Shown here: positions 1 to 64,000 of the stretch, in pieces
Layout of the letters: each line of letters starts with the position of its first letter
How positions within the stretch are numbered: the first letter of the stretch is position 1
Assembly (NCBI RefSeq): GCF_000828055.2
Contig: NZ_CP010523.2
Span: 3,286,001-3,350,000 of the forward strand
Direction of reading: 5' to 3'
DNA: 64,000 nt
Source of the DNA: Klebsiella variicola
Lineage (GTDB): Bacteria > Pseudomonadota > Gammaproteobacteria > Enterobacterales > Enterobacteriaceae
Notes under the pieces: model-generated
Databases searched by the model: none
Told to the model about the DNA's origin: nothing
What the model saw: the letters and a program-made list of their open reading frames with translations, nothing else
Translations under genes and position numbers: made by a program

Positions 1-46
1 TGGCGAGGAAGATGCGCGCATCATCCCAGTTAAACTCTGCTGTCAT
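1..46 (-). CDS. LysR-family regulator, N-terminal fragment
   Basis: Only the first 15 codons lie in the window. They read MTAEFNWDDARIFLA, the typical opening of a LysR helix-turn-helix (an F-x-W-D-D-x-R-x-F-L pattern). The gene runs off the left edge on the minus strand. It is divergent from the MFS exporter at 222, so it probably regulates that exporter, as is common for LysR genes. The rest of the protein cannot be seen. Confidence 0.7.
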   Translation of the reverse strand, partial: MTAEFNWDDARIFLA

Positions 47-62
47 CTACTTTCCAATTATG

Positions 63-82
63 GAAAACGGTTCTCCGTTTTC
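63..82. promoter_or_regulatory. 8-bp dyad between LysR and exporter
   Basis: GAAAACGG (63-70) and CCGTTTTC (75-82) form a perfect inverted repeat with a 4-nt spacer, 17 bp upstream of the LysR start. The position suits an autoregulatory operator. It could also be an RNA hairpin, since a T-rich run follows on the plus strand. Confidence 0.35.
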
Positions 83-221
83 TGCTCTTTTTTATCGTTT
101 TCGCAGGGATGATACTGCACGCCACTCGCGGAGACAAACTGGCCATCCGATCGCCGGTTCTCTCCTCACCTGAACGTCCGTGCACCATGCGCGGCTTCCC
201 CCCTCTTAGGATACGCCTGAC

Positions 222-1412
222 ATGAAAGAGATTGCTTTACCCCTTAACCCAACCCCGGCGCGCGTCTGGATAGCCGTCATTGCGCTCGGGATCTGCGCCT
301 TTTCGATCGTCACCAGCGAACTGGCGCCGGTGGGCATGCTCAGCGCCCTGGCGGCGGATTTTCACCAGACGGAATCCGGTATGGGGCTTGCCGTCACCGC
401 CTACGGCTGGGTGGGCGCCCTGGCGGCCCTGCTTTCCGGCGCGATGCCGGCGCGTATTTCACGCAAGGCGCTGCTGGTCGGGCTGATGCTGACCCTGGCG
501 CTTTCCTGCCTCGCCGCGACCCGGTCTTATTCCATGTTCGCCCTGATGAGCGCCCGCATGATTGGCGCCCTGGCGCATGGCGCCTTCTGGGCCTTAATTG
601 GCATCGTCGCCGCGCAGCTGGTCCCGCCACACCGGCTGGGGCTGGCTACGGCAATCATTTTTGGCAGCGTGTCGGCGGCAAGCGTAGTGGGGGTACCGCT
701 GGCGAGCTTTATCGCCACCCTGGCGGGCTGGCGACACGCGTTTTTGGCGGTGGCCCTGCTGTCACTGGCCGCAGCGGCAGTGCTATGCTCGACGCTGCCC
801 GCGCTGGCCGCGTCCACCCCCGTCAGGCTGGGTGTTTATCGCGATATCTTCCGTAATCCGCTGCTCTGCGGCCTGTATGGCGCCACGGCCTGCATCATTA
901 CCGCTCACTTTGCCGCCTTCACCTACGTTGAACCGCTGCTGATAACACTGCAGGGAGTACCGGCGACCGCTCTCTCCGGCCTGCTGCTGTTGTCAGGGGT
1001 TTCCGGGCTGGTGGGTAACGTTATCGCGGGTAAGCTTATCGACCGTCATCTGAAGGGGCTGATTTTTGCTTCACTGCTGCTGAGCGGGGGCGTGCTGGCG
1101 ATCCTCGGCACCGGACGGCTTGCGCCCCTGCCTTTCTGTTTTAGCGGGCTGCTGTTAGCCCTGTGGGGCGCCGGTATCGCGATCGTGTTCGTCGGCTTAC
1201 AGACCTGGCTGCTGCGCAGCGCAGGCGCGGTCGCCCAGCCGGCGTCAGCCATTTACGTGGCTATTTTTAATGCCGCCATCGGCACCGGGGCGCTTGTCGG
1301 CGGCCAGCTGATCGCCACTGCGGGCTTGTCAGGCATGGTGTGGCTGGCGGCGGGGATCATGGCGTGCAGTACGCTGCTGATCGCCCTGCTGAAAGCGCCC
1401 TCAGTCGGCTAA
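222..1412 (+). CDS. MFS efflux transporter, DHA1 / SotB-like
   Basis: 396-aa inner-membrane protein with about 12 hydrophobic segments, the normal size for the 12-TM drug or sugar efflux group. The N-terminal half resembles SotB/AraJ-type exporters (conserved S-E-L-A-P-V-G in TM1 and an arginine pair, SRKALL, in the loop after TM2). It lies divergent from a LysR gene and its 3' end overlaps the convergent C45 gene by 4 bp. Substrate unknown; sugar or drug export driven by protons is the family expectation. Confidence 0.85.
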   Translation: MKEIALPLNPTPARVWIAVIALGICAFSIVTSELAPVGMLSALAADFHQTESGMGLAVTAYGWVGALAALLSGAMPARISRKALLVGLMLTLALSCLAATRSYSMFALMSARMIGALAHGAFWALIGIVAAQLVPPHRLGLATAIIFGSVSAASVVGVPLASFIATLAGWRHAFLAVALLSLAAAAVLCSTLPALAASTPVRLGVYRDIFRNPLLCGLYGATACIITAHFAAFTYVEPLLITLQGVPATALSGLLLLSGVSGLVGNVIAGKLIDRHLKGLIFASLLLSGGVLAILGTGRLAPLPFCFSGLLLALWGAGIAIVFVGLQTWLLRSAGAVAQPASAIYVAIFNAAIGTGALVGGQLIATAGLSGMVWLAAGIMACSTLLIALLKAPSVG

Positions 1413-2440
1413 AGGCTGCCCTGCAAAACCGCGTTTTCACGATCCAGGGTGAAGACCTGCCATGCGACCCGGGTCGCGCTCAGGGTAAAAATGGCCGTCG
1501 CCAGCGTATTTTCGTCATCCGGATCTTCCGCAGACAGCCGGTAAATCGGTAACAGCGGATCCTGCTGGTCGGAGAGCATCGCTTTCGCTGTTACCCCATC
1601 CAGCGACGGGTTCGTCGCCAGCCACGCGTCCAGGCGCTGCTGGCGTGAGCCGGAGCTCCCGGTCACGATCTGTTCAATGGTCTCAAGCTGGGGATGGATC
1701 AGATGGTTGGCATGCCCAAAGGTGGCGGTCAGCTGGCGCACTGAGCTGCCGGAGCCGGTAGCTTCCACGCTAAACAGACGGCTATCGCCCATTTGACCCA
1801 GTGTGTGGTGAAACGCGCCCGCGCGCGGTGTCGCGGTCAGCAGGGTAATGGCCTCATCTAACGTGGTGGCATTCAGCGATGCGCGGGCCAGTATCTGGCG
1901 CGGCATCCCCTCCGGACGATGCACAGCACGAATATTGTTGACCGTATTGACTATCCCTTTCTCATTCACCGCGAAGGTGTGCCCGCACAGGGAGCCGGGG
2001 TAGGCGAAGCTGGTGAAGGCGAGGCCCACATCCGGTGTCACGTGGACGATGGCGCAGTCACCGCGCAGCTGCGGGAAGCCATCTTCATTATGCGCAATAA
2101 TTAACTCGCCCTCAGCGCTTATCCCCGCCAGGGTAGTGCAGCCATCCGACGTCGAACGCACCAGATCGCCGCGACAGTTCCAGGCAAACACCTCATCCAC
2201 CGGCGCCTGCAGCCCCTCCGCCATGCCCTCCAGCTCCTGCCAGATCTGCGGCCACTGAGCCTGGACGGCTGCGCGCATGCGCTGGGTTTGCTCCGCCGTT
2301 TTCAGGGCGGTTACAGTTTGCCACAGCGCTGTTTGCCTGATTTTAGTATGCCAGGCCTCACGACCAAACGCGCCAAGCTGCTGACCGACCGCATAGGCGG
2401 AACCACGGATTGCGATTTTTTTCATATTGTTATCATTCAC
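1409..2440 (-). CDS. C45-family Ntn-hydrolase (penicillin acyltransferase-like)
   Basis: 343 aa. The sequence S-D-G-C-T-T at residues 98-103 is the self-cleavage and nucleophile site of the isopenicillin-N acyltransferase/C45 family. Cys101 would become the N-terminal nucleophile after Gly100-Cys101 processing. The following AHNEDG also fits the family. There is no signal peptide, so it should be cytosolic. It is the last gene of the minus-strand operon, 6 bp after the ABC ATPase. Family members cleave or transfer acyl groups on amino acids, which suggests that it frees an imported N-acyl amino compound. The start could be Met6. Confidence 0.8.
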   Translation of the reverse strand: MNDNNMKKIAIRGSAYAVGQQLGAFGREAWHTKIRQTALWQTVTALKTAEQTQRMRAAVQAQWPQIWQELEGMAEGLQAPVDEVFAWNCRGDLVRSTSDGCTTLAGISAEGELIIAHNEDGFPQLRGDCAIVHVTPDVGLAFTSFAYPGSLCGHTFAVNEKGIVNTVNNIRAVHRPEGMPRQILARASLNATTLDEAITLLTATPRAGAFHHTLGQMGDSRLFSVEATGSGSSVRQLTATFGHANHLIHPQLETIEQIVTGSSGSRQQRLDAWLATNPSLDGVTAKAMLSDQQDPLLPIYRLSAEDPDDENTLATAIFTLSATRVAWQVFTLDRENAVLQGSL

Positions 2441-2446
2441 TTATGT

Positions 2447-3175
2447 TCAGGATACGTGTTGCAAAAACTCTTGCAGACGCGGATTGCTGCTGGCAGTGAG
2501 CAGCACCTCAGGTGAACCATCTTCGGCAATGGTGCCGCCATCAATAAAGATCAACCGGGAAGCCACCTCTCTGGCAAAGCCAATCTCATGGGTCACAATC
2601 ACCATCGTCATGCCCTCTTCGGCCAGCGAGCGCATGACCTTTAACACCTCATGCCGCAGTTCGGGATCGAGAGCGGATGTTGGCTCATCAAATAACATCA
2701 TTTTGGGTTTTACCGCCAGGGCACGAGCTATCGCCACGCGTTGCTGCTGCCCCCCCGAGAGCTCTGCCGGATAGTGGTTGGCGCGTTCACGCAGACCCAC
2801 GCGGTCCAGCAACGCCAGCGCCTGCTCCCGCGCCGCGGCCTTACTCTGCTTACGCACGCGAACCGGACCGAACATGACATTCTCAAGGGCGGTCAGATGC
2901 GGGAACAAATGAAACTGTTGAAACACCATACCGGCTTCGCGGCGAATATCACACTCATTCGCGTGCGGATCCGTAATATGCATGCCCGCCACCAGCAGCG
3001 TTCCCGAAGAGATCTCCTCCAGCTTGTTAATGCAGCGCAACAGGGTCGATTTTCCCGAGCCGGACGGGCCAATGATCACCACCACCTCGCCCGCTTCAAT
3101 CTTTAAATTGATATCGTGCAGCACCTGAGTGGCGCCGAAGTTTTTCGCCACCGCGCTAAATTCAACCATGCTCAT
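2447..3175 (-). CDS. Polar amino-acid ABC transporter, ATPase
   Basis: 242 aa, full length for the GlnQ group. Walker A is GPSGSGKST (about residues 36-44), the signature is LSGGQQQR, and Walker B is [12 protein letters not shown]; the H-loop is in VTHE. It overlaps the permease stop by 4 bp, so the two are translationally coupled. It energises the importer made of the permease (3172) and the binding protein (3880). Paralogous to the ATPase at 27903. Confidence 0.95.
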
Positions 3176-3831
3176 AAAATATGGATCCTTTTCTCAAGTT
3201 GTTTCAGCAGGAAGCTCAGGCACAATGTCAAAAACAGATAAATCATCGCCACCGCCGTCCACACCTCCAGCGCCCGAAAGTTACCGGCAATAATCTCTTG
3301 TCCCTGGCGGGTTAATTCTGCCACGCCAATCACAATAAAGAGCGAGGTATCTTTTATACTGATAATCCACTGATTGCCTAATGCCGGGATCATTCGCCGA
3401 AAAGCCAGCGGCATAATGACATGTAATAGGGTGCTGCGTGGCGATAACCCCATCGCCAGGCTGGCTTCTTTAAAACCTTTATTGATCGACAGAATCGCGC
3501 CCCGGGTGATCTCCGCTATATAAGCGCCGGAGTTAATCACAATGGTAATAATTGCGGCAGGAACCGGGTCAATACGCACTGGCAACACCATCGGCAGGGC
3601 GAAGTAGATAAACATCACCTGCACCATGATCGGCGTTCCACGGATTAATTCCACAAACACCAGCGATACCGTTTTTGATATTGTCCCGCCTAATGCGCGG
3701 CAGGTTCCCGCCAGCAAGCCAATGATTAACCCACCTAACAAACCGGACAAAGAGATAATCAGCGTCAGCTGCAAGCCCTGCATCAGCAGCGGTAAAGCAT
3801 CCCAAATATAGCGACTGTCAAAATTCATCAT
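3172..3831 (-). CDS. Polar amino-acid ABC transporter, permease
   Basis: 219 aa with about five membrane segments. It carries the HisMQ-type EAA loop (conserved G near [22 protein letters not shown]) that docks with the ATPase. The start is the ATG at 3831 (or 3828); the longer frame begins at a TTG. A single permease gene suggests a homodimeric channel, as in GlnP-type systems. It lies between the binding protein and the ATPase in the operon. Confidence 0.93.
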
Positions 3832-3879
3832 TCTACCCGTCAAGAAGAAATGAGGTCGGATCGCTCCGACCTGGCAGGG

Positions 3880-4632
3880 TTATTTCGGCTGTTTAGCAAA
3901 CCACTTTACGTAAATCTTGTCGTAGGTGCCATCGGCACGCAGGGCCTGCAGAGCCTGGTTCACTTTTGGCGTCAGGCTGCTGTTTTTCTGCATCGCAAAG
4001 CCATATTGCTGTGGCAGAATGCTGTCCGTCTCACCGGTGGATTTGACCTTGCCATTACCCGCCGTCTTCACATAGTAAAGGACATTTGGCGAATCGTGAA
4101 CGACGGCATCGAGATTGCCGGCCTGCAGATCAAGGTAGGCGTTATCGATATTCGGAAACTCGATATAATTCGCTTTATATTTGCTTTTCATAAAGCTGGC
4201 CGCCGCCGTCCCCTGCTTAAGGCCAACTTTTTTCCCGGTCAAATCACTGAATTTGGCAATGGAATTATCAGTACTTTTCACGGCTATTAACAGGTCGGCA
4301 TTATAATACCCATCACTGAAATCCACGACCTGTTTACGCGCATCGGTAATGGTTATGCCGGCCATCGCCACGTCCAGATTACGCGACTGCAGCCCGGGGA
4401 TGAGGCCGCCGAAATCCATCGGCCTTAATTCGTAGCTGATATGCATTTTCTTTGCGATAGCGTCCCACAAATCGATATCAAAGCCGACATATTTATCACC
4501 TTGTTTAAATTCAAAAGGGACAAAAGCGGTATCCACGCCCACTGTTATTTTGTCCTGGGCTGCTGTCACAAAACTGGCAGAACAAATAACCAAAGCCAGC
4601 GTCAGTTTTAATTTATTAAATAGTCCAGTCAT
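3880..4632 (-). CDS. Periplasmic amino-acid binding protein
   Basis: 250 aa, GlnH/HisJ-type solute-binding protein (SBP_bac_3). It has a signal peptide (about residues 1-25, ending near FVTAAQ) and the family core V-D-T-A-F-V-P-F-E-F followed by G-F-D-I-D-L. The Arg in TDARKQVVDFS is the usual alpha-carboxylate anchor, so the ligand should be an amino acid or derivative. The start at 4632 is chosen because GAGGG lies five bases upstream; the longer frame from 4665 has no ribosome site. Secreted part of the importer encoded at 2447-3831. Confidence 0.92.
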   Translation of the reverse strand: MTGLFNKLKLTLALVICSASFVTAAQDKITVGVDTAFVPFEFKQGDKYVGFDIDLWDAIAKKMHISYELRPMDFGGLIPGLQSRNLDVAMAGITITDARKQVVDFSDGYYNADLLIAVKSTDNSIAKFSDLTGKKVGLKQGTAAASFMKSKYKANYIEFPNIDNAYLDLQAGNLDAVVHDSPNVLYYVKTAGNGKVKSTGETDSILPQQYGFAMQKNSSLTPKVNQALQALRADGTYDKIYVKWFAKQPK

Positions 4633-4759
4633 AATTACCCTCAGCGTCAATGAAATGGCATGCAATGAATATCAGCCTGCGATATATATCGCCGGAAGAA
4701 CCAATAACAACACTTGATATGCAGGGCGCATTATTATGCGCCCGAATGAAAAGGCTAAC

Positions 4760-5314
4760 TTATTCAGAAAATAGAGAGTCGGTGGTATCCGGTACGGGCG
4801 TCTGGGCGCTGTTCATCACCATGGAGAGAAAACTGTAATAACCGTTTATCCCAATCAGATCCACCACGCCCTTCTCACCCCATAAATCAACGGCTTGTTG
4901 CCAGGTGCTATCACTCACCTTTTGCTGCTGATGCAGTTGCTGACAGAAGTCATAGATCACCTGCTCATCGGGCCGGAGATCGTCTGGCGGGCGCCGTTGC
5001 TTAATCGCCCGCACCGCCGCGGCAGAGATGCCCTTCTCACGTGCTATTGGCGCATGGATCGCCCACTCTACCGGCTGTGACCAGTGCCGTGCTGTCAGCA
5101 AAATCGCCAGTTCAGAAAGACGCTGACCCAGCGCGCTGCGATAACGTAAATACTCCCCCATACGCTGGGCATGCGCCATCAGCTCGGGACTACGCAGCAG
5201 CGGCTCAAAAGGCGGCAGTAAGGCGCCGCGCGGCCCATTGATGATCTCTTCCGCTAACTGACGTTGCCGCTCGTCCCATTCCTGTTCCGCCAGGGGCGGT
5301 AAACGATTGATCAT
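4760..5314 (-). CDS. Carboxymuconolactone decarboxylase / AhpD-like protein
   Basis: 184 aa. All-helical pattern of the CMD/AhpD superfamily (segment LAILLTARHWSQPVEWAIHAPIAREKGIS). The usual redox pair C-x-x-C is absent (here E-W-A-I-H), as in the gamma-carboxymuconolactone decarboxylase-like branch, so peroxidase activity is unlikely. The ATG at 5314 overlaps the aminotransferase stop by 4 bp, which decides the start against the longer open frame. Role in the operon unknown; an enzyme acting on a cyclic or lactone intermediate is possible. Confidence 0.8.
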   Translation of the reverse strand: MINRLPPLAEQEWDERQRQLAEEIINGPRGALLPPFEPLLRSPELMAHAQRMGEYLRYRSALGQRLSELAILLTARHWSQPVEWAIHAPIAREKGISAAAVRAIKQRRPPDDLRPDEQVIYDFCQQLHQQQKVSDSTWQQAVDLWGEKGVVDLIGINGYYSFLSMVMNSAQTPVPDTTDSLFSE

Positions 5315-6639
5315 AATTTTCCCGTCTCTTCGCGGATCACGCTGTTCAGCGTATCGACCACAAAGTCGATCTGCGCCGGGGTGATGATAAACGGCGGCGC
5401 GATCAGGATGTGATCGCCATACTGACCATCGATCGTGCCGCCCATGGGGTAGACCATCAACCCACGCGCCATACAATTTGCTTTGATCGCAGCATGCAGC
5501 TTCAGGGCAGGATCGAACGGGGTTTTGTTGTCTTTATCGCGCACCAGCTCGACGCCGGCAAACAGGCCGCGTCCGCGCGTATCGCCGACATGCGGTAACT
5601 CACCCAGCACCTCGCGCAGGGCCTGTTGCAGATAGGCGCCCTGCTGTTTGACGGCAGCCAGTAAATTATCGCGCGCAATCACCTGCTGCACCGCCAGCGC
5701 TGCCGACGCGGCGGTAGCATGACAAATGTAAGTGTGGCCATGCTGGAACAACCCGCTGCCCGCCTTCAGCGCGGAAACAATGGTCTCACTCGCCAGTACC
5801 GCCCCAATCGGCTGATAACCCCCGCCGAGTCCCTTGGCGATGGTCACTAAATCAGGCACCACGTCGTCTTGCTCAAACGCGTGCAGCGTCCCGGTCCGCC
5901 CCATACCGCACATGACCTCATCGGCGATATAGAGGATGCCGTATTTATCGCACAGGCGGCGCACCCCCTTCAGATAGCCCGGCGTCGGCGGCGTGGCCCC
6001 CGTCGTCGCCCCCACCACCGTTTCCGCACAGAAACCGATAATCGTTTCCGGGCCGGCCTCAAGAATGGCTTGCTCCAGCTCATTGAGCAGACGTTCGGTA
6101 TACTGTTGCTGGGTCTCGTCAGCCCGGCGATCGCGGTACTCATTGCAGGCTGAGACGCGGATAACATCCATTAATAAGGGGGCAAACTGGCGACGGCGCC
6201 ATTCGTTACCGCCCACCGCCAGCGCGCCCAGCGTATTGCCGTGATAGCTCTGTTTACGGGCGATAAATCGGGTGCGCGATGGCTGGCCGATCTCCACAAA
6301 GTACTGCCGCGCCATCTTCAGCGCCGTCTCTATTGCTTCGGATCCGCCCGAGACAAAGTAGGCATAGTTAAGCTCGCCGGGTGCCGTGCGGGTGAGATGT
6401 TCGGCCAGCTGTTCCACGACATCACTGGTAAAAAAACTGGTATGCGCATAGGCCAGCTGATCGATCTGGCGGTGCATCGCCGCCAGCACATCAGGGTGTG
6501 CGTGTCCGAGGCAGGAAACCGCCGCCCCGCCGCAGGCATCAAGATACGGCTTTCCCTGGGCATCAAAGATATAGGCCCCCTGGGCACGTGAGGCCACGAT
6601 CGGCGTGCTACGCAGGCTGCGGTGAATGACATGACTCAT
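5311..6639 (-). CDS. Class III PLP-dependent aminotransferase
   Basis: 442 aa, full length for the omega-amino acid:pyruvate / GABA transaminase class. It has the phosphate-binding S-G-G-S-E-A near residue 98, Asp240 in ADEVMCGMGRTG (PLP N1 contact) and Lys269 in TIAKGLGGGYQP (Schiff base). First gene of the minus operon 6639-1409. Class III enzymes deaminate terminal amines, so it may handle the amine released by the C45 hydrolase or imported by the ABC system. The exact donor cannot be told from motifs. Confidence 0.9.
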   Translation of the reverse strand: MSHVIHRSLRSTPIVASRAQGAYIFDAQGKPYLDACGGAAVSCLGHAHPDVLAAMHRQIDQLAYAHTSFFTSDVVEQLAEHLTRTAPGELNYAYFVSGGSEAIETALKMARQYFVEIGQPSRTRFIARKQSYHGNTLGALAVGGNEWRRRQFAPLLMDVIRVSACNEYRDRRADETQQQYTERLLNELEQAILEAGPETIIGFCAETVVGATTGATPPTPGYLKGVRRLCDKYGILYIADEVMCGMGRTGTLHAFEQDDVVPDLVTIAKGLGGGYQPIGAVLASETIVSALKAGSGLFQHGHTYICHATAASAALAVQQVIARDNLLAAVKQQGAYLQQALREVLGELPHVGDTRGRGLFAGVELVRDKDNKTPFDPALKLHAAIKANCMARGLMVYPMGGTIDGQYGDHILIAPPFIITPAQIDFVVDTLNSVIREETGKL

Positions 6640-6688
6640 ACTGGGTTCTGCTCCTGAATCCGCTACATTAATTGAGCGTATCTTGCAG

Positions 6689-6702
6689 GATCCATTTGGA
6701 TC
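6689..6702. promoter_or_regulatory. Candidate RpiR operator 1
   Basis: GATCCATTTGGATC is a perfect palindrome (6-bp arms, TT centre), 50 bp upstream of the aminotransferase start. A similar site lies exactly 60 bp further upstream. Confidence 0.5.
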
Positions 6703-6748
6703 ACGTCAACGAAATAAAGATATAAATGCATCCATAATTCTTATACCA

Positions 6749-6762
6749 GATACATTTGAATC
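6749..6762. promoter_or_regulatory. Candidate RpiR operator 2
   Basis: GATACATTTGAATC matches the site at 6689 at 12 of 14 bases, including the GAT-CA-TT-TG-ATC skeleton. The 60-bp spacing is close to six helical turns, which would allow cooperative binding or looping. It lies just after the 3' end of the RpiR gene. Confidence 0.45.
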
Positions 6763-6767
6763 ATTTA

Positions 6768-7625
6768 TCAGGATTTACCGGGGATCACATAGACGCCAGA
6801 ATCGATAAGATAGCGTTCGGCACTTTCAATTTTACTCACCGCCTCACGGCCGTGGCGCACCACCAGCATCGCCAGTAAACACTCCGCCAGCCCCATGCCG
6901 GAGACCACGGAAGGGAAAAATGACGGACTGTCGATGGAAAACAGCAGCGTGCAGTCTGCCGCCTGCGCTAAGGGGGAAACCGGCGAGTCGGTAATGGCGA
7001 GGATCTTCGCCCCTGCCTGCCGGGCTGCCCGTAAAACATCCAGTGATTCGCGTGAATAGGGCGCAAAGCTGGTGAGTAAGACGCAATCCCGGTTGGTCAG
7101 TTCGCGGGTGAAAACTTCGATATTGCTGGCCAGGCCATCGATTAACGATACCTGCCGGTTGAACAGTCGATAGACATAAAACAGCGACCACGCGATCGGA
7201 AAGCTGGCGCGGAATCCGCAGATATAGACATTCTCCGCGCTATCGAGCAAGGTCACCGCCTGCTCCATCTCCTGCGCATTTTCGTTTTGCGTAAAAGTCA
7301 GATTCGCCTGATGCGCCTGAAAAACCTCTTTATACAGCTGCGTTTGCGTGCCGCGGGCCATCATTTTTTCCGCTTTTGATACGTACGTATCATTGCGCAG
7401 CCCCAGGTCGTCAATGAAATCGCTTTTCAGCTCGCTCCAGCCGCGGTAACCCAGCCGCTGCGCCAGACGCAGCAGCGTCGCCGGTTTTACCCCGGCTTCC
7501 GCCGCGAAGGCACGCATCGATAACACCACCAGTTGGCTGGCATTTTGCAGTGAGAACTCGGCGGCGCGTTGCAGCTCGGGCGACAACCCGCCGAATTCAT
7601 TAATGATTTTTTCCCTGAGATTCAT
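6768..7625 (-). CDS. MurR/RpiR-family regulator
   Basis: 285 aa. Residues 1-77 form the HTH_6 DNA-binding domain (FAAEAGVKPATLLRLAQRLGYRGW is the recognition region). Residues about 120-250 are a SIS domain (VYICGFRASFP; LLTSFAPYSRESLDVLRAARQAGAKILAITDS). SIS domains sense phosphosugars or related ligands. It is the gene directly upstream of the aminotransferase-ABC-C45 operon on the same strand, so it is the likely regulator, with the dyads at 6689 and 6749 as candidate sites. Confidence 0.9.
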   Translation of the reverse strand: MNLREKIINEFGGLSPELQRAAEFSLQNASQLVVLSMRAFAAEAGVKPATLLRLAQRLGYRGWSELKSDFIDDLGLRNDTYVSKAEKMMARGTQTQLYKEVFQAHQANLTFTQNENAQEMEQAVTLLDSAENVYICGFRASFPIAWSLFYVYRLFNRQVSLIDGLASNIEVFTRELTNRDCVLLTSFAPYSRESLDVLRAARQAGAKILAITDSPVSPLAQAADCTLLFSIDSPSFFPSVVSGMGLAECLLAMLVVRHGREAVSKIESAERYLIDSGVYVIPGKS

Positions 7626-7851
7626 GGCAGCTACTTACTGGTTTTAAGTGAAAGCTATCTAATCATATTTGAGATCAAGACTCTATAGGTGGCTAACGAC
7701 CCCGCGGGCCACATCCGTTCCCCCTTCTCATTGCTGGCGTGCTTTACTTCAAATATGGCGCAAGAGGAATGTCACTGGCGGGTGGGAAAAGGTATGCTCT
7801 TATCAGGGGGCGTTGCACATCAAAGCCCTGTTCACTGCTGGAAATTTCACC

Positions 7852-8859
7852 ATGGCACGCAACCGCACTTTTTCTCTCAATCTCCGTTGGCGAGCGCTGC
7901 TCAAAGACGCAGGGATGGAGCCTGAACATCTCCTCCGCCAGGCCGGTTTGCCGGACGACACCTTTTCAGACATCAATCGCGGTCTGACTACCGATGAGTA
8001 TCTGCGTTTCTGGCGCGTGCTGGAAAAAGAAAGCGACGATCAGGCCTTTCCTTTGCCCTTTGTAGAAAGGGTCTCTGCGGAAGTGTTTGATCCCCCGCTG
8101 TTCGCCGCCTTGTGTAGTACCCACATGATGCAGGCGGTCCAGCGGCTGGCCAAGTATAAACTGCTTATTGCCCCCATGGTGCTGGAGACGACGGTCGTGC
8201 AGAACGGCACGCTGACAGTGTCTCCGCGCTGGCTGGGAGCAACAGAAATCCCTGCCTCTCTGGAAGTGGCAGAGCTGGCATTTTTACTTCGTCTGAACCG
8301 ACTGGCCACCCGCGAACCGGTTCAGGCCGTGAAAGTAACGCTCTCACAGCCCCTCACCCGCCAGCAGACCCACCACTTTTCAGCCTTCTTCGGCACGACC
8401 ATACAGCGTGGAAAGCGGGCGACCATCAGCTTTGCCGCCGCTGATGCCCTGCGGCCCTTTTTGACGGTGAACGAGGGTATGTGGCAGGTCTTTGAGCCGG
8501 AGCTGCAGCGTCGTCTCAGCCAGCTTAGCGATCAGGCCTCAACGGCTGAACGTGTTCATGCAGTCCTGCTGGAGCTTCTGCCGGGCAACGACGCCTCTAT
8601 CGACAATACGGCGCAACGTCTGGGAATGAGCAAACGCACCCTGCAGCGCAGGCTGGAGCAGGAGGGAGAGAATTATCGCGCCCTTGTTCACGCTTGTCGC
8701 GAAGCGCTGGCTCGCCACTATCTTCTCAATACCACGCTTTCCGGTTATGAGATCGCCTTTCTGCTCGGTTTTGAAGATCCGAATTCCTTCTATCGGGCTT
8801 TTATGGCGTGGACCGGCCAGACGCCAGAAACCCTCAGAGACATGATGCGCCTCAACTAA
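7852..8859 (+). CDS. AraC-family regulator with arabinose-binding-like N-domain
   Basis: 335 aa. The N-terminal region up to about residue 190 matches the ligand-binding domain of OruR/ArgR-type AraC proteins. The C-terminal HTH_18 pair is clear (TAQRLGMSKRTLQRRLEQEG and IAFLLGFEDPNSFYRAFMAWTGQTPETLR). The ATG at 7852 is preferred because the upstream in-frame extension from 7669 has no domain pattern. It lies just upstream of an SDR gene on the same strand, a likely target. Confidence 0.88.
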   Translation: MARNRTFSLNLRWRALLKDAGMEPEHLLRQAGLPDDTFSDINRGLTTDEYLRFWRVLEKESDDQAFPLPFVERVSAEVFDPPLFAALCSTHMMQAVQRLAKYKLLIAPMVLETTVVQNGTLTVSPRWLGATEIPASLEVAELAFLLRLNRLATREPVQAVKVTLSQPLTRQQTHHFSAFFGTTIQRGKRATISFAAADALRPFLTVNEGMWQVFEPELQRRLSQLSDQASTAERVHAVLLELLPGNDASIDNTAQRLGMSKRTLQRRLEQEGENYRALVHACREALARHYLLNTTLSGYEIAFLLGFEDPNSFYRAFMAWTGQTPETLRDMMRLN

Positions 8860-8879
8860 GCGCGCGTCATGGCGCGCTT
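8858..8879 (+). terminator. Hairpin at the AraC 3' end
   Basis: AAGCGCGC and GCGCGCTT form an 8-bp stem with a 6-nt loop, starting in the stop codon. The T run after it is short, so intrinsic termination would be weak. Confidence 0.4.
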
Positions 8880-8961
8880 TGCCAGTATTGTGGCGTACCG
8901 TGCCAGCGACACCGCGCCTGACAGCAGGCACACTCAGCGCAGTCTACTTGCCGAGGTGCTT

Positions 8962-9792
8962 ATGTTTATTCAGGAAAAGAAAACCGCGTTGGTCACCGGC
9001 GCATCGTCAGGGATGGGGAAAGCCATTGCCCGTCGTCTTATCCAGGAGGGTTACCAGGTTTACGTTGCTGCCCGGCAGCTCGGGAAAATGGACGATCTGG
9101 CTTCGCTAGGGGCCCAATGCCTGCAGATGGATCTCTCACGACAGGACGATCGGCTGGCGGTCGTGAACACCATTCTGTCTCAGACCGGAGGGGTCGATGT
9201 ACTGGTCAATAATGCCGGTTTTGGCCTGTATGGCCCGGTCGAAGAGATCGGTATCGATGAGGCTCGCTACCAGTTTGAGGTCAATCTCTTCGGCGCGGCG
9301 CATCTCACGCAACTACTGCTTCCCGCGATGCGCGCCCGCCGTCGCGGATATATTGTCAATATCTCTTCCATGGGCGGGAAGATGTATAGCGTCCTCGGCG
9401 CATGGTACCACGCCACCAAACATGCACTTGAGGGGTGGTCAGACTGCCTGCGGCTGGAAGTTGCCGACTTCGGCATCAAGGTGGTTATCATCGAACCTGG
9501 AGTGATTGAAACCGGCTTCGGCGATGCGGCCAGTGAAAGTATTGTCAAACGTTCGGCCACAGGACCGTATGGTCAGTTGGTAAAAGGGGTCGCCCTGTCG
9601 ATCCAAAAAACGTACGGCCATGGCACCGGCAGCGACCCGCAGACGATCGCCGAGGTGGTCCTGGTCGCGGTGAAGGCCTCAAATCCACGCCCCCGTTATG
9701 CCGTCGGTAAGTATGCCAAACTGCTTATCCGGATGCGTGTCTGGCTGGGCGACCGTCTTTTCGATCGTATTATCCTCAGCCAGATGCGCTGA
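8962..9792 (+). CDS. SDR-family oxidoreductase
   Basis: 276 aa classical short-chain dehydrogenase. The Rossmann motif is TGASSGMG (about residues 12-19), NNAGFG follows the fourth strand, and the active site is Ser in ISSMGG plus Y-H-A-T-K. The ATG at 8962 is placed just before the first beta strand; the longer frame from 8869 adds a tail without any pattern. NAD(P)-dependent reduction or oxidation of a small carbonyl or alcohol is expected; the substrate is unknown. Same strand as the AraC gene. Confidence 0.88.
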   Translation: MFIQEKKTALVTGASSGMGKAIARRLIQEGYQVYVAARQLGKMDDLASLGAQCLQMDLSRQDDRLAVVNTILSQTGGVDVLVNNAGFGLYGPVEEIGIDEARYQFEVNLFGAAHLTQLLLPAMRARRRGYIVNISSMGGKMYSVLGAWYHATKHALEGWSDCLRLEVADFGIKVVIIEPGVIETGFGDAASESIVKRSATGPYGQLVKGVALSIQKTYGHGTGSDPQTIAEVVLVAVKASNPRPRYAVGKYAKLLIRMRVWLGDRLFDRIILSQMR

Positions 9793-9805
9793 GGTCATGT
9801 TCTGC

Positions 9806-10741
9806 TCACCTTCGCCTCGCGCTGGAGGGGGATGACTCTCCCAGCCAGTCGATAAAAAACGCCATAAACGCCGACACCTGTGGCGGCTGCAGCTTTCGCT
9901 GGGGAAAGACAAACTGCAGCCCAACCTCCTTGCGGTCTAAGGGGCTGAATCCGGTGAAGCGCTCGGCAAATAGCACCTGAAGCCGTCCCTCCTCGACATC
10001 CCTCTTCACATCCCACCATGATTTACCGGCGATCCCCGCCCCGCTGAGCGCCCACTGCCGCAGCAGTGCCCCATCGTCGCAGACCATCGCCGGCGTCACC
10101 CGCACCACGCGCTCCTTTCCCGCCTCCTCGAAGCGCCATTCATTCATCACCACACCGTGCCGCTCCAGCGCCAGACAGCGGTGATGGTGCAACTCGTCGA
10201 GGGCGGCAGGCGTTCCGTGAGTGGCAAGATAAGCCTCCGAAGCCACCAGCACCCGGTGGTTGGGGCGGATATGGCGGATCGCCAAACTACTGTCTGGCAG
10301 GTTACCGACGCGAATGCTCATATCCAGCCGGTTGGCGACCAGATCCTCCACGCGCTCACCTAAGAACACGGAAAACGTGACCTCCGGGTGACGGCGGGAA
10401 AAGTCGACGATGGCCGGGCTAAGATACTGTCGGCCAAAGTCGGAGGGGGCGGAAAGACGAATATTGCCGCTCAGCACCCCTTCCTTTTGCGTCAGCAACG
10501 ATTCGGCGTGACGGGCCTCCTCCAGTACGCGCCGCGCGGCATGATAAAAATCTTCCCCCGCCCTGGTCAGGGTGATCGCGCGCGTGGAACGATGGAACAG
10601 GCGGGTCTGGTAGCGCTCCTCCATCGCCTTCAGGCGGGCCGTCATGGTGGCCGGTGAGAGCGATAACCGTCTGCCGGCGGCGGAGAGTCCCCCCGCCTCG
10701 GCGACAGCCACCAGCAGCGCCATATCTTCCAGCTTGCCCAT
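9806..10741 (-). CDS. LysR-family regulator
   Basis: 311 aa. N-terminal HTH (LVAVAEAGGLSAAGRRLSLSPATMTARLKAMEERYQTRLFHRSTRAITLT), then a CrgA/DsdC-like substrate-binding domain with PSDFGRQYLSP. Divergent from the NADH:flavin oxidoreductase at 10842, with a perfect 10-bp inverted repeat in the gap. This is the standard LysR-target arrangement. Inducer unknown, though electrophilic alkenes or quinones would suit the partner enzyme. Confidence 0.92.
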   Translation of the reverse strand: MGKLEDMALLVAVAEAGGLSAAGRRLSLSPATMTARLKAMEERYQTRLFHRSTRAITLTRAGEDFYHAARRVLEEARHAESLLTQKEGVLSGNIRLSAPSDFGRQYLSPAIVDFSRRHPEVTFSVFLGERVEDLVANRLDMSIRVGNLPDSSLAIRHIRPNHRVLVASEAYLATHGTPAALDELHHHRCLALERHGVVMNEWRFEEAGKERVVRVTPAMVCDDGALLRQWALSGAGIAGKSWWDVKRDVEEGRLQVLFAERFTGFSPLDRKEVGLQFVFPQRKLQPPQVSAFMAFFIDWLGESSPSSARRR

Positions 10742-10764
10742 TTTTCGTATTTCCTGAAAAGTGA

Positions 10765-10796
10765 ATCTGATTTTAGCCTAATTATCAAAATCAGAT
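10765..10796. promoter_or_regulatory. Inverted repeat, likely LysR operator
   Basis: ATCTGATTTT (10765-10774) and AAAATCAGAT (10787-10796) are a perfect 10-bp inverted repeat with a 12-bp spacer, centred in the 100-bp gap between the divergent LysR and oxidoreductase genes. Confidence 0.55.
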
Positions 10797-10841
10797 CCCG
10801 ACTGTAAAGTGATTTTCATTCCACTCGCAAGGGACACCCGT

Positions 10842-11951
10842 ATGAACAGCCTCTCACTTTTCGATCGTTACCGCATCGGCACGCTGCCGTTGAAAAACCG
10901 CATCGTCATGGCTCCCATGACCCGGGCGCGCGCCCTGCAGCCCGGAAATATCCCCTCCGCGCTGATGGCGGAATATTACCGCCAGCGCGCCAGCGCCGGA
11001 TTGATCGTCACGGAGGCGACGCAAATCTCTCCTGAGGGACAGGGATACTCCTGGACGCCTGGCCTGCATTCCGCTGAGCAGATTGCCGGCTGGCAGCTGA
11101 CGACCGGGGCCGTTCACCAGGCTGGCGGCGTTATCTTTTCTCAGCTCTGGCACGTGGGGCGGATGTCGCACGCTCGTTTTCATGCGGATGGGCAACCCGT
11201 GGCCCCGTCGGCACTGGCGCCGGACGCCCAGGTCTGGGTGGTGGATGAGCAAGGCCGGGGCCAGATGGTGGACTGCCCACCGCCGCGGGCGCTCTCCCGA
11301 TCGGATATTCAGCGTATTGTCGCCGATTACCGTCAGGCGGCGCGCAATGCGATAGCGGCGGGGTTTGACGGTGTGGAAGTGCACGGCGGCAATGGCTATC
11401 TGATCGACCAGTTCCTGCGGCGTACCGCCAACCAGCGTACTGATGAGTACGGCGGTAGCCTGAGCAACCGGATCCGTTTTGCCCAGGAGGTGCTGACCGC
11501 CATCGGCGACGTTATTGGCCGCGAGCGGACGGGCATCCGCCTTTCCCCCTTCATTACCCAGCGCGGGATGAACGACCCGCAGGTGATCGACGCCATCCTT
11601 GCCCTGGCGGCCTGGTGCGAACAGCAAGGTATCGCCTTTATCCACCTGGCGGAGGCGGACTGGGACGATGCGCCAGCCGTTCCCCAACACTTTCGTGACA
11701 CGCTGCGCGCGACCTTCAGCGGCACCCTGATCGTGGCCGGCAATTACGATCAGCAAAAGGCGGAACGTATCCTCACCGCCGGTTTCGCCGATCTGGTGGC
11801 TTTCGGCCGCCCGTTTATTGCTAATCCTGACCTGCCGCAGCGGCTTCAGCACCGCTGGCCGCTGGCGACCGTCAGCGATCCCGCCACGCTGTTTGGCGGG
11901 ACAGAGGTGGGCTATACCGACTATCCCTTCTATACGGAGCATAAAGAGTGA
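10842..11951 (+). CDS. Old-yellow-enzyme family alkene reductase
   Basis: 369 aa FMN-dependent oxidoreductase of the NemA/OYE family. It has the N-terminal R-I-V-M-A-P-M-T-R strand, the substrate-binding H-x-x-N pair in VHGGNGYLIDQFLR, and the C-terminal phosphate site VAFGRPFIANPDL. Family members reduce activated C=C bonds and nitro groups with NADPH. The start at 10842 begins at the first family-conserved segment. It is followed by the SnoaL-like gene with a start-stop overlap, and is divergent from LysR. Confidence 0.92.
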   Translation: MNSLSLFDRYRIGTLPLKNRIVMAPMTRARALQPGNIPSALMAEYYRQRASAGLIVTEATQISPEGQGYSWTPGLHSAEQIAGWQLTTGAVHQAGGVIFSQLWHVGRMSHARFHADGQPVAPSALAPDAQVWVVDEQGRGQMVDCPPPRALSRSDIQRIVADYRQAARNAIAAGFDGVEVHGGNGYLIDQFLRRTANQRTDEYGGSLSNRIRFAQEVLTAIGDVIGRERTGIRLSPFITQRGMNDPQVIDAILALAAWCEQQGIAFIHLAEADWDDAPAVPQHFRDTLRATFSGTLIVAGNYDQQKAERILTAGFADLVAFGRPFIANPDLPQRLQHRWPLATVSDPATLFGGTEVGYTDYPFYTEHKE

Positions 11952-12547
11952 AAATGACCCGCAAAATGTTACCTGCCAGCCGTAGTTTCGCTGTTGTCTG
12001 CGCGCAGGCCAGACGCGGCATCGCGCTGCGGCGCTGCGCCACAGCGCTGCTGCTTGCCGGGATATCCGGCTCCGCGTTTTCAGCCCCGCAAGGGTTGCTG
12101 AAGCCAGCCCAGCTCATCGTTGACAGCGGCCTTCCCCCTGCCACACGCGCCGCCAATGAATATGTCGCCAGGCAATACGCCACGTTCTGGAATACCGGTG
12201 ATGAAGCGCTGGCCCGGGCGGCGCTGGCGGGGAATTTTATCGATAAAACGCCCCCGGAAGGGCGCCGACAAGGGCCGGAAGGCGCGATCCTCGCCTCCAG
12301 AGCGTTTCGTCAGGCGGTGCCGGATTTACGCTGTGATGTCGAACAAATGATTGTGGCCGGTGACCGGGTGGTCTCACACTTACATTTTCATGGCCACTTT
12401 ACCGGGACCTTCGGCACCCGGAAGGGTAAGGGACAAAATATCGATTTTATCGCCACCGATATCTATCAGATCAGCGGCGGTAAAATTGCCGCCAACTGGC
12501 ATATTGAAGATAACCTGACGCTGATGAAACAGCTGGGCGCGCAATAA
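11948..12547 (+). CDS. Secreted SnoaL/ester cyclase-like protein
   Basis: 199 aa. A basic N-terminus and hydrophobic stretch (about residues 28-46, ending SGSAFSAP) form a signal peptide. The mature part has the NTF2/SnoaL cone fold pattern (YVARQYATFWNTGDEALARAAL; FHGHFTGTF; DIYQISGGKIAANWHIEDNL), typical of SnoaL-like polyketide cyclase relatives. The GTG at 11948 overlaps the oxidoreductase stop; ATG 11954 is an alternative. Periplasmic location for this fold is less common. Activity unknown. Confidence 0.75.
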   Translation: MKMTRKMLPASRSFAVVCAQARRGIALRRCATALLLAGISGSAFSAPQGLLKPAQLIVDSGLPPATRAANEYVARQYATFWNTGDEALARAALAGNFIDKTPPEGRRQGPEGAILASRAFRQAVPDLRCDVEQMIVAGDRVVSHLHFHGHFTGTFGTRKGKGQNIDFIATDIYQISGGKIAANWHIEDNLTLMKQLGAQ

Positions 12548-12636
12548 GCTGCCCACCCGAGCGGTGAGTAAGCGATCGCCATAACCACGAGCCCCCCGGT
12601 ATCCGCCGGGGCAGCTCGCCTGGCGACAGACTGTGC

Positions 12637-13386
12637 TTAGATTTGCGCCATTCCACCGTCGACATAGATCTCTGCGGCGTTAATAAAGCTCGACTCGTCA
12701 GACGCTAAAAATACCACCGTCCTGCCAATCTCCTCCGGCTCGCCCAGCCGCCCGAGCGGTACGCTGGCGGCCAGGGCGTCGAACAAGCCCTGACGGTCCG
12801 CCTCCGCGACCAGTCCTCCCAGACCCGGGGTACGCACCGGCCCCGGGCTGACGACATTGATGCGGATCCCGCGATCGTTCACCTCCAGCGCCCAGGAGCG
12901 CGCCAGGCTGCGTACCGCCGCTTTACTGGCGCTATAGATGCTGAAGTTCGCCGTCCCTTTGACCGCCGCCGTAGAGCCGGTCAAAATCACCGAGGCGCCG
13001 TCGGTGAGCAGCGGCAGCGCTTTCTGGACGGTGAACACCACCCCGCGCACGTTGGTGGCGAATATCCGCTCGATGTGCGCTTCGGTGATGGCGCTGAGCG
13101 GCAGCATATCCCCGCCGCCAGCATTGGCGAACAGCACATCCAGGCGGCCGGACTCGTCGGCAATGGTCGCAAATACCGCGTCAAGGTCGCTTAACACGGC
13201 GGCGTCGGCGCGGATCCCGCGGGCGGCGGGCCCGATGAATCTTACCGCCACATCCAGCTCCTCCTGTCGGCGGCCGGTGATATACACCTTCGCGCCCTGC
13301 TCCGCCAGCGCTTTCGCCGACGCCAGGCCAATCCCGGTGCTGCCGCCGGTCACTAACGCCACTTTATCCGCAAGTTTTTTGCTCAT
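12637..13386 (-). CDS. SDR-family oxidoreductase
   Basis: 249 aa classical SDR. It has TGGSTGIG (cofactor), NAGGG, Ser in ILTGSTAAV, Y-S-A-S-K, and the common C-terminal end EIYVDGGMAQI. The protein is of FabG-like length. It is divergent from the LysR gene at 13554, which probably controls it. Substrate unknown. Confidence 0.9.
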   Translation of the reverse strand: MSKKLADKVALVTGGSTGIGLASAKALAEQGAKVYITGRRQEELDVAVRFIGPAARGIRADAAVLSDLDAVFATIADESGRLDVLFANAGGGDMLPLSAITEAHIERIFATNVRGVVFTVQKALPLLTDGASVILTGSTAAVKGTANFSIYSASKAAVRSLARSWALEVNDRGIRINVVSPGPVRTPGLGGLVAEADRQGLFDALAASVPLGRLGEPEEIGRTVVFLASDESSFINAAEIYVDGGMAQI

Positions 13387-13553
13387 GGTGCATTTCCTTG
13401 GTTAGAGTATAAACAGGCCAGGCTCGCGAAAGCGCCCCGCCGGGTATGGAAAGCACTGTAATCGCCTCAAAGAGGCGGAAAAATGGCCTAATCTGAAAAA
13501 CACTTTTCCCCTCCGTGGATAATGGACGCCCGCTAACCAGGATACTGCGAATA

Positions 13554-14459
13554 ATGGACCGATTTTCAGCCCTCAAAGCCTTCACCCGCGTTGTCGAAGC
13601 CGGCAGCTTTACCCGCGCCGCGGACTCGCTGGATATGCCCAACGCCACGCTCAGCAAAACCATCAAGCAACTGGAAGCGCACCTGGGGGTTTCCCTCCTG
13701 CAGCGCACCACCCGGCGTATTACCGTGACGCCGGAAGGACGGGAGTACTATGAAAAAGCTCGCTGCCTGCTGGAAGACCTGGAAGAGATCGACGCCTCCT
13801 TCAATACCGCCCACAATAAGCCGAAGGGCCATCTACGGATCGCCATCGGTGGGTCGACCGCGTGCGATGTGCTGATCCCGCTGCTGGCGGACTTTATGAC
13901 CTCCTGGCCGGATATCCGTATCGATTTACAGGTGGCCGATAAACCCGCGGACCTCATCAGCGGCAATATTGACTGCGCCATCCGCGGCGGGCCGATGGAT
14001 GACTCGACGCTGATCGCCCGTAAAATCGGCGAGGCGACGCTGGTCACCTGCGCCACCCCTGGCTATCTTCAGCGCTGCGGCACACCCGCCTCGCCGGATG
14101 AACTCCATCATGGCTACCAGCTCATCAGCTATCTGTCGCCGGCCAGCGGCAGAGCGTTTCCGTTTCGCTTTACGCGTCACGGCGTCAGTACCGAGCTCAA
14201 GACAGAGCCCCATCTCGGCATCAATGAGAGCAACGCGCATATTGCCGCCGGCGAGGCGGGCTTAGGCATTGTGCAGACCTTTACCTATTCGCTAAAACCC
14301 GCGCTGGCAAGCGGCAAGCTGGTGGAGATCCTCAGCGCCTGGCGCCCGGCCCCCTATCCCTTTCACGTCGTCTATGCCCGGCACCGGCACGTGCCGCCCC
14401 GGCTCCGCGTCTTTATTGAATGGCTGGCGGCGGTTTTTCCGGCTGCGGTGCAGGGATAA
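13554..14459 (+). CDS. LysR-family regulator
   Basis: 301 aa. The HTH is FTRVVEAGSFTRAADSLDMPNATLSKTIKQLEAHLGVSLLQRTTRRITVT; the effector domain follows from about residue 90. The start at 13554 (MDRFSALKAF) matches the usual LysR N-terminus; the 13-residue upstream extension does not. Divergent from the SDR at 12637, with a 167-bp gap containing a small dyad (CGCCTC/GAGGCG, 13463-13477). Confidence 0.9.
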   Translation: MDRFSALKAFTRVVEAGSFTRAADSLDMPNATLSKTIKQLEAHLGVSLLQRTTRRITVTPEGREYYEKARCLLEDLEEIDASFNTAHNKPKGHLRIAIGGSTACDVLIPLLADFMTSWPDIRIDLQVADKPADLISGNIDCAIRGGPMDDSTLIARKIGEATLVTCATPGYLQRCGTPASPDELHHGYQLISYLSPASGRAFPFRFTRHGVSTELKTEPHLGINESNAHIAAGEAGLGIVQTFTYSLKPALASGKLVEILSAWRPAPYPFHVVYARHRHVPPRLRVFIEWLAAVFPAAVQG

Positions 14460-14859
14460 AGCGCGTTATCTGACGCAGCGCAGAGGGTCGTCCACAATTG
14501 AACGCACTGACCGCTATTTTTCCTTTTTACGACCGTCCGAAAAACACCAATGATTAAATCTACGATTTGATGTTTCTACACAAAATATAAACGAAGATTT
14601 AAATTGATATGAATGGGTTGACAATAACATTGGCTATGGGTAGATTTCATGGGCCTAAGTTGTGGCCTTTCCTAATCTGACATAAGAGACTAATGGATAC
14701 TGAATTTAGTAGCGGTCCGAATATGGCCTTAACGGTTATTCGGACAAGTAAACATAAAATCGATTGTGATCACTTCTTCGTTTTGGTGTGTCTCGCCGGA
14801 GCCTGATGCTCTCGTGTTGTCCCACCTCGACCAGAGTTTTCACGGTCCCGAGGTGTGTT
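14460..14859. other. AT-rich gap before the MgtB locus
   Basis: No convincing gene. The stretch is clearly more AT-rich than its neighbours. It holds a 9-bp inverted repeat (GTCCGAATA 14715-14723, TATTCGGAC 14737-14745). Several short frames exist but none has a good start site or recognisable protein pattern. It may be a decayed gene or a regulatory leader for the ORF at 14860. Confidence 0.5.
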
Positions 14860-15105
14860 ATGAACTTCAAATCTACCCTTTTTCCTGGTGTCAAAACCAT
14901 GACATCAACGCTGCGTGTCCGGCCGCCCCGCGATCGGGTGTCGTCTGCGCGCAAAAAACAGCAAAGCTCTATATTCTCTTCGAAAATCAGCGAGTTGAAT
15001 CAACGCATTACTAACTGGCGCGTCAGTCCTGTCACCGGCCAGCTGGAGCGTCGTTGCCGCTTCTCTGATGGCGAAGACCCACAAAGTCGCCCCTTCGTCG
15101 CCTGA
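14860..15105 (+). CDS. Candidate small basic protein, 81 aa
   Basis: ATG with GAGGTG five bases upstream. The 81-aa product is basic and polar, with no membrane segment. Its C-terminal half (from about residue 44: ISELNQRITNWRV ... LERRCRFSDGEDP) looks like an ordered domain. I do not recognise it. It precedes the Mg2+ ATPase by 316 bp on the same strand, so it could belong to the same Mg2+-responsive transcript. Coding status is unproven. Confidence 0.45.
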   Translation: MNFKSTLFPGVKTMTSTLRVRPPRDRVSSARKKQQSSIFSSKISELNQRITNWRVSPVTGQLERRCRFSDGEDPQSRPFVA

Positions 15106-15421
15106 TTCAGCCGTTACGCCGTAGGCCGTGTCTGCGCGCTATGCCGCAGCCCGTTTTCGTGCGTCACGCTGAGTTAAGTCACTGCTGGTACCTGTTTATT
15201 CACTGATGTATTTATACTTGTACATCGGCAGGAATAATCACGTCCAAATAAAACAAAATATAAACTTCACGCCTGTTTATTTTTTAATAGTAAACAGCGG
15301 GAAGCCCTGTGCGAAATTAATTAAAACCGATCGCTGATGCGACATCGGGCTATTTTCGGCCGCCCTTAATCCGGGTCTTACCGTAAAAAGCCTGCTGCCG
15401 CCCGGCGACAGGAGCAGCACC
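15106..15421 (+). promoter_or_regulatory. Leader region of the Mg2+ ATPase gene
   Basis: 316 bp without a long gene. It contains TGTTTA (15193-15198) followed by a possible -10 TATACT (15213-15218). A 7-bp inverted repeat CTGTTTA/TAAACAG (15273-15279, 15291-15297) surrounds a T-rich centre. A 21-codon frame (15141-15206) has two early proline codons. TGTTTA is the PhoP half-site, but I find no correctly spaced partner. Long leaders that sense Mg2+ are known for mgtA and mgtCB in enterics; whether this one does is inference. Confidence 0.35.
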
Positions 15422-18115
15422 ATGACTGTACAAATCAAGAACCGAAATAAAAAAAGCACGCTGTCTATGCGTGCCGCCCAGGAAGCCCAAAACGGTATCG
15501 CAGAAACCCTGGTCAACCTCAACACTACCCGGGAAGGGCTGCAGGAAGCCCAGGCAAATGCCCGGCTGGAGCGGGATGGCCTGAACGAAGTGACTCATGA
15601 CAAGCCACCGCACGCGCTGATCCAGCTACTGATGGCGTTTAACAACCCGTTTATTTATGTGCTCGCCATTCTCGCCGGGATCAGCTTCTTCACCGACTAC
15701 TGGCTGCCCACCAGCCATGGCGAAGACGGCGACCTGACGACGGTGATAATCATCGGCACCATGGTTGCCCTCAGCGGACTGGTGCGCTTCTGGCAGGAAC
15801 ACCGCTCTGCCAAATCGGCCGAAGCGCTGAAAGCGATGGTTCGCACCACCGCGACGGTCGTTCGTCGCGAACACGCCGGGCAAAAAGGAACGCCACGTGA
15901 AATCCCGATGCGCGAGCTGGTGGTGGGCGATATCGTGCAGCTCTATGCGGGCGACATGATCCCGGCCGACGTCCGTTTGATCGAATCACGCGACCTGTTT
16001 ATCAGTCAGGCCGTCCTGACCGGCGAAGCGCTGCCGATTGAGAAGTACGACACCCTTGGCGACGTGGCGCAGAAATCCGCGCACGACAAGGCGGTTGACA
16101 ACGAGAACCTGTTGGATATGCCTAACATCTGCTTCATGGGGACCAACGTTGTCAGCGGCACCGCTCAGGCGGTCGTGGTGGCGACCGGGCCGAGGACCTA
16201 CTTTGGCTCACTGGCAAAAGCGATTGTCGGCACCCGGGCGCAAACGGCGTTTGACCGCGGGGTGAACAGCGTCAGCTGGCTGTTGATCCGCTTTATGCTA
16301 GTGATGGTGCCGGTAGTGTTCCTGATTAACGGCCTGATGAAGGGCGAATGGTGGGATGCCCTGCTGTTTGCTCTGGCCGTCGCCGTAGGTCTGACGCCAG
16401 AAATGCTGCCAATGATCGTCAGCGCCAACCTCGCCAAGGGCGCGGTGGCCATGGCGAAGCGTAAAGTCGTGGTTAAGCGCCTTAACGCGATTCAGAACCT
16501 GGGCGCGATGGACGTGCTGTGCACCGACAAAACCGGCACCCTGACGCAGGATAAGATCATCCTTGAGCACCACGTCGACACGCACGGTCAGAAAAATCAG
16601 TCCGTGCTGGCGCTGGCCTGGCTCAACAGCCACTATCAAAGCGGCATCAAAAACTTGATGGATCAGGCGGTCATTTACTTCTCTGAAAATGAGTCGGGCT
16701 TTGTGCAACCTCAGGGGTACAGCAAAGTCGATGAGATGCCGTTCGACTTCGTGCGCCGTCGCCTGTCGATTGTGGTGAAAGACAGCCAGAGCAATCATCT
16801 GCTGGTGTGCAAAGGCGCCGTGGAGGAGATGCTGAGCATCGCCACCCACATGGAAGAGAATGGCAAGGTTATCCCCCTCGACGATCAGCGCCGTGACGCC
16901 ATGCTGGCGATGGCGAACGACTACAACAAAGACGGCTTCCGCGTTCTGGTGGTCGCTACGCGCGACATTCCGAAAGCCGAAGCGAAAAGACTGTACAGCA
17001 CCGCTGATGAGCACGATCTGATTATCCGCGGCTTCCTCACCTTCCTCGATCCACCTAAGGAGAGCGCGGGTCCGGCGATTGCTGCCCTGATGGATATTGG
17101 CGTCGCAGTCAAAGTGCTGACCGGCGATAACGCGATTGTCACTACGCGGATTTGCCGCCAGGTGGGACTGGAGCCAGGCGAACCGGTACTCGGCCCGCAG
17201 ATTGAGGCGTTGAGCGACACGGCCCTGCAGCAGTTGGTGGAAGAGCGCACGGTGTTCGCCAAGCTAACGCCGCTGCAGAAATCACGCGTGCTGAAGGCGC
17301 TGCAGGCCAACGGTCATACGGTGGGCTTTCTCGGTGACGGCATTAACGATGCCCCTGCTCTGCGCGATGCCGACGTGGGTATCTCGGTCGACAGTGGCAC
17401 CGATATCGCCAAGGAATCGGCCGACATCATCTTGCTGGAAAAGAGCCTGATGGTGCTGGAAGAAGGCGTTATCAAAGGCCGCGAGACCTTTGGCAACATT
17501 ATGAAATACCTGAACATGACCGCCAGCTCCAACTTCGGCAACGTGTTCTCGGTACTGGTGGCCAGCGCGTTCATTCCGTTCCTGCCGATGCTCGCGATCC
17601 AGTTGCTGCTGCAAAACCTGATGTACGACATCTCCCAGCTCGCGCTGCCGTGGGACAAAACGGACAAAGAGTTCCTGAGCAAACCGCGCAAGTGGGATGC
17701 AAGAAACATCGGCCGCTTTATGGTCTGGATTGGCCCGACCTCGTCCATTTTTGACATGACGACCTTTGCGCTGATGTGGTTTGTGTTCAGCGCCAACAGC
17801 GAACACATGCAGACCCTGTTCCAGTCCGGCTGGTTCGTTGAAGGCCTGCTGTCGCAGACGCTGGTGGTGCACATGCTGCGTACCCAGAAAATTCCGTTCA
17901 TTCAGAGCACCGCCGCCTGGCCGGTACTGATGATGACCGGTCTGATTATGGCTATTGGAATTTACGTGCCGTTCTCTCCGCTCGGGCCGTTGGTTGGGCT
18001 GCAGGCGCTGCCGTGGCAGTACTTCCCGTGGCTGGTCGGCACCCTGCTCGCCTACTGCTGCGTGGCGCAGGGCATGAAAACGTTCTACATCCGTCGCTTC
18101 AGGCAGTGGCACTAA
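15422..18115 (+). CDS. Mg2+-importing P-type ATPase, MgtB-like
   Basis: 897 aa, complete P3B-type ATPase. It has the phosphorylation motif DKTGTLT near residue 370, LTGEALP in the actuator domain, GDGINDAPALRDADVGIS in the hinge, and a long C-terminal membrane domain. The N-terminal region (ALIQLLMAFNNPFIYVL ... DYWLP ... RFWQE) is closer to Salmonella MgtB than to MgtA in my recall. It imports Mg2+ across the inner membrane at low external Mg2+. No mgtC lies upstream. A hairpin follows at 18141, then a small ORF and a Na/Pi transporter. Confidence 0.93.
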   Translation: MTVQIKNRNKKSTLSMRAAQEAQNGIAETLVNLNTTREGLQEAQANARLERDGLNEVTHDKPPHALIQLLMAFNNPFIYVLAILAGISFFTDYWLPTSHGEDGDLTTVIIIGTMVALSGLVRFWQEHRSAKSAEALKAMVRTTATVVRREHAGQKGTPREIPMRELVVGDIVQLYAGDMIPADVRLIESRDLFISQAVLTGEALPIEKYDTLGDVAQKSAHDKAVDNENLLDMPNICFMGTNVVSGTAQAVVVATGPRTYFGSLAKAIVGTRAQTAFDRGVNSVSWLLIRFMLVMVPVVFLINGLMKGEWWDALLFALAVAVGLTPEMLPMIVSANLAKGAVAMAKRKVVVKRLNAIQNLGAMDVLCTDKTGTLTQDKIILEHHVDTHGQKNQSVLALAWLNSHYQSGIKNLMDQAVIYFSENESGFVQPQGYSKVDEMPFDFVRRRLSIVVKDSQSNHLLVCKGAVEEMLSIATHMEENGKVIPLDDQRRDAMLAMANDYNKDGFRVLVVATRDIPKAEAKRLYSTADEHDLIIRGFLTFLDPPKESAGPAIAALMDIGVAVKVLTGDNAIVTTRICRQVGLEPGEPVLGPQIEALSDTALQQLVEERTVFAKLTPLQKSRVLKALQANGHTVGFLGDGINDAPALRDADVGISVDSGTDIAKESADIILLEKSLMVLEEGVIKGRETFGNIMKYLNMTASSNFGNVFSVLVASAFIPFLPMLAIQLLLQNLMYDISQLALPWDKTDKEFLSKPRKWDARNIGRFMVWIGPTSSIFDMTTFALMWFVFSANSEHMQTLFQSGWFVEGLLSQTLVVHMLRTQKIPFIQSTAAWPVLMMTGLIMAIGIYVPFSPLGPLVGLQALPWQYFPWLVGTLLAYCCVAQGMKTFYIRRFRQWH

Positions 18116-18140
18116 TTCTGCGTTAAAGACGGTGATTCAC

Positions 18141-18158
18141 GTGCCGCTTCGGCGGCAC
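18141..18158 (+). terminator. Hairpin after the Mg2+ ATPase gene
   Basis: GTGCCGC and GCGGCAC form a 7-bp stem with a TTCG tetraloop, followed by CTTTC. The U tract is weak, so readthrough into the Na/Pi gene is possible. Confidence 0.5.
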
Positions 18159-18190
18159 CTTTCAGGCAGGCCACACAGGCTGGAAGCATT

Positions 18191-18415
18191 ATGGAAAAGC
18201 GACATTCCATCATTTTCCTGATTAAAAATAAGTCCATCGCGTTGATTGTCTTATTTTTAATGAAAATAACCCGCACCCTTCGCGTCCGTGCCCTGGCATG
18301 GTACGCCGGAGGGAAGATTAACTATCAACACACTAAAGCATTACTGAACCTCGCCAGCGCCATACATCGTTTTTCGATCAGGTTACTGCGTTTTATTTCA
18401 CTACCCGCCCTGTAG
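18191..18415 (+). CDS. Possible small membrane protein, 74 aa
   Basis: ATG with GGAAG five bases upstream. One hydrophobic segment (about residues 7-24) is followed by a basic tail. It is AT-rich compared with its neighbours and ends 14 bp before the Na/Pi transporter gene. Salmonella mgtB is followed by the small membrane-protein gene mgtR, but I see no sequence match to it. It may be a real small protein or just the leader of the next gene. Confidence 0.35.
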   Translation: MEKRHSIIFLIKNKSIALIVLFLMKITRTLRVRALAWYAGGKINYQHTKALLNLASAIHRFSIRLLRFISLPAL

Positions 18416-18429
18416 AGGGGGAATTCATA

Positions 18430-20082
18430 ATGTCCGGAACCACTCTGTTAATTCACCTGGCTGGCGCCATCGCATTGCTGCTCTGGGGCAGCCATATGAT
18501 TTCAACGGCGCTGCAGCGCGGCTTCGGCACGCCGCTGCGCAACTGGATGGGACGCCACCTCACTAACCGCTGGACCGCCCTGCTCTCCGGCATTGGCATT
18601 ACCGGCATTCTGCAAAGCAGCACGGCGGTCAGTATGATGGCGACGTCATTTACCGCCGCAGGTACGCTAAGCCTTGCCCCCGCGCTTGCGGTGATGCTCG
18701 GCGCCAACATCGGCTCCACGCTGGTGGTCCAGCTGATGAGCTTTAACATGGAAATCGCCATTCCGCTGCTTCTGCTGGCCGGGTTTGTGGTTTTCAAGCT
18801 ACGCGACCATTCCAGCTTTGAAAGCGTGGGCTGCGCCCTGATTGGCCTCGGCCTGATGCTGCTGGCGCTGCATTTACTGGGTGGCACGCTGCAGGACATT
18901 GAGGTCACGCCGGTGTTTCATGCCGTGATGCAGGGGCTACAGGGCGATATTTTCATTGCCCTGCTGGTGGCGGCGCTCCTGACGCTCCTGTGCCACTCCA
19001 GCGTGGCGATGATTTTGCTGATCGCCTCCCTCGCCGGTACCGGCACGCTGACCCCGGCTACGGCCCTGGTGCTGGTGCTTGGCGCCAACATCGGCGGCGC
19101 GTTACCGCCGGTGTTAAACGCCGGGTCCGCGGTGGCCCGCCGCCTGCCGGTTGGCAACCTGATGGTCCGCCTGTCCGGCTGCGCGCTGGCGTTACTGCTT
19201 CTGCCGTTGCTGATGGCGATCGCCCGTAAATCCGGGCTGAACACGCCGCAGCTGGTGGTGTGGTTTCATACCGCCTTTAGCGTGGCGCTCGCGCTGCTGT
19301 TTATCGGCCTGAACGCGCCAATGGCTCGCTTCCTGGAGCGACTGTTTCCGGAAGAAGAGCGCGTAGGCGACCCGGGTATGCCGATGTATCTCGACGATGC
19401 GGGTCTGGAAGTGGCTTATATCGGCCTGTCCAATTCGGTTCGCGAATCGCTGCGCGCCGCCGACATGCTAACCATCATGCTGGACCGACTGCTGGTGCTG
19501 TTTGTGACCCAGGAAAAACAGGCTGCCGATGACATCCGCCAGCTGGAGCAGTCGGTCGATCTGCTCAGCGCGGCGGTTCGCGCCTACCTCGCCGACATTG
19601 GTCAGGACGGGCTGAATGATGCGGATGCCGATCGTGCCCAGGAGATCCTGATGTTCATCATCAATGTTGAGCACGCGGGCGATATTCTCTCCAGCAATCT
19701 GACCCAGCTGGCCACGCGCCGCGCACGCCGGGGAGAACATTTTAACGACTTTGAATTACACCATATTCGCCTGCTGCATGCGGAGCTCCTCACCAGCCTG
19801 AACTTAGGAATAGCGGCATTCCTGCGTGAAGACTTGTCTGCTGCCCACCAGCTGGTGCAGCGCAAAGAAACCATCCGCCAGCTGGAGGCCTCCGCCAGCC
19901 GCGAGCACTTCAAAAAACTGCGGGAGGACAAGAATGCCTGGGCGGAATCCGGCGACATTTTCCAGCGGGTGCTACGGGACTACCGCCGCGTGCATCACCA
20001 TATCGCCGCCGTCGCCTACCCTGTCATTGACCGCCTGGGCGATACCTCGCTGCGGTTTATTGAAACGCCGCCGGATGTTTAA
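18430..20082 (+). CDS. Na+/Pi cotransporter family protein with PhoU domain
   Basis: 550 aa, NptA/YjbB type. The first membrane half has the hallmark Q-S-S-T at residues 62-65. The second repeat has C-H-S-S at 188-191 instead of Q-S-S. Residues from about 330 to the end are helical and PhoU-like (VRESLRAADML ... NVEHAGDILSSNL). The E. coli relative YjbB exports phosphate; other members import it with Na+. The position after an MgtB-type ATPase suggests linked control of Mg2+ and phosphate. GAGGGGG lies before the start. Confidence 0.88.
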   Translation: MSGTTLLIHLAGAIALLLWGSHMISTALQRGFGTPLRNWMGRHLTNRWTALLSGIGITGILQSSTAVSMMATSFTAAGTLSLAPALAVMLGANIGSTLVVQLMSFNMEIAIPLLLLAGFVVFKLRDHSSFESVGCALIGLGLMLLALHLLGGTLQDIEVTPVFHAVMQGLQGDIFIALLVAALLTLLCHSSVAMILLIASLAGTGTLTPATALVLVLGANIGGALPPVLNAGSAVARRLPVGNLMVRLSGCALALLLLPLLMAIARKSGLNTPQLVVWFHTAFSVALALLFIGLNAPMARFLERLFPEEERVGDPGMPMYLDDAGLEVAYIGLSNSVRESLRAADMLTIMLDRLLVLFVTQEKQAADDIRQLEQSVDLLSAAVRAYLADIGQDGLNDADADRAQEILMFIINVEHAGDILSSNLTQLATRRARRGEHFNDFELHHIRLLHAELLTSLNLGIAAFLREDLSAAHQLVQRKETIRQLEASASREHFKKLREDKNAWAESGDIFQRVLRDYRRVHHHIAAVAYPVIDRLGDTSLRFIETPPDV

Positions 20083-20147
20083 AAAACAATAACCGCCAGC
20101 GCGCGGACGAGATCCTTTTCAAGGCAAGCAACGTTAAGGTACAAAAA

Positions 20148-20492
20148 ATGCGAGTGTTAATCTGCTCGGGTCGGTTTTATGCCGACACCCATACCATCAC
20201 CCATGTGCTGGATCTCTATGCCCGTACACAGACGATTAACGTGTTGATTCACGGAGGGCACCAGGCGCTGGGCGGCGCGATAGAAAACTGGGCGCGCGGG
20301 ATCGACGTTCACGTGATCCGCTACCCGGCAAACTGGGCGCTGCACGGAAAATATGCAGAGACAAGGCGCAATTTGTTTATGCTGGAAGATAGCCGCCCTG
20401 ACGTACTGCTGGCTTTTCCTGGCGGAGAAGATACGGCGGAGTGCATAAAGATGGCGAAAAACAGAGGGATCCGCGTCATCGACGTCGTTTAA
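20148..20492 (+). CDS. SLOG-fold protein, DUF2493/YspA-like
   Basis: 114 aa, single compact domain. MRVLICSGRFY at the start, HGGHQALGGAIENWA in the middle and LAFPGGEDTAECIKMAKNRGIRVIDV at the end fit the DUF2493 branch of SLOG proteins. SLOG domains bind nucleotides or nucleotide-derived ligands. It follows the Na/Pi gene by 65 bp on the same strand and may be its operon partner. Function unknown. Confidence 0.75.
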   Translation: MRVLICSGRFYADTHTITHVLDLYARTQTINVLIHGGHQALGGAIENWARGIDVHVIRYPANWALHGKYAETRRNLFMLEDSRPDVLLAFPGGEDTAECIKMAKNRGIRVIDVV

Positions 20493-20818
20493 CCTGAGTG
20501 GGTGAAGTTCGGTGACCATGGCCACAGGCTGGCGTCCGCTGAAGGGGTATTGAATGACGGCCTTGACGATTAACCAGCAATGGTCAATATAGAGAACCTT
20601 GCTCGTCTAAGTGTAAGCTGAGCGCAGAGAGGACAGTCAGGCGGGGGGCCCGGCCCCCCAATTGTCCGGGAACATTATGGGCAATACCGCTCAGCATACC
20701 CTCAGGCTTCCGTTGGTCCACGGGATGAGATTTCACGTCCACCCCCCTTATTCGCGCGGTATCGAAACCAGGAACAGCCGGACAACGACACCCGCCATAC
20801 CTTACCTGGAGCGAAAAA
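20493..20818. other. Intergenic, no gene seen
   Basis: 326 bp. It contains a G6/C6 hairpin (GGGGGG 20643-20648, CCCCCC 20654-20659) without a T tract. It probably holds the promoter for the monooxygenase at 20819. No ORF with a credible start site was found. Confidence 0.5.
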
Positions 20819-21952
20819 ATGACCTCATCCATTGCCATCGTCGGAGCAGGACTCGGCGGCCTCATGCTCGCACGTGTTTTACATGTCCACGGCATTTCCT
20901 CTGTGGTCTACGAAGCTGAAGCCTCTCCCGAGGCCCGCCCACAAGGTGGCTTGCTGGATATCCACGATCATAATGGCCAGCGGGCGCTGATAGCGGCAGG
21001 CCTGTACGATGCCTTCCGGGCCCTTATTCTTCCTGGTGGTCAATCCACGCGCGTACTCGATAAAGAGGGCAACGTATTGTTCGAGCAGCTCGATGATGGT
21101 TTGGGCGGCCGACCAGAAGTCTCTCGCGGCGCGCTTCGCACGCTGCTGCTGGAGTCGCTTCCTGCGGACACCGTGCAATGGGGCCGTAAAGTGGCAGATA
21201 TCGTCCCCCATGATGACGGCACGCATAGTTTGTACTTTACGGATGGCGCCACCACCAGGGTCTCCCTGGTGGTGGGCGCAGATGGTGCCTGGTCGCGTGT
21301 CCGCGCTCTGGTCACCGATGCTGTCCCTGCCTATGCGGGATTTTCGTATGTCGAGCGCTGGCTTAGTCACGTTGATACTGATCATCTGGCTTGCGCGCAA
21401 GCAGTAGGCCGCGGCTCATTTTTTGCGCTCTCGCCGGGCAAGGGTATCATGGCGCACCGGGAGCCTGGCGGCGTGATCCACGTTTACATTGCTCTGTGCC
21501 GGCCCCAGGCCTGGTTTGCTGACGTGACGTCCGCTAATGCACAGGTTGACGTGCAACGCATAGTCGATGAATTCGATGGCTGGGCGCATCCACTGCAAAC
21601 ATTGATTACGGAGGGTGATGGTGAGCCCGTATTGCGCCCTATTCACTTTTTACCTCCCGGACTTCGATGGCCGCGAACAGCAGGCGTAACGCTGTTGGGT
21701 GACGCCGCGCATCTTATGCTGCCGTTCGGCGAAGGCGCTAATCTCGCGTTAGAGGATGGCGCTGAGCTGGGACTCGCGATTGCGGCCAATGCAGATAATC
21801 CTGAAGCCGCGCTGTCCGCTTATGAAGAACAGATGTTTATCCGCGTCGAAAGTGCGGCCAACGACGCGCAGGCAATGGCAGGCATTCTCTTTGGGGACGA
21901 GACACCCGACGCGTTGTTGCATTTTTTTAATCAATATAAAACGGGATCCTGA
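20819..21952 (+). CDS. FAD-dependent monooxygenase, TetX/UbiH-like
   Basis: 377 aa, full length for class A flavin monooxygenases. N-terminal GAGLGG (residues 9-14), D-G motif GADGAWSRVR, and the second FAD site LLGDAAHLMLPFGEGANLALEDGAELG. The layout and the last motif resemble TetX-type enzymes, which hydroxylate tetracyclines. Resemblance alone does not show that substrate; many relatives act on aromatics. It converges with a TetR gene that faces a DHA2 exporter, so the three may form one detoxification unit. Confidence 0.85.
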   Translation: MTSSIAIVGAGLGGLMLARVLHVHGISSVVYEAEASPEARPQGGLLDIHDHNGQRALIAAGLYDAFRALILPGGQSTRVLDKEGNVLFEQLDDGLGGRPEVSRGALRTLLLESLPADTVQWGRKVADIVPHDDGTHSLYFTDGATTRVSLVVGADGAWSRVRALVTDAVPAYAGFSYVERWLSHVDTDHLACAQAVGRGSFFALSPGKGIMAHREPGGVIHVYIALCRPQAWFADVTSANAQVDVQRIVDEFDGWAHPLQTLITEGDGEPVLRPIHFLPPGLRWPRTAGVTLLGDAAHLMLPFGEGANLALEDGAELGLAIAANADNPEAALSAYEEQMFIRVESAANDAQAMAGILFGDETPDALLHFFNQYKTGS

Positions 21953-22096
21953 TCCCCCGACGCTGCGGTGATTCTTGCGCCATGAACAAATCACCCTCCC
22001 GCCATCGGGAGGTCACCGTTCAGTAATGTCCGGAGAATAACACTCCGGATAAAAAATCATTAAAACGCTGTCGCAATAGCTGAAATCTGGAACGAG

Positions 22097-22684
22097 TTAT
22101 TTTAATAACCCCTTCATGATCAAAGACAGACCGAACTCAAAACACGTATCGGGATGCTGGTGGGTAAGCGCATCGATACGACTGATTTCTGTTGAGGGTG
22201 TAGACAATCTTTCATCATCATGTCTGTCTGTACGAGACTGCTCCTCCAATACGCATCCCAGGGTATATTCGCTAATAGTGAGTAATATCATTGCGGCTTC
22301 GGCCTCAGAAAAGCCGGCCCGCATAAGGTAAGCCACCTTTGGGTAGAACGTTTCCCCTCCTACCCGCGCCGGTGTTGTCCCCGCATGGAGCAGTGCGCCA
22401 TCCCGATGAGCGAGAAGCGCGCGGCGGAAACTGCGCGCGTTATTTGCCAGCCAGTCTGCCCACTCGGCCGTGTCTTCAGCCAGCGGAAGCGAATGGTGCC
22501 TGGCCAAAACAGTTGCGGCCATCTCTTCCAGTAAGCTGGCCTTGTTCCTGAAATGCCAGTACAGCGTTGCGGATTCTACCCCCAGCTTTTGCGCCAGCTT
22601 TCGCGTCGTTATCGCTTCCAGCCCAACTTCATCTAAGAGTGCTAATGCAGCATTAATGACCTGATCCCGCTGAATTTTAGCCAT
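22097..22684 (-). CDS. TetR-family repressor (TetR class)
   Basis: 195 aa. The N-terminal HTH (VINAALALLDEVGLEAITTRKLAQKLGVESATLYWHFRNKASLLEEM) is close to true tetracycline repressors. The C-terminal part also follows TetR_C length and pattern (FRRALLAHRDGALLHAGT). The start at 22684 has AGGA eight bases upstream; longer frames lack one. It is divergent from the DHA2 exporter, with tetO-like sites between. Likely represses the exporter and itself. Confidence 0.9.
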   Translation of the reverse strand: MAKIQRDQVINAALALLDEVGLEAITTRKLAQKLGVESATLYWHFRNKASLLEEMAATVLARHHSLPLAEDTAEWADWLANNARSFRRALLAHRDGALLHAGTTPARVGGETFYPKVAYLMRAGFSEAEAAMILLTISEYTLGCVLEEQSRTDRHDDERLSTPSTEISRIDALTHQHPDTCFEFGLSLIMKGLLK

Positions 22685-22743
22685 GGTGTTCATCCTGTTG
22701 TTAATGCATCCAACCGAGCCCGTGGTAGATGAAAAGAGATCTT

Positions 22744-22757
22744 CTCCTGACCAGGAG
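22744..22757. promoter_or_regulatory. Palindrome upstream of TetR gene
   Basis: CTCCTG-AC-CAGGAG is a perfect 6-bp inverted repeat in the leader of the TetR gene. It could be a second type of operator or an RNA hairpin. Confidence 0.3.
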
Positions 22758-22784
22758 CCTACCGGCGCCATTGATGAAAATAAA

Positions 22785-22799
22785 TCTATCACTGATAGA
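22785..22799. promoter_or_regulatory. tetO-like operator 1
   Basis: TCTATCACTGATAGA is a perfect 7+7 palindrome with a central base. The core CTATCA-N-TGATAG is that of classical tet operators. It lies 50 bp upstream of the exporter start. Confidence 0.7.
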
Positions 22800-22803
22800 A
22801 AAA

Positions 22804-22818
22804 TTGATCAATGATAGA
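22804..22818. promoter_or_regulatory. tetO-like operator 2 (imperfect)
   Basis: TTGATCAATGATAGA keeps the right half TGATAGA and four of seven bases of the left half. It is centred 19 bp from operator 1. Tandem operators are usual in tetR-tetA regions. Confidence 0.45.
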
Positions 22819-22849
22819 TTTTTAACGCATCGCACCTAAAGGTCATCCC

Positions 22850-24292
22850 ATGAATATCAATCGAGATACGCAGGCTAAGAAAACAAACCATGCTGATCCC
22901 ATCAATGCCATCCCGCCGGTTTTGTGGATGCAAGCCGCCATCATCAGCCTTGGGGCATTCGCTACCATGCTCTCATCCACCATGCTCAGTGCTGCGCTTC
23001 CGGCCATGGCAAAGGGCCTTGGGGTGACGGACGCCTCCATCCAGTGGATAGCCACCGCGTACCTCATGGCGCTGGCCGCAGGCGTTCCGGTTAGCGCATG
23101 GGCGGTAAAACGGTTTGGCGCCACCCAACTTTGGCTCTATGCACTTATTTTATTTGGTGTTTTCTCGGCAGTTTGCGCGTTATCCCCGAATATCGAGGTG
23201 CTGCTCACCGCCAGAATAATGCAAGGTCTGGCAGGCGGGTTACTCGTGCCGGCCGGGCAGACGATCCTGGGTCTGGTGGTCGGTCGTGAGCGCCTCGGGC
23301 GGATCATTGGTACGATAGGCGTGGCTATCGTCATTGCTCCCTTACTGGGAACGTCTCTGGGGGCCGTGCTGCTTCAGGTCTGCGGATGGCGAGTCTTGTT
23401 TTTTATTAATGTCCCCTTATCTCTCTGTGCCTGGCTTGCGGGATGGAAATTACTCCCTCGCCCGACAATAAAAAATGATAAGCCGCTCTCCCTGGACTGG
23501 ATGGGGTTAATACTGATTCTTTGTAGCCTTCCCCTGCTCATGGAGGGTATTAAAGGCGTCAGCCTGAATAGTGGTGAAAATAGCGGGAACATTATCTTAC
23601 TCAGCGTGGGCGCACTGTTTATCGGCTTGTTTATCTTTCGCTCTTTTCGCATTGACTCGCCTTTACTTCATCTCAGCCTTTTCAAACATCGTGGCTTCAC
23701 ATTATCGGCGTTGCTGATGGCTATCGGAGGTGCGGTGAATTTTGGTGGACAGTTCCTGCTCCCGTTGTATTTCCGCGACGTTTGCCATGAAGCACTGGCT
23801 GATGTGGGTTTGCTCCTTACCCCGCAGTTAATCGGTTCTGCCATAGGATTCCCGGTCGCCGGTTATTTCTCAGACCGGCTGGGTCCTCGCGTGGTGCTGA
23901 TCGTTGGCGGCTTGATCTCGGTGTTAGCGACATGGCCGCTGGCCATGATTGATGGAGGCAGTAGCTACCTCCTGGTCGGTAGCGCACTCGCTATCAGAGG
24001 GTTCGGTTTAGCCCTTGCGACAGTGCCGGCGATGGCGGCAGGCCTGGCGATGGCGGGTACCCGTCATGTTTCTGATGCAGCACCGATTCTCAACATCCTG
24101 CAGCGTGTTGGCGCGATGGCTGGCGCGGCCCTGGTGACGGCGTGCTACGTCAGACTGGCGCATACGCAGGGTAGCTTAGCCGCCTTTCAGCACGCCGGGT
24201 GGATACTGATCAGCGGCGCCATACTGCTCACCCTTTCAGCACTTTTCATGGTGAACCATCAGGGATCATCAACGCGGGAAGAAACAAGATAA
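22850..24292 (+). CDS. MFS drug exporter, DHA2 (14-TM) type
   Basis: 480 aa with about 14 hydrophobic segments, EmrB/QacA-like. TM1 region AAIISLGAFATMLSSTMLSAALPAMAKGLG and the motif-C-like stretch VIAPLLGTSLGAVLL mark an antiporter of the DHA2 group. AAAGG precedes the ATG. Divergent from a TetR-class repressor over tetO-like sites. It is not TetA (12 TM), so it combines a TetR-type switch with another pump family. Substrate unknown. Confidence 0.9.
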   Translation: MNINRDTQAKKTNHADPINAIPPVLWMQAAIISLGAFATMLSSTMLSAALPAMAKGLGVTDASIQWIATAYLMALAAGVPVSAWAVKRFGATQLWLYALILFGVFSAVCALSPNIEVLLTARIMQGLAGGLLVPAGQTILGLVVGRERLGRIIGTIGVAIVIAPLLGTSLGAVLLQVCGWRVLFFINVPLSLCAWLAGWKLLPRPTIKNDKPLSLDWMGLILILCSLPLLMEGIKGVSLNSGENSGNIILLSVGALFIGLFIFRSFRIDSPLLHLSLFKHRGFTLSALLMAIGGAVNFGGQFLLPLYFRDVCHEALADVGLLLTPQLIGSAIGFPVAGYFSDRLGPRVVLIVGGLISVLATWPLAMIDGGSSYLLVGSALAIRGFGLALATVPAMAAGLAMAGTRHVSDAAPILNILQRVGAMAGAALVTACYVRLAHTQGSLAAFQHAGWILISGAILLTLSALFMVNHQGSSTREETR

Positions 24293-24367
24293 CCGGTCTG
24301 GCGTCCTGTCCCGCACCCGGTACGCAATAGTTAACACCTCATTCTGAATGAGCGCGAGAGAGGCGTG

Positions 24368-24399
24368 AATGCCAGTCAACGACACCAGCGACTGGCATT
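24368..24399. terminator. 10-bp hairpin between convergent genes
   Basis: AATGCCAGTC (24368-24377) and GACTGGCATT (24390-24399) pair perfectly over a 12-nt loop, between the exporter and the convergent SDR gene. No T tract on either strand. Confidence 0.45.
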
Positions 24400-24414
24400 G
24401 CACGCGACTCCCCA

Positions 24415-25200
24415 CTAAACCGAACCAATCAATCCGCCATCGACCCGGATCACCGCCCCGGTAATGTAACTGGCAGGCTGGCTTGCCAAAAAGGCAGCGG
24501 TAGCGCCGTACTCATGGGGGTGGCCATAACGTCCCGCCGGAATGCTCAGACGACTCTTCTCCGCGACCGCTTCCGCAGTGGAATGTTCCCGTTTCGCCTT
24601 GATAGCATCCAGCTGACCCACCCGGTCGGTAGCAATGCGCCCAGGCACCATCACATTCACCGTGACGCCGTCGGCCGCCACTTCAGCGGCAAGGGTTTTC
24701 GACCAGCCGAGTAAGCTCATGCGCAGCGCATTCGACAGGGCGAGACCGGGAATAGGGGCAATCACACCGGACGAGGTGGAGGTAATAATGCGTCCCCAGC
24801 CACGGCTGCGCATGGCGGGCAGTAGTTTATCGGTGAGCTGGATTAACGAGGCGACCATCACTGAAAATTGCTGTTGCCAGACGGCGCCGTCCGTCCCCTG
24901 TGCCAGCGTGGGCGGTGGGCCACCGGAATTATTGACCAGAATATCGATGTCGCCCCAGTGCTCGCGGATATCGGCGATGACCGTATCAAACTGTTCCGGG
25001 ACGGCAAAATCCAGCGGCCAGGCGCGGGCGGTACCGCCCAGCTGAGTGATGCGTTCCACCGTTTGCGCCAGCTTCTCTCTGTTGCGGCCTGTCACGGCGA
25101 CCTTCACGCCTTCCTGCGCCAGCGAGCAGGCGATAGCCTGTCCAAGACCACTTCCCGCACCGCAAACCAGTGCCACACGCTGTTGTATCTGCAAATTCAT
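24415..25200 (-). CDS. SDR-family protein lacking the catalytic Tyr/Lys pair
   Basis: 261 aa. The SDR fold is clear: C-G-A-G-S-G-L-G at residues 13-20, NNSGGPP at 90-96, TSTSSG at 140-145 and VDGGLIGSV at the end. At the Y-x-x-x-K position the sequence is L153-A-L-S-N157, so both catalytic residues appear to be missing. It may be a non-classical SDR or a non-catalytic one. The start at 25200 has AGGAG upstream, buried in a 10-bp hairpin. It lies 51 bp after the GntR gene on the same strand. Confidence 0.82.
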   Translation of the reverse strand: MNLQIQQRVALVCGAGSGLGQAIACSLAQEGVKVAVTGRNREKLAQTVERITQLGGTARAWPLDFAVPEQFDTVIADIREHWGDIDILVNNSGGPPPTLAQGTDGAVWQQQFSVMVASLIQLTDKLLPAMRSRGWGRIITSTSSGVIAPIPGLALSNALRMSLLGWSKTLAAEVAADGVTVNVMVPGRIATDRVGQLDAIKAKREHSTAEAVAEKSRLSIPAGRYGHPHEYGATAAFLASQPASYITGAVIRVDGGLIGSV

Positions 25201-25201
25201 A

Positions 25202-25231
25202 AATGCTCCTGATTGTATTTTCAGGAGCATT
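25202..25231 (-). promoter_or_regulatory. Hairpin enclosing the SDR ribosome-binding site
   Basis: On the minus strand AATGCTCCTG and CAGGAGCATT form a perfect 10-bp stem with a 10-nt loop. The AGGAG for the SDR start (25200) is in the 3' arm. The loop carries ATACAAT, the complement of ATTGTAT, the end motif of the shared elements at 26288 and 34131. It could be a translation block, a protein operator, or both. Confidence 0.55.
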
Positions 25232-25251
25232 ATGTGCAATAGTGATGCCAG

Positions 25252-26148
25252 TTATACGCGTGGGCTTTTTACATTGACCTGGTCAAACGCGTATTGCAGG
25301 TGTTTTCTCATCAACTCTGCCGCCTGTTCCTGTTTGTTCTCTCGCAGGGCATCAATGATGGCAACGTGCTCTTCGCACCACTCTTTTACGCGACGCTTAT
25401 TGTGATAGCTACCAAATTCCAGCAGGCGGCGCAGCCGGTTTTGCTGCTGAATAGCCTGTAATACAAACAGGTTGCCGCTGGCCTCTGCCAGCAACTCATG
25501 AAACGCCGCATCGGTTTCGAAAATCTCTTTGGCCGGGACCTGCGTAATGTCCGGGTGGGTGATGAGTCTCAGATGCCGGGCGCGCAGACGTTTAAGCATC
25601 TGCCGGTCAACATGCAGGTTGGGCGTCAGCAACGCCATCGGTTCAATCATCAGGCGAAAACCGTAGCTATTGCGCAGAGCGATATCGGAGTTCAGGGTTT
25701 GCAGAAAGCGCCAGCCATGCCCTGCATTGCGGGCAATCAGGCCATCCTCCGATAGCTTCACCAGTGTACGGGTCAGCACGCCGCGATCAACATCATAGCG
25801 CTGGCTGATTTCGGTCTGGGTAAAGGATTCCGGCAGGATACCTGCAATGCGGTCATGGACCAGTTGCTCGTACAACTTCTGGTCATTGCTCTTGGACTGC
25901 TCAATCTCCAGCTGATCCAGCTCATTACTGCGTTTAAGGAGGAAAAAACCCTGGTTTGGCCGCGCTTCAACCGCCCCCATTCGGGTCAGTTCCTTGAGCC
26001 CGGCACGTACCGGCGTACGCGAAACACCCAACGCATCGGCAAGATGTTGCTCACGTAAATGATGACCTGGATCGAATCTTGCTTCAGATATCAGGTCGAG
26101 TATTTGCCGGGCTATCCGGCGACTGCTCGCAGTGGAGTCAGGCTGCAT
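25252..26148 (-). CDS. GntR-family regulator with two winged helices and FCD domain
   Basis: 298 aa, longer than the usual 220-250. Residues about 10-72 are a GntR winged helix (LREQHLADALGVSRTPVRAGLKELTRMGAVEARPNQGFFL). Residues about 92-150 look like a second one (FTQTEISQRYDVDRGVLTRTLVKLSEDGLIARNAGHGWRF). The FCD effector domain follows (DAAFHELLAEASGN; WCEEHVAIIDALRENKQEQAAELMRKHL). It is divergent from the importer operon at 26341 and upstream of the SDR gene. Probably the regulator of the whole 24.4-35.4 kb locus. Confidence 0.9.
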   Translation of the reverse strand: MQPDSTASSRRIARQILDLISEARFDPGHHLREQHLADALGVSRTPVRAGLKELTRMGAVEARPNQGFFLLKRSNELDQLEIEQSKSNDQKLYEQLVHDRIAGILPESFTQTEISQRYDVDRGVLTRTLVKLSEDGLIARNAGHGWRFLQTLNSDIALRNSYGFRLMIEPMALLTPNLHVDRQMLKRLRARHLRLITHPDITQVPAKEIFETDAAFHELLAEASGNLFVLQAIQQQNRLRRLLEFGSYHNKRRVKEWCEEHVAIIDALRENKQEQAAELMRKHLQYAFDQVNVKSPRV

Positions 26149-26287
26149 GAATTCACGATTCCCTGAAGTGCATTGTTGTGGTCGATATATACAATATCAC
26201 GAGCAACAAAACGCAGCAAAGTAAAGCAAGGAGTGCACGCTTAACGTGCAATACGCACCAGAATGAGACGTTTTTTTCACACGCATA

Positions 26288-26315
26288 ATTGTATTTATTG
26301 ACTCACTAAATTCAA
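26288..26315. promoter_or_regulatory. Shared 28-bp element, importer promoter
   Basis: Begins ATTGTATT, has TGACTCA at the centre and ends TTCAA. It matches the element at 34131 at 23 of 28 positions. It lies 25 bp upstream of the binding-protein start. Another ATACAAT is at 26189-26195 in the same gap. Confidence 0.6.
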
Positions 26316-26340
26316 TTTAAACCTTAGCCAGGAGACGACT

Positions 26341-27153
26341 ATGTCCAGCAATTCTTTTCTGTTTCGCCATGTGCGTACTTTGATGTTCGCGCTGACCGCC
26401 CTGCCGCTGGTCAGCCATGCGGCGGTGGAAACCATCGCCAAGGGTCAACTGACCTATGGAACGGCAGCGACGTTCATGCCTTTTGAATACGTGAAAGCAG
26501 GCAAGCTTACCGGCTTCGATATCGACCTGATCAACGCGCTAAGCAAAGAGATCCAACTGACGCCAGCGCCAATGCCGATGGAATTCAAAGGGCTTATTCC
26601 GGCGCTGCAGGGTAAACGTCTGGATATCATCAACTCCGCCATGTACGTCAATCCGACCCGTGCCGAGCAGGTTGACTTCGTACCCTATCTGAAAATCGGC
26701 AGCCGCGTGGTGGTCCGCAAAGGTAACCCGGCCAACATCACCGGACGTGACCTGAGCCTCTGCGGCAAAAACATCGCCGTGACGCTCGGCGGGATCGAAG
26801 AGAGCCAGGCGCGGGCAGACAATCAGCGCTGCGTGGAGGCCCAAAAACCGGCCATCAACGTCATGACGTTCCCCGCCGCCACCGATTCCGCCGTGGCCGT
26901 CGCCCAGGGACGTGCCGATGCCGAGTTCCTCTCCACGCCGGGCACCGTCGCCCTGTTTACCGAAAAAGCCGGCATGTTCGAAGCGGTTGGCGCCGAGTTC
27001 GAAGCGAATACTCACATCGCCTTTGCCGTGCGTAAAGGCGATACCGCAACCCAGGCCCTGCTGGAGCAAGGTCTGCAGAGCCTCGTCAAAAATGGCACCT
27101 ACACGCAACTGATTAAGAAGTGGAACTTCCCAGACTCCGTTGCCCTTTTCTAA
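26341..27153 (+). CDS. Periplasmic amino-acid binding protein
   Basis: 270 aa SBP_bac_3 protein with a signal peptide (about 1-28, ending VSHAA). Core motifs are YGTAATFMPFEYV and GFDIDLINALS; Arg in PTRAEQVDF is the expected carboxylate anchor. An extra Cys pair (LSLCGKNIAV; NQRCVEAQ) may form a disulphide. First gene of the plus-strand importer-catabolic run. The ligand is probably an amino acid or a close derivative. Confidence 0.92.
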   Translation: MSSNSFLFRHVRTLMFALTALPLVSHAAVETIAKGQLTYGTAATFMPFEYVKAGKLTGFDIDLINALSKEIQLTPAPMPMEFKGLIPALQGKRLDIINSAMYVNPTRAEQVDFVPYLKIGSRVVVRKGNPANITGRDLSLCGKNIAVTLGGIEESQARADNQRCVEAQKPAINVMTFPAATDSAVAVAQGRADAEFLSTPGTVALFTEKAGMFEAVGAEFEANTHIAFAVRKGDTATQALLEQGLQSLVKNGTYTQLIKKWNFPDSVALF

Positions 27154-27180
27154 CCCGTTTGCCATTAACCGGAGAACGCT

Positions 27181-27906
27181 ATGTCGATCGATTTAATGTG
27201 GCAGTACTTCCTCTCCCCCGAATTTATTCGGGGTGCGTGGATGACGCTACTGATTACCCTCTGCTCACTGTTGTGTGGCGTGGTGCTGGGCCTGGTGTTG
27301 GCGCTGTTGCAGGAAGCGCCGTTTCGCGCCGGGAAAGGGCTGGCCTTTTTCTACCTGTGGCTGTTTCGCGGGACGCCGGTGCTGTTCCAGATAATCTTTG
27401 TCTACAACGTGCTGCCAGGCTTCGGCTTACGCTTCTCCGCGTTTACCTGTGCAGTGCTGGCCCTTTCGCTCAATGAAGGCGCCTACATGGCGGAAATTCT
27501 GCGCTCTGGCCTGCAGGCGGTGAAAAGCGGCCAGCGCACCGCCGGCATGGCGCTGGGGATGACTCACGGCCAGATCATGCGAAAAATCGTTCTGCCTCAG
27601 GCCGCACGCATCGTTCTGCCGCCGATGGGTAACCAGATGATCAGCATGCTGAAATCGAGCGCGCTGGTCTCGGTTATCGCCGTTCAGGAACTGCTGCTGG
27701 TCGCTAACCAGGCCGCCAGCGCCAGCTTCCGTTACTTCGAAGCGCTTTGCGCTGCGGGCATCTATTACCTGCTGCTCACCAGCCTGTTCATGATCTTCCA
27801 GTCGTGGCTGGAACGCGTGCTGGATCCCAGGCAGCGCCGCAGCAAAAGCCAGAAGCGGCTGACTCGCCTGTTTAAATTACCGAAAACCGTCCGGGAGGAA
27901 CCATGA
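27181..27906 (+). CDS. Polar amino-acid ABC transporter, permease
   Basis: 241 aa with about five membrane segments and the EAA-type loop (GMALGMTHGQIMRKIVLPQAARIVLPPMGNQ). HisM/GlnP family. It overlaps the ATPase start by 4 bp. The basic C-terminal tail (RQRRSKSQKRLTRLFK) is longer than in the permease at 3172. Confidence 0.93.
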   Translation: MSIDLMWQYFLSPEFIRGAWMTLLITLCSLLCGVVLGLVLALLQEAPFRAGKGLAFFYLWLFRGTPVLFQIIFVYNVLPGFGLRFSAFTCAVLALSLNEGAYMAEILRSGLQAVKSGQRTAGMALGMTHGQIMRKIVLPQAARIVLPPMGNQMISMLKSSALVSVIAVQELLLVANQAASASFRYFEALCAAGIYYLLLTSLFMIFQSWLERVLDPRQRRSKSQKRLTRLFKLPKTVREEP

Positions 27907-28643
27907 GTGAGAAACCGCTGCTGGAGATGATCGGCATTGATAAGACTTTTGGTCGCCAGACCGTACTCAAAAACTGCTCTCTGACCGTGCAACGCGGAGA
28001 AACCGTGGTGCTGATTGGCCCGTCCGGCTCGGGAAAATCCACCCTGCTACGCTGCGTCAACATGCTCTCGCCCGCCGACAGCGGCGATGTGTTCTTCGCC
28101 AGCCAGCACATCAGCCGGGGCGATGTGCCGGCGCACAAACTGCGTCAGCGCATTGGCATGGTGTTCCAGAACTACGAGCTGTTCTCGCACCTGACCGCAG
28201 CGGAAAACATCATGCTGGCCCCGATGACGGTGTTGGGAATGAACCGTATTGATGCCCGCAAACTGGCGGACAACCTGCTGGCAAAAGTGCGCATCAACGA
28301 ACGTGCAGACCATTTTCCGGACGAGCTCTCCGGCGGACAGCAGCAGCGCGTGGCGATTGCCCGGGCGCTGGCGATGAAGCCCGAGCTGATGCTCTACGAC
28401 GAGCCCACTTCCGCCCTCGACCCGGAGATGATCCGTGAAGTGCTGGAAGTCATGGCGGAGCTTAGCGCAGAAGGCATGACCAGCATGGTGGTGACTCACG
28501 AAATGGGCTTCGCCCGTCGGGCCGCTAACAAGATTCTGTTTATGGAAGACGGCGAAATTATCGATCGCGCCAACACCAGCGATTTCTTCGCCGGCCATGT
28601 CAGCGACCGCGCGCAGCGCTTCCTGACGCAAATATTACATTAA
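27903..28643 (+). CDS. Polar amino-acid ABC transporter, ATPase
   Basis: 246 aa. Walker [10 protein letters not shown], signature LSGGQQQR, Walker [14 protein letters not shown]-loop VTHE. GlnQ family. Overlaps the permease and precedes the M20 gene by 13 bp, so importer and enzymes form one transcription unit. Confidence 0.95.
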   Translation: MSEKPLLEMIGIDKTFGRQTVLKNCSLTVQRGETVVLIGPSGSGKSTLLRCVNMLSPADSGDVFFASQHISRGDVPAHKLRQRIGMVFQNYELFSHLTAAENIMLAPMTVLGMNRIDARKLADNLLAKVRINERADHFPDELSGGQQQRVAIARALAMKPELMLYDEPTSALDPEMIREVLEVMAELSAEGMTSMVVTHEMGFARRAANKILFMEDGEIIDRANTSDFFAGHVSDRAQRFLTQILH

Positions 28644-28656
28644 TCACGGAGTTCCT

Positions 28657-29832
28657 ATGTCCAGTTATCAGGTTGACAGCGCTCGTATGAAAAAGGACTT
28701 AGCGACGCTGGTTGCCATCAACACGGAGAATCCACCGGGCCATGAGCGCGAAGCCGCCGAATGTCTGGAAGGCTGGCTGCTGACCGCCGGGTTCGATCTC
28801 TCCTTTAGCGAATACGCACCGGGGCGGACCAACGTTATCGCCGTCCTGAACAATGGACCGGGGCCGTGTTTCGCCTTTAACACCCACCTTGACACCGTTC
28901 CGGCGGGCAGCGGCTGGGCCAGCGATCCCTTCACGCTCACCGAGCGTGACGGACGCCTGTATGGACGCGGCGCCTGCGATGCCAAAGGCCCGCTGGTGGC
29001 GATGGTTGAAGCCCTGCGTCTGCTGGCTGCCAACCGTCAGCAGTGGTCCGGCACATTGATGGGGGTGTTCACCGCCGATGAAGAGGTCGCCAGCGAAGGG
29101 GCGAAATTCTACGTCCGCGATAATCCACCGGCGATTGATTTCGCGGTGATTGGCGAGCCGACCTCGAATGCCACCTTCTCCGCCCACAAAGGCAGCTTAC
29201 GTCCTCGCGTGCGGGTTAAAGGCGTCACCGCGCATTCCGGTACGCCGGAGCTGGGGGTTAACGCGATTTACCAGTCAGCGCGCCTGTTAGGGTTGATTGA
29301 AGAAGCCCACCACCAGCAGGTGCGTTGCCGCTGCCACGATCTGGTCGGCAACGCCAGCCTGACGGTAACCCGCATCCACGGCGGCCATGCGGACAACGTG
29401 GTGCCAGACAGCTGTGAGCTGCTGCTTGACCGTCGCATGGTTCCGGGCGAAGACGAAGAGGTCGTCAAAGCCGAACTGCAGCAACTGCTCGACCACGCAT
29501 ACGCACATGCAGGTGTGGAAGCCGAAATTATCGCCTGGCAGCCCACTACCGGCGGCGCGACGCAAACCGACAGCCGCGAAGCCATTGTCGAGCAAAGCCT
29601 TGCTGCCTGTCGCCGTCATGGGCAGAGCGAACCCGGCCCGTTTGGTTTTCAGGGGGGATGTGACCTGGTGCATTTCCGTTCGCTGGGCGCAAAAGGCGTC
29701 GTGATTGGCCCCGGTTCGCTGGCCGTGGCTCACAAACCCGATGAATTTGTCCCTGTCGATGAATTTATCGCCGCGGCCTACCTCTATCTCGATATTGCGC
29801 TCGCCATGCTGCCGCCGGAGCCCGGTTTATGA
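28657..29832 (+). CDS. M20-family metallohydrolase (ArgE/DapE-like)
   Basis: 391 aa. Metal ligands of the family are all visible: His77 and Asp79 (NTHLD), Asp108 (GACDAKG), Glu142/Glu143 (ADEEV), Glu167 (GEPT) and His359 (VAHKPDE). The lid domain begins near residue 180. Members remove N-acyl or N-succinyl groups from amino acids or cut dipeptides. Cytosolic. The stop overlaps the next start by 4 bp. Substrate unknown, but deacylation or ring-opened amide hydrolysis fits the locus. Confidence 0.9.
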   Translation: MSSYQVDSARMKKDLATLVAINTENPPGHEREAAECLEGWLLTAGFDLSFSEYAPGRTNVIAVLNNGPGPCFAFNTHLDTVPAGSGWASDPFTLTERDGRLYGRGACDAKGPLVAMVEALRLLAANRQQWSGTLMGVFTADEEVASEGAKFYVRDNPPAIDFAVIGEPTSNATFSAHKGSLRPRVRVKGVTAHSGTPELGVNAIYQSARLLGLIEEAHHQQVRCRCHDLVGNASLTVTRIHGGHADNVVPDSCELLLDRRMVPGEDEEVVKAELQQLLDHAYAHAGVEAEIIAWQPTTGGATQTDSREAIVEQSLAACRRHGQSEPGPFGFQGGCDLVHFRSLGAKGVVIGPGSLAVAHKPDEFVPVDEFIAAAYLYLDIALAMLPPEPGL

Positions 29833-30929
29833 AAGCACAGCTCTTTCGGGGAGATCTGCATTACGCCGGTGTGACGCTGCATACCGCTGCCTCTGGTCCG
29901 GTAACGGCGCTCGATACGCTCTGGCTGCGTCTGGAAGACCAGGGAGTGATCGGGATTGGCGAAGTGCGGCTCAACATTCGCTACCTGCATGGCTACCGCG
30001 AAGAGCAGGTGCTGAACAACCTGCTTCAGATACTTCATCGCTGGGACTGGCGCCAGGCGCCCGCCGCGCGACTCGCCGCGTTAGATGGTGAAGACTGCAC
30101 GCTCCTGCCGCCATCGCGCATGGTGCTGGATATGGCCTTGCACGACCTGCTGGCGCGTCAGCAAGGGGTAAGCGTTGCCGCCTGGCTGGGGGCGCGGGAT
30201 GGCCTGCCTGCGTGGCACACCAACCAGACCCTGTTCTGGGGCAGCGAGAGACAGATGCTGGAGCAGGCGCAACGCTATGTCGATCGCGGTTTCACCCAGC
30301 TGAAGTTGCGCACAGGCGTGGCGGATTTCGCTATCGACCTGGCCCGTCTGCAACGGCTGCGCCAGCGGTTCGGTCAGCAGATTTCGCTGGCGATTGACGT
30401 GAACGGCCAGTGGTCTCTGGCGCAGGCTCACGCGGCATTCCCGTCTCTGCGCGAGCTGAAGCTCAGCTACATCGAACAGCCGTTAAGCCCGGCAAACGAC
30501 AGCCAGCTTGCGGAGCTGTACGCCTACGGCATCCCGATCATGCTCGACGAAAGCCTCAACAGTGATGCCGCCATCACCCGGCTGATCGCCGCCAAAGGTG
30601 CGCTGTGGGGGCATCTCAAACTGGTGAAACTGGGTGGCCTTGCGCCGACGCTGGCCGCCGCCAACCGGCTGCGACTCGCCGACGTGCCATTCATGATTGG
30701 CCAGATGAATGAAGGCCATGCTGCCACCGCCGCCGCGCTCCAGCTGTGTCGTGTCGTGCAACCGGCATTTGCCGAGCTGTATGGCGCCGATGGCTTAACG
30801 GATGATCCCGTCAGCGGGCTGGAATACCGCAATGGCCTGGTCACCGTCAATGACTCACCCGGTCTGGGCGTGCAGTTTAATGCCGCGCAGGCCCACTTAC
30901 TCCAGGAGTTTACTCATGCAAGATGTTAA
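29829..30929 (+). CDS. Enolase-superfamily enzyme (mandelate racemase/MLE type)
   Basis: 366 aa. Residues expected for the family: K159-L-R161 on strand 2, where K-x-K is usual; metal ligands Asp190 (AIDVNG), Glu216 (YIEQPL) and Asp240 (LDES); and Lys264 (HLKLVKLGG) on strand 6. Retaining the strand-6 Lys points to the MLE subgroup (epimerases, racemases, cycloisomerases). Replacement of the second strand-2 Lys by Arg suggests altered chemistry. Genes on both sides overlap it. An amino-acid or dipeptide epimerase role is plausible but unproven. Confidence 0.85.
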   Translation: MKAQLFRGDLHYAGVTLHTAASGPVTALDTLWLRLEDQGVIGIGEVRLNIRYLHGYREEQVLNNLLQILHRWDWRQAPAARLAALDGEDCTLLPPSRMVLDMALHDLLARQQGVSVAAWLGARDGLPAWHTNQTLFWGSERQMLEQAQRYVDRGFTQLKLRTGVADFAIDLARLQRLRQRFGQQISLAIDVNGQWSLAQAHAAFPSLRELKLSYIEQPLSPANDSQLAELYAYGIPIMLDESLNSDAAITRLIAAKGALWGHLKLVKLGGLAPTLAAANRLRLADVPFMIGQMNEGHAATAAALQLCRVVQPAFAELYGADGLTDDPVSGLEYRNGLVTVNDSPGLGVQFNAAQAHLLQEFTHARC

Positions 30930-32085
30930 CAATGTGATTCAGGGCAGTGAGTCCGCCTTTAGCGCTGATGAATATGCGCAACGCATTCGACGCACCCGCG
31001 AACGCTTAAGCCGCGCGGGCGTGGACGTCATGATCGTTACCGGCCCGGAAAACATTTTCTGGCTCACCGGGCAGCAAACACCGGGCTATTACACCTTCCA
31101 GGCGCTGTTGCTGCCGGTAGAAGGGGATCCGGTGTTTGTGATTCGCCAGCTCGAATACTTTAACTTTATCGCCAACACCTTTATTTCTGACGCCGCCATC
31201 TACCAGGATGGCGATAACCCGGTGGATTTCCTGGTGGGCATGCTGCAACAGCGCGACTGGCTCCACAAACGGATTGGACTGGACAAGCGCGGCTGGTTCC
31301 TGCCGGTTGCCGTCTATGAAGCCCTGCAGGCCAGGCTCGGCACCATTGCCGATACCGCGGGCGTCATCGAGCCGCTGCGCGCCGTGAAATCGGCGGCGGA
31401 GGTGGAAAAAATCGCCATCGCAGCGCGCTATGTAGACGCGGGCATGCGCGCGGGCATGGCGGCGATTCACCGCGGCGCAGACGAAAACGCGCTGGTCGCG
31501 GCGATGATGGGGGCCGCCATTGCCGCCGGTTCCGAATATGTCGGCATGGAACCGCTGGTCTCGACCGGCCCACGCAGCGGCGTGCCGCATGGGACATGGC
31601 GTCGTCGGGTGATGCAGGATAACGACCCGGTATTTCTCGAAATGTCAGCGGCTCACGACCGCTACCACGCCGCGATGATGCGCTCCGCCTGGCTGGGGCG
31701 GCCGCCCGCTATCGCCATCGAAATGGAAAAAGTGTGTCAGGAAGCCCTGCAGGCCTCCCTTGATGCCATTCGTCCAGGCGCCACCTGCGAAGCGCCGCAC
31801 CTGGCCTGCCAGAAGGTGATTGATCGCGCCGGGTTCACCGAAAACTTCAAAAAACGCACCGGTTACTCCATCGGTATCGCCTTTGCGCCGGACTGGGGCG
31901 AAGGCGGCATTCTCAGTCTGTATCGTGGCGTCACCACTGAGCTGCAGCCAGGAATGACCTTCCACATTCCACCGGCTCTGCGGATCTACGGTCAATTTAC
32001 CGTCGGCGTCAGTGAAACCGTGGTGGTGACCGAAACCGGATATCGTCAGCTGGGTTCCCTGGCTCGCCCTCTCACACTGCTGTAA
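30916..32085 (+). CDS. M24-family creatinase/ectoine-hydrolase-like protein
   Basis: 389 aa with the creatinase N-domain and a pita-bread C-domain. The metal ligands of aminopeptidase-type M24 proteins are not conserved: the usual D-x-G-x-x-x-x-G-Y-x-S-D region reads LEMSAAHDRYHAAMMRS. This matches the metal-free creatinase and DoeA/EutD ectoine hydrolase pattern, as does IAFAPDWGEGG with PGMTFHIPP and SETVVVTETG near the end. So ring or C-N amidine hydrolysis is more likely than peptidase action. The ATG at 30916 (AGGAG upstream) overlaps the enolase-family gene by 14 bp. Confidence 0.85.
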   Translation: MQDVNNVIQGSESAFSADEYAQRIRRTRERLSRAGVDVMIVTGPENIFWLTGQQTPGYYTFQALLLPVEGDPVFVIRQLEYFNFIANTFISDAAIYQDGDNPVDFLVGMLQQRDWLHKRIGLDKRGWFLPVAVYEALQARLGTIADTAGVIEPLRAVKSAAEVEKIAIAARYVDAGMRAGMAAIHRGADENALVAAMMGAAIAAGSEYVGMEPLVSTGPRSGVPHGTWRRRVMQDNDPVFLEMSAAHDRYHAAMMRSAWLGRPPAIAIEMEKVCQEALQASLDAIRPGATCEAPHLACQKVIDRAGFTENFKKRTGYSIGIAFAPDWGEGGILSLYRGVTTELQPGMTFHIPPALRIYGQFTVGVSETVVVTETGYRQLGSLARPLTLL

Positions 32086-32095
32086 GGAAAGAAAA

Positions 32096-33019
32096 ATGAA
32101 AGATATCAATGAATGCCGTGAACGCCTGCGCGGTATTTTCAACATCACCGTTACCCCGTTCACCGCCAGCGGGGCGATCGACTTTCCGGCGTTACGTGAA
32201 AATATTGAACGCGTGATTGGTCTGGGTTATGACGGTCTGCTGATTGGCGGCACCTACGGTGAATTCCCGGTGATGACCGTCGAAGAACGCCGTGAGCTGT
32301 TTCATCAAGTCATGGCCTGTGTGGATGACCGCGTGGCGGTCATGCTGTGCAGCGCCAGCGCCGACCCGCGCGATGCCCGTGAGCTGACGCTGCTGGCAAG
32401 CGAGCTGGGCGGCCTGCCGATGGTGACCGCGCCCTTTGTCAGCGAAATCACTGACCAACAGATCGTCAGCTACTTCAAAGAGATGGCTCCCTTATCCAAG
32501 ACCGGCATCCTGGTGTACAACGCGCCGGGCATCGGCATCACCCTCTCCCCGGCGCTGCTCGAACAACTGGCAGAGATCCCCAACGTGGTCGGCATCAAAC
32601 AGGGCGATCTCACCCCCACCGCCATCGACCAGATTGCTAACCGCCTGCGTGGGCGTCTGCGCCTGTTCTGTGCATCCGATCTGGCCTTCCTCGGGCCAAT
32701 GATGGCCGGGTTTGACGGCATCAGCACCACCAACAGCGGCGCGCTGCCGGAGCTAATTATCAATACCTTCCGGGCCGTGGAACGGGGCGATGCCGCCACG
32801 GCCCGCGATCTGCATCAGCTGTGGTACGCGTATCGCGCGCTGGCGCGCAAACATGGTCAGCCGCAGCTGGTGAAAGCGGCGATGGCGCTGCGCGGTTTTA
32901 ACGGCGGCACCGTACGCGCACCGTTAAAACCGATCGACGACGCGGCGCTGGCGGAGCTGACTCACGTCATGTCGGCGCTTGCCAGCGACAGCCGTAGCGG
33001 CGTTACGCTTGCGCGTTAA
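32096..33019 (+). CDS. DapA-family lyase (dihydrodipicolinate synthase-like)
   Basis: 307 aa TIM barrel. Class I aldolase features: GGTYGEF at 51-57 (the GTTGE-type loop), Tyr141 in VYNAPG and the Schiff-base Lys168 in VVGIKQG. In catabolic loci, family members make or cleave 2-keto acids, often giving pyruvate plus an aldehyde. It is the last gene of the plus run; its 3' end overlaps the convergent amidotransferase gene by 17 bp. True DapA function is unlikely here because of context. Confidence 0.88.
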   Translation: MKDINECRERLRGIFNITVTPFTASGAIDFPALRENIERVIGLGYDGLLIGGTYGEFPVMTVEERRELFHQVMACVDDRVAVMLCSASADPRDARELTLLASELGGLPMVTAPFVSEITDQQIVSYFKEMAPLSKTGILVYNAPGIGITLSPALLEQLAEIPNVVGIKQGDLTPTAIDQIANRLRGRLRLFCASDLAFLGPMMAGFDGISTTNSGALPELIINTFRAVERGDAATARDLHQLWYAYRALARKHGQPQLVKAAMALRGFNGGTVRAPLKPIDDAALAELTHVMSALASDSRSGVTLAR

Positions 33020-34100
33020 GCGCCGCCCGTAAAAAGGCGACGAACAGCGGATGGGGCGCATCCGGGCGGGACATCAGTTCCGGGTGCCCCTGCACACCAT
33101 GCCAGAACGGCAGTTCCGGCTGGGAGATGGCCTCCACGATATCGTCCGTTTGCGCACTGACGCTGACCCCGCTGCGATCCAGCGCTGGCAATAAGTCGGT
33201 GTTAAAGCAGTAGCGATGGTTGTAGTGCATTTCGCGGATATCACCGGGGATCAACCCGAAGGAAAAAGGGAATACGCCGCAGCGATGACGACCATCGACA
33301 AAGGGAACAAAGCTGTGCAGAGCCTCATCCGGAGCCACTTCGGCGGGAATGGCTGATTCGCAACCCGGACGTCGGCGCACGACTGCGGTCATCATGCTCT
33401 GCATTCCCAGGCATAACCCCAGCGTGGGCTGTCCGCGGGCAAGCGTATCTTCCGCCACGCGGATTTGTCCCTTGACGGCGGCCATCGAGGAACCGCCTGG
33501 CAACACGACGCCCTGGACGTCGTGGAGGTCGTGTAACCCAGGGGACAGACTGACCGGCGCGAAGAAATGGACCTCCAGGTTCAGCCCCAGCGACGCCGCG
33601 GCATCACCCAGTGAGCCAAGCGTGGCGGGGTAGACCAGACGGTGGTCTGACTCACGGCCAATCAGTGCGATGCGCAAGGGCGTCCCGGCAGAGGATGGCT
33701 CCCCGGCATCCCAGCGACCATAGCGATCGGCGGTGAGGTCTAACACCGTATGTTGCCCGTCGCTGAGCGTCAGGCGCTGGTTGCGGTCATCGCTGAACAG
33801 CCGTTGGCCCGGCAGGTCGGCGATAAGCGCTGCCTGCGAGGACGCCAGCACAATGACAGCATCTGACTCAGGCAGGCTGGCGATATCGCGCACCTCTTCA
33901 CGCAGCGTATCGCTGCGCCAGAGGCCGCTGGTCACGCAGTACCCGGCACGAATGACGTGCTGATGGCTGTCGGGAACATCGCCGGCGAAGTCGGGGCGAA
34001 GGCTCCAGAGAGGCAGTCCAAGACGATTAGCCCACAGGCTGGCGGTAATACCGTAGCGAGCGGGCGCAGAGGTGTTATCGAGAATAAAGATCGGTGACAC
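33003..34100 (-). CDS. Free-standing CTP-synthase-type glutamine amidotransferase
   Basis: 365 aa. The C-terminal half (from about 142) matches the GATase domain of CTP synthase: VLPGGSSMAAVKGQIRVAEDTLARG, nucleophile Cys230 in LGLCLGMQ, MHYNHRYCFN, and His339/Glu341 in VQGHPELMSRPDAPHPLFVAFLRAA. The triad is intact. The CTP synthetase ATPase domain is missing; the first 140 residues are unrelated to it and unrecognised. It may be a glutaminase or amide hydrolase. Divergent from the aminotransferase at 34169 over the shared 28-bp element. Confidence 0.82.
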   Translation of the reverse strand: MSPIFILDNTSAPARYGITASLWANRLGLPLWSLRPDFAGDVPDSHQHVIRAGYCVTSGLWRSDTLREEVRDIASLPESDAVIVLASSQAALIADLPGQRLFSDDRNQRLTLSDGQHTVLDLTADRYGRWDAGEPSSAGTPLRIALIGRESDHRLVYPATLGSLGDAAASLGLNLEVHFFAPVSLSPGLHDLHDVQGVVLPGGSSMAAVKGQIRVAEDTLARGQPTLGLCLGMQSMMTAVVRRRPGCESAIPAEVAPDEALHSFVPFVDGRHRCGVFPFSFGLIPGDIREMHYNHRYCFNTDLLPALDRSGVSVSAQTDDIVEAISQPELPFWHGVQGHPELMSRPDAPHPLFVAFLRAALNAQA

Positions 34101-34130
34101 GGCGAGTTTCCTGCTGAGGTTGGGGACCTA

Positions 34131-34158
34131 ATTGTATTAATTGAATCATTAGATACAA
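34131..34158. promoter_or_regulatory. Shared 28-bp dyad element, amidotransferase/aminotransferase promoter
   Basis: TTGTAT (34132-34137) and ATACAA (34153-34158) are inverted around TGAATCA; 10 of 13 half-site positions are symmetric. The element matches 26288-26315 at 23 of 28 bases. It sits in the 68-bp gap between divergent genes. Confidence 0.65.
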
Positions 34159-34168
34159 AAGAGGATTT

Positions 34169-35377
34169 ATGAATAACAGTCAAATCGCCCGTCGTATGCA
34201 ATCTGTACGCCCTTCACCGACAGCGGTCATTTCTGACCAGGTACGGGCACTGGAAGCCGCAGGCAAGCCGGTTATCAACCTGGGCGAAGGAGAACTGGAT
34301 TTTGCTACCCCGGCCCATATCAGCTATGCGGGCATTGAAGCGATCGTGCATCATCAGACTAAGTATACCGCCGTTTCCGGCACCGCCGCGTTAAAGGAGG
34401 CCATTGCCGCCAAGTTCGCTCGCGACAATCAGTTGCATTACCGTCCGCAAGAGATCATCGCAGGCAGTGGCGCCAAGCAGCTTATTTTCAATGCTTTTCT
34501 GGCCACCCTCGACGCCGGGCAGCAGGTCATCATTCCCGCCCCCTACTGGGTCTCGTATCCGGATATGGTCTCTCTGGCCGATGGCGAACCGGTGATTGTG
34601 CCCTGTGATGAACAAAACGGCTGGAAGCTGACGCCGGAACAACTGGCCGCCGCCCTCACCCCATCAACGCGCTGGCTGATCCTCAACTCGCCGGGCAACC
34701 CGACGGGGGCGATTTACAGCGAGCAGGAACTGCGTGCCCTGGCTACGGTGCTGGCGGATTACCCACAGGTGCTGGTGATGGCCGACGATATTTACGAGCC
34801 GCTGCGCTATGACAATATCCCTTTTACCACTTTTGCCCAGGCCGCCCCGCAGATGGTTTCACGTACCCTGACGGTAAACGGTGTGTCCAAAAGCCACGCC
34901 ATGACCGGCTGGCGTCTGGGCTATGCGGGAGGGCCGCAATGGCTGATTGCCGCCATGCAGATCCTGCAATCACAAAGCACCTCCAACCCCAGCAGTATTT
35001 CGCAGGCTGCGGCGGTCGCAGCGCTTAACCACTCAGCCAATTTCTTCGACGGCTGGCTCAACGTGTTAGATAAACGCCGCCAGCAGGTGCTGGGAATGAT
35101 TGCCGCCACCGATGGCCTGAGCGCCACCGCTCCCCAGGGGGCATTCTATGTGTTTGCTAACTGCCAGGCGCTCATGGGCCGGATGACCCCTGGCGGCGAA
35201 ATCCTTCGCAACGACAGCGCGCTGGCGAACTGGCTATTAGAACAAACCCAGGTGGCCGTTTTACACGGCTCCGCGTTTGGAATGCCGGGGTATTTGCGTA
35301 TTGCGTATGCGATAGAAGATGGCCTGCTAACCCAAGCCTGCCAGCGGATAGCGGGCGCCTGCGCGCAATTGCGTTAA
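34169..35377 (+). CDS. Class I PLP-dependent aminotransferase (AspC-like)
   Basis: 402 aa, full length. Asn177 in NSPGNPTG, Asp206/Asp207 with Tyr209 in ADDIYEP, Schiff-base Lys241 in GVSKSHAMTGWRLGY and Arg249 are in place. The N-terminal segment with GEGELDF resembles bacterial aspartate/aromatic aminotransferases of the subgroup Ib type. AGAGG lies before the ATG. It would turn the locus's amino-acid product into a 2-keto acid that the DapA-like enzyme could cleave; this order is inference. Confidence 0.9.
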   Translation: MNNSQIARRMQSVRPSPTAVISDQVRALEAAGKPVINLGEGELDFATPAHISYAGIEAIVHHQTKYTAVSGTAALKEAIAAKFARDNQLHYRPQEIIAGSGAKQLIFNAFLATLDAGQQVIIPAPYWVSYPDMVSLADGEPVIVPCDEQNGWKLTPEQLAAALTPSTRWLILNSPGNPTGAIYSEQELRALATVLADYPQVLVMADDIYEPLRYDNIPFTTFAQAAPQMVSRTLTVNGVSKSHAMTGWRLGYAGGPQWLIAAMQILQSQSTSNPSSISQAAAVAALNHSANFFDGWLNVLDKRRQQVLGMIAATDGLSATAPQGAFYVFANCQALMGRMTPGGEILRNDSALANWLLEQTQVAVLHGSAFGMPGYLRIAYAIEDGLLTQACQRIAGACAQLR

Positions 35378-35745
35378 AAGCGTGTGGTGGCGCAGCGGCT
35401 ACCCACGCGGCGGCAAACCACGCTCGGTCTGAAAAATGCCGTGCTTATCGCCTACCTTGCCGATAAGCACGTTGTCATCATGATAGCTCACCGGGTAATA
35501 GCGACGTTCTCTTTCCCGGTTTTCCACTCCACCGTTGCGGCCACTACCGCACGCGGCAGGAATAGCATCCTGCGCATAGCTAATAATAAAGCAACCTCCC
35601 TGCAGCTGAATTTATACCAGACCCACAAAATAGATTTTCGTTATTTTGTTAATGCTATAAAAAACACAATGCTAACAGCTATCCCCGAATGTTGAACACG
35701 TGCAAGGTTTCAGAAATTATGATATAGTTCGCGCTTTAATGGATA
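35378..35745. other. Intergenic, composition shift
   Basis: Composition falls from GC-rich to AT-rich across this stretch, marking the left edge of the 35.6-39.3 kb AT-rich block. A perfect 10-bp hairpin (GTGCTTATCG 35441-35450, CGATAAGCAC 35461-35470) lies near its start; ATTTTT follows it on the minus strand only. A 103-codon frame here has no credible start or pattern. Confidence 0.5.
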
Positions 35746-36351
35746 GTGATTAAGGTTGAAATATTGAAAACGGCCAATTTTTCTGAGTTGATAAAAATAG
35801 CTGCGCTACAACTGTTCAGAGAAAAAGGGTTTAGCAATGTCTCAACCCGTGATTTGACGCAGAAAATGAATATTTCCAGAAGTCATATCTATCACTATTA
35901 TCGAGACTGGGAAACGCTCAAGAAATCCACTATTCAGTATATGTTTGAAAATGACATACAAGAATGTCATGCGTTTTTAAACGCGTCAGAAAAAATGAGC
36001 GCTAGTGAAAGAGTAAACCTCTATATCAGAACGCTGTTACCCGATGCACCTTCGGCACACTGGCTGCTCTACCTTGAACTATGGCCAATGGCAGCACGCG
36101 ATGCGGATTATGCTAAATTAGTGCACGATCACTCCCTGCAATGGATCACTATTCTTGAAGGCATCATTAGCGTAGGGATGCAGGAAGGCGAGTTCCTTGC
36201 GGAAAACGCCGCTACCTCAGCCAGACAAATAAACACATTAATTGATGGGTATTCCAGCTTGCTGATCCTCGATTATTCAGAAGACAGACGCAGCATTTTT
36301 CTTAATGAAATATCTGAGCTTGCCTTTAAAATACTTAAAAAAGATTTCTGA
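35746..36351 (+). CDS. TetR-family regulator
   Basis: 201 aa. The HTH is FREKGFSNVSTRDLTQKMNISRSHIYHYYRDWETLKKST; the C-terminal part resembles the BetI-like TetR_C group (YLELWPMAARDADYAKLVHDH). The start is a GTG. AT-rich codon use unlike the genes to the left suggests recent acquisition. It is followed by a convergent secreted-protein gene; its target is unclear. Confidence 0.85.
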   Translation: MIKVEILKTANFSELIKIAALQLFREKGFSNVSTRDLTQKMNISRSHIYHYYRDWETLKKSTIQYMFENDIQECHAFLNASEKMSASERVNLYIRTLLPDAPSAHWLLYLELWPMAARDADYAKLVHDHSLQWITILEGIISVGMQEGEFLAENAATSARQINTLIDGYSSLLILDYSEDRRSIFLNEISELAFKILKKDF

Positions 36352-36377
36352 GTGGGTGAAGCAAGGTAGCGTATCAG

Positions 36378-37154
36378 TTAACCCTTTTTTATATTGAGAT
36401 AACTTAAAATACGCTGCATTTTACTTTCTGCCGTCGTATTCCCTGGCGCAGCGCTGTCTATCCAGGTCTCATCGGCTTCAGGATGCGGACCTGACAGGAT
36501 GATGTTTCCCTTACCATACCGGTACTTACCAATGGCGATATCTCCATTCTTGTAGTAAGCGATCGGCTGGAATCCAGTACTTGAGATACTACTGTTGAGA
36601 TAAGGCCCATCCTGGTAGTAAAAAGGCTCTTGTTTATTATTCCATGTCAGTTGCAGGGTATAATCGCCTTCATCAACGGCCTGCGAACCGGGTCTCCCCA
36701 CCTCTGATTCTAAAGGCGCATCAATAAGCCCTATCCAGTCTTTGTCGGCAAGATAGGCTCCCATACAAAGACCAAGAAAGGATTTGCCACTTTTCACAAA
36801 ATTGCGGATAGCCTCTGCCCCTTCATCACCCAGGGCTTGATAAGAGCCGGGTATATCCTGACCGCCGCCAGGTTGAATATAGAGATCGAATTTTTTCAGT
36901 GTTTGCGCATTTAATTTCAGCTTTTCTTTTTCGCCAACATAAGAGATGTGCAGAGGCAGGCCTGTCGCGACCAGCGATTTTACCACCATTTCAGAACAGC
37001 CTGGGCACCCGGCCTCCCCGCGATAAACAGCGACATTATAACTCTCTGATTGCGAGGGCTTTGCCAGCACCGATGCGGTGAAAAAGGCGAAAGAAAAGGC
37101 AACCGTTAGTATTTTTGCTTTTTTAAGTCTGGTGCCCTGGAAAAAAATTTTCAT
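36378..37154 (-). CDS. Secreted BPL_N (GATase-1-like) domain protein
   Basis: 258 aa. Signal peptide about 1-31 (FSFAFFTASVLA). The mature part is the biotin-protein-ligase N-terminal-like domain: VAVYRGEAGCPGCSEM, LYIQPGGGQDIPG, Cys in FLGLCMGAYLA and a closing LSGPHPEADETW. The fold is that of class I amidotransferases with a nucleophile-elbow Cys. Periplasmic location is unusual for such enzymes. Function unknown; it lies in the AT-rich block. Confidence 0.75.
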   Translation of the reverse strand: MKIFFQGTRLKKAKILTVAFSFAFFTASVLAKPSQSESYNVAVYRGEAGCPGCSEMVVKSLVATGLPLHISYVGEKEKLKLNAQTLKKFDLYIQPGGGQDIPGSYQALGDEGAEAIRNFVKSGKSFLGLCMGAYLADKDWIGLIDAPLESEVGRPGSQAVDEGDYTLQLTWNNKQEPFYYQDGPYLNSSISSTGFQPIAYYKNGDIAIGKYRYGKGNIILSGPHPEADETWIDSAAPGNTTAESKMQRILSYLNIKKG

Positions 37155-37648
37155 GTCAGTAGATCCCCTGGTTATGTAGTGTCATGGTTAATCACAGCGT
37201 ATCACTTTTGGATCCCGCAGATGATGACAATAAATTAGAGCGATTGCTCAAATTTATCCTCAACATCAAATTTGTCAAGCCGTTTTAGTTAAAATAAATA
37301 ATATTTATTTATTCTGTAAGGTAAAGGCGACAATATTTTATAAATATCTTTTAATGAGATATTCTCATATCTTATTGCCTTCTCAATAACATTAAATACC
37401 GAAGAGAGGGTGAAAAAAGAGTCGATCATGCTCCATGTAATACAGCGGTCGTCTTACCGGGCAAACGTCAACATTGGCGTACTGGTCGCGCTACACAGCG
37501 ATGGCAGTTCAGCAACAACACCACATGGCATGTTTTACATAAATCATCATTATATTCATGCAGTTATAAAAACAACGTCACGTGCGCCTTGATCCATCAG
37601 CACATTCAATAATACTGTATATAAAAACAGTATTCGAGGATCGATACC
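37155..37648. other. AT-rich gap upstream of umuDC
   Basis: Very AT-rich. It holds the promoters for the BPL_N gene and umuDC and the LexA box at 37615. A 60-codon GTG frame (37410-37592) has a GAGAGG upstream but no pattern I recognise; I leave it uncalled. Confidence 0.5.
37615..37630. promoter_or_regulatory. LexA (SOS) box of umuDC
   Basis: CTGTATATAAAAACAG fits CTG-N10-CAG with an A/T core, 18 bp upstream of the umuD start. A strong SOS box by inspection. Confidence 0.9.
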
Positions 37649-38068
37649 ATGCAGTTTACTCGGCCAACTGAGATTTCGCCCCCACTCATGCTCCCCCTCT
37701 TCTCCGAGAGGGTGCCCTGCGGATTTCCCAGCCCCGCTCAGGATTATGTTGAGGACAGGCTGGATCTCAATAAATTATTGATAAAACATCCGAGTGCTAC
37801 CTACTTCATCAAAGTCAGCGGAGAGTCTATGCGTGATGCCGGCATCAGTGATGGAGACCTTTTAGTGGTTGACCGCTCACTGTCTGCCGTACATGGTGAT
37901 ATCGTCATTGCGGCTATCGCAGGTGAATTCACCGTGAAAGAACTTCGCACTCATCCTTTTTTACAGCTAGTGCCCCACAATCGCGATTACGCTTCCATTT
38001 CGTTTCATAATGCCGAAGAGTTAGAAATATTTGGCGTGGTCATTTTTAGCATTAAAGCGCATAAATAA
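37649..38068 (+). CDS. umuD: UmuD, DNA polymerase V subunit
   Basis: 139 aa, the length of E. coli UmuD. Cleavage site Cys24-Gly25 (PCGFPSP), nucleophile Ser60 (SGESM) and general base Lys97 (FTVKEL) sit at the same positions as in E. coli. RecA-driven self-cleavage yields UmuD', which joins UmuC for translesion synthesis. LexA box directly upstream; two bases separate it from umuC. AT-richer than most of the window. Confidence 0.95.
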
Positions 38069-38070
38069 TT

Positions 38071-39333
38071 ATGTTTGCCCTCGTCGATGTCAATAACTTC
38101 TATACTTCTTGTGAAACGGTTTTTCGCCCTGATTTAAAGGGGAAGCCTGTTGTGGTCGTGTCCAATAACGATGGTTGCATTATTTCTCGCTCTGCCGAAG
38201 CAAAATCCCTCGGTATAAAAAATGGCGAACCTTTCTTTAAAATAAAAAATAACCCTTATTATTCCAGTGTTCATTTTTTCAGTTCTAACTATGCGCTTTA
38301 TGCCGACCTCAGTGACCGTGTTATGCAAACGCTCACGGCAATGTCTCCGTCAATAGAAATCTACTCCATCGATGAAGCCTTTATTAATTTATCCGGAGTA
38401 ATGAATTGCGTCCCCTTATCCACCTTCGGCCATGAAATAAGAACTAACGTATTGAAAAATACTGGCTTAACGGTGGGCGTAGGTATTGCGCAAACCAAGA
38501 CATTAGCCAAGCTCGCTAACCATGCCGCCAAGACATGGCGCGGCACTGGCGGCGTTGTCGACTTATCCAATATTGTGCGCCAACGCAGGCTACTCGCCCT
38601 TGTCCCTGTTGAAGAGGTCTGGGGCGTTGGGCGAAAAATGAGTAAAAAACTTAATTTAATGGGTATTAATACCGCTCTGGATCTGGCTGAAAGCTCATTA
38701 TGGGTCATAAAAAAGCACTTCAATGTGGTGCTGGAAAGGACCGTTCGCGAACTGCGTGGTGAGCCATGTTTTGAGCTACAAGAATTTTCCCCAACAAAAC
38801 AACAGATTATTTGTAGTCGCTCTTTTGGCAACCGGGTAACGCAGTATTCAGATATGCATCAAGCCATTTGCGCCTATGCTGAGCGAGCAGCAGAAAAATT
38901 ACGCAGTGAGCATCAATTTTGCCGCTTCGTTAGCGTATTTGTCCGGACGAGTCCGCACGCCGTTAATGAAACATATTATGGCAATCAAGCGTCAATGAGG
39001 TTATTAACGCCATCGAATGATACCCGTGACATTATAAATTGTGCCACAAACTGCCTGCAGAGAATTTGGATTGATGGTTATCGATATATGAAAGCCGGTG
39101 TTATGCTTGCTGATTTCTTCAGTAATGGCATAGCGCAGCTAAACTTATTTGACGATAACGCTCCGCGCAAAAATAGTGCTGCGTTAATGGACGTTATCGA
39201 CCAATTAAATCAATCCGGGAAAGGAAAGGTCTGGTTTGCCGGTCAGGGGATCGAAAAATCCTGGGCGATGAAGCGTGAAATGCTTTCCCCGGCTTACACC
39301 ACCCGATATTCAGACCTACCCGTCGCGAAATGA
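38071..39333 (+). CDS. umuC: UmuC, translesion DNA polymerase V
   Basis: 420 aa Y-family polymerase. Catalytic acidic residues are in FALVDVNNFYTSCE and YSIDEAFINL; helix-hairpin-helix and little-finger regions follow. The C-terminal segment LNLFDDNAPR contains a likely beta-clamp motif. Second gene of the SOS-controlled umuDC operon. Full length and without interruption. Confidence 0.96.
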   Translation: MFALVDVNNFYTSCETVFRPDLKGKPVVVVSNNDGCIISRSAEAKSLGIKNGEPFFKIKNNPYYSSVHFFSSNYALYADLSDRVMQTLTAMSPSIEIYSIDEAFINLSGVMNCVPLSTFGHEIRTNVLKNTGLTVGVGIAQTKTLAKLANHAAKTWRGTGGVVDLSNIVRQRRLLALVPVEEVWGVGRKMSKKLNLMGINTALDLAESSLWVIKKHFNVVLERTVRELRGEPCFELQEFSPTKQQIICSRSFGNRVTQYSDMHQAICAYAERAAEKLRSEHQFCRFVSVFVRTSPHAVNETYYGNQASMRLLTPSNDTRDIINCATNCLQRIWIDGYRYMKAGVMLADFFSNGIAQLNLFDDNAPRKNSAALMDVIDQLNQSGKGKVWFAGQGIEKSWAMKREMLSPAYTTRYSDLPVAK

Positions 39334-39541
39334 ATGTACGCAGGTAATGACATCGCTTCGGGTGAAGGTCACTGCGTTTACCAGGCCTACGCAATCAGCG
39401 ATAACGCCTTTGCAGCGCGGAAATCCCCTCCGCTCGTCAGTGAGGCCTGCCTGACCGCCGGCGGACGAGGTGCTGCTTTTGCGCGCAGCCCGTCTACCGC
39501 ACGAGGTTGCGGATGAGCAGCACCGCGGCATTCGCTTGACA

Positions 39542-39557
39542 CTGTACATTAATACAG
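39542..39557. promoter_or_regulatory. LexA (SOS) box of dinI
   Basis: CTGTACATTAATACAG fits CTGT-N8-ACAG exactly, 39 bp upstream of the dinI start. Confidence 0.9.
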
Positions 39558-39596
39558 TAAAACTATCGCCCGCGATCAGCATACAGAGGACAGAAG

Positions 39597-39839
39597 ATGT
39601 TTGTGGAACTGATTTATGACAAGCGCAATTTTGCCGGGCTGCCGGGTGCCAGAGAGACCATTCTTAACGAACTGACCAAACGCATGCAGCGCATTTTCCC
39701 GGAAGCGGAAGTGCGGGTGAAGCCGATGATGACGCTGCCGGCGATCAACACCGACGCCAGCAAGCATGAAAAAGAACTGATCAGCCGTACGGTGCAGGAG
39801 ATGTTTGAAGAAGCGGATATGTGGCTCACTGAAGAGTGA
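39597..39839 (+). CDS. dinI: DinI-family DNA damage-inducible protein
   Basis: 80 aa, the usual DinI size. N-terminal MFVELIYDKRN and the acidic C-terminal helix (MFEEADMWLTEE), which in E. coli inserts in the RecA groove, are both present. DinI stabilises RecA filaments and tempers UmuD cleavage. Preceded by a good SOS box, and next to umuDC here, whereas E. coli dinI is far from umuDC. Confidence 0.93.
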   Translation: MFVELIYDKRNFAGLPGARETILNELTKRMQRIFPEAEVRVKPMMTLPAINTDASKHEKELISRTVQEMFEEADMWLTEE

Positions 39840-39921
39840 TGCCGCCCATCGTTGGCGGTGGCCATCTCTTTAAGAGCTTTCCCGGATGTGTCAGAGCTGC
39901 GGGCAACAGTACAATAGCGGC

Positions 39922-39986
39922 GGTTGCAGACTGGCAATGCAACCTTCGCTCACCTGCTGGCTCTTGCATACGGCCAGCAGGTGAGC
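39922..39986. repeat. Two tandem hairpins between convergent genes
   Basis: First: GGTTGCA (39922-39928) with TGCAACC (39938-39944). Second: GCTCACCTGCTGGC (39948-39961) with GCCAGCAGGTGAGC (39973-39986), a perfect 14-bp stem with an 11-nt loop. Neither has a T tract. They lie between dinI and the glycosyltransferase gene and may act as a bidirectional end of transcription or protect mRNA ends. Confidence 0.6.
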
Positions 39987-40008
39987 CCTACCAGCCCCCC
40001 TCATCGCC

Positions 40009-41148
40009 TCACAGCGTCTCCGGTAGCGCCGCCATTATCCGATCCACCAGCTCGCGATGCTGATGGACCTTCCCGCATTTAACAATGATCTGCCTGGCGT
40101 TGTCATAGCCCGGGGCCCACAGCCGGTTATTGAGCAGAACGTCCTTATAGACCGCGATCAGCGGTTTGTTCCACGCCGCCGCCATATGCACCACCGAGGT
40201 GTCCGGAGAGATAATCAGCTCCGCCTGGGCAATCAGCGCCATCGCATGGTGCAGCGTGTTAAACGGATTAATCACCACCTCCGGCGGCAGCGAGATGCGG
40301 ATCTCACGCCGGTGATCGAGCAGAATAACCGCCAGCCCCGGATGGCGAGCCCGCAGCTTGTCGAGCAGTTCGGCCAGCTGCGTCTGGGAGAGACTCCGGT
40401 CGGCATGGCCGGCAAAAATATTAATCACTACCGCTTTTCCGCTCAGCGACGCCAGATACTGCGCCACCTCCTGCATAATCGGCCCGGGCACCGCCAGGTC
40501 GTAAGTGTCCAGAGCGCGGGTGTCCAGTTGGAGATAGTCGGCGATCAACGCGAACGTCTTCGTTACGTGCCAGCGCTGGCAGTCAAAATCAAAAGAGTGA
40601 GAGTAATGTTTAATCGATGGCCATTTATTAAACCCGAGTACTGATTTGGCTTTTATTTGTCGAAAAAGCCGCAGGCGATGCACGGGAATATCGAACAGCG
40701 AAGGGTCAATAATAATATCGTACTTATTATTAGCCAGTTCATTAATGACGTCGCGGGGAACGTTATGGTTAAATTTACGCAAAAAATCAGCGGAATTGAC
40801 CGGCTCAGCCTCATAAATATGGCGGATCCGCGGGTTATAGCGCATCACCTGGCTGTTAGAGGTCGTCAGTAGAAAATCAACGATATAACCTGACTGATGC
40901 AGGCATTTTACCAGCGCGGAATCCACCACCACATCGCCGATCGCCCCCTCATTACGCATGAGTAAGACAGTTTTCGCGGACGATAAATCCACCGGCTGAC
41001 AGCGTCGGCGGTCCCAGAGCGCTTTCGCCACTCCCACCCGCAGGGCATTACGTACTTTCTTAGTAAAGTAATTCCGCCGTCTGTTGAGCTCCCTTATTTT
41101 ATTAAACTTCTTGCGTGGGGAACCCTGCATGGTTGCATCGTGCATCAT
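40009..41148 (-). CDS. Glycosyltransferase family 9 (heptosyltransferase-like)
   Basis: 379 aa. ADP-heptose:LPS heptosyltransferase fold: N-domain VLLMRNEGAIGDVVVDSALVKCLHQ, C-domain ending LIISPDTSVVHMAAAWNKPLIAVY, which is the sugar-nucleotide site. The basic N-terminal 45 residues extend beyond the usual start. The start at 41148 has GAGG five bases upstream. Expected to add a heptose or related sugar to LPS core at the inner membrane; acceptor unknown. It stands alone, away from the waa cluster. Confidence 0.85.
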   Translation of the reverse strand: MMHDATMQGSPRKKFNKIRELNRRRNYFTKKVRNALRVGVAKALWDRRRCQPVDLSSAKTVLLMRNEGAIGDVVVDSALVKCLHQSGYIVDFLLTTSNSQVMRYNPRIRHIYEAEPVNSADFLRKFNHNVPRDVINELANNKYDIIIDPSLFDIPVHRLRLFRQIKAKSVLGFNKWPSIKHYSHSFDFDCQRWHVTKTFALIADYLQLDTRALDTYDLAVPGPIMQEVAQYLASLSGKAVVINIFAGHADRSLSQTQLAELLDKLRARHPGLAVILLDHRREIRISLPPEVVINPFNTLHHAMALIAQAELIISPDTSVVHMAAAWNKPLIAVYKDVLLNNRLWAPGYDNARQIIVKCGKVHQHRELVDRIMAALPETL

Positions 41149-41394
41149 CCTAACCTCATTACGGCAATTATTAATATTCTGTGTCGTCCGATAGAGACTG
41201 AGCGAAATAAAAAAAGTTCGATTGAAAATGAAAATCATTCTTTTTTTTATTTACAAAACTCATCTGCTGCGCCTGCGAGATTGCACCACAGCACTGTGAA
41301 GCAATAATGAGCGAATGGTGAATTTCCCGGCCCACCGTTGGCAGGCTGACGCAACAGCGCTAAGCTGGCGGCTTGATGATGTCAGGAGGACGCT

Positions 41395-41895
41395 ATGCTT
41401 GAAGCAGTAGAAGGTAATATCCACCAGCGCCTGTGCGCGCTGCTCGACGAACACCAGGCGCGCTACCGGGTGATGGCGCACGACGCGGTCGGTCAGTGCG
41501 AAGCCGTCTCGGCGATCCGCGGCACCGCGCTTGGCCAGGGCGCAAAAGCGCTAGTCTGTAAAGTAAAAGGAAACGGCGTCAACCAGCATGTGCTGGCGAT
41601 CCTCGCCGCCGATCAGCAGGCCGATCTCGCCAGCCTGGCCCGACATATCGGCGGAAGCAAAGCCTCGCTGGCCAGTCCGGCGGAAGTGGATGCCCTCACC
41701 GCCTGCGTGTTCGGCGCCATTCCCCCCTTCAGCTTCCATCCGGCGCTGCGGCTGGTGGCCGACCCGCTGCTGTTTGAGCGCTTTCCACAAATCGCCTTTA
41801 ACGCCGGACGCCTGGATCGGTCGATCATTCTCGATACCGAGGATTATTTACATATCGCCCGACCGGAGATCGCGACCTTTCGCCGCCTTAGCTAA
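41395..41895 (+). CDS. yeaK: YeaK, mischarged-tRNA deacylase (YbaK/ProX family)
   Basis: 166 aa. The central stretch RGTALGQGAKALVCKVKGNG and HIGGSKASLASPAEV with CVFGAIPPFSFHP matches E. coli YeaK nearly residue for residue in my recall. Lys in CKVKG is the key family residue. These proteins remove wrongly attached amino acids from tRNA in trans. Gene order yeaK-yeaL-nimR-nimT is as in E. coli. Confidence 0.93.
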   Translation: MLEAVEGNIHQRLCALLDEHQARYRVMAHDAVGQCEAVSAIRGTALGQGAKALVCKVKGNGVNQHVLAILAADQQADLASLARHIGGSKASLASPAEVDALTACVFGAIPPFSFHPALRLVADPLLFERFPQIAFNAGRLDRSIILDTEDYLHIARPEIATFRRLS

Positions 41896-42012
41896 CCGGG
41901 CATCCGCCCTGATTTTCGCCGCATGGCGTGAAAATCCTGTTTATTCACGCCACGATGCGTAGAGTAAGCGGGATATTTTTTGGCTTTCTTTTTTTGGCAA
42001 GGACCTCTGTAC

Positions 42013-42459
42013 ATGTTTGATACCACCCTGTTGATCCTGCTGGGCCTGGCGGCGCTCGGCTTTATCAGCCATAACACCACCGTAGCGATCTCTATCCTCG
42101 TGCTGATTATCGTGCGCGTTACACCGCTGAATACCTTCTTTCCCTGGATTGAGAAACAGGGGCTGACTGTCGGGATCATTATTTTAACCATCGGCGTGAT
42201 GGCGCCTATCGCCAGCGGTACGCTGCCGCCCTCGACGCTGATCCACTCCTTTATGAACTGGAAATCACTGCTGGCGATTGCGGTCGGGGTGTTTGTTTCG
42301 TGGCTCGGCGGGCGCGGCGTAGCGCTGATGGGCACCCAGCCGCATCTGGTGGCCGGGCTGCTGGTCGGCACGGTACTCGGCGTCGCCCTGTTTCGCGGCG
42401 TCCCGGTCGGACCGCTGATTGCCGCCGGGATCATCTCATTGTTTATTGGGAAGTCGTAG
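42013..42459 (+). CDS. yeaL: YeaL, DUF441 membrane protein
   Basis: 148 aa with four hydrophobic segments (for example [18 protein letters not shown] and [28 protein letters not shown]). DUF441 family, inner membrane, function unknown. ATG 42013 follows AAGGAC. Its 3' end overlaps the convergent nimR by 17 bp. Confidence 0.92.
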
Positions 42460-43237
42460 CCAGGCTGCCGTGATAGCGGCCCGGCGTCTGTCCGAGTCCT
42501 TTTTTAAACATGGTGATGAAGGCGGTGGTGGAGTCATAGCCCAGCGCCTGAGCCGTTTGCTGCACCGTCTGCCCGCGGATCAGCAGCTGTAGCGCGAGGA
42601 TCAGCTGCAGCTGATGGCGCCAGCGGCGAAAGCTCAGCCCCGTTTCGCGCACTACCAGGCGGGCCAGATTGCGCTCGCTCATCGCAAACACCGCCGCCCA
42701 CTGGCTCAGGGTCTGCCAGCGCGCCGGATCCTCGGCCATCATCGTCACCATCTGACGAATTTTCGGGTGGTTTGATACCGGCAGCTGCAGGTGCTCCTGC
42801 GGCTGCCGGGGCAGCTCATCAAACAGAACCTGCACCAGCCGGGCCGTGGCAGGGGCGGCCAGCAACTCCCCGCCGCGTTCCGCCAGGGTGAGGATCAGCT
42901 CCCGCACCAGCGGAGAAATCTTCAACGTACAGCAGCGGTCCGGCATCGGCGCGGCGCCCGGCTCGATGAACAGGAAACACACCTGGGCGCCGGGGGTGGC
43001 GCGGTTACTGTGGAAAAGCTGTCCCGGGACCCACACCGCATACTGCGGCGGCACCATCCACATCGCGTTCTCCACCTCGCAGGTCAAGGCGCCGTGCAGG
43101 GCGAGGATCAGCTGCCCCTTACGGTGAGAATGCGCCGGAATATACTGCTCCGCCTCCACCACCCGAATACGAAAGGCAATGGCCGATTCGTGGCCACTGT
43201 CCGGTTCATAACCATCCAGACCCAGTCCGATCATCAT
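42443..43237 (-). CDS. nimR: NimR-like AraC regulator
   Basis: 264 aa. Cupin-like N-domain ([43 protein letters not shown]) and C-terminal HTH_18 ([43 protein letters not shown]). E. coli NimR (YeaM) represses the divergent nimT; the same arrangement is kept here. A close paralogue lies at 61354. Confidence 0.9.
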
Positions 43238-43334
43238 GTTGTCCGATATTAGCGATAATCTGTCATTTTAGCTTGATTTAAACAGAGGACAAAGTCGCTA
43301 TCGTAACCCCCTCGTTAGTTACCTTGAGAATGAT

Positions 43335-44519
43335 ATGTCTTCTGTGATCTCCTCTACCGGCCGCCGCCCCGCGCTGCTGATTGCCGGTATCTTGCTCATC
43401 GCCACCACCCTGCGCGTGGTCTTTACCGGCGCGGCGCCGCTGCTGGACGCGATTCGTAGCGACTATGGCCTGACCACCGCGCAGACCGGGCTGCTCACCA
43501 CCCTGCCGCTGCTGGCCTTTGGCCTTGTTTCGCCGCTGGCGGCAGGGGTTGCCCGCCGGTTCGGCATGGAACGCAGCCTGCTGCTGGCGATGCTGCTGAT
43601 CTGCGCCGGCATTGCCCTGCGCTCCCTGCCCTCCGCTGCACTGCTGTTTATCGGCACGGCGGTGATCGGCTGCGGTATTGCGCTGGGTAACGTGCTGCTG
43701 CCCGGACTGATTAAACGCGATTTCTCGCAGCATGTCGCGCGGATGACCGGCGCCTATTCCCTGACGATGGGCGGCGCGGCGGCGCTCGGCTCGGCGCTGG
43801 TGGTTCCCGTGGCAATGGCCGGATTCGGCTGGCGCGGCGCGCTGTTGCTGCTGATGGTCTTCCCGCTGCTGGCGATCCTCAGCTGGCTGCCGCAGTCCCG
43901 GCACCGGGCGGAGGCGCCATTGACCGGCTCAGGCGCCATGCACAACCGGGGGATCTGGCGGTCGGCGCTGGCCTGGCAGGTGACGCTGTTCCTCGGCATC
44001 AACTCGCTGGTCTATTACGTGATTATCGGCTGGCTGCCGTCGATTCTACAGAGTATGGGCTATAGCGAAGCGCAGGCCGGCTCGCTGCATGGCCTGCTGC
44101 AGCTGGCGACCGCCGCGCCAGGTCTGGCGATACCGTTGATCCTGCATCGGCTGCGCGACCAGCGTGGGATCGCGGTGCTGGTCGCCCTGATGTGCGCCAT
44201 CAGCGCCGCCGGGCTGTGGCTGCTGCCAGGGCTGGCGATCGGCTGGACGCTGCTGTTCGGCTTTGGCTCCGGAGCTACCATGATCCTCGGCCTGACGTTT
44301 ATCGGCCTGCGCGCCAGCTCGGCGCACCAGGCCGCGGCGCTGTCAGGGATGGCGCAGAGCGTCGGCTATCTGCTGGCCGCCTGCGGGCCGCCGCTGATGG
44401 GTAAGATCCACGATGCCAATGGCGACTGGCATATTCCGCTGCTGGCGGTGGCGCTGATTTCGCTGGTGATGGCGGTCTGCGGCGCCCTCGCCGGACGTGA
44501 CCGGGAAATCCATTCCTGA
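43335..44519 (+). CDS. nimT: NimT-like MFS transporter (CynX/NimT family)
   Basis: 394 aa with about 12 membrane segments; FTGAAPLLDAIRSDYGLTTAQTGLLTTLPLLAFG is the CynX/NimT N-terminal signature. E. coli NimT (YeaN) exports 2-nitroimidazole. Divergent from nimR. A terminator hairpin follows immediately. Confidence 0.9.
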   Translation: MSSVISSTGRRPALLIAGILLIATTLRVVFTGAAPLLDAIRSDYGLTTAQTGLLTTLPLLAFGLVSPLAAGVARRFGMERSLLLAMLLICAGIALRSLPSAALLFIGTAVIGCGIALGNVLLPGLIKRDFSQHVARMTGAYSLTMGGAAALGSALVVPVAMAGFGWRGALLLLMVFPLLAILSWLPQSRHRAEAPLTGSGAMHNRGIWRSALAWQVTLFLGINSLVYYVIIGWLPSILQSMGYSEAQAGSLHGLLQLATAAPGLAIPLILHRLRDQRGIAVLVALMCAISAAGLWLLPGLAIGWTLLFGFGSGATMILGLTFIGLRASSAHQAAALSGMAQSVGYLLAACGPPLMGKIHDANGDWHIPLLAVALISLVMAVCGALAGRDREIHS

Positions 44520-44525
44520 AGATGA

Positions 44526-44545
44526 CCGGCAGCGCCCGCTGCCGG
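44526..44545. terminator. Terminator between nimT and convergent gene
   Basis: CCGGCAGC and GCTGCCGG form an 8-bp stem with a 4-nt loop, then TGGGTTTATT on the plus strand. It starts 7 bp after the nimT stop. Confidence 0.6.
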
Positions 44546-44550
44546 TGGGT

Positions 44551-45243
44551 TTATTGTGCCGCGGCGCGAATCAGCGCCTGGACCAGCGGCGAGGGACGCC
44601 CATCCAGCGCGTGGCGTTCATGCTGGAACAACGTGGCGACAAAAAACGGGTGCGTCACCAGCTCGACGGCGCGGATCTCACCCTCTTCATCCCAGCCGGT
44701 GACGCGCAGATCGCCCTGTTCCAGCTCTCCGGCAAACGCGCTGTCCACCCCGTACCGGCAGTGGTAGCCCTCTTCAATGCTCTCCCGGCCATAGGCGCGG
44801 GCAATCAGCGTATTCGCCCGCAGCTCGACGACGGCGGAGGTCTCCACCAGCGAACAGCTAAGGGGAGCGATCACCATCCGCCCTTCGCTGTCAGTTTCCG
44901 CATGACCGGCATCCTGCCAGCCGAGCACGTTACGGGCGTATTCAATCACCGCGTGCTGAAAGCCGCCGCAGGTGCCGAGGAAAGGGATGCCGTTTTCGCG
45001 GGCATAGCGGATCGCAGTAAAGGCCCCCTGCGGATGACGATACGGGCTACCGGGAACGACCCAGACGGCATCGTACTCGGCCAGCGCCTCGCCGGAGACG
45101 ATCGATGGGGTGGCGAGCCAGTCATATTTCACCGGCTGCTCCAGCACGGCGGCAGCATCGTCTATCGCCAGGGGAATGGCCTGATGGGCAACAATATCGG
45201 GGTGATAATCGCCGACGAGGGCGAGGCGTAAAGGGGTTTTCAT
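44551..45243 (-). CDS. Free-standing CTP-synthase-like amidotransferase domain
   Basis: 230 aa. CTP-synthase GATase pattern: LALVGDYHPDIVAH, VWVVPGSPYRHPQGAFTAIRYARENGIPFLGTCGGFQHAVIE with nucleophile Cys92, EGYHCRYGV, and THPFFVATLFQHER. The catalytic His198 is present, but Phe200 replaces the Glu expected in H-P-E. No synthetase domain. I recall relatives named as CTP synthase C-terminal-region-related proteins. AAGGAA precedes the ATG 45243. Inserted between nimT and yeaO relative to E. coli. Function unknown. Confidence 0.8.
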   Translation of the reverse strand: MKTPLRLALVGDYHPDIVAHQAIPLAIDDAAAVLEQPVKYDWLATPSIVSGEALAEYDAVWVVPGSPYRHPQGAFTAIRYARENGIPFLGTCGGFQHAVIEYARNVLGWQDAGHAETDSEGRMVIAPLSCSLVETSAVVELRANTLIARAYGRESIEEGYHCRYGVDSAFAGELEQGDLRVTGWDEEGEIRAVELVTHPFFVATLFQHERHALDGRPSPLVQALIRAAAQ

Positions 45244-45388
45244 AGCAGGTTCCTTATGTCTGGACGAGACGAGCAGCACAAGGCACGTCAGGATAGCGAT
45301 CCCTCCAGTGGAACACAATCCTTATTTTCGCCCCACCGCCCCCGCCGGCGGGTAAGGTATACTGGAGCAAGCGTGAAAGGGAGAAAGG

Positions 45389-45898
45389 ATGAAAAGTAAG
45401 CTTTTGGTCAGCGCCTGCCTGATGGGATTCCAGGTGCGGTATAACGGTAGCGAGAAGGCACAGCTGGCGGCGACGCTGTCCCGCTGGCAGCAGACGGGGC
45501 GGCTGGTGATCCACTGCCCGGAGCTGGCGGCCGGTCTGTCCACGCCCCGTCTGCCGGCGGAGATCGTCGGCGGCGCTGGCGGGGATGTCCTTGCCGGCCG
45601 GGCGCGGATCGTGGAAAGCGACGGCCGCGACGTCACGGGACATTACCAGCTGGCCGCCTGGCTGGCGCTCAGTGCCGCCCGGGGAGCGGGCTGTCAGGCA
45701 GCGTTACTCACCGATGGCAGCCCTACCTGCGGCAGCCAGTTTGTCTATGACGGCTCCTTTCGCGGACGACGCAAAGCGGGCGCCGGGGTCGCGGCCGATC
45801 TGCTGCGCGCTCACGGCATCACGGTATTTTCCGACGGGCAAATCCCGCAGTTGCTCGCCTGGATGGCACAGAGGGAGCAGGATGATGATTCAATGTAA
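45389..45898 (+). CDS. DUF523-family protein
   Basis: 169 aa. The DUF523 start LLVSACLMGFQVRYNGSEK and the Cys-rich segment GCQAALLTDGSPTCGSQFVYDGSF are clear. Conserved cysteines (V-S-A-C, C-P-E-L, S-P-T-C-G) suggest metal or Fe-S binding. GAAAGG precedes the ATG. Overlaps yeaO by 17 bp, so the two are probably cotranscribed. Function unknown. Confidence 0.88.
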   Translation: MKSKLLVSACLMGFQVRYNGSEKAQLAATLSRWQQTGRLVIHCPELAAGLSTPRLPAEIVGGAGGDVLAGRARIVESDGRDVTGHYQLAAWLALSAARGAGCQAALLTDGSPTCGSQFVYDGSFRGRRKAGAGVAADLLRAHGITVFSDGQIPQLLAWMAQREQDDDSM

Positions 45899-46241
45899 AC
45901 GGGTGTATGACCCGCAGGAAAGCAGCGACGGCTACCGGGTGCTGGTCGACCGTCTCTGGCCGCGGGGGATTAAAAAAGAGGCGCTGGCCTGTGATGAGTG
46001 GTGTAAGGCGTTAACGCCTTCCGCTGAGCTGCGAAAAGCCTTTCACGGCGAGGCGATCGATTTCGCCCACTTCAGCCAGCGCTATCGCCAGGAGCTCGAC
46101 GCCCACCGTGAAACGGGCCTGCGGCTGGCGGCGCTGGCGCAGCGCCAGCCGTTGACGCTGCTGTACGCTGCGAAGAACACCGAGCAGAATCATGCCCGGG
46201 TGCTGGCCGCCTGGCTGGCGGCCCTGCCGGTTACGATTTAG
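45882..46241 (+). CDS. yeaO: YeaO, DUF488-family protein
   Basis: 119 aa. IQCKRVYDPQESSDGYRVLVDRLWPRGIKKE and LLYAAKNTEQNHARVL match E. coli YeaO. DUF488 domain, cytosolic, function unknown. The start at 45882 is chosen by alignment to the E. coli N-terminus (MNIQCKRVYD). Its 3' end overlaps yoaF by 11 bp on the other strand. Confidence 0.92.
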   Translation: MMIQCKRVYDPQESSDGYRVLVDRLWPRGIKKEALACDEWCKALTPSAELRKAFHGEAIDFAHFSQRYRQELDAHRETGLRLAALAQRQPLTLLYAAKNTEQNHARVLAAWLAALPVTI

Positions 46242-46470
46242 CCGGATGATCCCGGCGCCACAGCGCCCACTCGTCGAGGGTTTCGCCGCTGGGTAGTTTG
46301 CACAGGGTGCTAACGCCCTGCGGCGTTTGCACCGGCACCCGGGTACCGCCGGATTGCTGACAGTACACCGACGCGGGATTGGCCATGCCGATGGTTTTCG
46401 TCGGCGCGGTGGACTGCGGCTGGGCACAGCCGGCTAATACCAGTGGCAGAATAGCCAGTAACTTTTTCAT
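46231..46470 (-). CDS. yoaF: YoaF, small outer-membrane lipoprotein
   Basis: 79 aa. Lipobox L-A-G-C at residues 12-15 after a short signal. The mature part, IGMANPASVYCQQSGGT ... QGVSTLCKLPSGETLDEWALWRRDHPA, is the DUF333 haemolysin-related motif seen in E. coli YoaF. Lipid-anchored, periplasm-facing. Same neighbour order as E. coli (yeaO-yoaF-dgcP). Confidence 0.93.
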   Translation of the reverse strand: MKKLLAILPLVLAGCAQPQSTAPTKTIGMANPASVYCQQSGGTRVPVQTPQGVSTLCKLPSGETLDEWALWRRDHPAKS

Positions 46471-46561
46471 CGTTCCTCCCTTTCCTGAATGCCCGGGGAT
46501 TTTAGCCTGAATCTCCACGTTTTCTCCATCTTGCCTGCACTTTTCCCCCGTAGAGTAGCCC

Positions 46562-46640
46562 CTGTTCTCGAACTGACCAGAGAACAGATCATTCCATAAT
46601 CAATGAGTTTTTCCCCGTCGCCCCCGACGGGGCTTTTTTT
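46562..46640 (+). ncRNA. Candidate small RNA with intrinsic terminator
   Basis: The 8-bp hairpin CTGTTCTC/GAGAACAG (46562-46569, 46580-46587) is followed by a 25-nt AU-rich linker and a strong terminator (CCCCGTCG 46613-46620, CGACGGGG 46625-46632, then C and seven T). This is the usual layout of an Hfq-bound sRNA. No plus-strand gene ends close by except yeaO, 370 bp upstream across the antisense yoaF gene. A TAGAGT at 46551-46556 could be the -10, but its -35 is poor. Confidence 0.5.
46613..46640 (+). terminator. Strong intrinsic terminator
   Basis: 8-bp GC-rich stem, 4-nt loop and a seven-T tract ending at 46640. It is the best rho-independent terminator in the window, upstream of dgcP on the same strand. 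Confidence 0.85.
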
Positions 46641-46771
46641 CCTGCCGCGTGGACAAGTATTCCCCAAACAGATGTGATAAATTTAAAAATATCACTGTTT
46701 ATTCGACGCTGATGTCCGTTTGCAGCCCATTATGCTGGGGTGACGTTTGGCGTGCTGGAGCTGTATTATTC

Positions 46772-47785
46772 ATGTCAGATTTTATTCTTGCCCGGGTGTC
46801 GCAAACCCTCGCTGCGGAACAGTCCCTGGAAACCCTGGTGCGCCAGCTGCTGGAGATGCTGGAGGCGGTGACCCGAATGGAGTCCACCTATCTTACCCGC
46901 ATCGATATCAACGCCCAGCGGCAGCAGGTAATGTTCGCCCATAACAGCAGCGAAATGCAGATCCCGGAAGGATTCTCCGTCCCCTGGGATGAATCCCTGT
47001 GCAAACGCGCCCTTGAGGATCAGTGCACGTTTAGCAACGACGTGGCCCATCGCTGGCACTCCTGCATCGCCGCCCAGGAGCTGGGGATCGCCACCTTTTT
47101 AAGCATTCCCGTCCGCCTGGCCGATGGCTCGCTGTTCGGTACCCTCTGCGCCACCAGCCGACAGAAGCAACCTTATAATCTCGAAGGTGAACAGGTGATG
47201 GGCCTGTTCGCGAAGCTCATTTCCCACTACGTGGAAAAAGACACCCTGGTGCAACAGCTGCAGGCGGCTAACGTCGCGCTGGAGCTGCACTCGTCGACCG
47301 ATGAGCTCACCCAGCTTCCTAATCGCCGTGCGCTGTTTAAGCAGCTGGCGCTACGCTTTGCCTCCGCCCGCGCCCAGCAGCAGCAGGTCTCGCTGATTTT
47401 TATCGATCTCGACGGTTTCAAAGCCATTAACGATCGGTTCGGTCATCCGTGCGGCGACAGCTTTCTGGTACAGGTCGGCGAACGACTCACCGCCGTCGCG
47501 CGCCGTGAGGATATCGTTGGCCGCCTTGGCGGCGATGAGTTTTTGATCGTCGGTAGTGCCCAGCAACCTGCCGCGCAGCAGGCGTATGTCACGACCCTGC
47601 GCCAGGCCCTGTGCGGCGTCTACTTCCTCGGCGAACAGCGTATCGACTATGAGGGCGCCAGCTTCGGGGTGATCATCTGCGATCCGCAGAGTATCGATGT
47701 TGAAGCGGCCTTACGCGCCGCCGATGAGGCGATGTACCAGGATAAGAAGTCCCGCCGTCAGGAGAATTTCATTCATATTGACTAA
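46772..47785 (+). CDS. dgcP: DgcP (YeaP), GAF-GGDEF diguanylate cyclase
   Basis: 337 aa. GAF domain about residues 17-155, GGDEF domain 175-330 with intact GGDEF at 253-257 and an I-site R-R-E-D at 244-247. It should make c-di-GMP with product inhibition. The start at 46772 matches the E. coli protein's N-terminus and length; the longer frame from 46649 runs from the sRNA terminator. E. coli DgcP acts at cell poles. Confidence 0.93.
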   Translation: MSDFILARVSQTLAAEQSLETLVRQLLEMLEAVTRMESTYLTRIDINAQRQQVMFAHNSSEMQIPEGFSVPWDESLCKRALEDQCTFSNDVAHRWHSCIAAQELGIATFLSIPVRLADGSLFGTLCATSRQKQPYNLEGEQVMGLFAKLISHYVEKDTLVQQLQAANVALELHSSTDELTQLPNRRALFKQLALRFASARAQQQQVSLIFIDLDGFKAINDRFGHPCGDSFLVQVGERLTAVARREDIVGRLGGDEFLIVGSAQQPAAQQAYVTTLRQALCGVYFLGEQRIDYEGASFGVIICDPQSIDVEAALRAADEAMYQDKKSRRQENFIHID

Positions 47786-47842
47786 AGTACCGCGATATCC
47801 AGTATCATGCAGGGCATCATTCGTGGGTACAGGGACACTATC

Positions 47843-47944
47843 ATGAAATTGGGTATTCTTTTCCCGGTGGCGATCTTTATCATCGCCGTCGTCTTTCTCG
47901 GTTGGTTTTTTGTCGGCGGCTATGCGGCGCCGGGTGGGGCATAA
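47843..47944 (+). CDS. yoaK: YoaK, 33-aa membrane protein
   Basis: MKLGILFPVAIFIIAVVFLG followed by a second hydrophobic part and YAAPGGA. It matches E. coli YoaK (32 aa) in pattern. One membrane helix. The stop TAA overlaps the yoaJ ATG by one base, so translation is coupled. AGGGACA lies upstream of the ATG. Confidence 0.88.
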   Translation: MKLGILFPVAIFIIAVVFLGWFFVGGYAAPGGA

Positions 47945-48018
47945 TGAAAAAAAGCACCATTATTATGCTGGTTGTCGCCATCGTGGCGGTGGCCGGCAGC
48001 CAGTTCGGCTGGTGGTGA
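47944..48018 (+). CDS. yoaJ: YoaJ, 24-aa membrane protein
   Basis: 24 codons: MKKSTIIMLVVAIVAVAGSQ then FGWW. It resembles E. coli YoaJ, including the aromatic end. Single helix, inner membrane. Overlaps yoaK (TAATG). Function unknown. Confidence 0.85.
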   Translation: MKKSTIIMLVVAIVAVAGSQFGWW

Positions 48019-48137
48019 TCGCGGCGGCGATATTGCGGAGTTATCCTATCCCATCAACAAGTTAACCCTTTACACTCACGTTATCCACCGCGGCATTCTC
48101 TGCCCCGGGGAAAGCAGAATAGCGGGAGAAGTAAGGG

Positions 48138-48263
48138 ATGAAAAAACCGATCGTGTTACCGTTGATTATTGCGCTGTGCACGCTGTTATCGGGATGCATT
48201 ATTGACGATGGGTACCACGCCCATCGCCATCACCACCATCATCACTATCATGACGATGATTAA
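48138..48263 (+). CDS. His-rich small lipoprotein, 41 aa
   Basis: Starts MKKPIVLPLIIALCTLLSGC, a clear lipoprotein signal with lipobox L-S-G-C (Cys20). The mature 22 residues hold nine His, six of them consecutive, and end Y-H-D-D-D. AAGGG sits close before the ATG. Residues after the Cys are I-I, so outer-membrane sorting is expected. A metal-binding (Ni, Zn or Cu) periplasmic peptide is the obvious reading; no family recognised. A perfect palindrome follows at 48295. Confidence 0.75.
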   Translation: MKKPIVLPLIIALCTLLSGCIIDDGYHAHRHHHHHHYHDDD

Positions 48264-48294
48264 TCCTTCAGGCTGTTGATGGGCCGATAAGACA

Positions 48295-48314
48295 GGGCGA
48301 ACCATGGTTCGCCC
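48295..48314. terminator. 20-bp perfect palindrome between convergent genes
   Basis: A fully self-complementary 20-mer starting GGGCGAACC. As RNA it gives a stem of about 8 bp with a CATG loop in both directions. Lies between the lipoprotein gene and the DUF2534-like gene. No T tract. Confidence 0.5.
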
Positions 48315-48322
48315 GTTGACGC

Positions 48323-48586
48323 TTAATCCTGGCGCTCGTCGCCGAGGAAAATAAAGCCGAGGGGGATAGCGAAGAGCGCGGTAAAGACAATGCTGTAAAC
48401 CGTCACCATCGCCCCCTGCAGGAAGAACATGGACGTCGTCCACTCTGAGTACGGCATATTGTACTCGCTCACCACGCCCCCGAAGGTCGCCCGCCCCACC
48501 ACCGCCAGCGCGATAGCAAACACCGCCGCGAGCGACAGACAGTATTTTTTGCAGTTTTTATTGCTGAGGAGTTTTTGCAGAATCAT
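48323..48586 (-). CDS. Small inner-membrane protein, DUF2534-like
   Basis: 87 aa with two hydrophobic segments (YCLSLAAVFAIALAVVGRATFG; MVTVYSIVFTALFAIPLGFIFLG). The GRATFGGVVSEYNMP ... SEWTTSMF loop agrees with my memory of DUF2534 proteins of enterics. The start at 48586 is at MILQKLL, with GGAAGC upstream. Function unknown. Confidence 0.7.
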   Translation of the reverse strand: MILQKLLSNKNCKKYCLSLAAVFAIALAVVGRATFGGVVSEYNMPYSEWTTSMFFLQGAMVTVYSIVFTALFAIPLGFIFLGDERQD

Positions 48587-48683
48587 CGGGGCTTCCTTTA
48601 TGCTGAGCGATAAACGGCTGTATATGTAACACCAATGCAATAAAAAATGAAGGGTTTTTGTTACAGGGCAGAATAAGAGACGG

Positions 48684-48710
48684 CGGGCCGGTCAGCGGGT
48701 AACCGGCCCG
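48684..48710. terminator. Hairpin downstream of leuE
   Basis: CGGGCCGGT (48684-48692) pairs with ACCGGCCCG (48702-48710); 9-bp stem. Seven bases after the leuE stop on the minus strand. Only a weak U-rich stretch follows. Confidence 0.5.
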
Positions 48711-48716
48711 AGGGGA

Positions 48717-49355
48717 TCAGGACTGCAGGGTAGCCAGGCGCGCGGCGAACCCAACGAAAACCAGACCAATCAGGCTGTTGCCAAGTTTGGCCAGCTTCTT
48801 GCGGGTTTTAACGTAGCGGGTGACAAACGAGCCGGAGAGGATCAAAAAGCTCATATAGCAGAAGCTAATCACCTCGAGGGTCAGCGCCAGAATAAAGAAC
48901 GCCACGCCGGGCGCTTTGGCGTTGACATCGATAAACTGCACGAAAAACGACACATAGAACAGAATCGCTTTCGGATTGGTCAGACTCAGGGTCAGAGAGC
49001 GCTTGAGGATCGCGCTCGCCGGCTCCGCGCTGGCGTCGGCCTGGCCATCGCGCTGGGTCAGCACCGCGTAGAGCATTTTACCCCCCAGCCACAGCAGGTA
49101 GATCGCCCCGAGGTAGCGGACGACGTTAAACAGCACCGGCGTGGTCTTAATCAGCGTCGCCACGCCGGCAAAGGCCAGAAACATCAGCACCGCGTCGCCA
49201 ATAAAGACGCCCGCCGCTGCCAGATAGCCTTTCTTCACGCCGTGGGCAATGCCCGTCTTCAGCACAAAAAACGTATTAGGGCCAGGAACGAGGATGATAA
49301 ACACCGCCCCGACCAGGTAGGTCAAATAATTCAGAACACCAAACTCAGCGAACAC
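48717..49355 (-). CDS. leuE: LeuE, leucine exporter (LysE/RhtB family)
   Basis: 212 aa with about six membrane segments. The N-terminal signature [48 protein letters not shown] and [20 protein letters not shown] match E. coli LeuE (YeaS). It exports leucine and some analogues. In the same region as yeaK-dgcP in E. coli. Confidence 0.92.
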
Positions 49356-49444
49356 TCTGCACTCCTTCGCGCACGACTAAAACATGATCCGGCTCACGTT
49401 ACCCCAACTGTCGGGATTTTGAAAGCGCAGCCTGTGCGGGAAGG

Positions 49445-50359
49445 TTAATAGACGGAAGGTTCACCCAGCGGGCGGGTTTTAAAACGACGGTGCACCCACA
49501 GATACTGCTCGGGGGCACGCAAAATCTCGCGCTCGATCACCTTGTTGATATAGCCGGCAGCGATCTGCTTATCTTCACCCGGATAATCATTCATTACTTC
49601 GCTAATATGCAGGCTGTAGCCCTGGCGATCCAGCTTGCGCACCATACTGATACTCAGCATTTTCGCACCCGATAAACGAGACAGAACATAGGTGCCGTTG
49701 GTGGTCGCCGCCTGTGGGACGGAGAAAAACGGCGCAAACACGCTGCCCTTAGGACCGTAATCCTGGTCGGGAGCAAACCACACCGCTTCACCTGATTTTA
49801 AGGCATGCACCAGACCGGTCAGGTTGTTGCGATCGATCATCGCTTTGTTCGAACGCAGGCGACCACGGGTTTGCACCCACTCCATCAGCGGGCTGTTGTG
49901 CGGACGATAAGTGGCCATCATTGGACGGCACAACCCCATCGCGCGCCCGCCCAGCTCCAGCGACATAAAGTGCACACCGACCACCATCACCCCTTTGCCG
50001 CCGCTAAGCGCATGATTAAGGTTGGCAAATCCTTCGACATCAAACCATTTTTTGACCCGCTCGTCGCTCCAGAACCAGGCCATGCCGGTTTCGATAAGCC
50101 CCATTCCCAGCGACATAAAGTTTTGATCGATCAGGGTCTCGCGCGCCGCCGGCGACATGTCCGGGAAGCAGAGCTCAATATTGCGCCGGGCGATATGTTC
50201 GCGGCGTTTGAGAAAGCGTCGGGAGAGGCGACCCGCGCTGGTGCCAATAAAATGCAGCAGCGGATAAGGCAGTTGCACGATTAACCAGAGGATGCCGAGC
50301 CCAAACCAGGTCAGCCAGTTGCGCGGGTGTAAAAGTTGTTTATTAAATACGCAGGCCAT
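49445..50359 (-). CDS. lpxP: LpxP/LpxL-type lipid A acyltransferase
   Basis: 304 aa. N-terminal membrane anchor (LTWFGLGILWLIVQLPYPLLHFIG) and the H-x4-E catalytic motif in GVHFMSLELGGR; FAPDQDYGPKGSVFAPFF and LWVHRRFKTRP are family marks. Closest to E. coli LpxP in recall; in Klebsiella a second LpxL copy is also known, so the acyl chain cannot be stated. ATG 50359 has ACAGGA upstream. Acts at the inner-membrane cytosolic face in lipid A synthesis. Confidence 0.88.
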   Translation of the reverse strand: MACVFNKQLLHPRNWLTWFGLGILWLIVQLPYPLLHFIGTSAGRLSRRFLKRREHIARRNIELCFPDMSPAARETLIDQNFMSLGMGLIETGMAWFWSDERVKKWFDVEGFANLNHALSGGKGVMVVGVHFMSLELGGRAMGLCRPMMATYRPHNSPLMEWVQTRGRLRSNKAMIDRNNLTGLVHALKSGEAVWFAPDQDYGPKGSVFAPFFSVPQAATTNGTYVLSRLSGAKMLSISMVRKLDRQGYSLHISEVMNDYPGEDKQIAAGYINKVIEREILRAPEQYLWVHRRFKTRPLGEPSVY

Positions 50360-51016
50360 GATTTTTCCTGTAAACATTAATTATGTGGTAACGCTTAAGG
50401 AAAACAGAATCCATTTATCATCATTAGGCGGTACGTACAGCAAGTTCGACAATACTAATCCGCTGAAATTCCCTCCGGCAAGTAAAAAACAACTTGCTGA
50501 CAAAAAAACATAATTGCGGCACAAATGTTACCAAATGTAAACTTAAATCTTATCCTCTTCTTAATATATTCATCGTGCATATCATTTTCACGCTAATCAT
50601 CAGCGTTACTAACAGGCATAACCGAAACCCGCCGCGAGAACGCCTTGTCTGCCGGGGACTGAGCCCGCTCAGCCACGTGGCCCGCAGCCTGCCCGCGTCC
50701 ACAAGATCGTCGTCTGTACCGCGAAAGAATTAAAGCACTCCCGCTTCAGAGTGAAACACTTTTTATCCGTCGGCATAAGGAATATTAAAATCGCCTGAAG
50801 GGAATAATTAAGAATAGACTTATTTAAAGATGCTTTAAAAATAAGCGTCTTGCCAGTTGTTTGCACTTTAATACCGCCCACACCCGCCGTAAAAAAAATA
50901 TTTCTTTACGCCTTATACGCATAAAGCGCGGCGTTTAGCGCGGACAGTGACCCGACATCGGGTCACTGTGGGGCAAACCGCAGCGAAGGCGTGAGCGACG
51001 CCCTGGCCGCAGAGGA
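50360..51016. other. Intergenic, AT-rich, with strong hairpin
   Basis: Promoter side of lpxP and downstream side of ansB. A perfect 11-bp inverted repeat (CAGTGACCCGA 50945-50955, TCGGGTCACTG 50958-50968, 2-nt spacer) lies 49 bp after the ansB stop. No T tract, so either a weak terminator or a binding site. Short frames here show no protein pattern. Confidence 0.5.
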
Positions 51017-52060
51017 TCAGTAGGTGTGGAAATATTGCTGGATCAGCTGTGGATCTTTCGTTTGCGTCAGCGCAGTCATCAACAGAATACGTGCTTTCGC
51101 TGGGTTGAGGGAGTCGGACACCAGCCCAGGCTGGCTGTCATCCGGCGGCACGACGCCGCTGCCGGTACGGGAGGCGCGAACCACCACGATGCCCGCCTGC
51201 TGCGCTTTTTTGATGCCCGCAGCGCTACGTACCGACACCGACCCCGCCCCGGTTCCGGCGTAGATAATACCGTCGGCATGATGGGCGATCGCCGCGTCGT
51301 ACATATACTCCGGGTCGTCCTGATAACCATAAATGATCACCACCTTCGGCAGGGTCTTCAGCTGGCGGACATCGAACACCGAGCGCAGGGTGTGAATTTT
51401 ATCCACGCGCGTCTCGAACTGGGGTTTTCCGCCCACCACGACGCCAAGGTAGCCCTCCTCCGGCGCCCGGAAGGTATCCAGCGAAGTGGCATTGGTTTTG
51501 GTGACGAAGCGCGCCGCGCCGATGCGGTCGTTCAGCACCACCATCACCCCGCGACCCCGGGCATCAGGATCGGCGGCGACTGTGACCGCTTCCAGCAGGT
51601 TCATCGGCCCGTCGGCGCTGATCGCCGTCGCCGGACGCATCGCCGCGGTAAAGACCACCGGCTTGTTGCTTTTGACCGTCAGATTGAGGAAATAAGGGGT
51701 TTCATCGAGGGTGTCCGTGCCGTGGGTGATCACCACGCCATCGACATCATCCCGGGCCAATAACGCATTCACCCGCTTCGAGAGTGCCAGGATAATGTCG
51801 CTGGTCATATTCTCACTGCCGATATTCGCCACCTGCTCGCCCTCGACATGAGCGATTTTACTCATTTCCGGCACGGCGTTAATCAGCGTCTGCACCCCAA
51901 TCGCCCCGGCTTTATAACCCGTTGTCTGGGTATTGCTGGCAGCCGAACCGGCAATCGTCCCGCCGGTGGCTAAAATAACGATATGCGGTAGACGCGTCTC
52001 GCTAAATGCCAGACTGCTCATCGTCAGTAACGCAATGGTAAGTAATGCTCTAAAATTCAT
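51017..52060 (-). CDS. ansB: Type II (periplasmic) L-asparaginase
   Basis: 347 aa. Signal peptide about 1-21 ([15 protein letters not shown]). The two active-site motifs are intact: ATGGTIAG with the nucleophile Thr, and [13 protein letters not shown] with Thr-Asp. Converts periplasmic asparagine to aspartate and ammonia as a tetramer. The start at 52060 follows GGGAG; the 8-residue longer frame lacks a ribosome site. Confidence 0.95.
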
Positions 52061-52368
52061 ACAGGTCACTCCCTTCATAGACATTAATCAAACTAACGCT
52101 TGCTTAATGCAAAGGGCTTGCCAGAATTTATTTATTTTTTGGGGGGGAAATGGTTAACTATCAGACAATAATAAGGTTCTCGCATCAACATCGCCCAAAT
52201 CTGGTGCACGGCAGGCTCTGAATCGGGCAGCGCTATGAACCTGATACATTCTGGGTATTAACCTGTTCAGCAGCCAACTACACAACACGCATTGCGATCA
52301 GATTATCGACACTTCCGTCACCCGCGAGGTCATTTTTGCCCGCCAGGTAACGCGTACGGAGAACAGAA
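52061..52368. other. Divergent promoter region, ansB / HD-GYP gene
   Basis: 308 bp. Contains a run of seven G (52141-52147) after T6. I looked for CRP or FNR sites expected for ansB and found none with both halves. No gene seen. Confidence 0.45.
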
Positions 52369-53577
52369 ATGCGTATTGCCCTGAAATCAGCGCTAATGCT
52401 GACGACCAGAGTCATTCAGATCATTAACCCTGAACTGCACCGGCATATGCAACGAACGGCCTTAATCGCCCTGACGCTGGCGCAAAGGCTGGGGCTGCCT
52501 GCCGAGCGGCAGCAGACCATTTTTTGCGCCGCGCTGCTGCACGATATCGGCGTGCTGGGAGATAAACGCACCATTCATTCGCTGGATGCCATCGATAACA
52601 TCCACGATCCGCATCAGCGCCAGGGGGCGGCGATGCTGGAAGGGTTAGTGACCTTTCTGCCCATTGTCTCCTTCATTCGCGATCACCATTTTAGCCCGGA
52701 CCACCGGGGTAGCCGCGAACAGCATATTGTCTATTTCGCCGATGCCTTTGAACGGCTGCTGCCTGCCGGGAGTCACGTGGCCGGCTGGCCCACACGGGCG
52801 GTGGTGGAACAGTTCGTCTCCCTGCACCGGGAGATCGATCCGCCGCTGTGCGATATGCTGTGCGAGGTCGCTGAAAATGCGAACTTCTGGCAGCACCTTC
52901 ATCCCGGCCATATTCAACGGCTGCTGGAAATTATTGGTCCCATCAACACGCTGTATCTGGATATTCATGGTCTGAAAGATATCTGCCTGCTGATTGCCAA
53001 AATTGTCGACACCTACAGCAGCTTTACCGCCACCCATAGCATCATGGTGGGGGAAATCGCCCGCCAGCTTGCCCGCTGGATGCAACTGCCGGAGCCCATC
53101 TGCCAGCAAATTCAGATTGCCGGCTATCTGCACGATATCGGCAAGATCTCTATCCCGCTCTCCATCCTCGAAAAAGAGGGCGAACTGGATGAGGACGAAC
53201 TGAACCAGGTGCGCGAGCACAGCTATATGACCGGCGAGATCCTCAGCGACTACAGCGAGCTCGGCGACATCATTAACTGGGCGTCGAATCACCATGAAAA
53301 ACTGGACGGCAGCGGCTACCCTCTGCATCTCGAAAAAGATCATCTGACCCTCGCCGACCGTATTATCTCTATCGCCGATATTTTCACCGCGCTGACAGAA
53401 GATCGCCCTTATCGTAAAGGAATGGCCTGGCAGGAGGCCTTACAGATTATGGAAGCGGATGTTATAAATGGCGCTCTGGATAGCGATGTCTTTCTCGTTT
53501 TGCGCCACCATGCGGAAACGCTGCACGCCATCATTCTTCAGACCCTCGAACACCCCCGCAGCGAGCACCGCCCCTGA
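52369..53577 (+). CDS. HD-GYP c-di-GMP phosphodiesterase with duplicated HD domain
   Basis: 402 aa. The C-terminal HD-GYP domain is complete: His223 (ATHS), His255-Asp256 with Lys259 (LHDIGK), His284, His308-His309 and D-G-S-G-Y-P at 313-318. The N-terminal half has a second, partial HD domain (His58-Asp59 in LLHDIG; HH at 106-107) without the GYP motif. Expected to cut c-di-GMP to pGpG or GMP. It stands 73 bp before a diguanylate cyclase on the same strand. Confidence 0.9.
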   Translation: MRIALKSALMLTTRVIQIINPELHRHMQRTALIALTLAQRLGLPAERQQTIFCAALLHDIGVLGDKRTIHSLDAIDNIHDPHQRQGAAMLEGLVTFLPIVSFIRDHHFSPDHRGSREQHIVYFADAFERLLPAGSHVAGWPTRAVVEQFVSLHREIDPPLCDMLCEVAENANFWQHLHPGHIQRLLEIIGPINTLYLDIHGLKDICLLIAKIVDTYSSFTATHSIMVGEIARQLARWMQLPEPICQQIQIAGYLHDIGKISIPLSILEKEGELDEDELNQVREHSYMTGEILSDYSELGDIINWASNHHEKLDGSGYPLHLEKDHLTLADRIISIADIFTALTEDRPYRKGMAWQEALQIMEADVINGALDSDVFLVLRHHAETLHAIILQTLEHPRSEHRP

Positions 53578-53650
53578 GGCAGGCCGCCGTCATGGCGGGG
53601 GGCGAGTTCTATAATTAAAACAGCTTCATCTGCATGCAAGGAAATACAGG

Positions 53651-55435
53651 GTGAGAATCGCCACCATCACCAACTGGGCTTACGGGATCACCGTCGGCCT
53701 GACGCTGGCATCCGGCAGCGCCATGCTTATGGCCTCCAGCGCCGACCGCGTCGAACGCCAGGCGGTACAACAGCGCCAGGTCTTTGATACCCTCTCCGAC
53801 GAGGTGGAAAACGACGCCTGGGCGCTGTCTGACCTCGCCCGGCTGTACGTGGTTAAGCCTTCGCCGGAGACGCTTACGCAGTATCAGCAACTGCAGCAGA
53901 CCGACAAAAGCATTGAGCAGCGGCTGGCCGGACTGAAAGATAACGGCGCCAGCCGCGAGGAGCTGGCGCTACTCCAGGATGGTCTGCGGATCGCCGATGA
54001 GCTTCAGGATGAACAGCAGGCGGCCCTGACGCATGTCGCCCGCGGCGATGCGCCAGCGGCCATCGCGGTGCTGTACGGCAAAGCGTATGAGACCGAACTG
54101 GAGCGCATGCAGACGCAGATCGATCGCTTCCGTCAGATGCTTGAGCATCGCGCCGCCATCGCTATCGACCAGGCCACCGAGCGCTCGCGGATCTGGCGTA
54201 CGCTGTCGGAAATCATGGTCGGCCTGACCGCCCTGATGTTTTTGTTTGTCCTCGGCTTCATTCTCAAACGCCGGGTGCTGTACCCGGTGGTCCGTCTGAG
54301 CGACGTGGTGCAGCGTCTCGCCTCCCAGGACTATGCGGTGGAGACGCCGCACTTCACCCAGGTGGATGAGATTGGCGATATGGCCCAGGCGATCCGCATT
54401 TTTCGCGAGAACGGCCTGGCCCGCCAGCAGCTGGAGCAGCAGCGCGACGCCGACTGGGCGATCCGTGAACTGCTGGCGCGTATGACCCAGCGTCTGCAGG
54501 GCTGTGAAACCATAGAGGATGTGATTAAGGTGGCGGAGCTGTTCGCGCCGAACATCGCCCCGACGATCCCCGGTAAACTGTATATTCTGGATACCGATCC
54601 GTGGCAGATGCGCTGCGTGGCGCAGTGGCTGTCGCCCGCCGGGGAGACGACGTCCTTTGCTCCCGACGACTGCTGGGCGATACGGCGGGGACTCAGCCAT
54701 CCGCCGGTGCAGGGTGAGCCCGATATCACCTGCTATCATCTGCCGGAGGCGCACGCCGGCCAGTCGCTCTGCGTACCGCTCATCGCCCAGGGCGAAGCGA
54801 TCGGTCTGCTGAGCTTTCAGAACGTCACCGCCAGTGACGCCCCTTCCCGGGCTTACCTGGAGCTGATGGCCGAAGCGCTGGGGCTGGCGCTCGCCAATCA
54901 GCGTTTACGCAGCGCCCTGCTGGAAAAAGCGTTGTTCGATTCGCTGACCGGCCTGCGTAACCGCCATCATCTTGATGAAGCGCTGCACTCGCAGATGGCG
55001 CTGGCGGTCCATACCCACACCCCGCTGAGCTGCCTGATGATCGACATCGATCACTTCAAAGCCATCAATGACCGCTACGGCCATGAAGCCGGGGATCTGG
55101 TGATTAAGAGCGTCGCGACCATTGTGCAGCGCGCGGTGCGCGATATCGGCATGGCTTTCCGCTACGGCGGCGAGGAGTTTTTAGTGCTGCTCCCCGGCAT
55201 TGACGAAGCCGGGGCGCACCAGTGCGCCAGCGAGATCTACACCCAGGTGCACAATATGACGCTGCGCGATGGCCTGACCGAGATAGGCCAGGTGGATGTG
55301 TCGATTGGCATCGCCAGCTACCCGCAGCACACCCAAAGCGACAGCCTGCTGCGCGCAGCGGACGCCGCGCTGTACCGGGCGAAAGAGCTGGGCCGTTCAA
55401 GGATTGTCAGCTTTGGCCGCCTGAAGACCCGCTAA
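53651..55435 (+). CDS. Membrane diguanylate cyclase with HAMP and GAF-like region
   Basis: 594 aa. TM1 about 8-29, periplasmic helical sensor 30-185, TM2 186-206, HAMP 207-262, GAF-like 285-420, GGDEF domain 425-590 with G-G-E-E-F at 506-510. The I-site R-x-x-D is missing (R497-D-I-G500), so product inhibition may be absent. GTG start preceded by AAGGAAA. The partner of the HD-GYP gene upstream; together they form a make-and-break pair. The signal sensed is unknown. Confidence 0.92.
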   Translation: MRIATITNWAYGITVGLTLASGSAMLMASSADRVERQAVQQRQVFDTLSDEVENDAWALSDLARLYVVKPSPETLTQYQQLQQTDKSIEQRLAGLKDNGASREELALLQDGLRIADELQDEQQAALTHVARGDAPAAIAVLYGKAYETELERMQTQIDRFRQMLEHRAAIAIDQATERSRIWRTLSEIMVGLTALMFLFVLGFILKRRVLYPVVRLSDVVQRLASQDYAVETPHFTQVDEIGDMAQAIRIFRENGLARQQLEQQRDADWAIRELLARMTQRLQGCETIEDVIKVAELFAPNIAPTIPGKLYILDTDPWQMRCVAQWLSPAGETTSFAPDDCWAIRRGLSHPPVQGEPDITCYHLPEAHAGQSLCVPLIAQGEAIGLLSFQNVTASDAPSRAYLELMAEALGLALANQRLRSALLEKALFDSLTGLRNRHHLDEALHSQMALAVHTHTPLSCLMIDIDHFKAINDRYGHEAGDLVIKSVATIVQRAVRDIGMAFRYGGEEFLVLLPGIDEAGAHQCASEIYTQVHNMTLRDGLTEIGQVDVSIGIASYPQHTQSDSLLRAADAALYRAKELGRSRIVSFGRLKTR

Positions 55436-55441
55436 GCGGGA

Positions 55442-56332
55442 TTATTGCTCAGCGGCATTAAGCAGCGAGATAACTTTCCGCACCACCGCCGAACGGAAAT
55501 GGCGGTGGTAAACCATGCTCAGCTCACTCTCCGCCAGCCGATCCTGAAGATCGATATACACCACGTTATCAAGGCGTAAGGCCCGCGCCGAGACCGGCAC
55601 CAGCGCCACCCCCACCCCGGCGGAGACCAGGCTAATCATCGAGGTGACATCGTTAATTCGCTGCACCACCTGCGGCGTAAAACCCGCGACGCGACAGGCG
55701 TCAATAAATACCTGCTCCAGTCCGGTGCCCTGCGGATCGTCAAGCGAGATCCAGTTGTCAGTGCGCAACGAGGCCAGATTGAGCGCCCCCACGCCTGCCA
55801 GCGGATGCTGTTGATAAAGCGCCAGGCAAAGTTTTTCCCGCACAAATGGCCTGACCACCAGCGCGTCCGGCGGTGACGCCAGCGGCGCGCGGATGATGGC
55901 GATATCCAGACGCAGATCCAGCAGCGCTTCGTAGAGCATTTGCACATCCCCCTGCACCAGCGACAGCTCAATCCCCGGCCAGTCAGCGCGCAGCTCGCGC
56001 AGGAGCCCCGGCAGTTTGCTGTCATACATCGCACTGGAGACATAGCCCAGATGCAATCGCCCCTGCTCGCCTCGCGCGGTGCGCTGGGCGTCCAGGACCG
56101 CCTGATCGGCCATCTCCAGCGCCAGCCGCGTCTTCTGCAAGAAGGCCTCGCCCGCGGCGGTGAGGGTCAGGCGCCGGTTAGCGCGGGAGAAGAGCACCAC
56201 GCCCAGGCGCTGCTCGAGTTGTTTAATCTGCTGGCTGAGGGCGGGCTGGGCGATATGTAACCGCTCTGCCGCCCGATGCATATGTAATTCTTCAGCAACG
56301 ACCACAAAATGGCGTAACGCTCGCAAGGACAT
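55442..56332 (-). CDS. LysR-family regulator of the UbiD-type decarboxylase
   Basis: 296 aa. HTH LRHFVVVAEELHMHRAAERLHIAQPALSQQIKQLEQRLGVVLFSRANRRLTLT, then a CatR/BenM-like effector domain. Divergent from the UbiD-type decarboxylase at 56453, with a long dyad (56369-56401) in the gap. A phenolic acid is the likely inducer. Confidence 0.9.
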   Translation of the reverse strand: MSLRALRHFVVVAEELHMHRAAERLHIAQPALSQQIKQLEQRLGVVLFSRANRRLTLTAAGEAFLQKTRLALEMADQAVLDAQRTARGEQGRLHLGYVSSAMYDSKLPGLLRELRADWPGIELSLVQGDVQMLYEALLDLRLDIAIIRAPLASPPDALVVRPFVREKLCLALYQQHPLAGVGALNLASLRTDNWISLDDPQGTGLEQVFIDACRVAGFTPQVVQRINDVTSMISLVSAGVGVALVPVSARALRLDNVVYIDLQDRLAESELSMVYHRHFRSAVVRKVISLLNAAEQ

Positions 56333-56368
56333 GGCCGAACTCCGCGAAGTAAATTAATAATAAAAATC

Positions 56369-56401
56369 TTATCAATAATGCATGAATGATGCAATTGATA
56401 A
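56369..56401. promoter_or_regulatory. Dyad between LysR and decarboxylase
   Basis: TTATCAAT (56369-56376) and ATTGATAA (56394-56401) are perfectly inverted, with an inner TGCAT/ATGCA pair. The size and position suit a LysR operator. Confidence 0.55.
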
Positions 56402-56452
56402 CCATTAGCCTGCGAAGCATACTGTGCGCATCGACACGCTAAGGAGAACATC

Positions 56453-57955
56453 ATGACCGCACCGATTCAGGATCTGCGCGACGCTATCGCGCTGCTACAA
56501 CAGCATGACAATCAGTACCTCGAAACCGATCATCCGGTTGACCCTAACGCTGAGCTGGCCGGCGTCTATCGCCACATCGGCGCGGGCGGCACCGTGAAGC
56601 GCCCCACCCGCATCGGCCCGGCGATGATGTTTAACAATATTAAGGGCTATCCGCACTCGCGCATTCTGGTGGGCATGCACGCCAGCCGCCAGCGGGCCGC
56701 ACTGCTGCTGGGCTGCGAAGCCTCACAGCTGGCGCTGGAGGTAGGCAAAGCGGTGAAAAAACCGGTCGCGCCGGTGGTCGTTCCGGCCAGCAGCGCCCCC
56801 TGTCAGGAACAGGTCTTTCTGGCCGACGATCCGGATTTTGATTTGCGCACCCTGCTCCCGGCGCCCACCAACACCCCGATCGACGCCGGTCCCTTCTTCT
56901 GCCTGGGCCTGGCGCTGGCCAGCGATCCCGACGACGCCTCGCTCACCGACGTCACCATCCACCGCTTGTGCGTCCAGGGCCGGGATGAGCTGTCGATGTT
57001 TCTCGCCGCTGGCCGCCATATCGAAGTGTTTCGCCAGAAAGCCGAGGCCGCCGGCAAACCGCTGCCGATAACCATCAATATGGGACTCGATCCGGCTATC
57101 TATATCGGCGCCTGCTTTGAAGCGCCAACCACACCGTTTGGCTATAACGAACTGGGCGTCGCCGGTGCGCTGCGTCAGCGTCCGGTAGAGCTGGTACAGG
57201 GCGTCAGCGTCCCGGAGAAAGCCATCGCTCGCGCCGAGATCGTTATCGAAGGGGAACTGCTGCCGGGGGTACGCGTCAGAGAAGATCAGCACACCAACAG
57301 CGGCCATGCGATGCCGGAATTTCCTGGTTACTGCGGCGGCGCCAATCCATCGCTGCCGGTGATAAAAGTCAAAGCGGTGACCATGCGAAACAATGCGATT
57401 CTGCAGACGCTGGTAGGGCCGGGCGAAGAGCATACCACCCTCGCCGGGCTGCCAACGGAAGCCAGTATCTGGAATGCCGTTGAAGCCGCTATCCCGGGCT
57501 TTTTACAAAATGTCTACGCCCACACCGCGGGCGGCGGTAAATTCCTCGGGATCCTGCAGGTGAAAAAACGCCAGCCCGCCGACGAAGGGCGTCAGGGGCA
57601 GGCCGCGCTGGTAGCGCTGGCGACCTATTCCGAGCTGAAAAATATCATTCTGGTCGATGAAGATGTCGATATCTTTGACAGCGACGATATCCTGTGGGCC
57701 ATGACCACCCGTATGCAGGGGGATGTCAGCATCACGACGATCCCCGGCATCCGTGGTCACCAGCTGGATCCTTCCCAGACCCCGGCATACAGCCCGTCGA
57801 TCCGCGGAGAGGGTATCAGTTGCAAGACGATTTTCGATTGCACGGTGCCGTGGGCGCTAAAATCACACTTCGAACGCGCACCGTTTGCCGATGTCGATCC
57901 GCGTCCGTTTGCGCCGGAGTATTTTGCCCGGCTGGAAAAAAACCACGGTCAGTAA
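56453..57955 (+). CDS. UbiD-family decarboxylase, LpdC (gallate decarboxylase)-like
   Basis: 500 aa. UbiD fold with PTNTPIDAGPF, DVTIHR (166-171) and GLDPAIYIGACFEAPTTPFGYNELG. In the catalytic loop the usual pair of Glu five residues apart is replaced by Glu277 in REDQ and Glu289 in MPEF, a longer loop. I recall that pattern from gallate decarboxylases of the LpdC type. It needs prenylated FMN from a UbiX-type enzyme, which is not in the window. Divergent LysR control. Confidence 0.87.
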   Translation: MTAPIQDLRDAIALLQQHDNQYLETDHPVDPNAELAGVYRHIGAGGTVKRPTRIGPAMMFNNIKGYPHSRILVGMHASRQRAALLLGCEASQLALEVGKAVKKPVAPVVVPASSAPCQEQVFLADDPDFDLRTLLPAPTNTPIDAGPFFCLGLALASDPDDASLTDVTIHRLCVQGRDELSMFLAAGRHIEVFRQKAEAAGKPLPITINMGLDPAIYIGACFEAPTTPFGYNELGVAGALRQRPVELVQGVSVPEKAIARAEIVIEGELLPGVRVREDQHTNSGHAMPEFPGYCGGANPSLPVIKVKAVTMRNNAILQTLVGPGEEHTTLAGLPTEASIWNAVEAAIPGFLQNVYAHTAGGGKFLGILQVKKRQPADEGRQGQAALVALATYSELKNIILVDEDVDIFDSDDILWAMTTRMQGDVSITTIPGIRGHQLDPSQTPAYSPSIRGEGISCKTIFDCTVPWALKSHFERAPFADVDPRPFAPEYFARLEKNHGQ

Positions 57956-57967
57956 AATCAGATGATA

Positions 57968-57986
57968 GCCGCCGGAGCACGGCGGC
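57968..57986 (+). terminator. Hairpin after decarboxylase gene
   Basis: GCCGCCG and CGGCGGC form a 7-bp stem with a 5-nt loop, 12 bp after the stop codon; ATCTTCC follows. Confidence 0.45.
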
Positions 57987-58030
57987 ATCTTCCGGGCCAG
58001 CATCACCTGCAGCGGGTGGCTGACGCAGGG

Positions 58031-58441
58031 TTAGTTGATCGCGGCGGAGAGGTCTTTTTTCACCTGCTCACGCTGCTCGGGGGTCAGCACCTGGCTCACG
58101 TCGAAGTAGTATTTCACACGATAATACCGCACCTGCTGGTCCAGCTGGCCAAAGGCGGCCAGCTGCTGTTTGACCTTAGCGTCATCCCATTTTCCGGAGT
58201 GAATAACGTCTGCCAGAGCACCATCCTGATAGCCGCTGATTTTAATCTGGCTTACATTATTTTCGAATCCCTGACGCAGCGCCTGGATTTTGGCGACCTG
58301 CTCTTCACTCAGCTTCAGGTGCTGGACGACCGGATCCTGCGAGACAGACGGTATATCGGCGGAGGTCGACGCCTGGCTGGCTGCCGTAAAGCAGGTGGTC
58401 AGCGCAATGGCGAGCAGGGTGTTACGCAAGCGAGTATTCAC
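58031..58441 (-). CDS. Periplasmic Spy/CpxP-like LTxxQ protein
   Basis: 136 aa. Signal peptide 1-24 (LLAIALTTCFTAASQA). Two LTxxQ-like motifs: LKLSEEQVAKIQALRQGFE and VLTPEQREQVKKDL. Helical, like Spy and CpxP, which act as periplasmic chaperones or stress sensors. Stands alone; function inferred from family only. Confidence 0.75.
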   Translation of the reverse strand: MNTRLRNTLLAIALTTCFTAASQASTSADIPSVSQDPVVQHLKLSEEQVAKIQALRQGFENNVSQIKISGYQDGALADVIHSGKWDDAKVKQQLAAFGQLDQQVRYYRVKYYFDVSQVLTPEQREQVKKDLSAAIN

Positions 58442-58570
58442 AGTGAATGATCCTTCAGAAAAGAAAATGAGAGGCGATTATCACTGCGCTAATAAAGACT
58501 ATCTGTAACAAAGGGTTAATTTAAAACTGGATAAAAAAAGGATGGTAAGAAACAGAAATCAGATCCCGGG

Positions 58571-59257
58571 TCAGCAGCACAGAAAGATATATTCATCCTT
58601 CCAGTAACGGCCCTGTCCAATGATATCCCCGGCGGCGCTGATTAACTGTTTTTGCTTTTCGGTTTCAATCCCCTCAACGATCACATGGCTGGTCAGGGTA
58701 TGAATAGATTGCAACAGCCCGGGAAAAGCGGGGTCGTTTTCTTTATCCCAGAAGTAATCTTTATCCACTTTGACGCAATCGAAGCGGAAGCGCTCCAGCA
58801 GCGGGAAGGACGTCCGTCCGCGGCCAAAATCATCCAGCCAGACCGGGCAAAGCGCCGCCAGCGTGCTCAGCGCCGTCAGCTCACGTCCGGCGATAAACTC
58901 GTGAAAGTTCTCATTTATTTCCAGAGCAATGTGTTTACAGGAGCGCAGGAAATCACAGAGATAGCGATCCGTCAGAATAAAGTGGCTTAATAAATCATCA
59001 ATATTCAGCGATATCGGTTTATTATCGACCCGGGCGAAATCAAATACAGAAAGTAACTCGATTTGCCGAATAAATAGAGCAAGCTTATCGCGTTCGGTAA
59101 GCGTGGAGAAAGAAAACGTCGACGCAGAGGTGGTATTTTGTGCGGGTGCTATAATATCTTTAGTAAGCAACTCCCACGAGTGGTAGCTGCCGTCATCGCT
59201 AATAGCGGGCTCCAGAACGAAGCGATAAGAGGTATTTTTCACGTTTTCTTCAACCAT
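58571..59257 (-). CDS. Diverged EAL-domain protein
   Basis: 228 aa, EAL domain alone. The signature E-A-L-x-R reads E29-L-L-T-K. Other sites are kept: Asn85, Glu113, Asp142-Asp143 (DDFGRG), Lys163, Glu195 (VEGIE) and Gln215 (GQGR). So metal binding may survive while the Arg is lost. It may be a weak phosphodiesterase or a YdiV-type binding protein. No sensor domain or membrane segment. Confidence 0.82.
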   Translation of the reverse strand: MVEENVKNTSYRFVLEPAISDDGSYHSWELLTKDIIAPAQNTTSASTFSFSTLTERDKLALFIRQIELLSVFDFARVDNKPISLNIDDLLSHFILTDRYLCDFLRSCKHIALEINENFHEFIAGRELTALSTLAALCPVWLDDFGRGRTSFPLLERFRFDCVKVDKDYFWDKENDPAFPGLLQSIHTLTSHVIVEGIETEKQKQLISAAGDIIGQGRYWKDEYIFLCC

Positions 59258-59724
59258 TTAAAAAATACCAAAAATAAGAAAGGGTTAAAGCATGTCATAT
59301 ATTTTCCGCCAACAAAAATAGTTTAAAGTGATCGATAATAATCATTCGATAGTTAAAAACTATCAAGATATAATTTATTGATCGGTAAATTGAATTAATA
59401 TAAATTAGCCACTGCTGTAACTCCCTCTGAAAAGTCAATTAAAATATTGTTTCAAACCAGCCAGTTACCAGAGTATTCTGCGTAAAGCCTGGTCGTCTCA
59501 CGCTTTGTGCTGCCAGGTAAAAAAAGAGAGGGGTAATAAAAATGAAAAATACAAGCCGCCAGTTTTAGTCATATCATTATGCCGAATATGAATAACGCTG
59601 CGTCCTGAGGCGCCGCTTCGCCTGGCATGCCATGAGTCCTCAACAAAAAAGTGTGACTCAGTCGACAAAACGTCATATTTTCCCGCTATCCTGCAGCGAA
59701 GAAGAGTGAAGTGGATGACAGGCA
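59258..59724. other. AT-rich intergenic region
   Basis: 467 bp with no convincing gene. It holds an 8-codon frame with a strong ribosome site (ATG at 59542, GAGAGGGG upstream), which I regard as chance or a possible leader peptide. AT-rich like the flanking EAL gene's start. Confidence 0.45.
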
Positions 59725-59913
59725 GTGAAAAAAATAAACGTTATTCCGCTGGGGCTGATGCTATTCATGCTCATCGCCAGCGCATGGCTGGGCCCTGCGC
59801 CGCGGCACACCGGCAGCATGCAGTGCGTTTGGTTTGACGGGGCAATGGTGAGCTGCCTGCCGAAGCAACGACTGGGCGAAGGCTCGCCGCATCATTTACT
59901 GGTCAGACGATAA
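59725..59913 (+). CDS. Small membrane or secreted protein, 62 aa
   Basis: GTG start. One hydrophobic segment (about residues 6-22), then a compact tail with two Cys (MQCVWFDGAMVSCLPKQR). Not recognised. Its 3' end overlaps the convergent gene by 22 bp. Confidence 0.5.
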   Translation: MKKINVIPLGLMLFMLIASAWLGPAPRHTGSMQCVWFDGAMVSCLPKQRLGEGSPHHLLVRR

Positions 59914-60524
59914 ACCGGTACTCGCCGGGTGGTGTTGAACAGATTATCGCTGGCTTCCACCTCTTCCGTGACAATTCCCATGCCGGACCGGCGCAATTGC
60001 GCAATGTCCGCCGCCACCCGCTGACTGCCGAACCAGAACAGCGCATCAAGCGCGGTAACCGGCAAGCCGGCAAGTAACGCATGGCGAAGCCGCTCCCGGG
60101 CCGGCTTTATCTCGCGGGCAATCTGCTGGTACGGGGCTGCCGTCGGTCCCTGCGGATCGACGCGACGGATACGGTTTGACAGGTGGTAATGGAAGGACTC
60201 CGGAATCGGCTGTAAATCCTGCTTCAGACTGTAGACACAACCGTAACGTTTGCCGTTGAAAACGGCGGCTTTACGATTGAGCTGCAGCTGATCGCGCACG
60301 TCGGCGATCAGCTGCGGCGCGCGCACCAGCAGCAGGCGAAAAGGCAATTCGAAGCTGGTGACATAGTCGACATTCAATAGCGCAATGCGCAGACGCTCCT
60401 CAGCCCCGGCCTGCTGCTGACGACACTCCAGATAGACCTCACGCCACTGCGCTCTGAGCCGTGGCGACTCACCGGCTTCGGTAAACTGGTATTTTTCAAT
60501 ATCGTAATCAATTTTCCCGGCCAC
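59892..60524 (-). CDS. HTH_39-like DNA-binding protein
   Basis: 210 aa. The C-terminal part, LPVTALDALFWFGSQRVAADIAQLRRSGMGIVTEEVE ... RRVPVYRL, has the form of the HTH_39 winged helix often seen near phage and mobile genes. The N-terminal 140 residues are basic and unrecognised. GTG start with AAAGGAA upstream. No phage genes lie nearby. Confidence 0.6.
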   Translation of the reverse strand: MAGKIDYDIEKYQFTEAGESPRLRAQWREVYLECRQQQAGAEERLRIALLNVDYVTSFELPFRLLLVRAPQLIADVRDQLQLNRKAAVFNGKRYGCVYSLKQDLQPIPESFHYHLSNRIRRVDPQGPTAAPYQQIAREIKPARERLRHALLAGLPVTALDALFWFGSQRVAADIAQLRRSGMGIVTEEVEASDNLFNTTRRVPVYRLTSK

Positions 60525-60615
60525 CGCGCATTCCTTTCTGAATCAGTCCGGCGTCATAATAACATCCTCTGGCGCAGTACCCTATGCCGAGCGTCCTCGC
60601 GCATCCCCTTCCCGG

Positions 60616-60720
60616 TTATTTACGATACAGATAACGGGTGATGACCACATCGAGGAGATACAGCAGGAAAATAACGCTGCTTAACCACAATAAACCTGCG
60701 AATAAATCAAGTAATTGCAT
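60616..60720 (-). CDS. 34-aa small membrane protein
   Basis: ATG 60720 with GAGGGAG nine bases upstream. The product starts MQLLDLFAGLLWLSSVIFLL and ends ITRYLYRK: one long hydrophobic helix with a basic C-terminal tail (inside). Not recognised. Such single-helix proteins often modulate membrane transporters or kinases. It stands between two gene-free stretches. Confidence 0.6.
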   Translation of the reverse strand: MQLLDLFAGLLWLSSVIFLLYLLDVVITRYLYRK

Positions 60721-61097
60721 CGTTGCTCCCTCACTGTTAGCCATTGCCGAATGACGCCCCTCACCATAAAGTAGTTAAGTTCTGCCTTAACAGCCACCGA
60801 ATAAATTTATTTAGTCAAAAGAAAGCCCGGCGCTATTGTACGTTCATTTTACTGTCATCAATTTGTCATCATAAAATGTCTATCATCAACCCGCGCCGCA
60901 GGGTTGTCCCGCGCCTCATGGCATCCTGGGGAAACGCGCGGCCACAGGTTTAACAACATGGAATAATATCGCCCCACCGTATCCTTAATGACATTGCATC
61001 ATCTTATATCAGGCGCCACTGTCATCCTGCTGAATAATCCGGAAAAACGCTTTAAACAATAAACGCCCTGCTGATTGGTTTACCATGGAGAAATAAG
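60721..61097. other. Intergenic region with Pho box
   Basis: 377 bp. Contains the Pho box and -10 at 60852-60886 and a small hairpin (CAACCC 60887-60892, GGGTTG 60901-60906) right where transcription would start. No gene seen before 61098. Confidence 0.5.
60852..60886 (+). promoter_or_regulatory. Candidate PhoB-dependent promoter
   Basis: CTGTCAT-CAAT-TTGTCAT (60852-60869) matches the Pho box (two CTGTCAT direct repeats, 4-bp AT spacer) with one mismatch in the heptamers. A -10-like TATCAT (60881-60886) follows after 11 bp, the usual spacing. It reads towards the 65-aa gene at 61098. Confidence 0.6.
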
Positions 61098-61295
61098 ATG
61101 CCCAGCGAAAAAGCCCGCAGCCTTGACCATTTCTATGAATTACTGGCGACAGGACAGCACCCGAAAATTGAACTCGATTTTGATGTCGCCGCGGACGATT
61201 TTTTTAAAATCGCCACCGAGTTTGGCGACATTGGCGCGAGGATCACCCGGGTTAACGAACGATTTATTATTAAGATCAAGCCGCCGAAAGCGTAA
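61098..61295 (+). CDS. Small soluble protein, 65 aa
   Basis: ATG with GGAGA eight bases upstream. Sequence is ordered and mildly acidic in the middle (HPKIELDFDVAADDFFKIATEFG) with a basic end (IIKIKPPKA); no membrane segment. Not recognised. It lies about 200 bp downstream of a Pho box on the same strand, so phosphate starvation control is possible. Confidence 0.6.
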   Translation: MPSEKARSLDHFYELLATGQHPKIELDFDVAADDFFKIATEFGDIGARITRVNERFIIKIKPPKA

Positions 61296-61353
61296 GCGCC
61301 CCCTGCCGCCTTGTTGGGTGCCACGCCAGCCGTCGCGGCCCGACAAGGTTTTC

Positions 61354-62148
61354 TTAACGAGCCGCGGTCTGACGCTCGGCAAAATAGTGCGCCGGTGTCG
61401 TCCCCATCGTTTTTTTGAACATGGTAATAAAGGCATTTACCGATTCATACCCCAGCTTAGCCGCCACGTTTTGTACCGAAACGCCGCTGGCCAGCTCCTG
61501 CAGGGCAATAATCAAATGCAGCTGCTGGCGCCAGCGCCCGAAGGTCAGGCCGGTCTCCCGCAGCATCACCCGGGCCAGCGAGCGCTCACTCAGCGCCAGA
61601 CGCTTCGCCCACACCGACAGGGTGCTGCGATCGTCAGGATGGCTGACCAGCCGGTCGGCCATCGCCCGAATTTTGGGATGTGCTGAGACGGGCAGATTCA
61701 GGCGCTGCGCCGGCATGGTCGCCAGTTCGTCAAGGGTCACTCGGACGAGTCTCCCGGCATGGCTATCCGCCACGTAATCCGCCCCCTCACGAGTGAGTCG
61801 CTCCACCAGCTCGTGGATCAGGGGAGAGAGCGCCAAAGTGCAGCAGCTGCCAGGCAGTGCGGCAGCGCCGGGTTCAATAAACAGATAATTGAGGCGCGCG
61901 TTCCAGGTGGCGGACACACTGTGCGGAATACCACCCGGGATCCATACCGCGCAGCGAGGTGGCACAATCCACAGGTTATTTTCCGCCCGACAACTCACTG
62001 CACCATACAGCACAATAATCAACTGCCCTTTGCGATGGGTATGCACCGGCACTTCCGCTTCATACTCGACAAAATCAAGATGACAGGCGACGGCCGGGCA
62101 GGACGCGGCGTCCGGATCGTACAGCGTATTGGCAAAAGGTGATGGCAT
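61354..62148 (-). CDS. AraC-family regulator, NimR paralogue
   Basis: 264 aa from ATG 62148 (the open frame continues to a TTG at 62214). Same architecture as nimR at 42443: cupin part EVPVHTHRKGQLIIVLYGAVSCRAENNLWIVPPRCAVWIPGG, HTH part LSVWAKRLALSERSLARVMLRETGLTFGRWRQQLHLIIALQEL. Divergent from a FUSC exporter gene, its likely target. The two regulators share long identical stretches in the HTH. Confidence 0.88.
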   Translation of the reverse strand: MPSPFANTLYDPDAASCPAVACHLDFVEYEAEVPVHTHRKGQLIIVLYGAVSCRAENNLWIVPPRCAVWIPGGIPHSVSATWNARLNYLFIEPGAAALPGSCCTLALSPLIHELVERLTREGADYVADSHAGRLVRVTLDELATMPAQRLNLPVSAHPKIRAMADRLVSHPDDRSTLSVWAKRLALSERSLARVMLRETGLTFGRWRQQLHLIIALQELASGVSVQNVAAKLGYESVNAFITMFKKTMGTTPAHYFAERQTAAR

Positions 62149-62225
62149 ACGATTGGCCAGATTCAGGTATTTTTTGACAGAATAGAGTATTTCGCCGCAA
62201 GCGCAAGCCAGCAATAATCCGCAGC

Positions 62226-64000
62226 ATGAACATTAACCGCTTTCGCCAGGCCTCCTGGCTGCGTGCCGCAGGCGCCGTCGCGCGCCCTTTCATGCCGCAA
62301 TCGACTTCAGCCGTCCTGCGCAGTGATGCCCAGGCAATACTCTTTTCCGCAAAGAGTTTCGCCGCGGCGATGCTGGCGTACTATCTTGCGCTATCCATCG
62401 GTCTGCAAAGGCCTTCGTGGGCCATCATCACTGTCTATATCGTGTCGCAGACCTCGGTGGGCGCATCGCTAAGCCGCAGCGTCTATCGCCTGCTCGGGAC
62501 CCTCGTCGGCGCGGCGGCCACCGTCTTCATCGTGCCCACCTTCGTTAACCAGCCGATCCTGTGTAGCGCCATGCTGGGCCTGTGGATCGCGGGTTGCCTG
62601 TGTCTGTCGCTGCTTGAGCGCACGCCGCGCGGATACGCTTTTTTGCTGGCGGGCTACACCGCGAGCCTGATTGGTTTCCCCGCCGTCTCCGTGCCCGGGA
62701 CCATCTTTGACCTCGCGGTCATTCGGGTGGAAGAGATCGCCATCGGTATCTTGTGCGCCGGATTGATTCACCGCTTCGTGCTGCCGGTGCGCATCGCCGG
62801 GCGGTTTAACAGCACGCTGGCACAGACGCTGGCAACCGCCCGGCAGCGGATCGCCGATACGCTGGCCGGTAAGCCGGTGGCGGCGGAAACCCTGCGGCTG
62901 GCGCTGAGCCTGCAGTTTCTGCAGGGCATCAACCACCATCTTCCCTGGGATGACGACCTCTCGGCTCCCCACCGCCAGGCCAGAAAAGCGATCCACGACC
63001 GGCTGGCGCGACTGTTAATTGTTAATGGCGAATTGTATGACCGTTTACAGAGGTGCGGGCAGCCACCTGACGACCTGCAGACGCTGCTAACGGAGGCAGA
63101 GGTCTGGCTGAGAGGTCCGGAAGCCCACAGAACGGCGCTCTCCGCCGACGGACTACTCTCCCGCTGCGAGCAGCTCATCAACCGGTGCGCCCCTGCGCAG
63201 ACGCTGAACGAGGCGCTGCGCGTTAGCCTGGTGCGCCACCTGGCGGAAGCCATCCGTCTCCTGCAGCAGAGCGAACGGCTGGCGAAGGCGATTTATCACC
63301 GCCGATCGCCAACCCTGCCACCTGACGCCCGCGCGGTAAAGGGCTATGTTTTCCATCGCGATCCGCTTAGCGCTCTGCGGACCGCCTTCGGCGCCTTCGT
63401 CATCATCCTCAGCGGCTGCCTGATCTGGATAGGCTCCGCCTGGCCCGATGGCGGCACTGCGGTCTCGATCCTCGGGGTCTGCTGTAGCCTGTTCGCCAGC
63501 TTCGATGCGCCGGCGGCGCAGCTGGTGAAATACCTGATCGGCTGCGTGTGGGGCGTGCTGTTCAGCCTGCTGTATAGCTTCGCCCTGCTGCCGCAGGTGA
63601 GCGAATTTGTCCTGCTGGCGGCGATGCTCGCCCCGGTCTATCTGCTGGCCGGTTCGCTGCAGGCGCGGCCGCCGACCACCTTTATGGCGATGGGCATCAC
63701 CCTGACGCTGCCGATATTGTGCGAACTGGGCCCCAGTTATCAGGGGGATTTCGCGACGGCGATGAATACCTCTATCGCGCTGTTTGTCGCCATCGGCTAT
63801 GCCGCGTTTGGTATGCGCCTGCTGCAAACCGTGCAGGCCGATGCCGCTGTCCATCGTCTGCTGACGCTGTGCCGTCACGATATCCGCCGCGCCGCGCGGG
63901 GCCGACTGGCGCACAATGCCCACCGCTGGACCAATCTTATGATCGACCGGACCGCTTTACTGCTGCCGCGGCTACCGCAGAGCGGGCCGGCCGCAGGTCA
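62226..64000 (+). CDS. FUSC-family aromatic/organic acid exporter (partial)
   Basis: Open from ATG 62226 to the window end (591 codons seen, no stop). N-terminal membrane block (AKSFAAAMLAYYLALSIGLQRPSWAIITVYIV ... LLGTLVGAAATVFIVP) and a second one from about residue 380 (ALRTAFGAFVIILSGCLIWIGSAWPDG) are the paired FUSC domains of the AaeB/YccS group. Exports aromatic acids or similar anions, presumably. Divergent from the AraC gene; the start codons are 77 bp apart. Confidence 0.88.
   Translation, partial: MNINRFRQASWLRAAGAVARPFMPQSTSAVLRSDAQAILFSAKSFAAAMLAYYLALSIGLQRPSWAIITVYIVSQTSVGASLSRSVYRLLGTLVGAAATVFIVPTFVNQPILCSAMLGLWIAGCLCLSLLERTPRGYAFLLAGYTASLIGFPAVSVPGTIFDLAVIRVEEIAIGILCAGLIHRFVLPVRIAGRFNSTLAQTLATARQRIADTLAGKPVAAETLRLALSLQFLQGINHHLPWDDDLSAPHRQARKAIHDRLARLLIVNGELYDRLQRCGQPPDDLQTLLTEAEVWLRGPEAHRTALSADGLLSRCEQLINRCAPAQTLNEALRVSLVRHLAEAIRLLQQSERLAKAIYHRRSPTLPPDARAVKGYVFHRDPLSALRTAFGAFVIILSGCLIWIGSAWPDGGTAVSILGVCCSLFASFDAPAAQLVKYLIGCVWGVLFSLLYSFALLPQVSEFVLLAAMLAPVYLLAGSLQARPPTTFMAMGITLTLPILCELGPSYQGDFATAMNTSIALFVAIGYAAFGMRLLQTVQADAAVHRLLTLCRHDIRRAARGRLAHNAHRWTNLMIDRTALLLPRLPQSGPAAG

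Follow-up and report, generated by a model that had tools for sequence, protein, structure and literature searches.

What compound is taken up and broken down by a block of eleven Klebsiella variicola genes that combines an amino acid-type importer with hydrolases, an enolase-superfamily enzyme (ENOL), a DapA-like lyase (DAPA), an amidotransferase (GATase), and an aminotransferase (AAT)? The block occupies positions 24415–35377 of the window (the whole 64,000-nucleotide stretch analyzed), from an SDR oxidoreductase gene to AAT, and each of its genes has a Pfam match above the curated cut-off. The gene families named in a first-pass annotation are all in place by Pfam, and the overlaps that it described are real. 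We located four of them: permease/ATPase (27903–27906), M20/ENOL (29829–29832), ENOL/M24 (30916–30929), and the convergent DAPA/GATase pair (33003–33019).

24415–25200, minus strand: SDR oxidoreductase (PF13561/PF00106); start corrected from ORF end 25239
25252–26148, minus strand: GntR/FCD regulator with two tandem winged-helix domains and FCD (Pfam, AlphaFold2 model, hhalign)
26289–26315, plus strand: predicted operator 1, 27-bp near-palindrome lying 25 bp upstream of the importer operon
26341–27153, plus strand: periplasmic binding protein, SBP_bac_3 (PF00497)
27181–27906, plus strand: ABC permease, polar-amino-acid type (PF00528, TIGR01726)
27903–28643, plus strand: ABC ATPase, GlnQ-like (PF00005; NF007027, 299.8 bits, below cut-off 379)
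28657–29832, plus strand: M20 deacylase of the ArgE/DapE family (TIGR01910, 242.4 bits, above cut-off 217.6)
29829–30929, plus strand: ENOL, muconate-lactonizing-enzyme (MLE) subgroup (PF13378, alignments)
30916–32085, plus strand: M24 protein with an ectoine-hydrolase-like active-site region (phmmer to DoeA)
32096–33019, plus strand: DAPA, DapA-family Schiff-base lyase with GGTYGE motif and K168 (PF00701)
33003–34100, minus strand: GATase, CTP-synthase-like amidotransferase without P-loop (profile matches, alignments, model)
34132–34158, plus strand: predicted operator 2, 27-bp near-palindrome in the interval separating GATase from AAT, 10 bp upstream of AAT
34169–35377, plus strand: AAT, class I aminotransferase, PRK06107-like (PF00155; NF004769, 525.2 bits, below cut-off 617)

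Two boundaries follow Pantoea relatives. The coding sequence of the SDR relative is 786 bp and the longer ORF here starts with TTG, so the gene likely spans 24415–25200. The M24 ORF is overlong (open from 30802); the annotated relative is 1170 bp long with a 14-bp ENOL overlap, and the gene is therefore 30916–32085.

Conservation and control of the cluster

Comparison loci were found through the M24 protein, which was at least 60% identical in 78 of them. The permease, ATPase, M20, ENOL, and M24 genes have one order and one strand in 75 of these 78 loci. Carriers include Klebsiella, Pseudomonas, Paraburkholderia, and rhizobia and span three bacterial classes; in Agrobacterium fabrum C58 the cluster lies on the At plasmid. 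A megablast search of E. coli returned no match.

The 27-bp near-palindrome occurs at just two sites in the 5.52-Mb genome, with no other at up to three mismatches. Because this private operator precedes both transcription units and lies nowhere else in the genome, the two units can be read as one regulon. Operator-like sites (at least 15 of 21 positions) also lie upstream of the binding-protein gene (42 of 75 loci, against 0.5% of shuffles) and of AAT (36 of 59, against 0.9% of shuffles), and none precedes M20 or M24 in any of 78 loci. Sequence and comparison together thus define a polar-amino-acid-type importer with a fixed M20-ENOL-M24 enzyme core, and a regulon joining the importer operon to the AAT unit under a predicted private operator. 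The 75/78 conservation and the operator common to both units rule out a chance gene neighborhood.

The regulator has winged-helix domains at residues ~7–70 and 88–148 followed by FCD in Pfam and the AlphaFold2 model, and hhalign relates its two HTH segments at a probability of 92. All 45 regulators compared match both the GntR HTH and FCD, making the second winged helix an extra. None of the 50 listed matches of the GntR model covers both winged helices plus FCD, and our literature search found no GntR protein with two winged helices. The regulator might read the 27-bp operator with two DNA-reading heads per subunit, a tentative idea that we hold only jointly with the plant-compound reading given at the end.

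Accessory genes are distributed patchily. In five Bradyrhizobium genomes that have the core, neither DAPA (E limit 1e-60, in a search run without positive control) nor GATase (E limit 1e-25) was matched, so both steps look dispensable. Other lineages place a D-aminotransferase, a 2-hydroxyacid dehydrogenase, or a hydroxyaspartate-type dehydratase at the end-step position. For example, eight rhizobial loci have a D-amino-acid transaminase (the C58 copy passes a family cut-off), and Burkholderiaceae versions encode a dehydratase nearest to threo-3-hydroxyaspartate ammonia-lyase. Some relatives carry a GhrA-like reductase. Transamination and cleavage to pyruvate plus an aldehyde, as first proposed, is not an obligatory end to the pathway. 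The importer, the common operator, the catabolic enzyme families, and the patchy accessories give good support to the broader proposal that an amino-acid derivative is imported and broken down.

Active sites and competing explanations

We favor, with about even confidence in the explanation as a whole, a regulon dedicated to breaking down an alpha-amino acid that is N-substituted (as a cyclic amidine, a lactam, or an N-acyl derivative) and perhaps encountered on plants. The cluster encoding it would have spread horizontally, and its replaceable end part varies between lineages. The binding protein retains R107, presumably the carboxylate arginine, in 78 of 78 sequences. In 76 of 78, S198 occupies the position of the aspartate that we take to hold a free alpha-amino group. 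The retained arginine and the replaced aspartate, together with the ectoine-hydrolase-like M24, point toward an amino acid in cyclic or N-acylated form.

M20 keeps H77, D79, E142, E143, E167, and H359 in 81 of 81 sequences. ENOL has the MLE-type domain of the N-acylamino-acid racemase/dipeptide epimerase branch, with K264 and with D190, E216, and D240 (presumably the metal ligands) in 73 of 73. Its best solved relative is 2p88 (100 bits), which we take to be an N-succinyl-amino-acid racemase, and its second NCBIfam model is the N-acetyl-D-Glu racemase DgcA (101.2 bits). These matches, the deacylase cut-off passed by M20, and the rhizobial D-amino-acid transaminases would suit the scavenging of N-acyl (e.g., N-malonyl or N-acetyl) D-amino acids. 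ENOL would then racemize the N-acyl-D form and M20 would deacylate the L form, with M24 as a peptidase-like helper. However, ENOL carries K159-x-R161 in 73 of 73 sequences instead of the KxK of this branch, which we assume supplies, with a sixth-strand lysine, the two catalytic lysines of MLE-subgroup racemases and epimerases. The metal-ligand triad is thus present and the lysine pair is not. The epimerization suggested in the first-pass annotation is doubtful because an invariant arginine replaces the second catalytic lysine. Furthermore, DgcA's cut-off of 400 was missed, none of the eleven genes encodes an acyltransferase, and the ectoine-hydrolase-like M24 is left unexplained. We consider this scavenging route unlikely, although the most probable of the rivals.

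M24 matches the ectoine hydrolase DoeA (6twj/6twk) at E ~1e-52. Its E280, kept in 71 of 71 sequences, aligns with the glutamate at chain position 255 (by counting) that we take to be catalytic in ectoine hydrolase (EutD/DoeA). The locus also shares with ectoine catabolism (EutD/DoeA, EutE/DoeB, and Ehu) the M24 fold and active-site region, the logic of hydrolase, deacylase, and aminotransferase, and a polar-amino-acid ABC importer whose subunits score on Ehu models. The threo-3-hydroxyaspartate-type dehydratase of Burkholderiaceae would even fit a hydroxylated product. Yet ectoine or 5-hydroxyectoine catabolism in altered form is improbable. M24 falls below the curated ectoine-hydrolase cut-offs (TIGR02993, 218.9/613; NF038259, 289.6/575), as does every importer subunit below its own (EhuB, 67.7/190.9; EhuC, 149.9/196.95; EhuD, 158.7/205.2; EhuA, 246.7/345.4). 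The genome has no match to EutE (TIGR02994), a negative with a weak control, as the model matched 1 of 14 control genomes and passed its cut-off in none, and domain searches found no EutE, DoeC, or DoeD type among the eleven genes. Here, M20 stands in for EutE and GntR/FCD for the MocR-type EnuR, and ENOL, DAPA, GATase, and SDR are extra. On these grounds we rejected membership in the ectoine catabolic clusters; the pathway looks related to, but distinct from, known ectoine breakdown.

In Rhizobium jaguaris, an M24 gene and an M20 gene, whose products are 39% and 33% identical to those of this locus, stand near ectB and ehuB. The M24 of this species also misses the ectoine-hydrolase cut-offs (344.2/575 and 218.3/613), and the precedent is therefore by location only. 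This pair, the M24 active site, and a binding protein without the alpha-ammonium aspartate support, at the active-site level, the first-pass idea that a cyclic or N-acylated amino acid is opened and deacylated. The label "Xaa-Pro peptidase" carried by relatives is misleading.

GATase, first described as a stand-alone CTP-synthase-type glutaminase domain, has 365 aa and two domains. Its model superposes on CTP synthase over residues 1–365, with an N-terminal part that resembles in fold a shortened synthetase domain (by sequence, its hhalign probability against PyrG is 0.3). Like PyrG and the PuuD/SpuA gamma-glutamyl hydrolases, it has a class I glutaminase domain. The triad (C230/H339/E341) and E254/R296, counterparts of PyrG Glu403/Arg470, which we take to be the glutamine site, are kept in 59 of 59 sequences, and overall identity in distant loci is only 32–40%. 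Unlike PyrG, it lacks a P-loop, has an N-terminal domain of about half the length, and shows no counterpart of Lys18 in the aligned rows of three relatives. It misses the PyrG cut-off (79.1/462.75), and the genome has its own PyrG. We rejected an identity as CTP synthase, a label that is misleading on relatives too.

DAPA keeps the Schiff-base lysine (K168) and tyrosine (Y141) of the DapA/N-acetylneuraminate lyase superfamily, and TYGE, in 56 of 56 sequences; it misses the cut-off of DapA proper (118.7/206.15). In mammals, hydroxyproline breakdown ends with aspartate aminotransferase, DapA-like HOGA1, and glyoxylate reductase. The aminotransferase, DapA-family lyase, and, in some lineages, GhrA-like reductase recall this route, whereas HOGA1 is not the nearest structure to DAPA (78.8 bits; best structure, 107.9) and the substrate match is only putative. 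The end product may be 4-hydroxyglutamate, yielding pyruvate and glyoxylate, which would suit GATase, the GhrA-like reductase, and the 5-oxoprolinase of sister loci. The hydroxyaspartate-type dehydratase found in Burkholderiaceae versions is a better match for a 3-hydroxy acid.

In six sister loci (M24 48–55% identical), 5-oxoprolinase subunits lie near M24 and hint at glutamate-type intermediates there. The sister importers are distant (binding protein 28% identical) and, at 1e-10, none of their dehydrogenases matched the C58 reductase, so substrate and end steps may differ. In Salipiger, the DapA-like protein is 29% identical to DAPA; the PxpA and PxpB models were passed, and the PxpC-like subunit misses the 5-oxoprolinase equivalog (228.7/500). 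The Salipiger hydrolase passes only the general hydantoinase/carbamoylase cut-off (247.8/204), with ErtE in third place in the model list (274.8/520), which weakens a link via an N-carbamoyl-glutamate hydrolase.

Opine catabolism spread beyond crown-gall bacteria is similarly improbable: opines are N-substituted amino acids, the importer is of an opine-type family, and C58 carries the cluster on its At plasmid, but the eleven genes include no opine oxidase subunits, on which ground membership was rejected, and the carriers are, by name, mostly not gall formers. Least probable of all is that the genes make or modify an amino-acid antimetabolite via DapA-, DapE-, and aminotransferase-like steps, since the three families recalling lysine biosynthesis sit with an importer and binding protein, GntR/FCD control, no exporter inside the regulon, and core-only versions elsewhere.

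A proposed pathway and its meaning

Under the catabolic reading that we favor, the binding protein would take up the compound via its carboxylate, and M24 would open the ring through attack by E280. M20 would then remove the acyl group, by analogy with EutE after EutD in ectoine breakdown. ENOL would act at the alpha-carbon in a one-base reaction, an isomerization or elimination rather than a two-base racemization, in an order of reactions that we infer. The product may be an amino acid resembling glutamate or aspartate. The later steps in this lineage would be removal of a gamma-amide by GATase, transamination by AAT, cleavage or dehydration of the 2-oxo acid by DAPA, and handling of the product by SDR.

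Literature searches found no description of the cluster, including in the available portions of PMC13188858, PMC8739950, PMC5924519, PMC10745273, PMC3333776, and PMC10410297, in agreement with the first-pass statement that no described pathway has this set. A bolder version, which we offer tentatively and think rather less probable than not, is a widespread undescribed pathway by which Proteobacteria, including many that live with plants, break down a cyclic amidine or lactam amino acid that plants produce. The ring would be opened by a relative of ectoine hydrolase with new specificity, a single-lysine ENOL would catalyze a reaction new to its superfamily, and a CTP synthase stripped of its ATP site would have become an amidase.

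The strict gene order and the conserved active sites and operator over three classes, plus the plasmid copies, suggest steady selection for the use of one compound. Naming it would clarify part of how bacteria feed, probably on plants. If the bolder version is true, plants make this compound abundantly and its turnover by bacteria has been overlooked. The locus supplies tools for finding it: the binding protein can be screened for ligands, and the private promoter can drive a reporter.

Conservation and gene content of the cluster

Every gene family that the first-pass annotation listed at 24415–35377 is present at the locus; the window spans positions 3286001–3350000 of a 5.52-Mb genome on a single contig. 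Judged against the annotated Pantoea sp. At-9b locus, the limits of the SDR and M24 genes are better placed at 24415–25200 and 30916–32085, respectively. Searching a genome collection with the M24 ORF returned 88 relatives, 80 of which were retained; the synteny set comprised 78 loci (M24 identity of at least 60%; two at 41% were left out). In this sample, for which close relatives of M24 were the seed, the core genes (permease, ATPase, M20, enolase-superfamily ENOL and M24) share order and strand in 75 of 78 loci. At identity limits set by us, the GntR regulator was found in 77 loci, the binding protein in 75, the CTP-synthase-like amidotransferase (GATase) in 68, the class I aminotransferase (AAT) in 59, the DapA-like lyase (DAPA) in 51 and the SDR in 43. 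Gene content, synteny, active-site conservation and the operator (a 27-bp near-palindrome before the importer operon and between GATase and AAT) are demonstrated, and the cluster is a real, widely conserved catabolic regulon. The literature searched yielded no description of it.

M24 identity (96%) and the tree both place the closest relatives of the cluster in Klebsiella michiganensis and K. grimontii, which makes a Klebsiella of this group the probable host. A TetR/MFS pair (22097–24292) flanks the cluster in both as well and is less conserved (70–81%) than the cluster proper (88–97%). The cluster is accessory: within the genus, the M24 gene is present in 3 of 20 genomes, our own among them. 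A spread sample of 398 phylum genomes gave M24 matches at E 1e-60 or better in 16, none above 38% identity outside our genome.

Plasmids carry the cluster in both Pantoea and Agrobacterium fabrum C58. In a core tree of 58 rows, the three Klebsiella rows nest among those of Erwinia/Pantoea, and the neighbour of Acinetobacter rathckeae is a Pantoea plasmid. These positions, from a quick tree that left out the close Phytobacter locus L023, suggest horizontal transfer. Beside the regulon, local G+C falls to 0.464 (36001–40000), adjoining UmuD- and UmuC-like genes (37649–39333) and a BPL_N-domain protein (36378–37154) whose sequence, inspected by eye, looks like that of an exported protein; a foreign segment may therefore lie next to the regulon. 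Further along, a second, shorter CTP-synthase-glutaminase-like ORF (44551–45318, minus strand) scores 114.8 bits to PyrG and has the catalytic region GTCGGFQ.

Active sites and the ectoine comparison

Across 373 residues the M24 protein aligns with ectoine hydrolase (6twj/6twk; E about 1e-52), and the two have in common the stretches around the catalytic Glu, PHxTW, RYHA, GYxIG, PDWGE and PGMTFH. Residues E280, H263, R287, H289, R294, D364, W365, H388 and E405 are invariant (71/71), whereas most metal ligands of the M24 consensus are absent. The M20 protein scores over the ArgE/DapE deacylase cut-off. DAPA retains K168, Y141 and TYGE in 56/56 sequences and the first G of GGTYGE in 55/56. In ENOL, D190, E216, D240 and K264 are invariant (73/73). 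The second-strand KxK is K159-x-R161 in all 73, making a two-base racemase less likely. The binding protein keeps Arg107 (78/78), the carboxylate-binding position, and has Ser198 in place of the GlnH Asp (in LHDTP), the alpha-ammonium-binding position, in 76/78.

Ectoine catabolism is nearest in logic: ring opening by ectoine hydrolase yields N-acetyl-diaminobutyrate, from which EutE then removes the acetyl group (PMC8739950 and PMC5924519). Yet membership tests placed the cluster outside it, and we rejected this identity. Rhizobium jaguaris has M24 (39%) and M20 (33%) relatives near ectB and ehuB; its M24 also falls below the ectoine-hydrolase cut-offs.

Lineage variants and proposed pathway

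DAPA, AAT, SDR and GATase occur together in 41/78 loci, including most of those from enterobacteria. In eight loci of the Rhizobium group (C58 and seven from the set of 78) one finds instead a D-amino-acid transaminase, a VOC protein and a 2-hydroxyacid dehydrogenase that is GhrA-like (193.6 bits against a cut-off of 403). A dehydratase 78–100% identical to the one in locus L052 occurs in seven loci of the Paraburkholderia/Caballeronia/Burkholderia type; six of them also carry the GhrA-like reductase and five the VOC protein. The L052 dehydratase scores best with the model for threo-3-hydroxyaspartate ammonia-lyase (299.7 bits; cut-off, 452). Several Bradyrhizobium loci have the core only. In five such genomes, neither DAPA (E limit 1e-60; search without positive control) nor GATase (E limit 1e-25; two other genomes matched) gave a match, and AAT relatives are just 44–52% identical and located elsewhere. 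In Rahnella, locus L050 has a PIN-domain gene (Pfam; 12562–12981) between DAPA and GATase, where L046, L048 and L055 also have ORFs of this family.

Six sister loci (M24 48–55% identical) all have 5-oxoprolinase subunits and a VOC protein beside M24. By annotation, five have a carbamoylase-type M20 and four a D-amino-acid transaminase and dehydrogenase. Three of them (L104, L106 and L108) share with C58 a VOC protein of >80% identity; at 1e-10, neither of the two sister-locus dehydrogenases compared with the C58 reductase matched it. The Salipiger sister locus also has AAT (58%), SDR (46%) and a DapA-like protein at just 29%.

The core probably acts on an N-substituted amino acid by ring opening and deacylation, a reaction order and substrate class that we infer. 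This reading draws its support from the evidence on import, on ring opening and on the regulon. The downstream enzymes would dispose of the product, perhaps glutamate- or aspartate-like, via exchangeable routes. The interest of the regulon lies in three odd proteins and in a substrate within reach of direct experiments.
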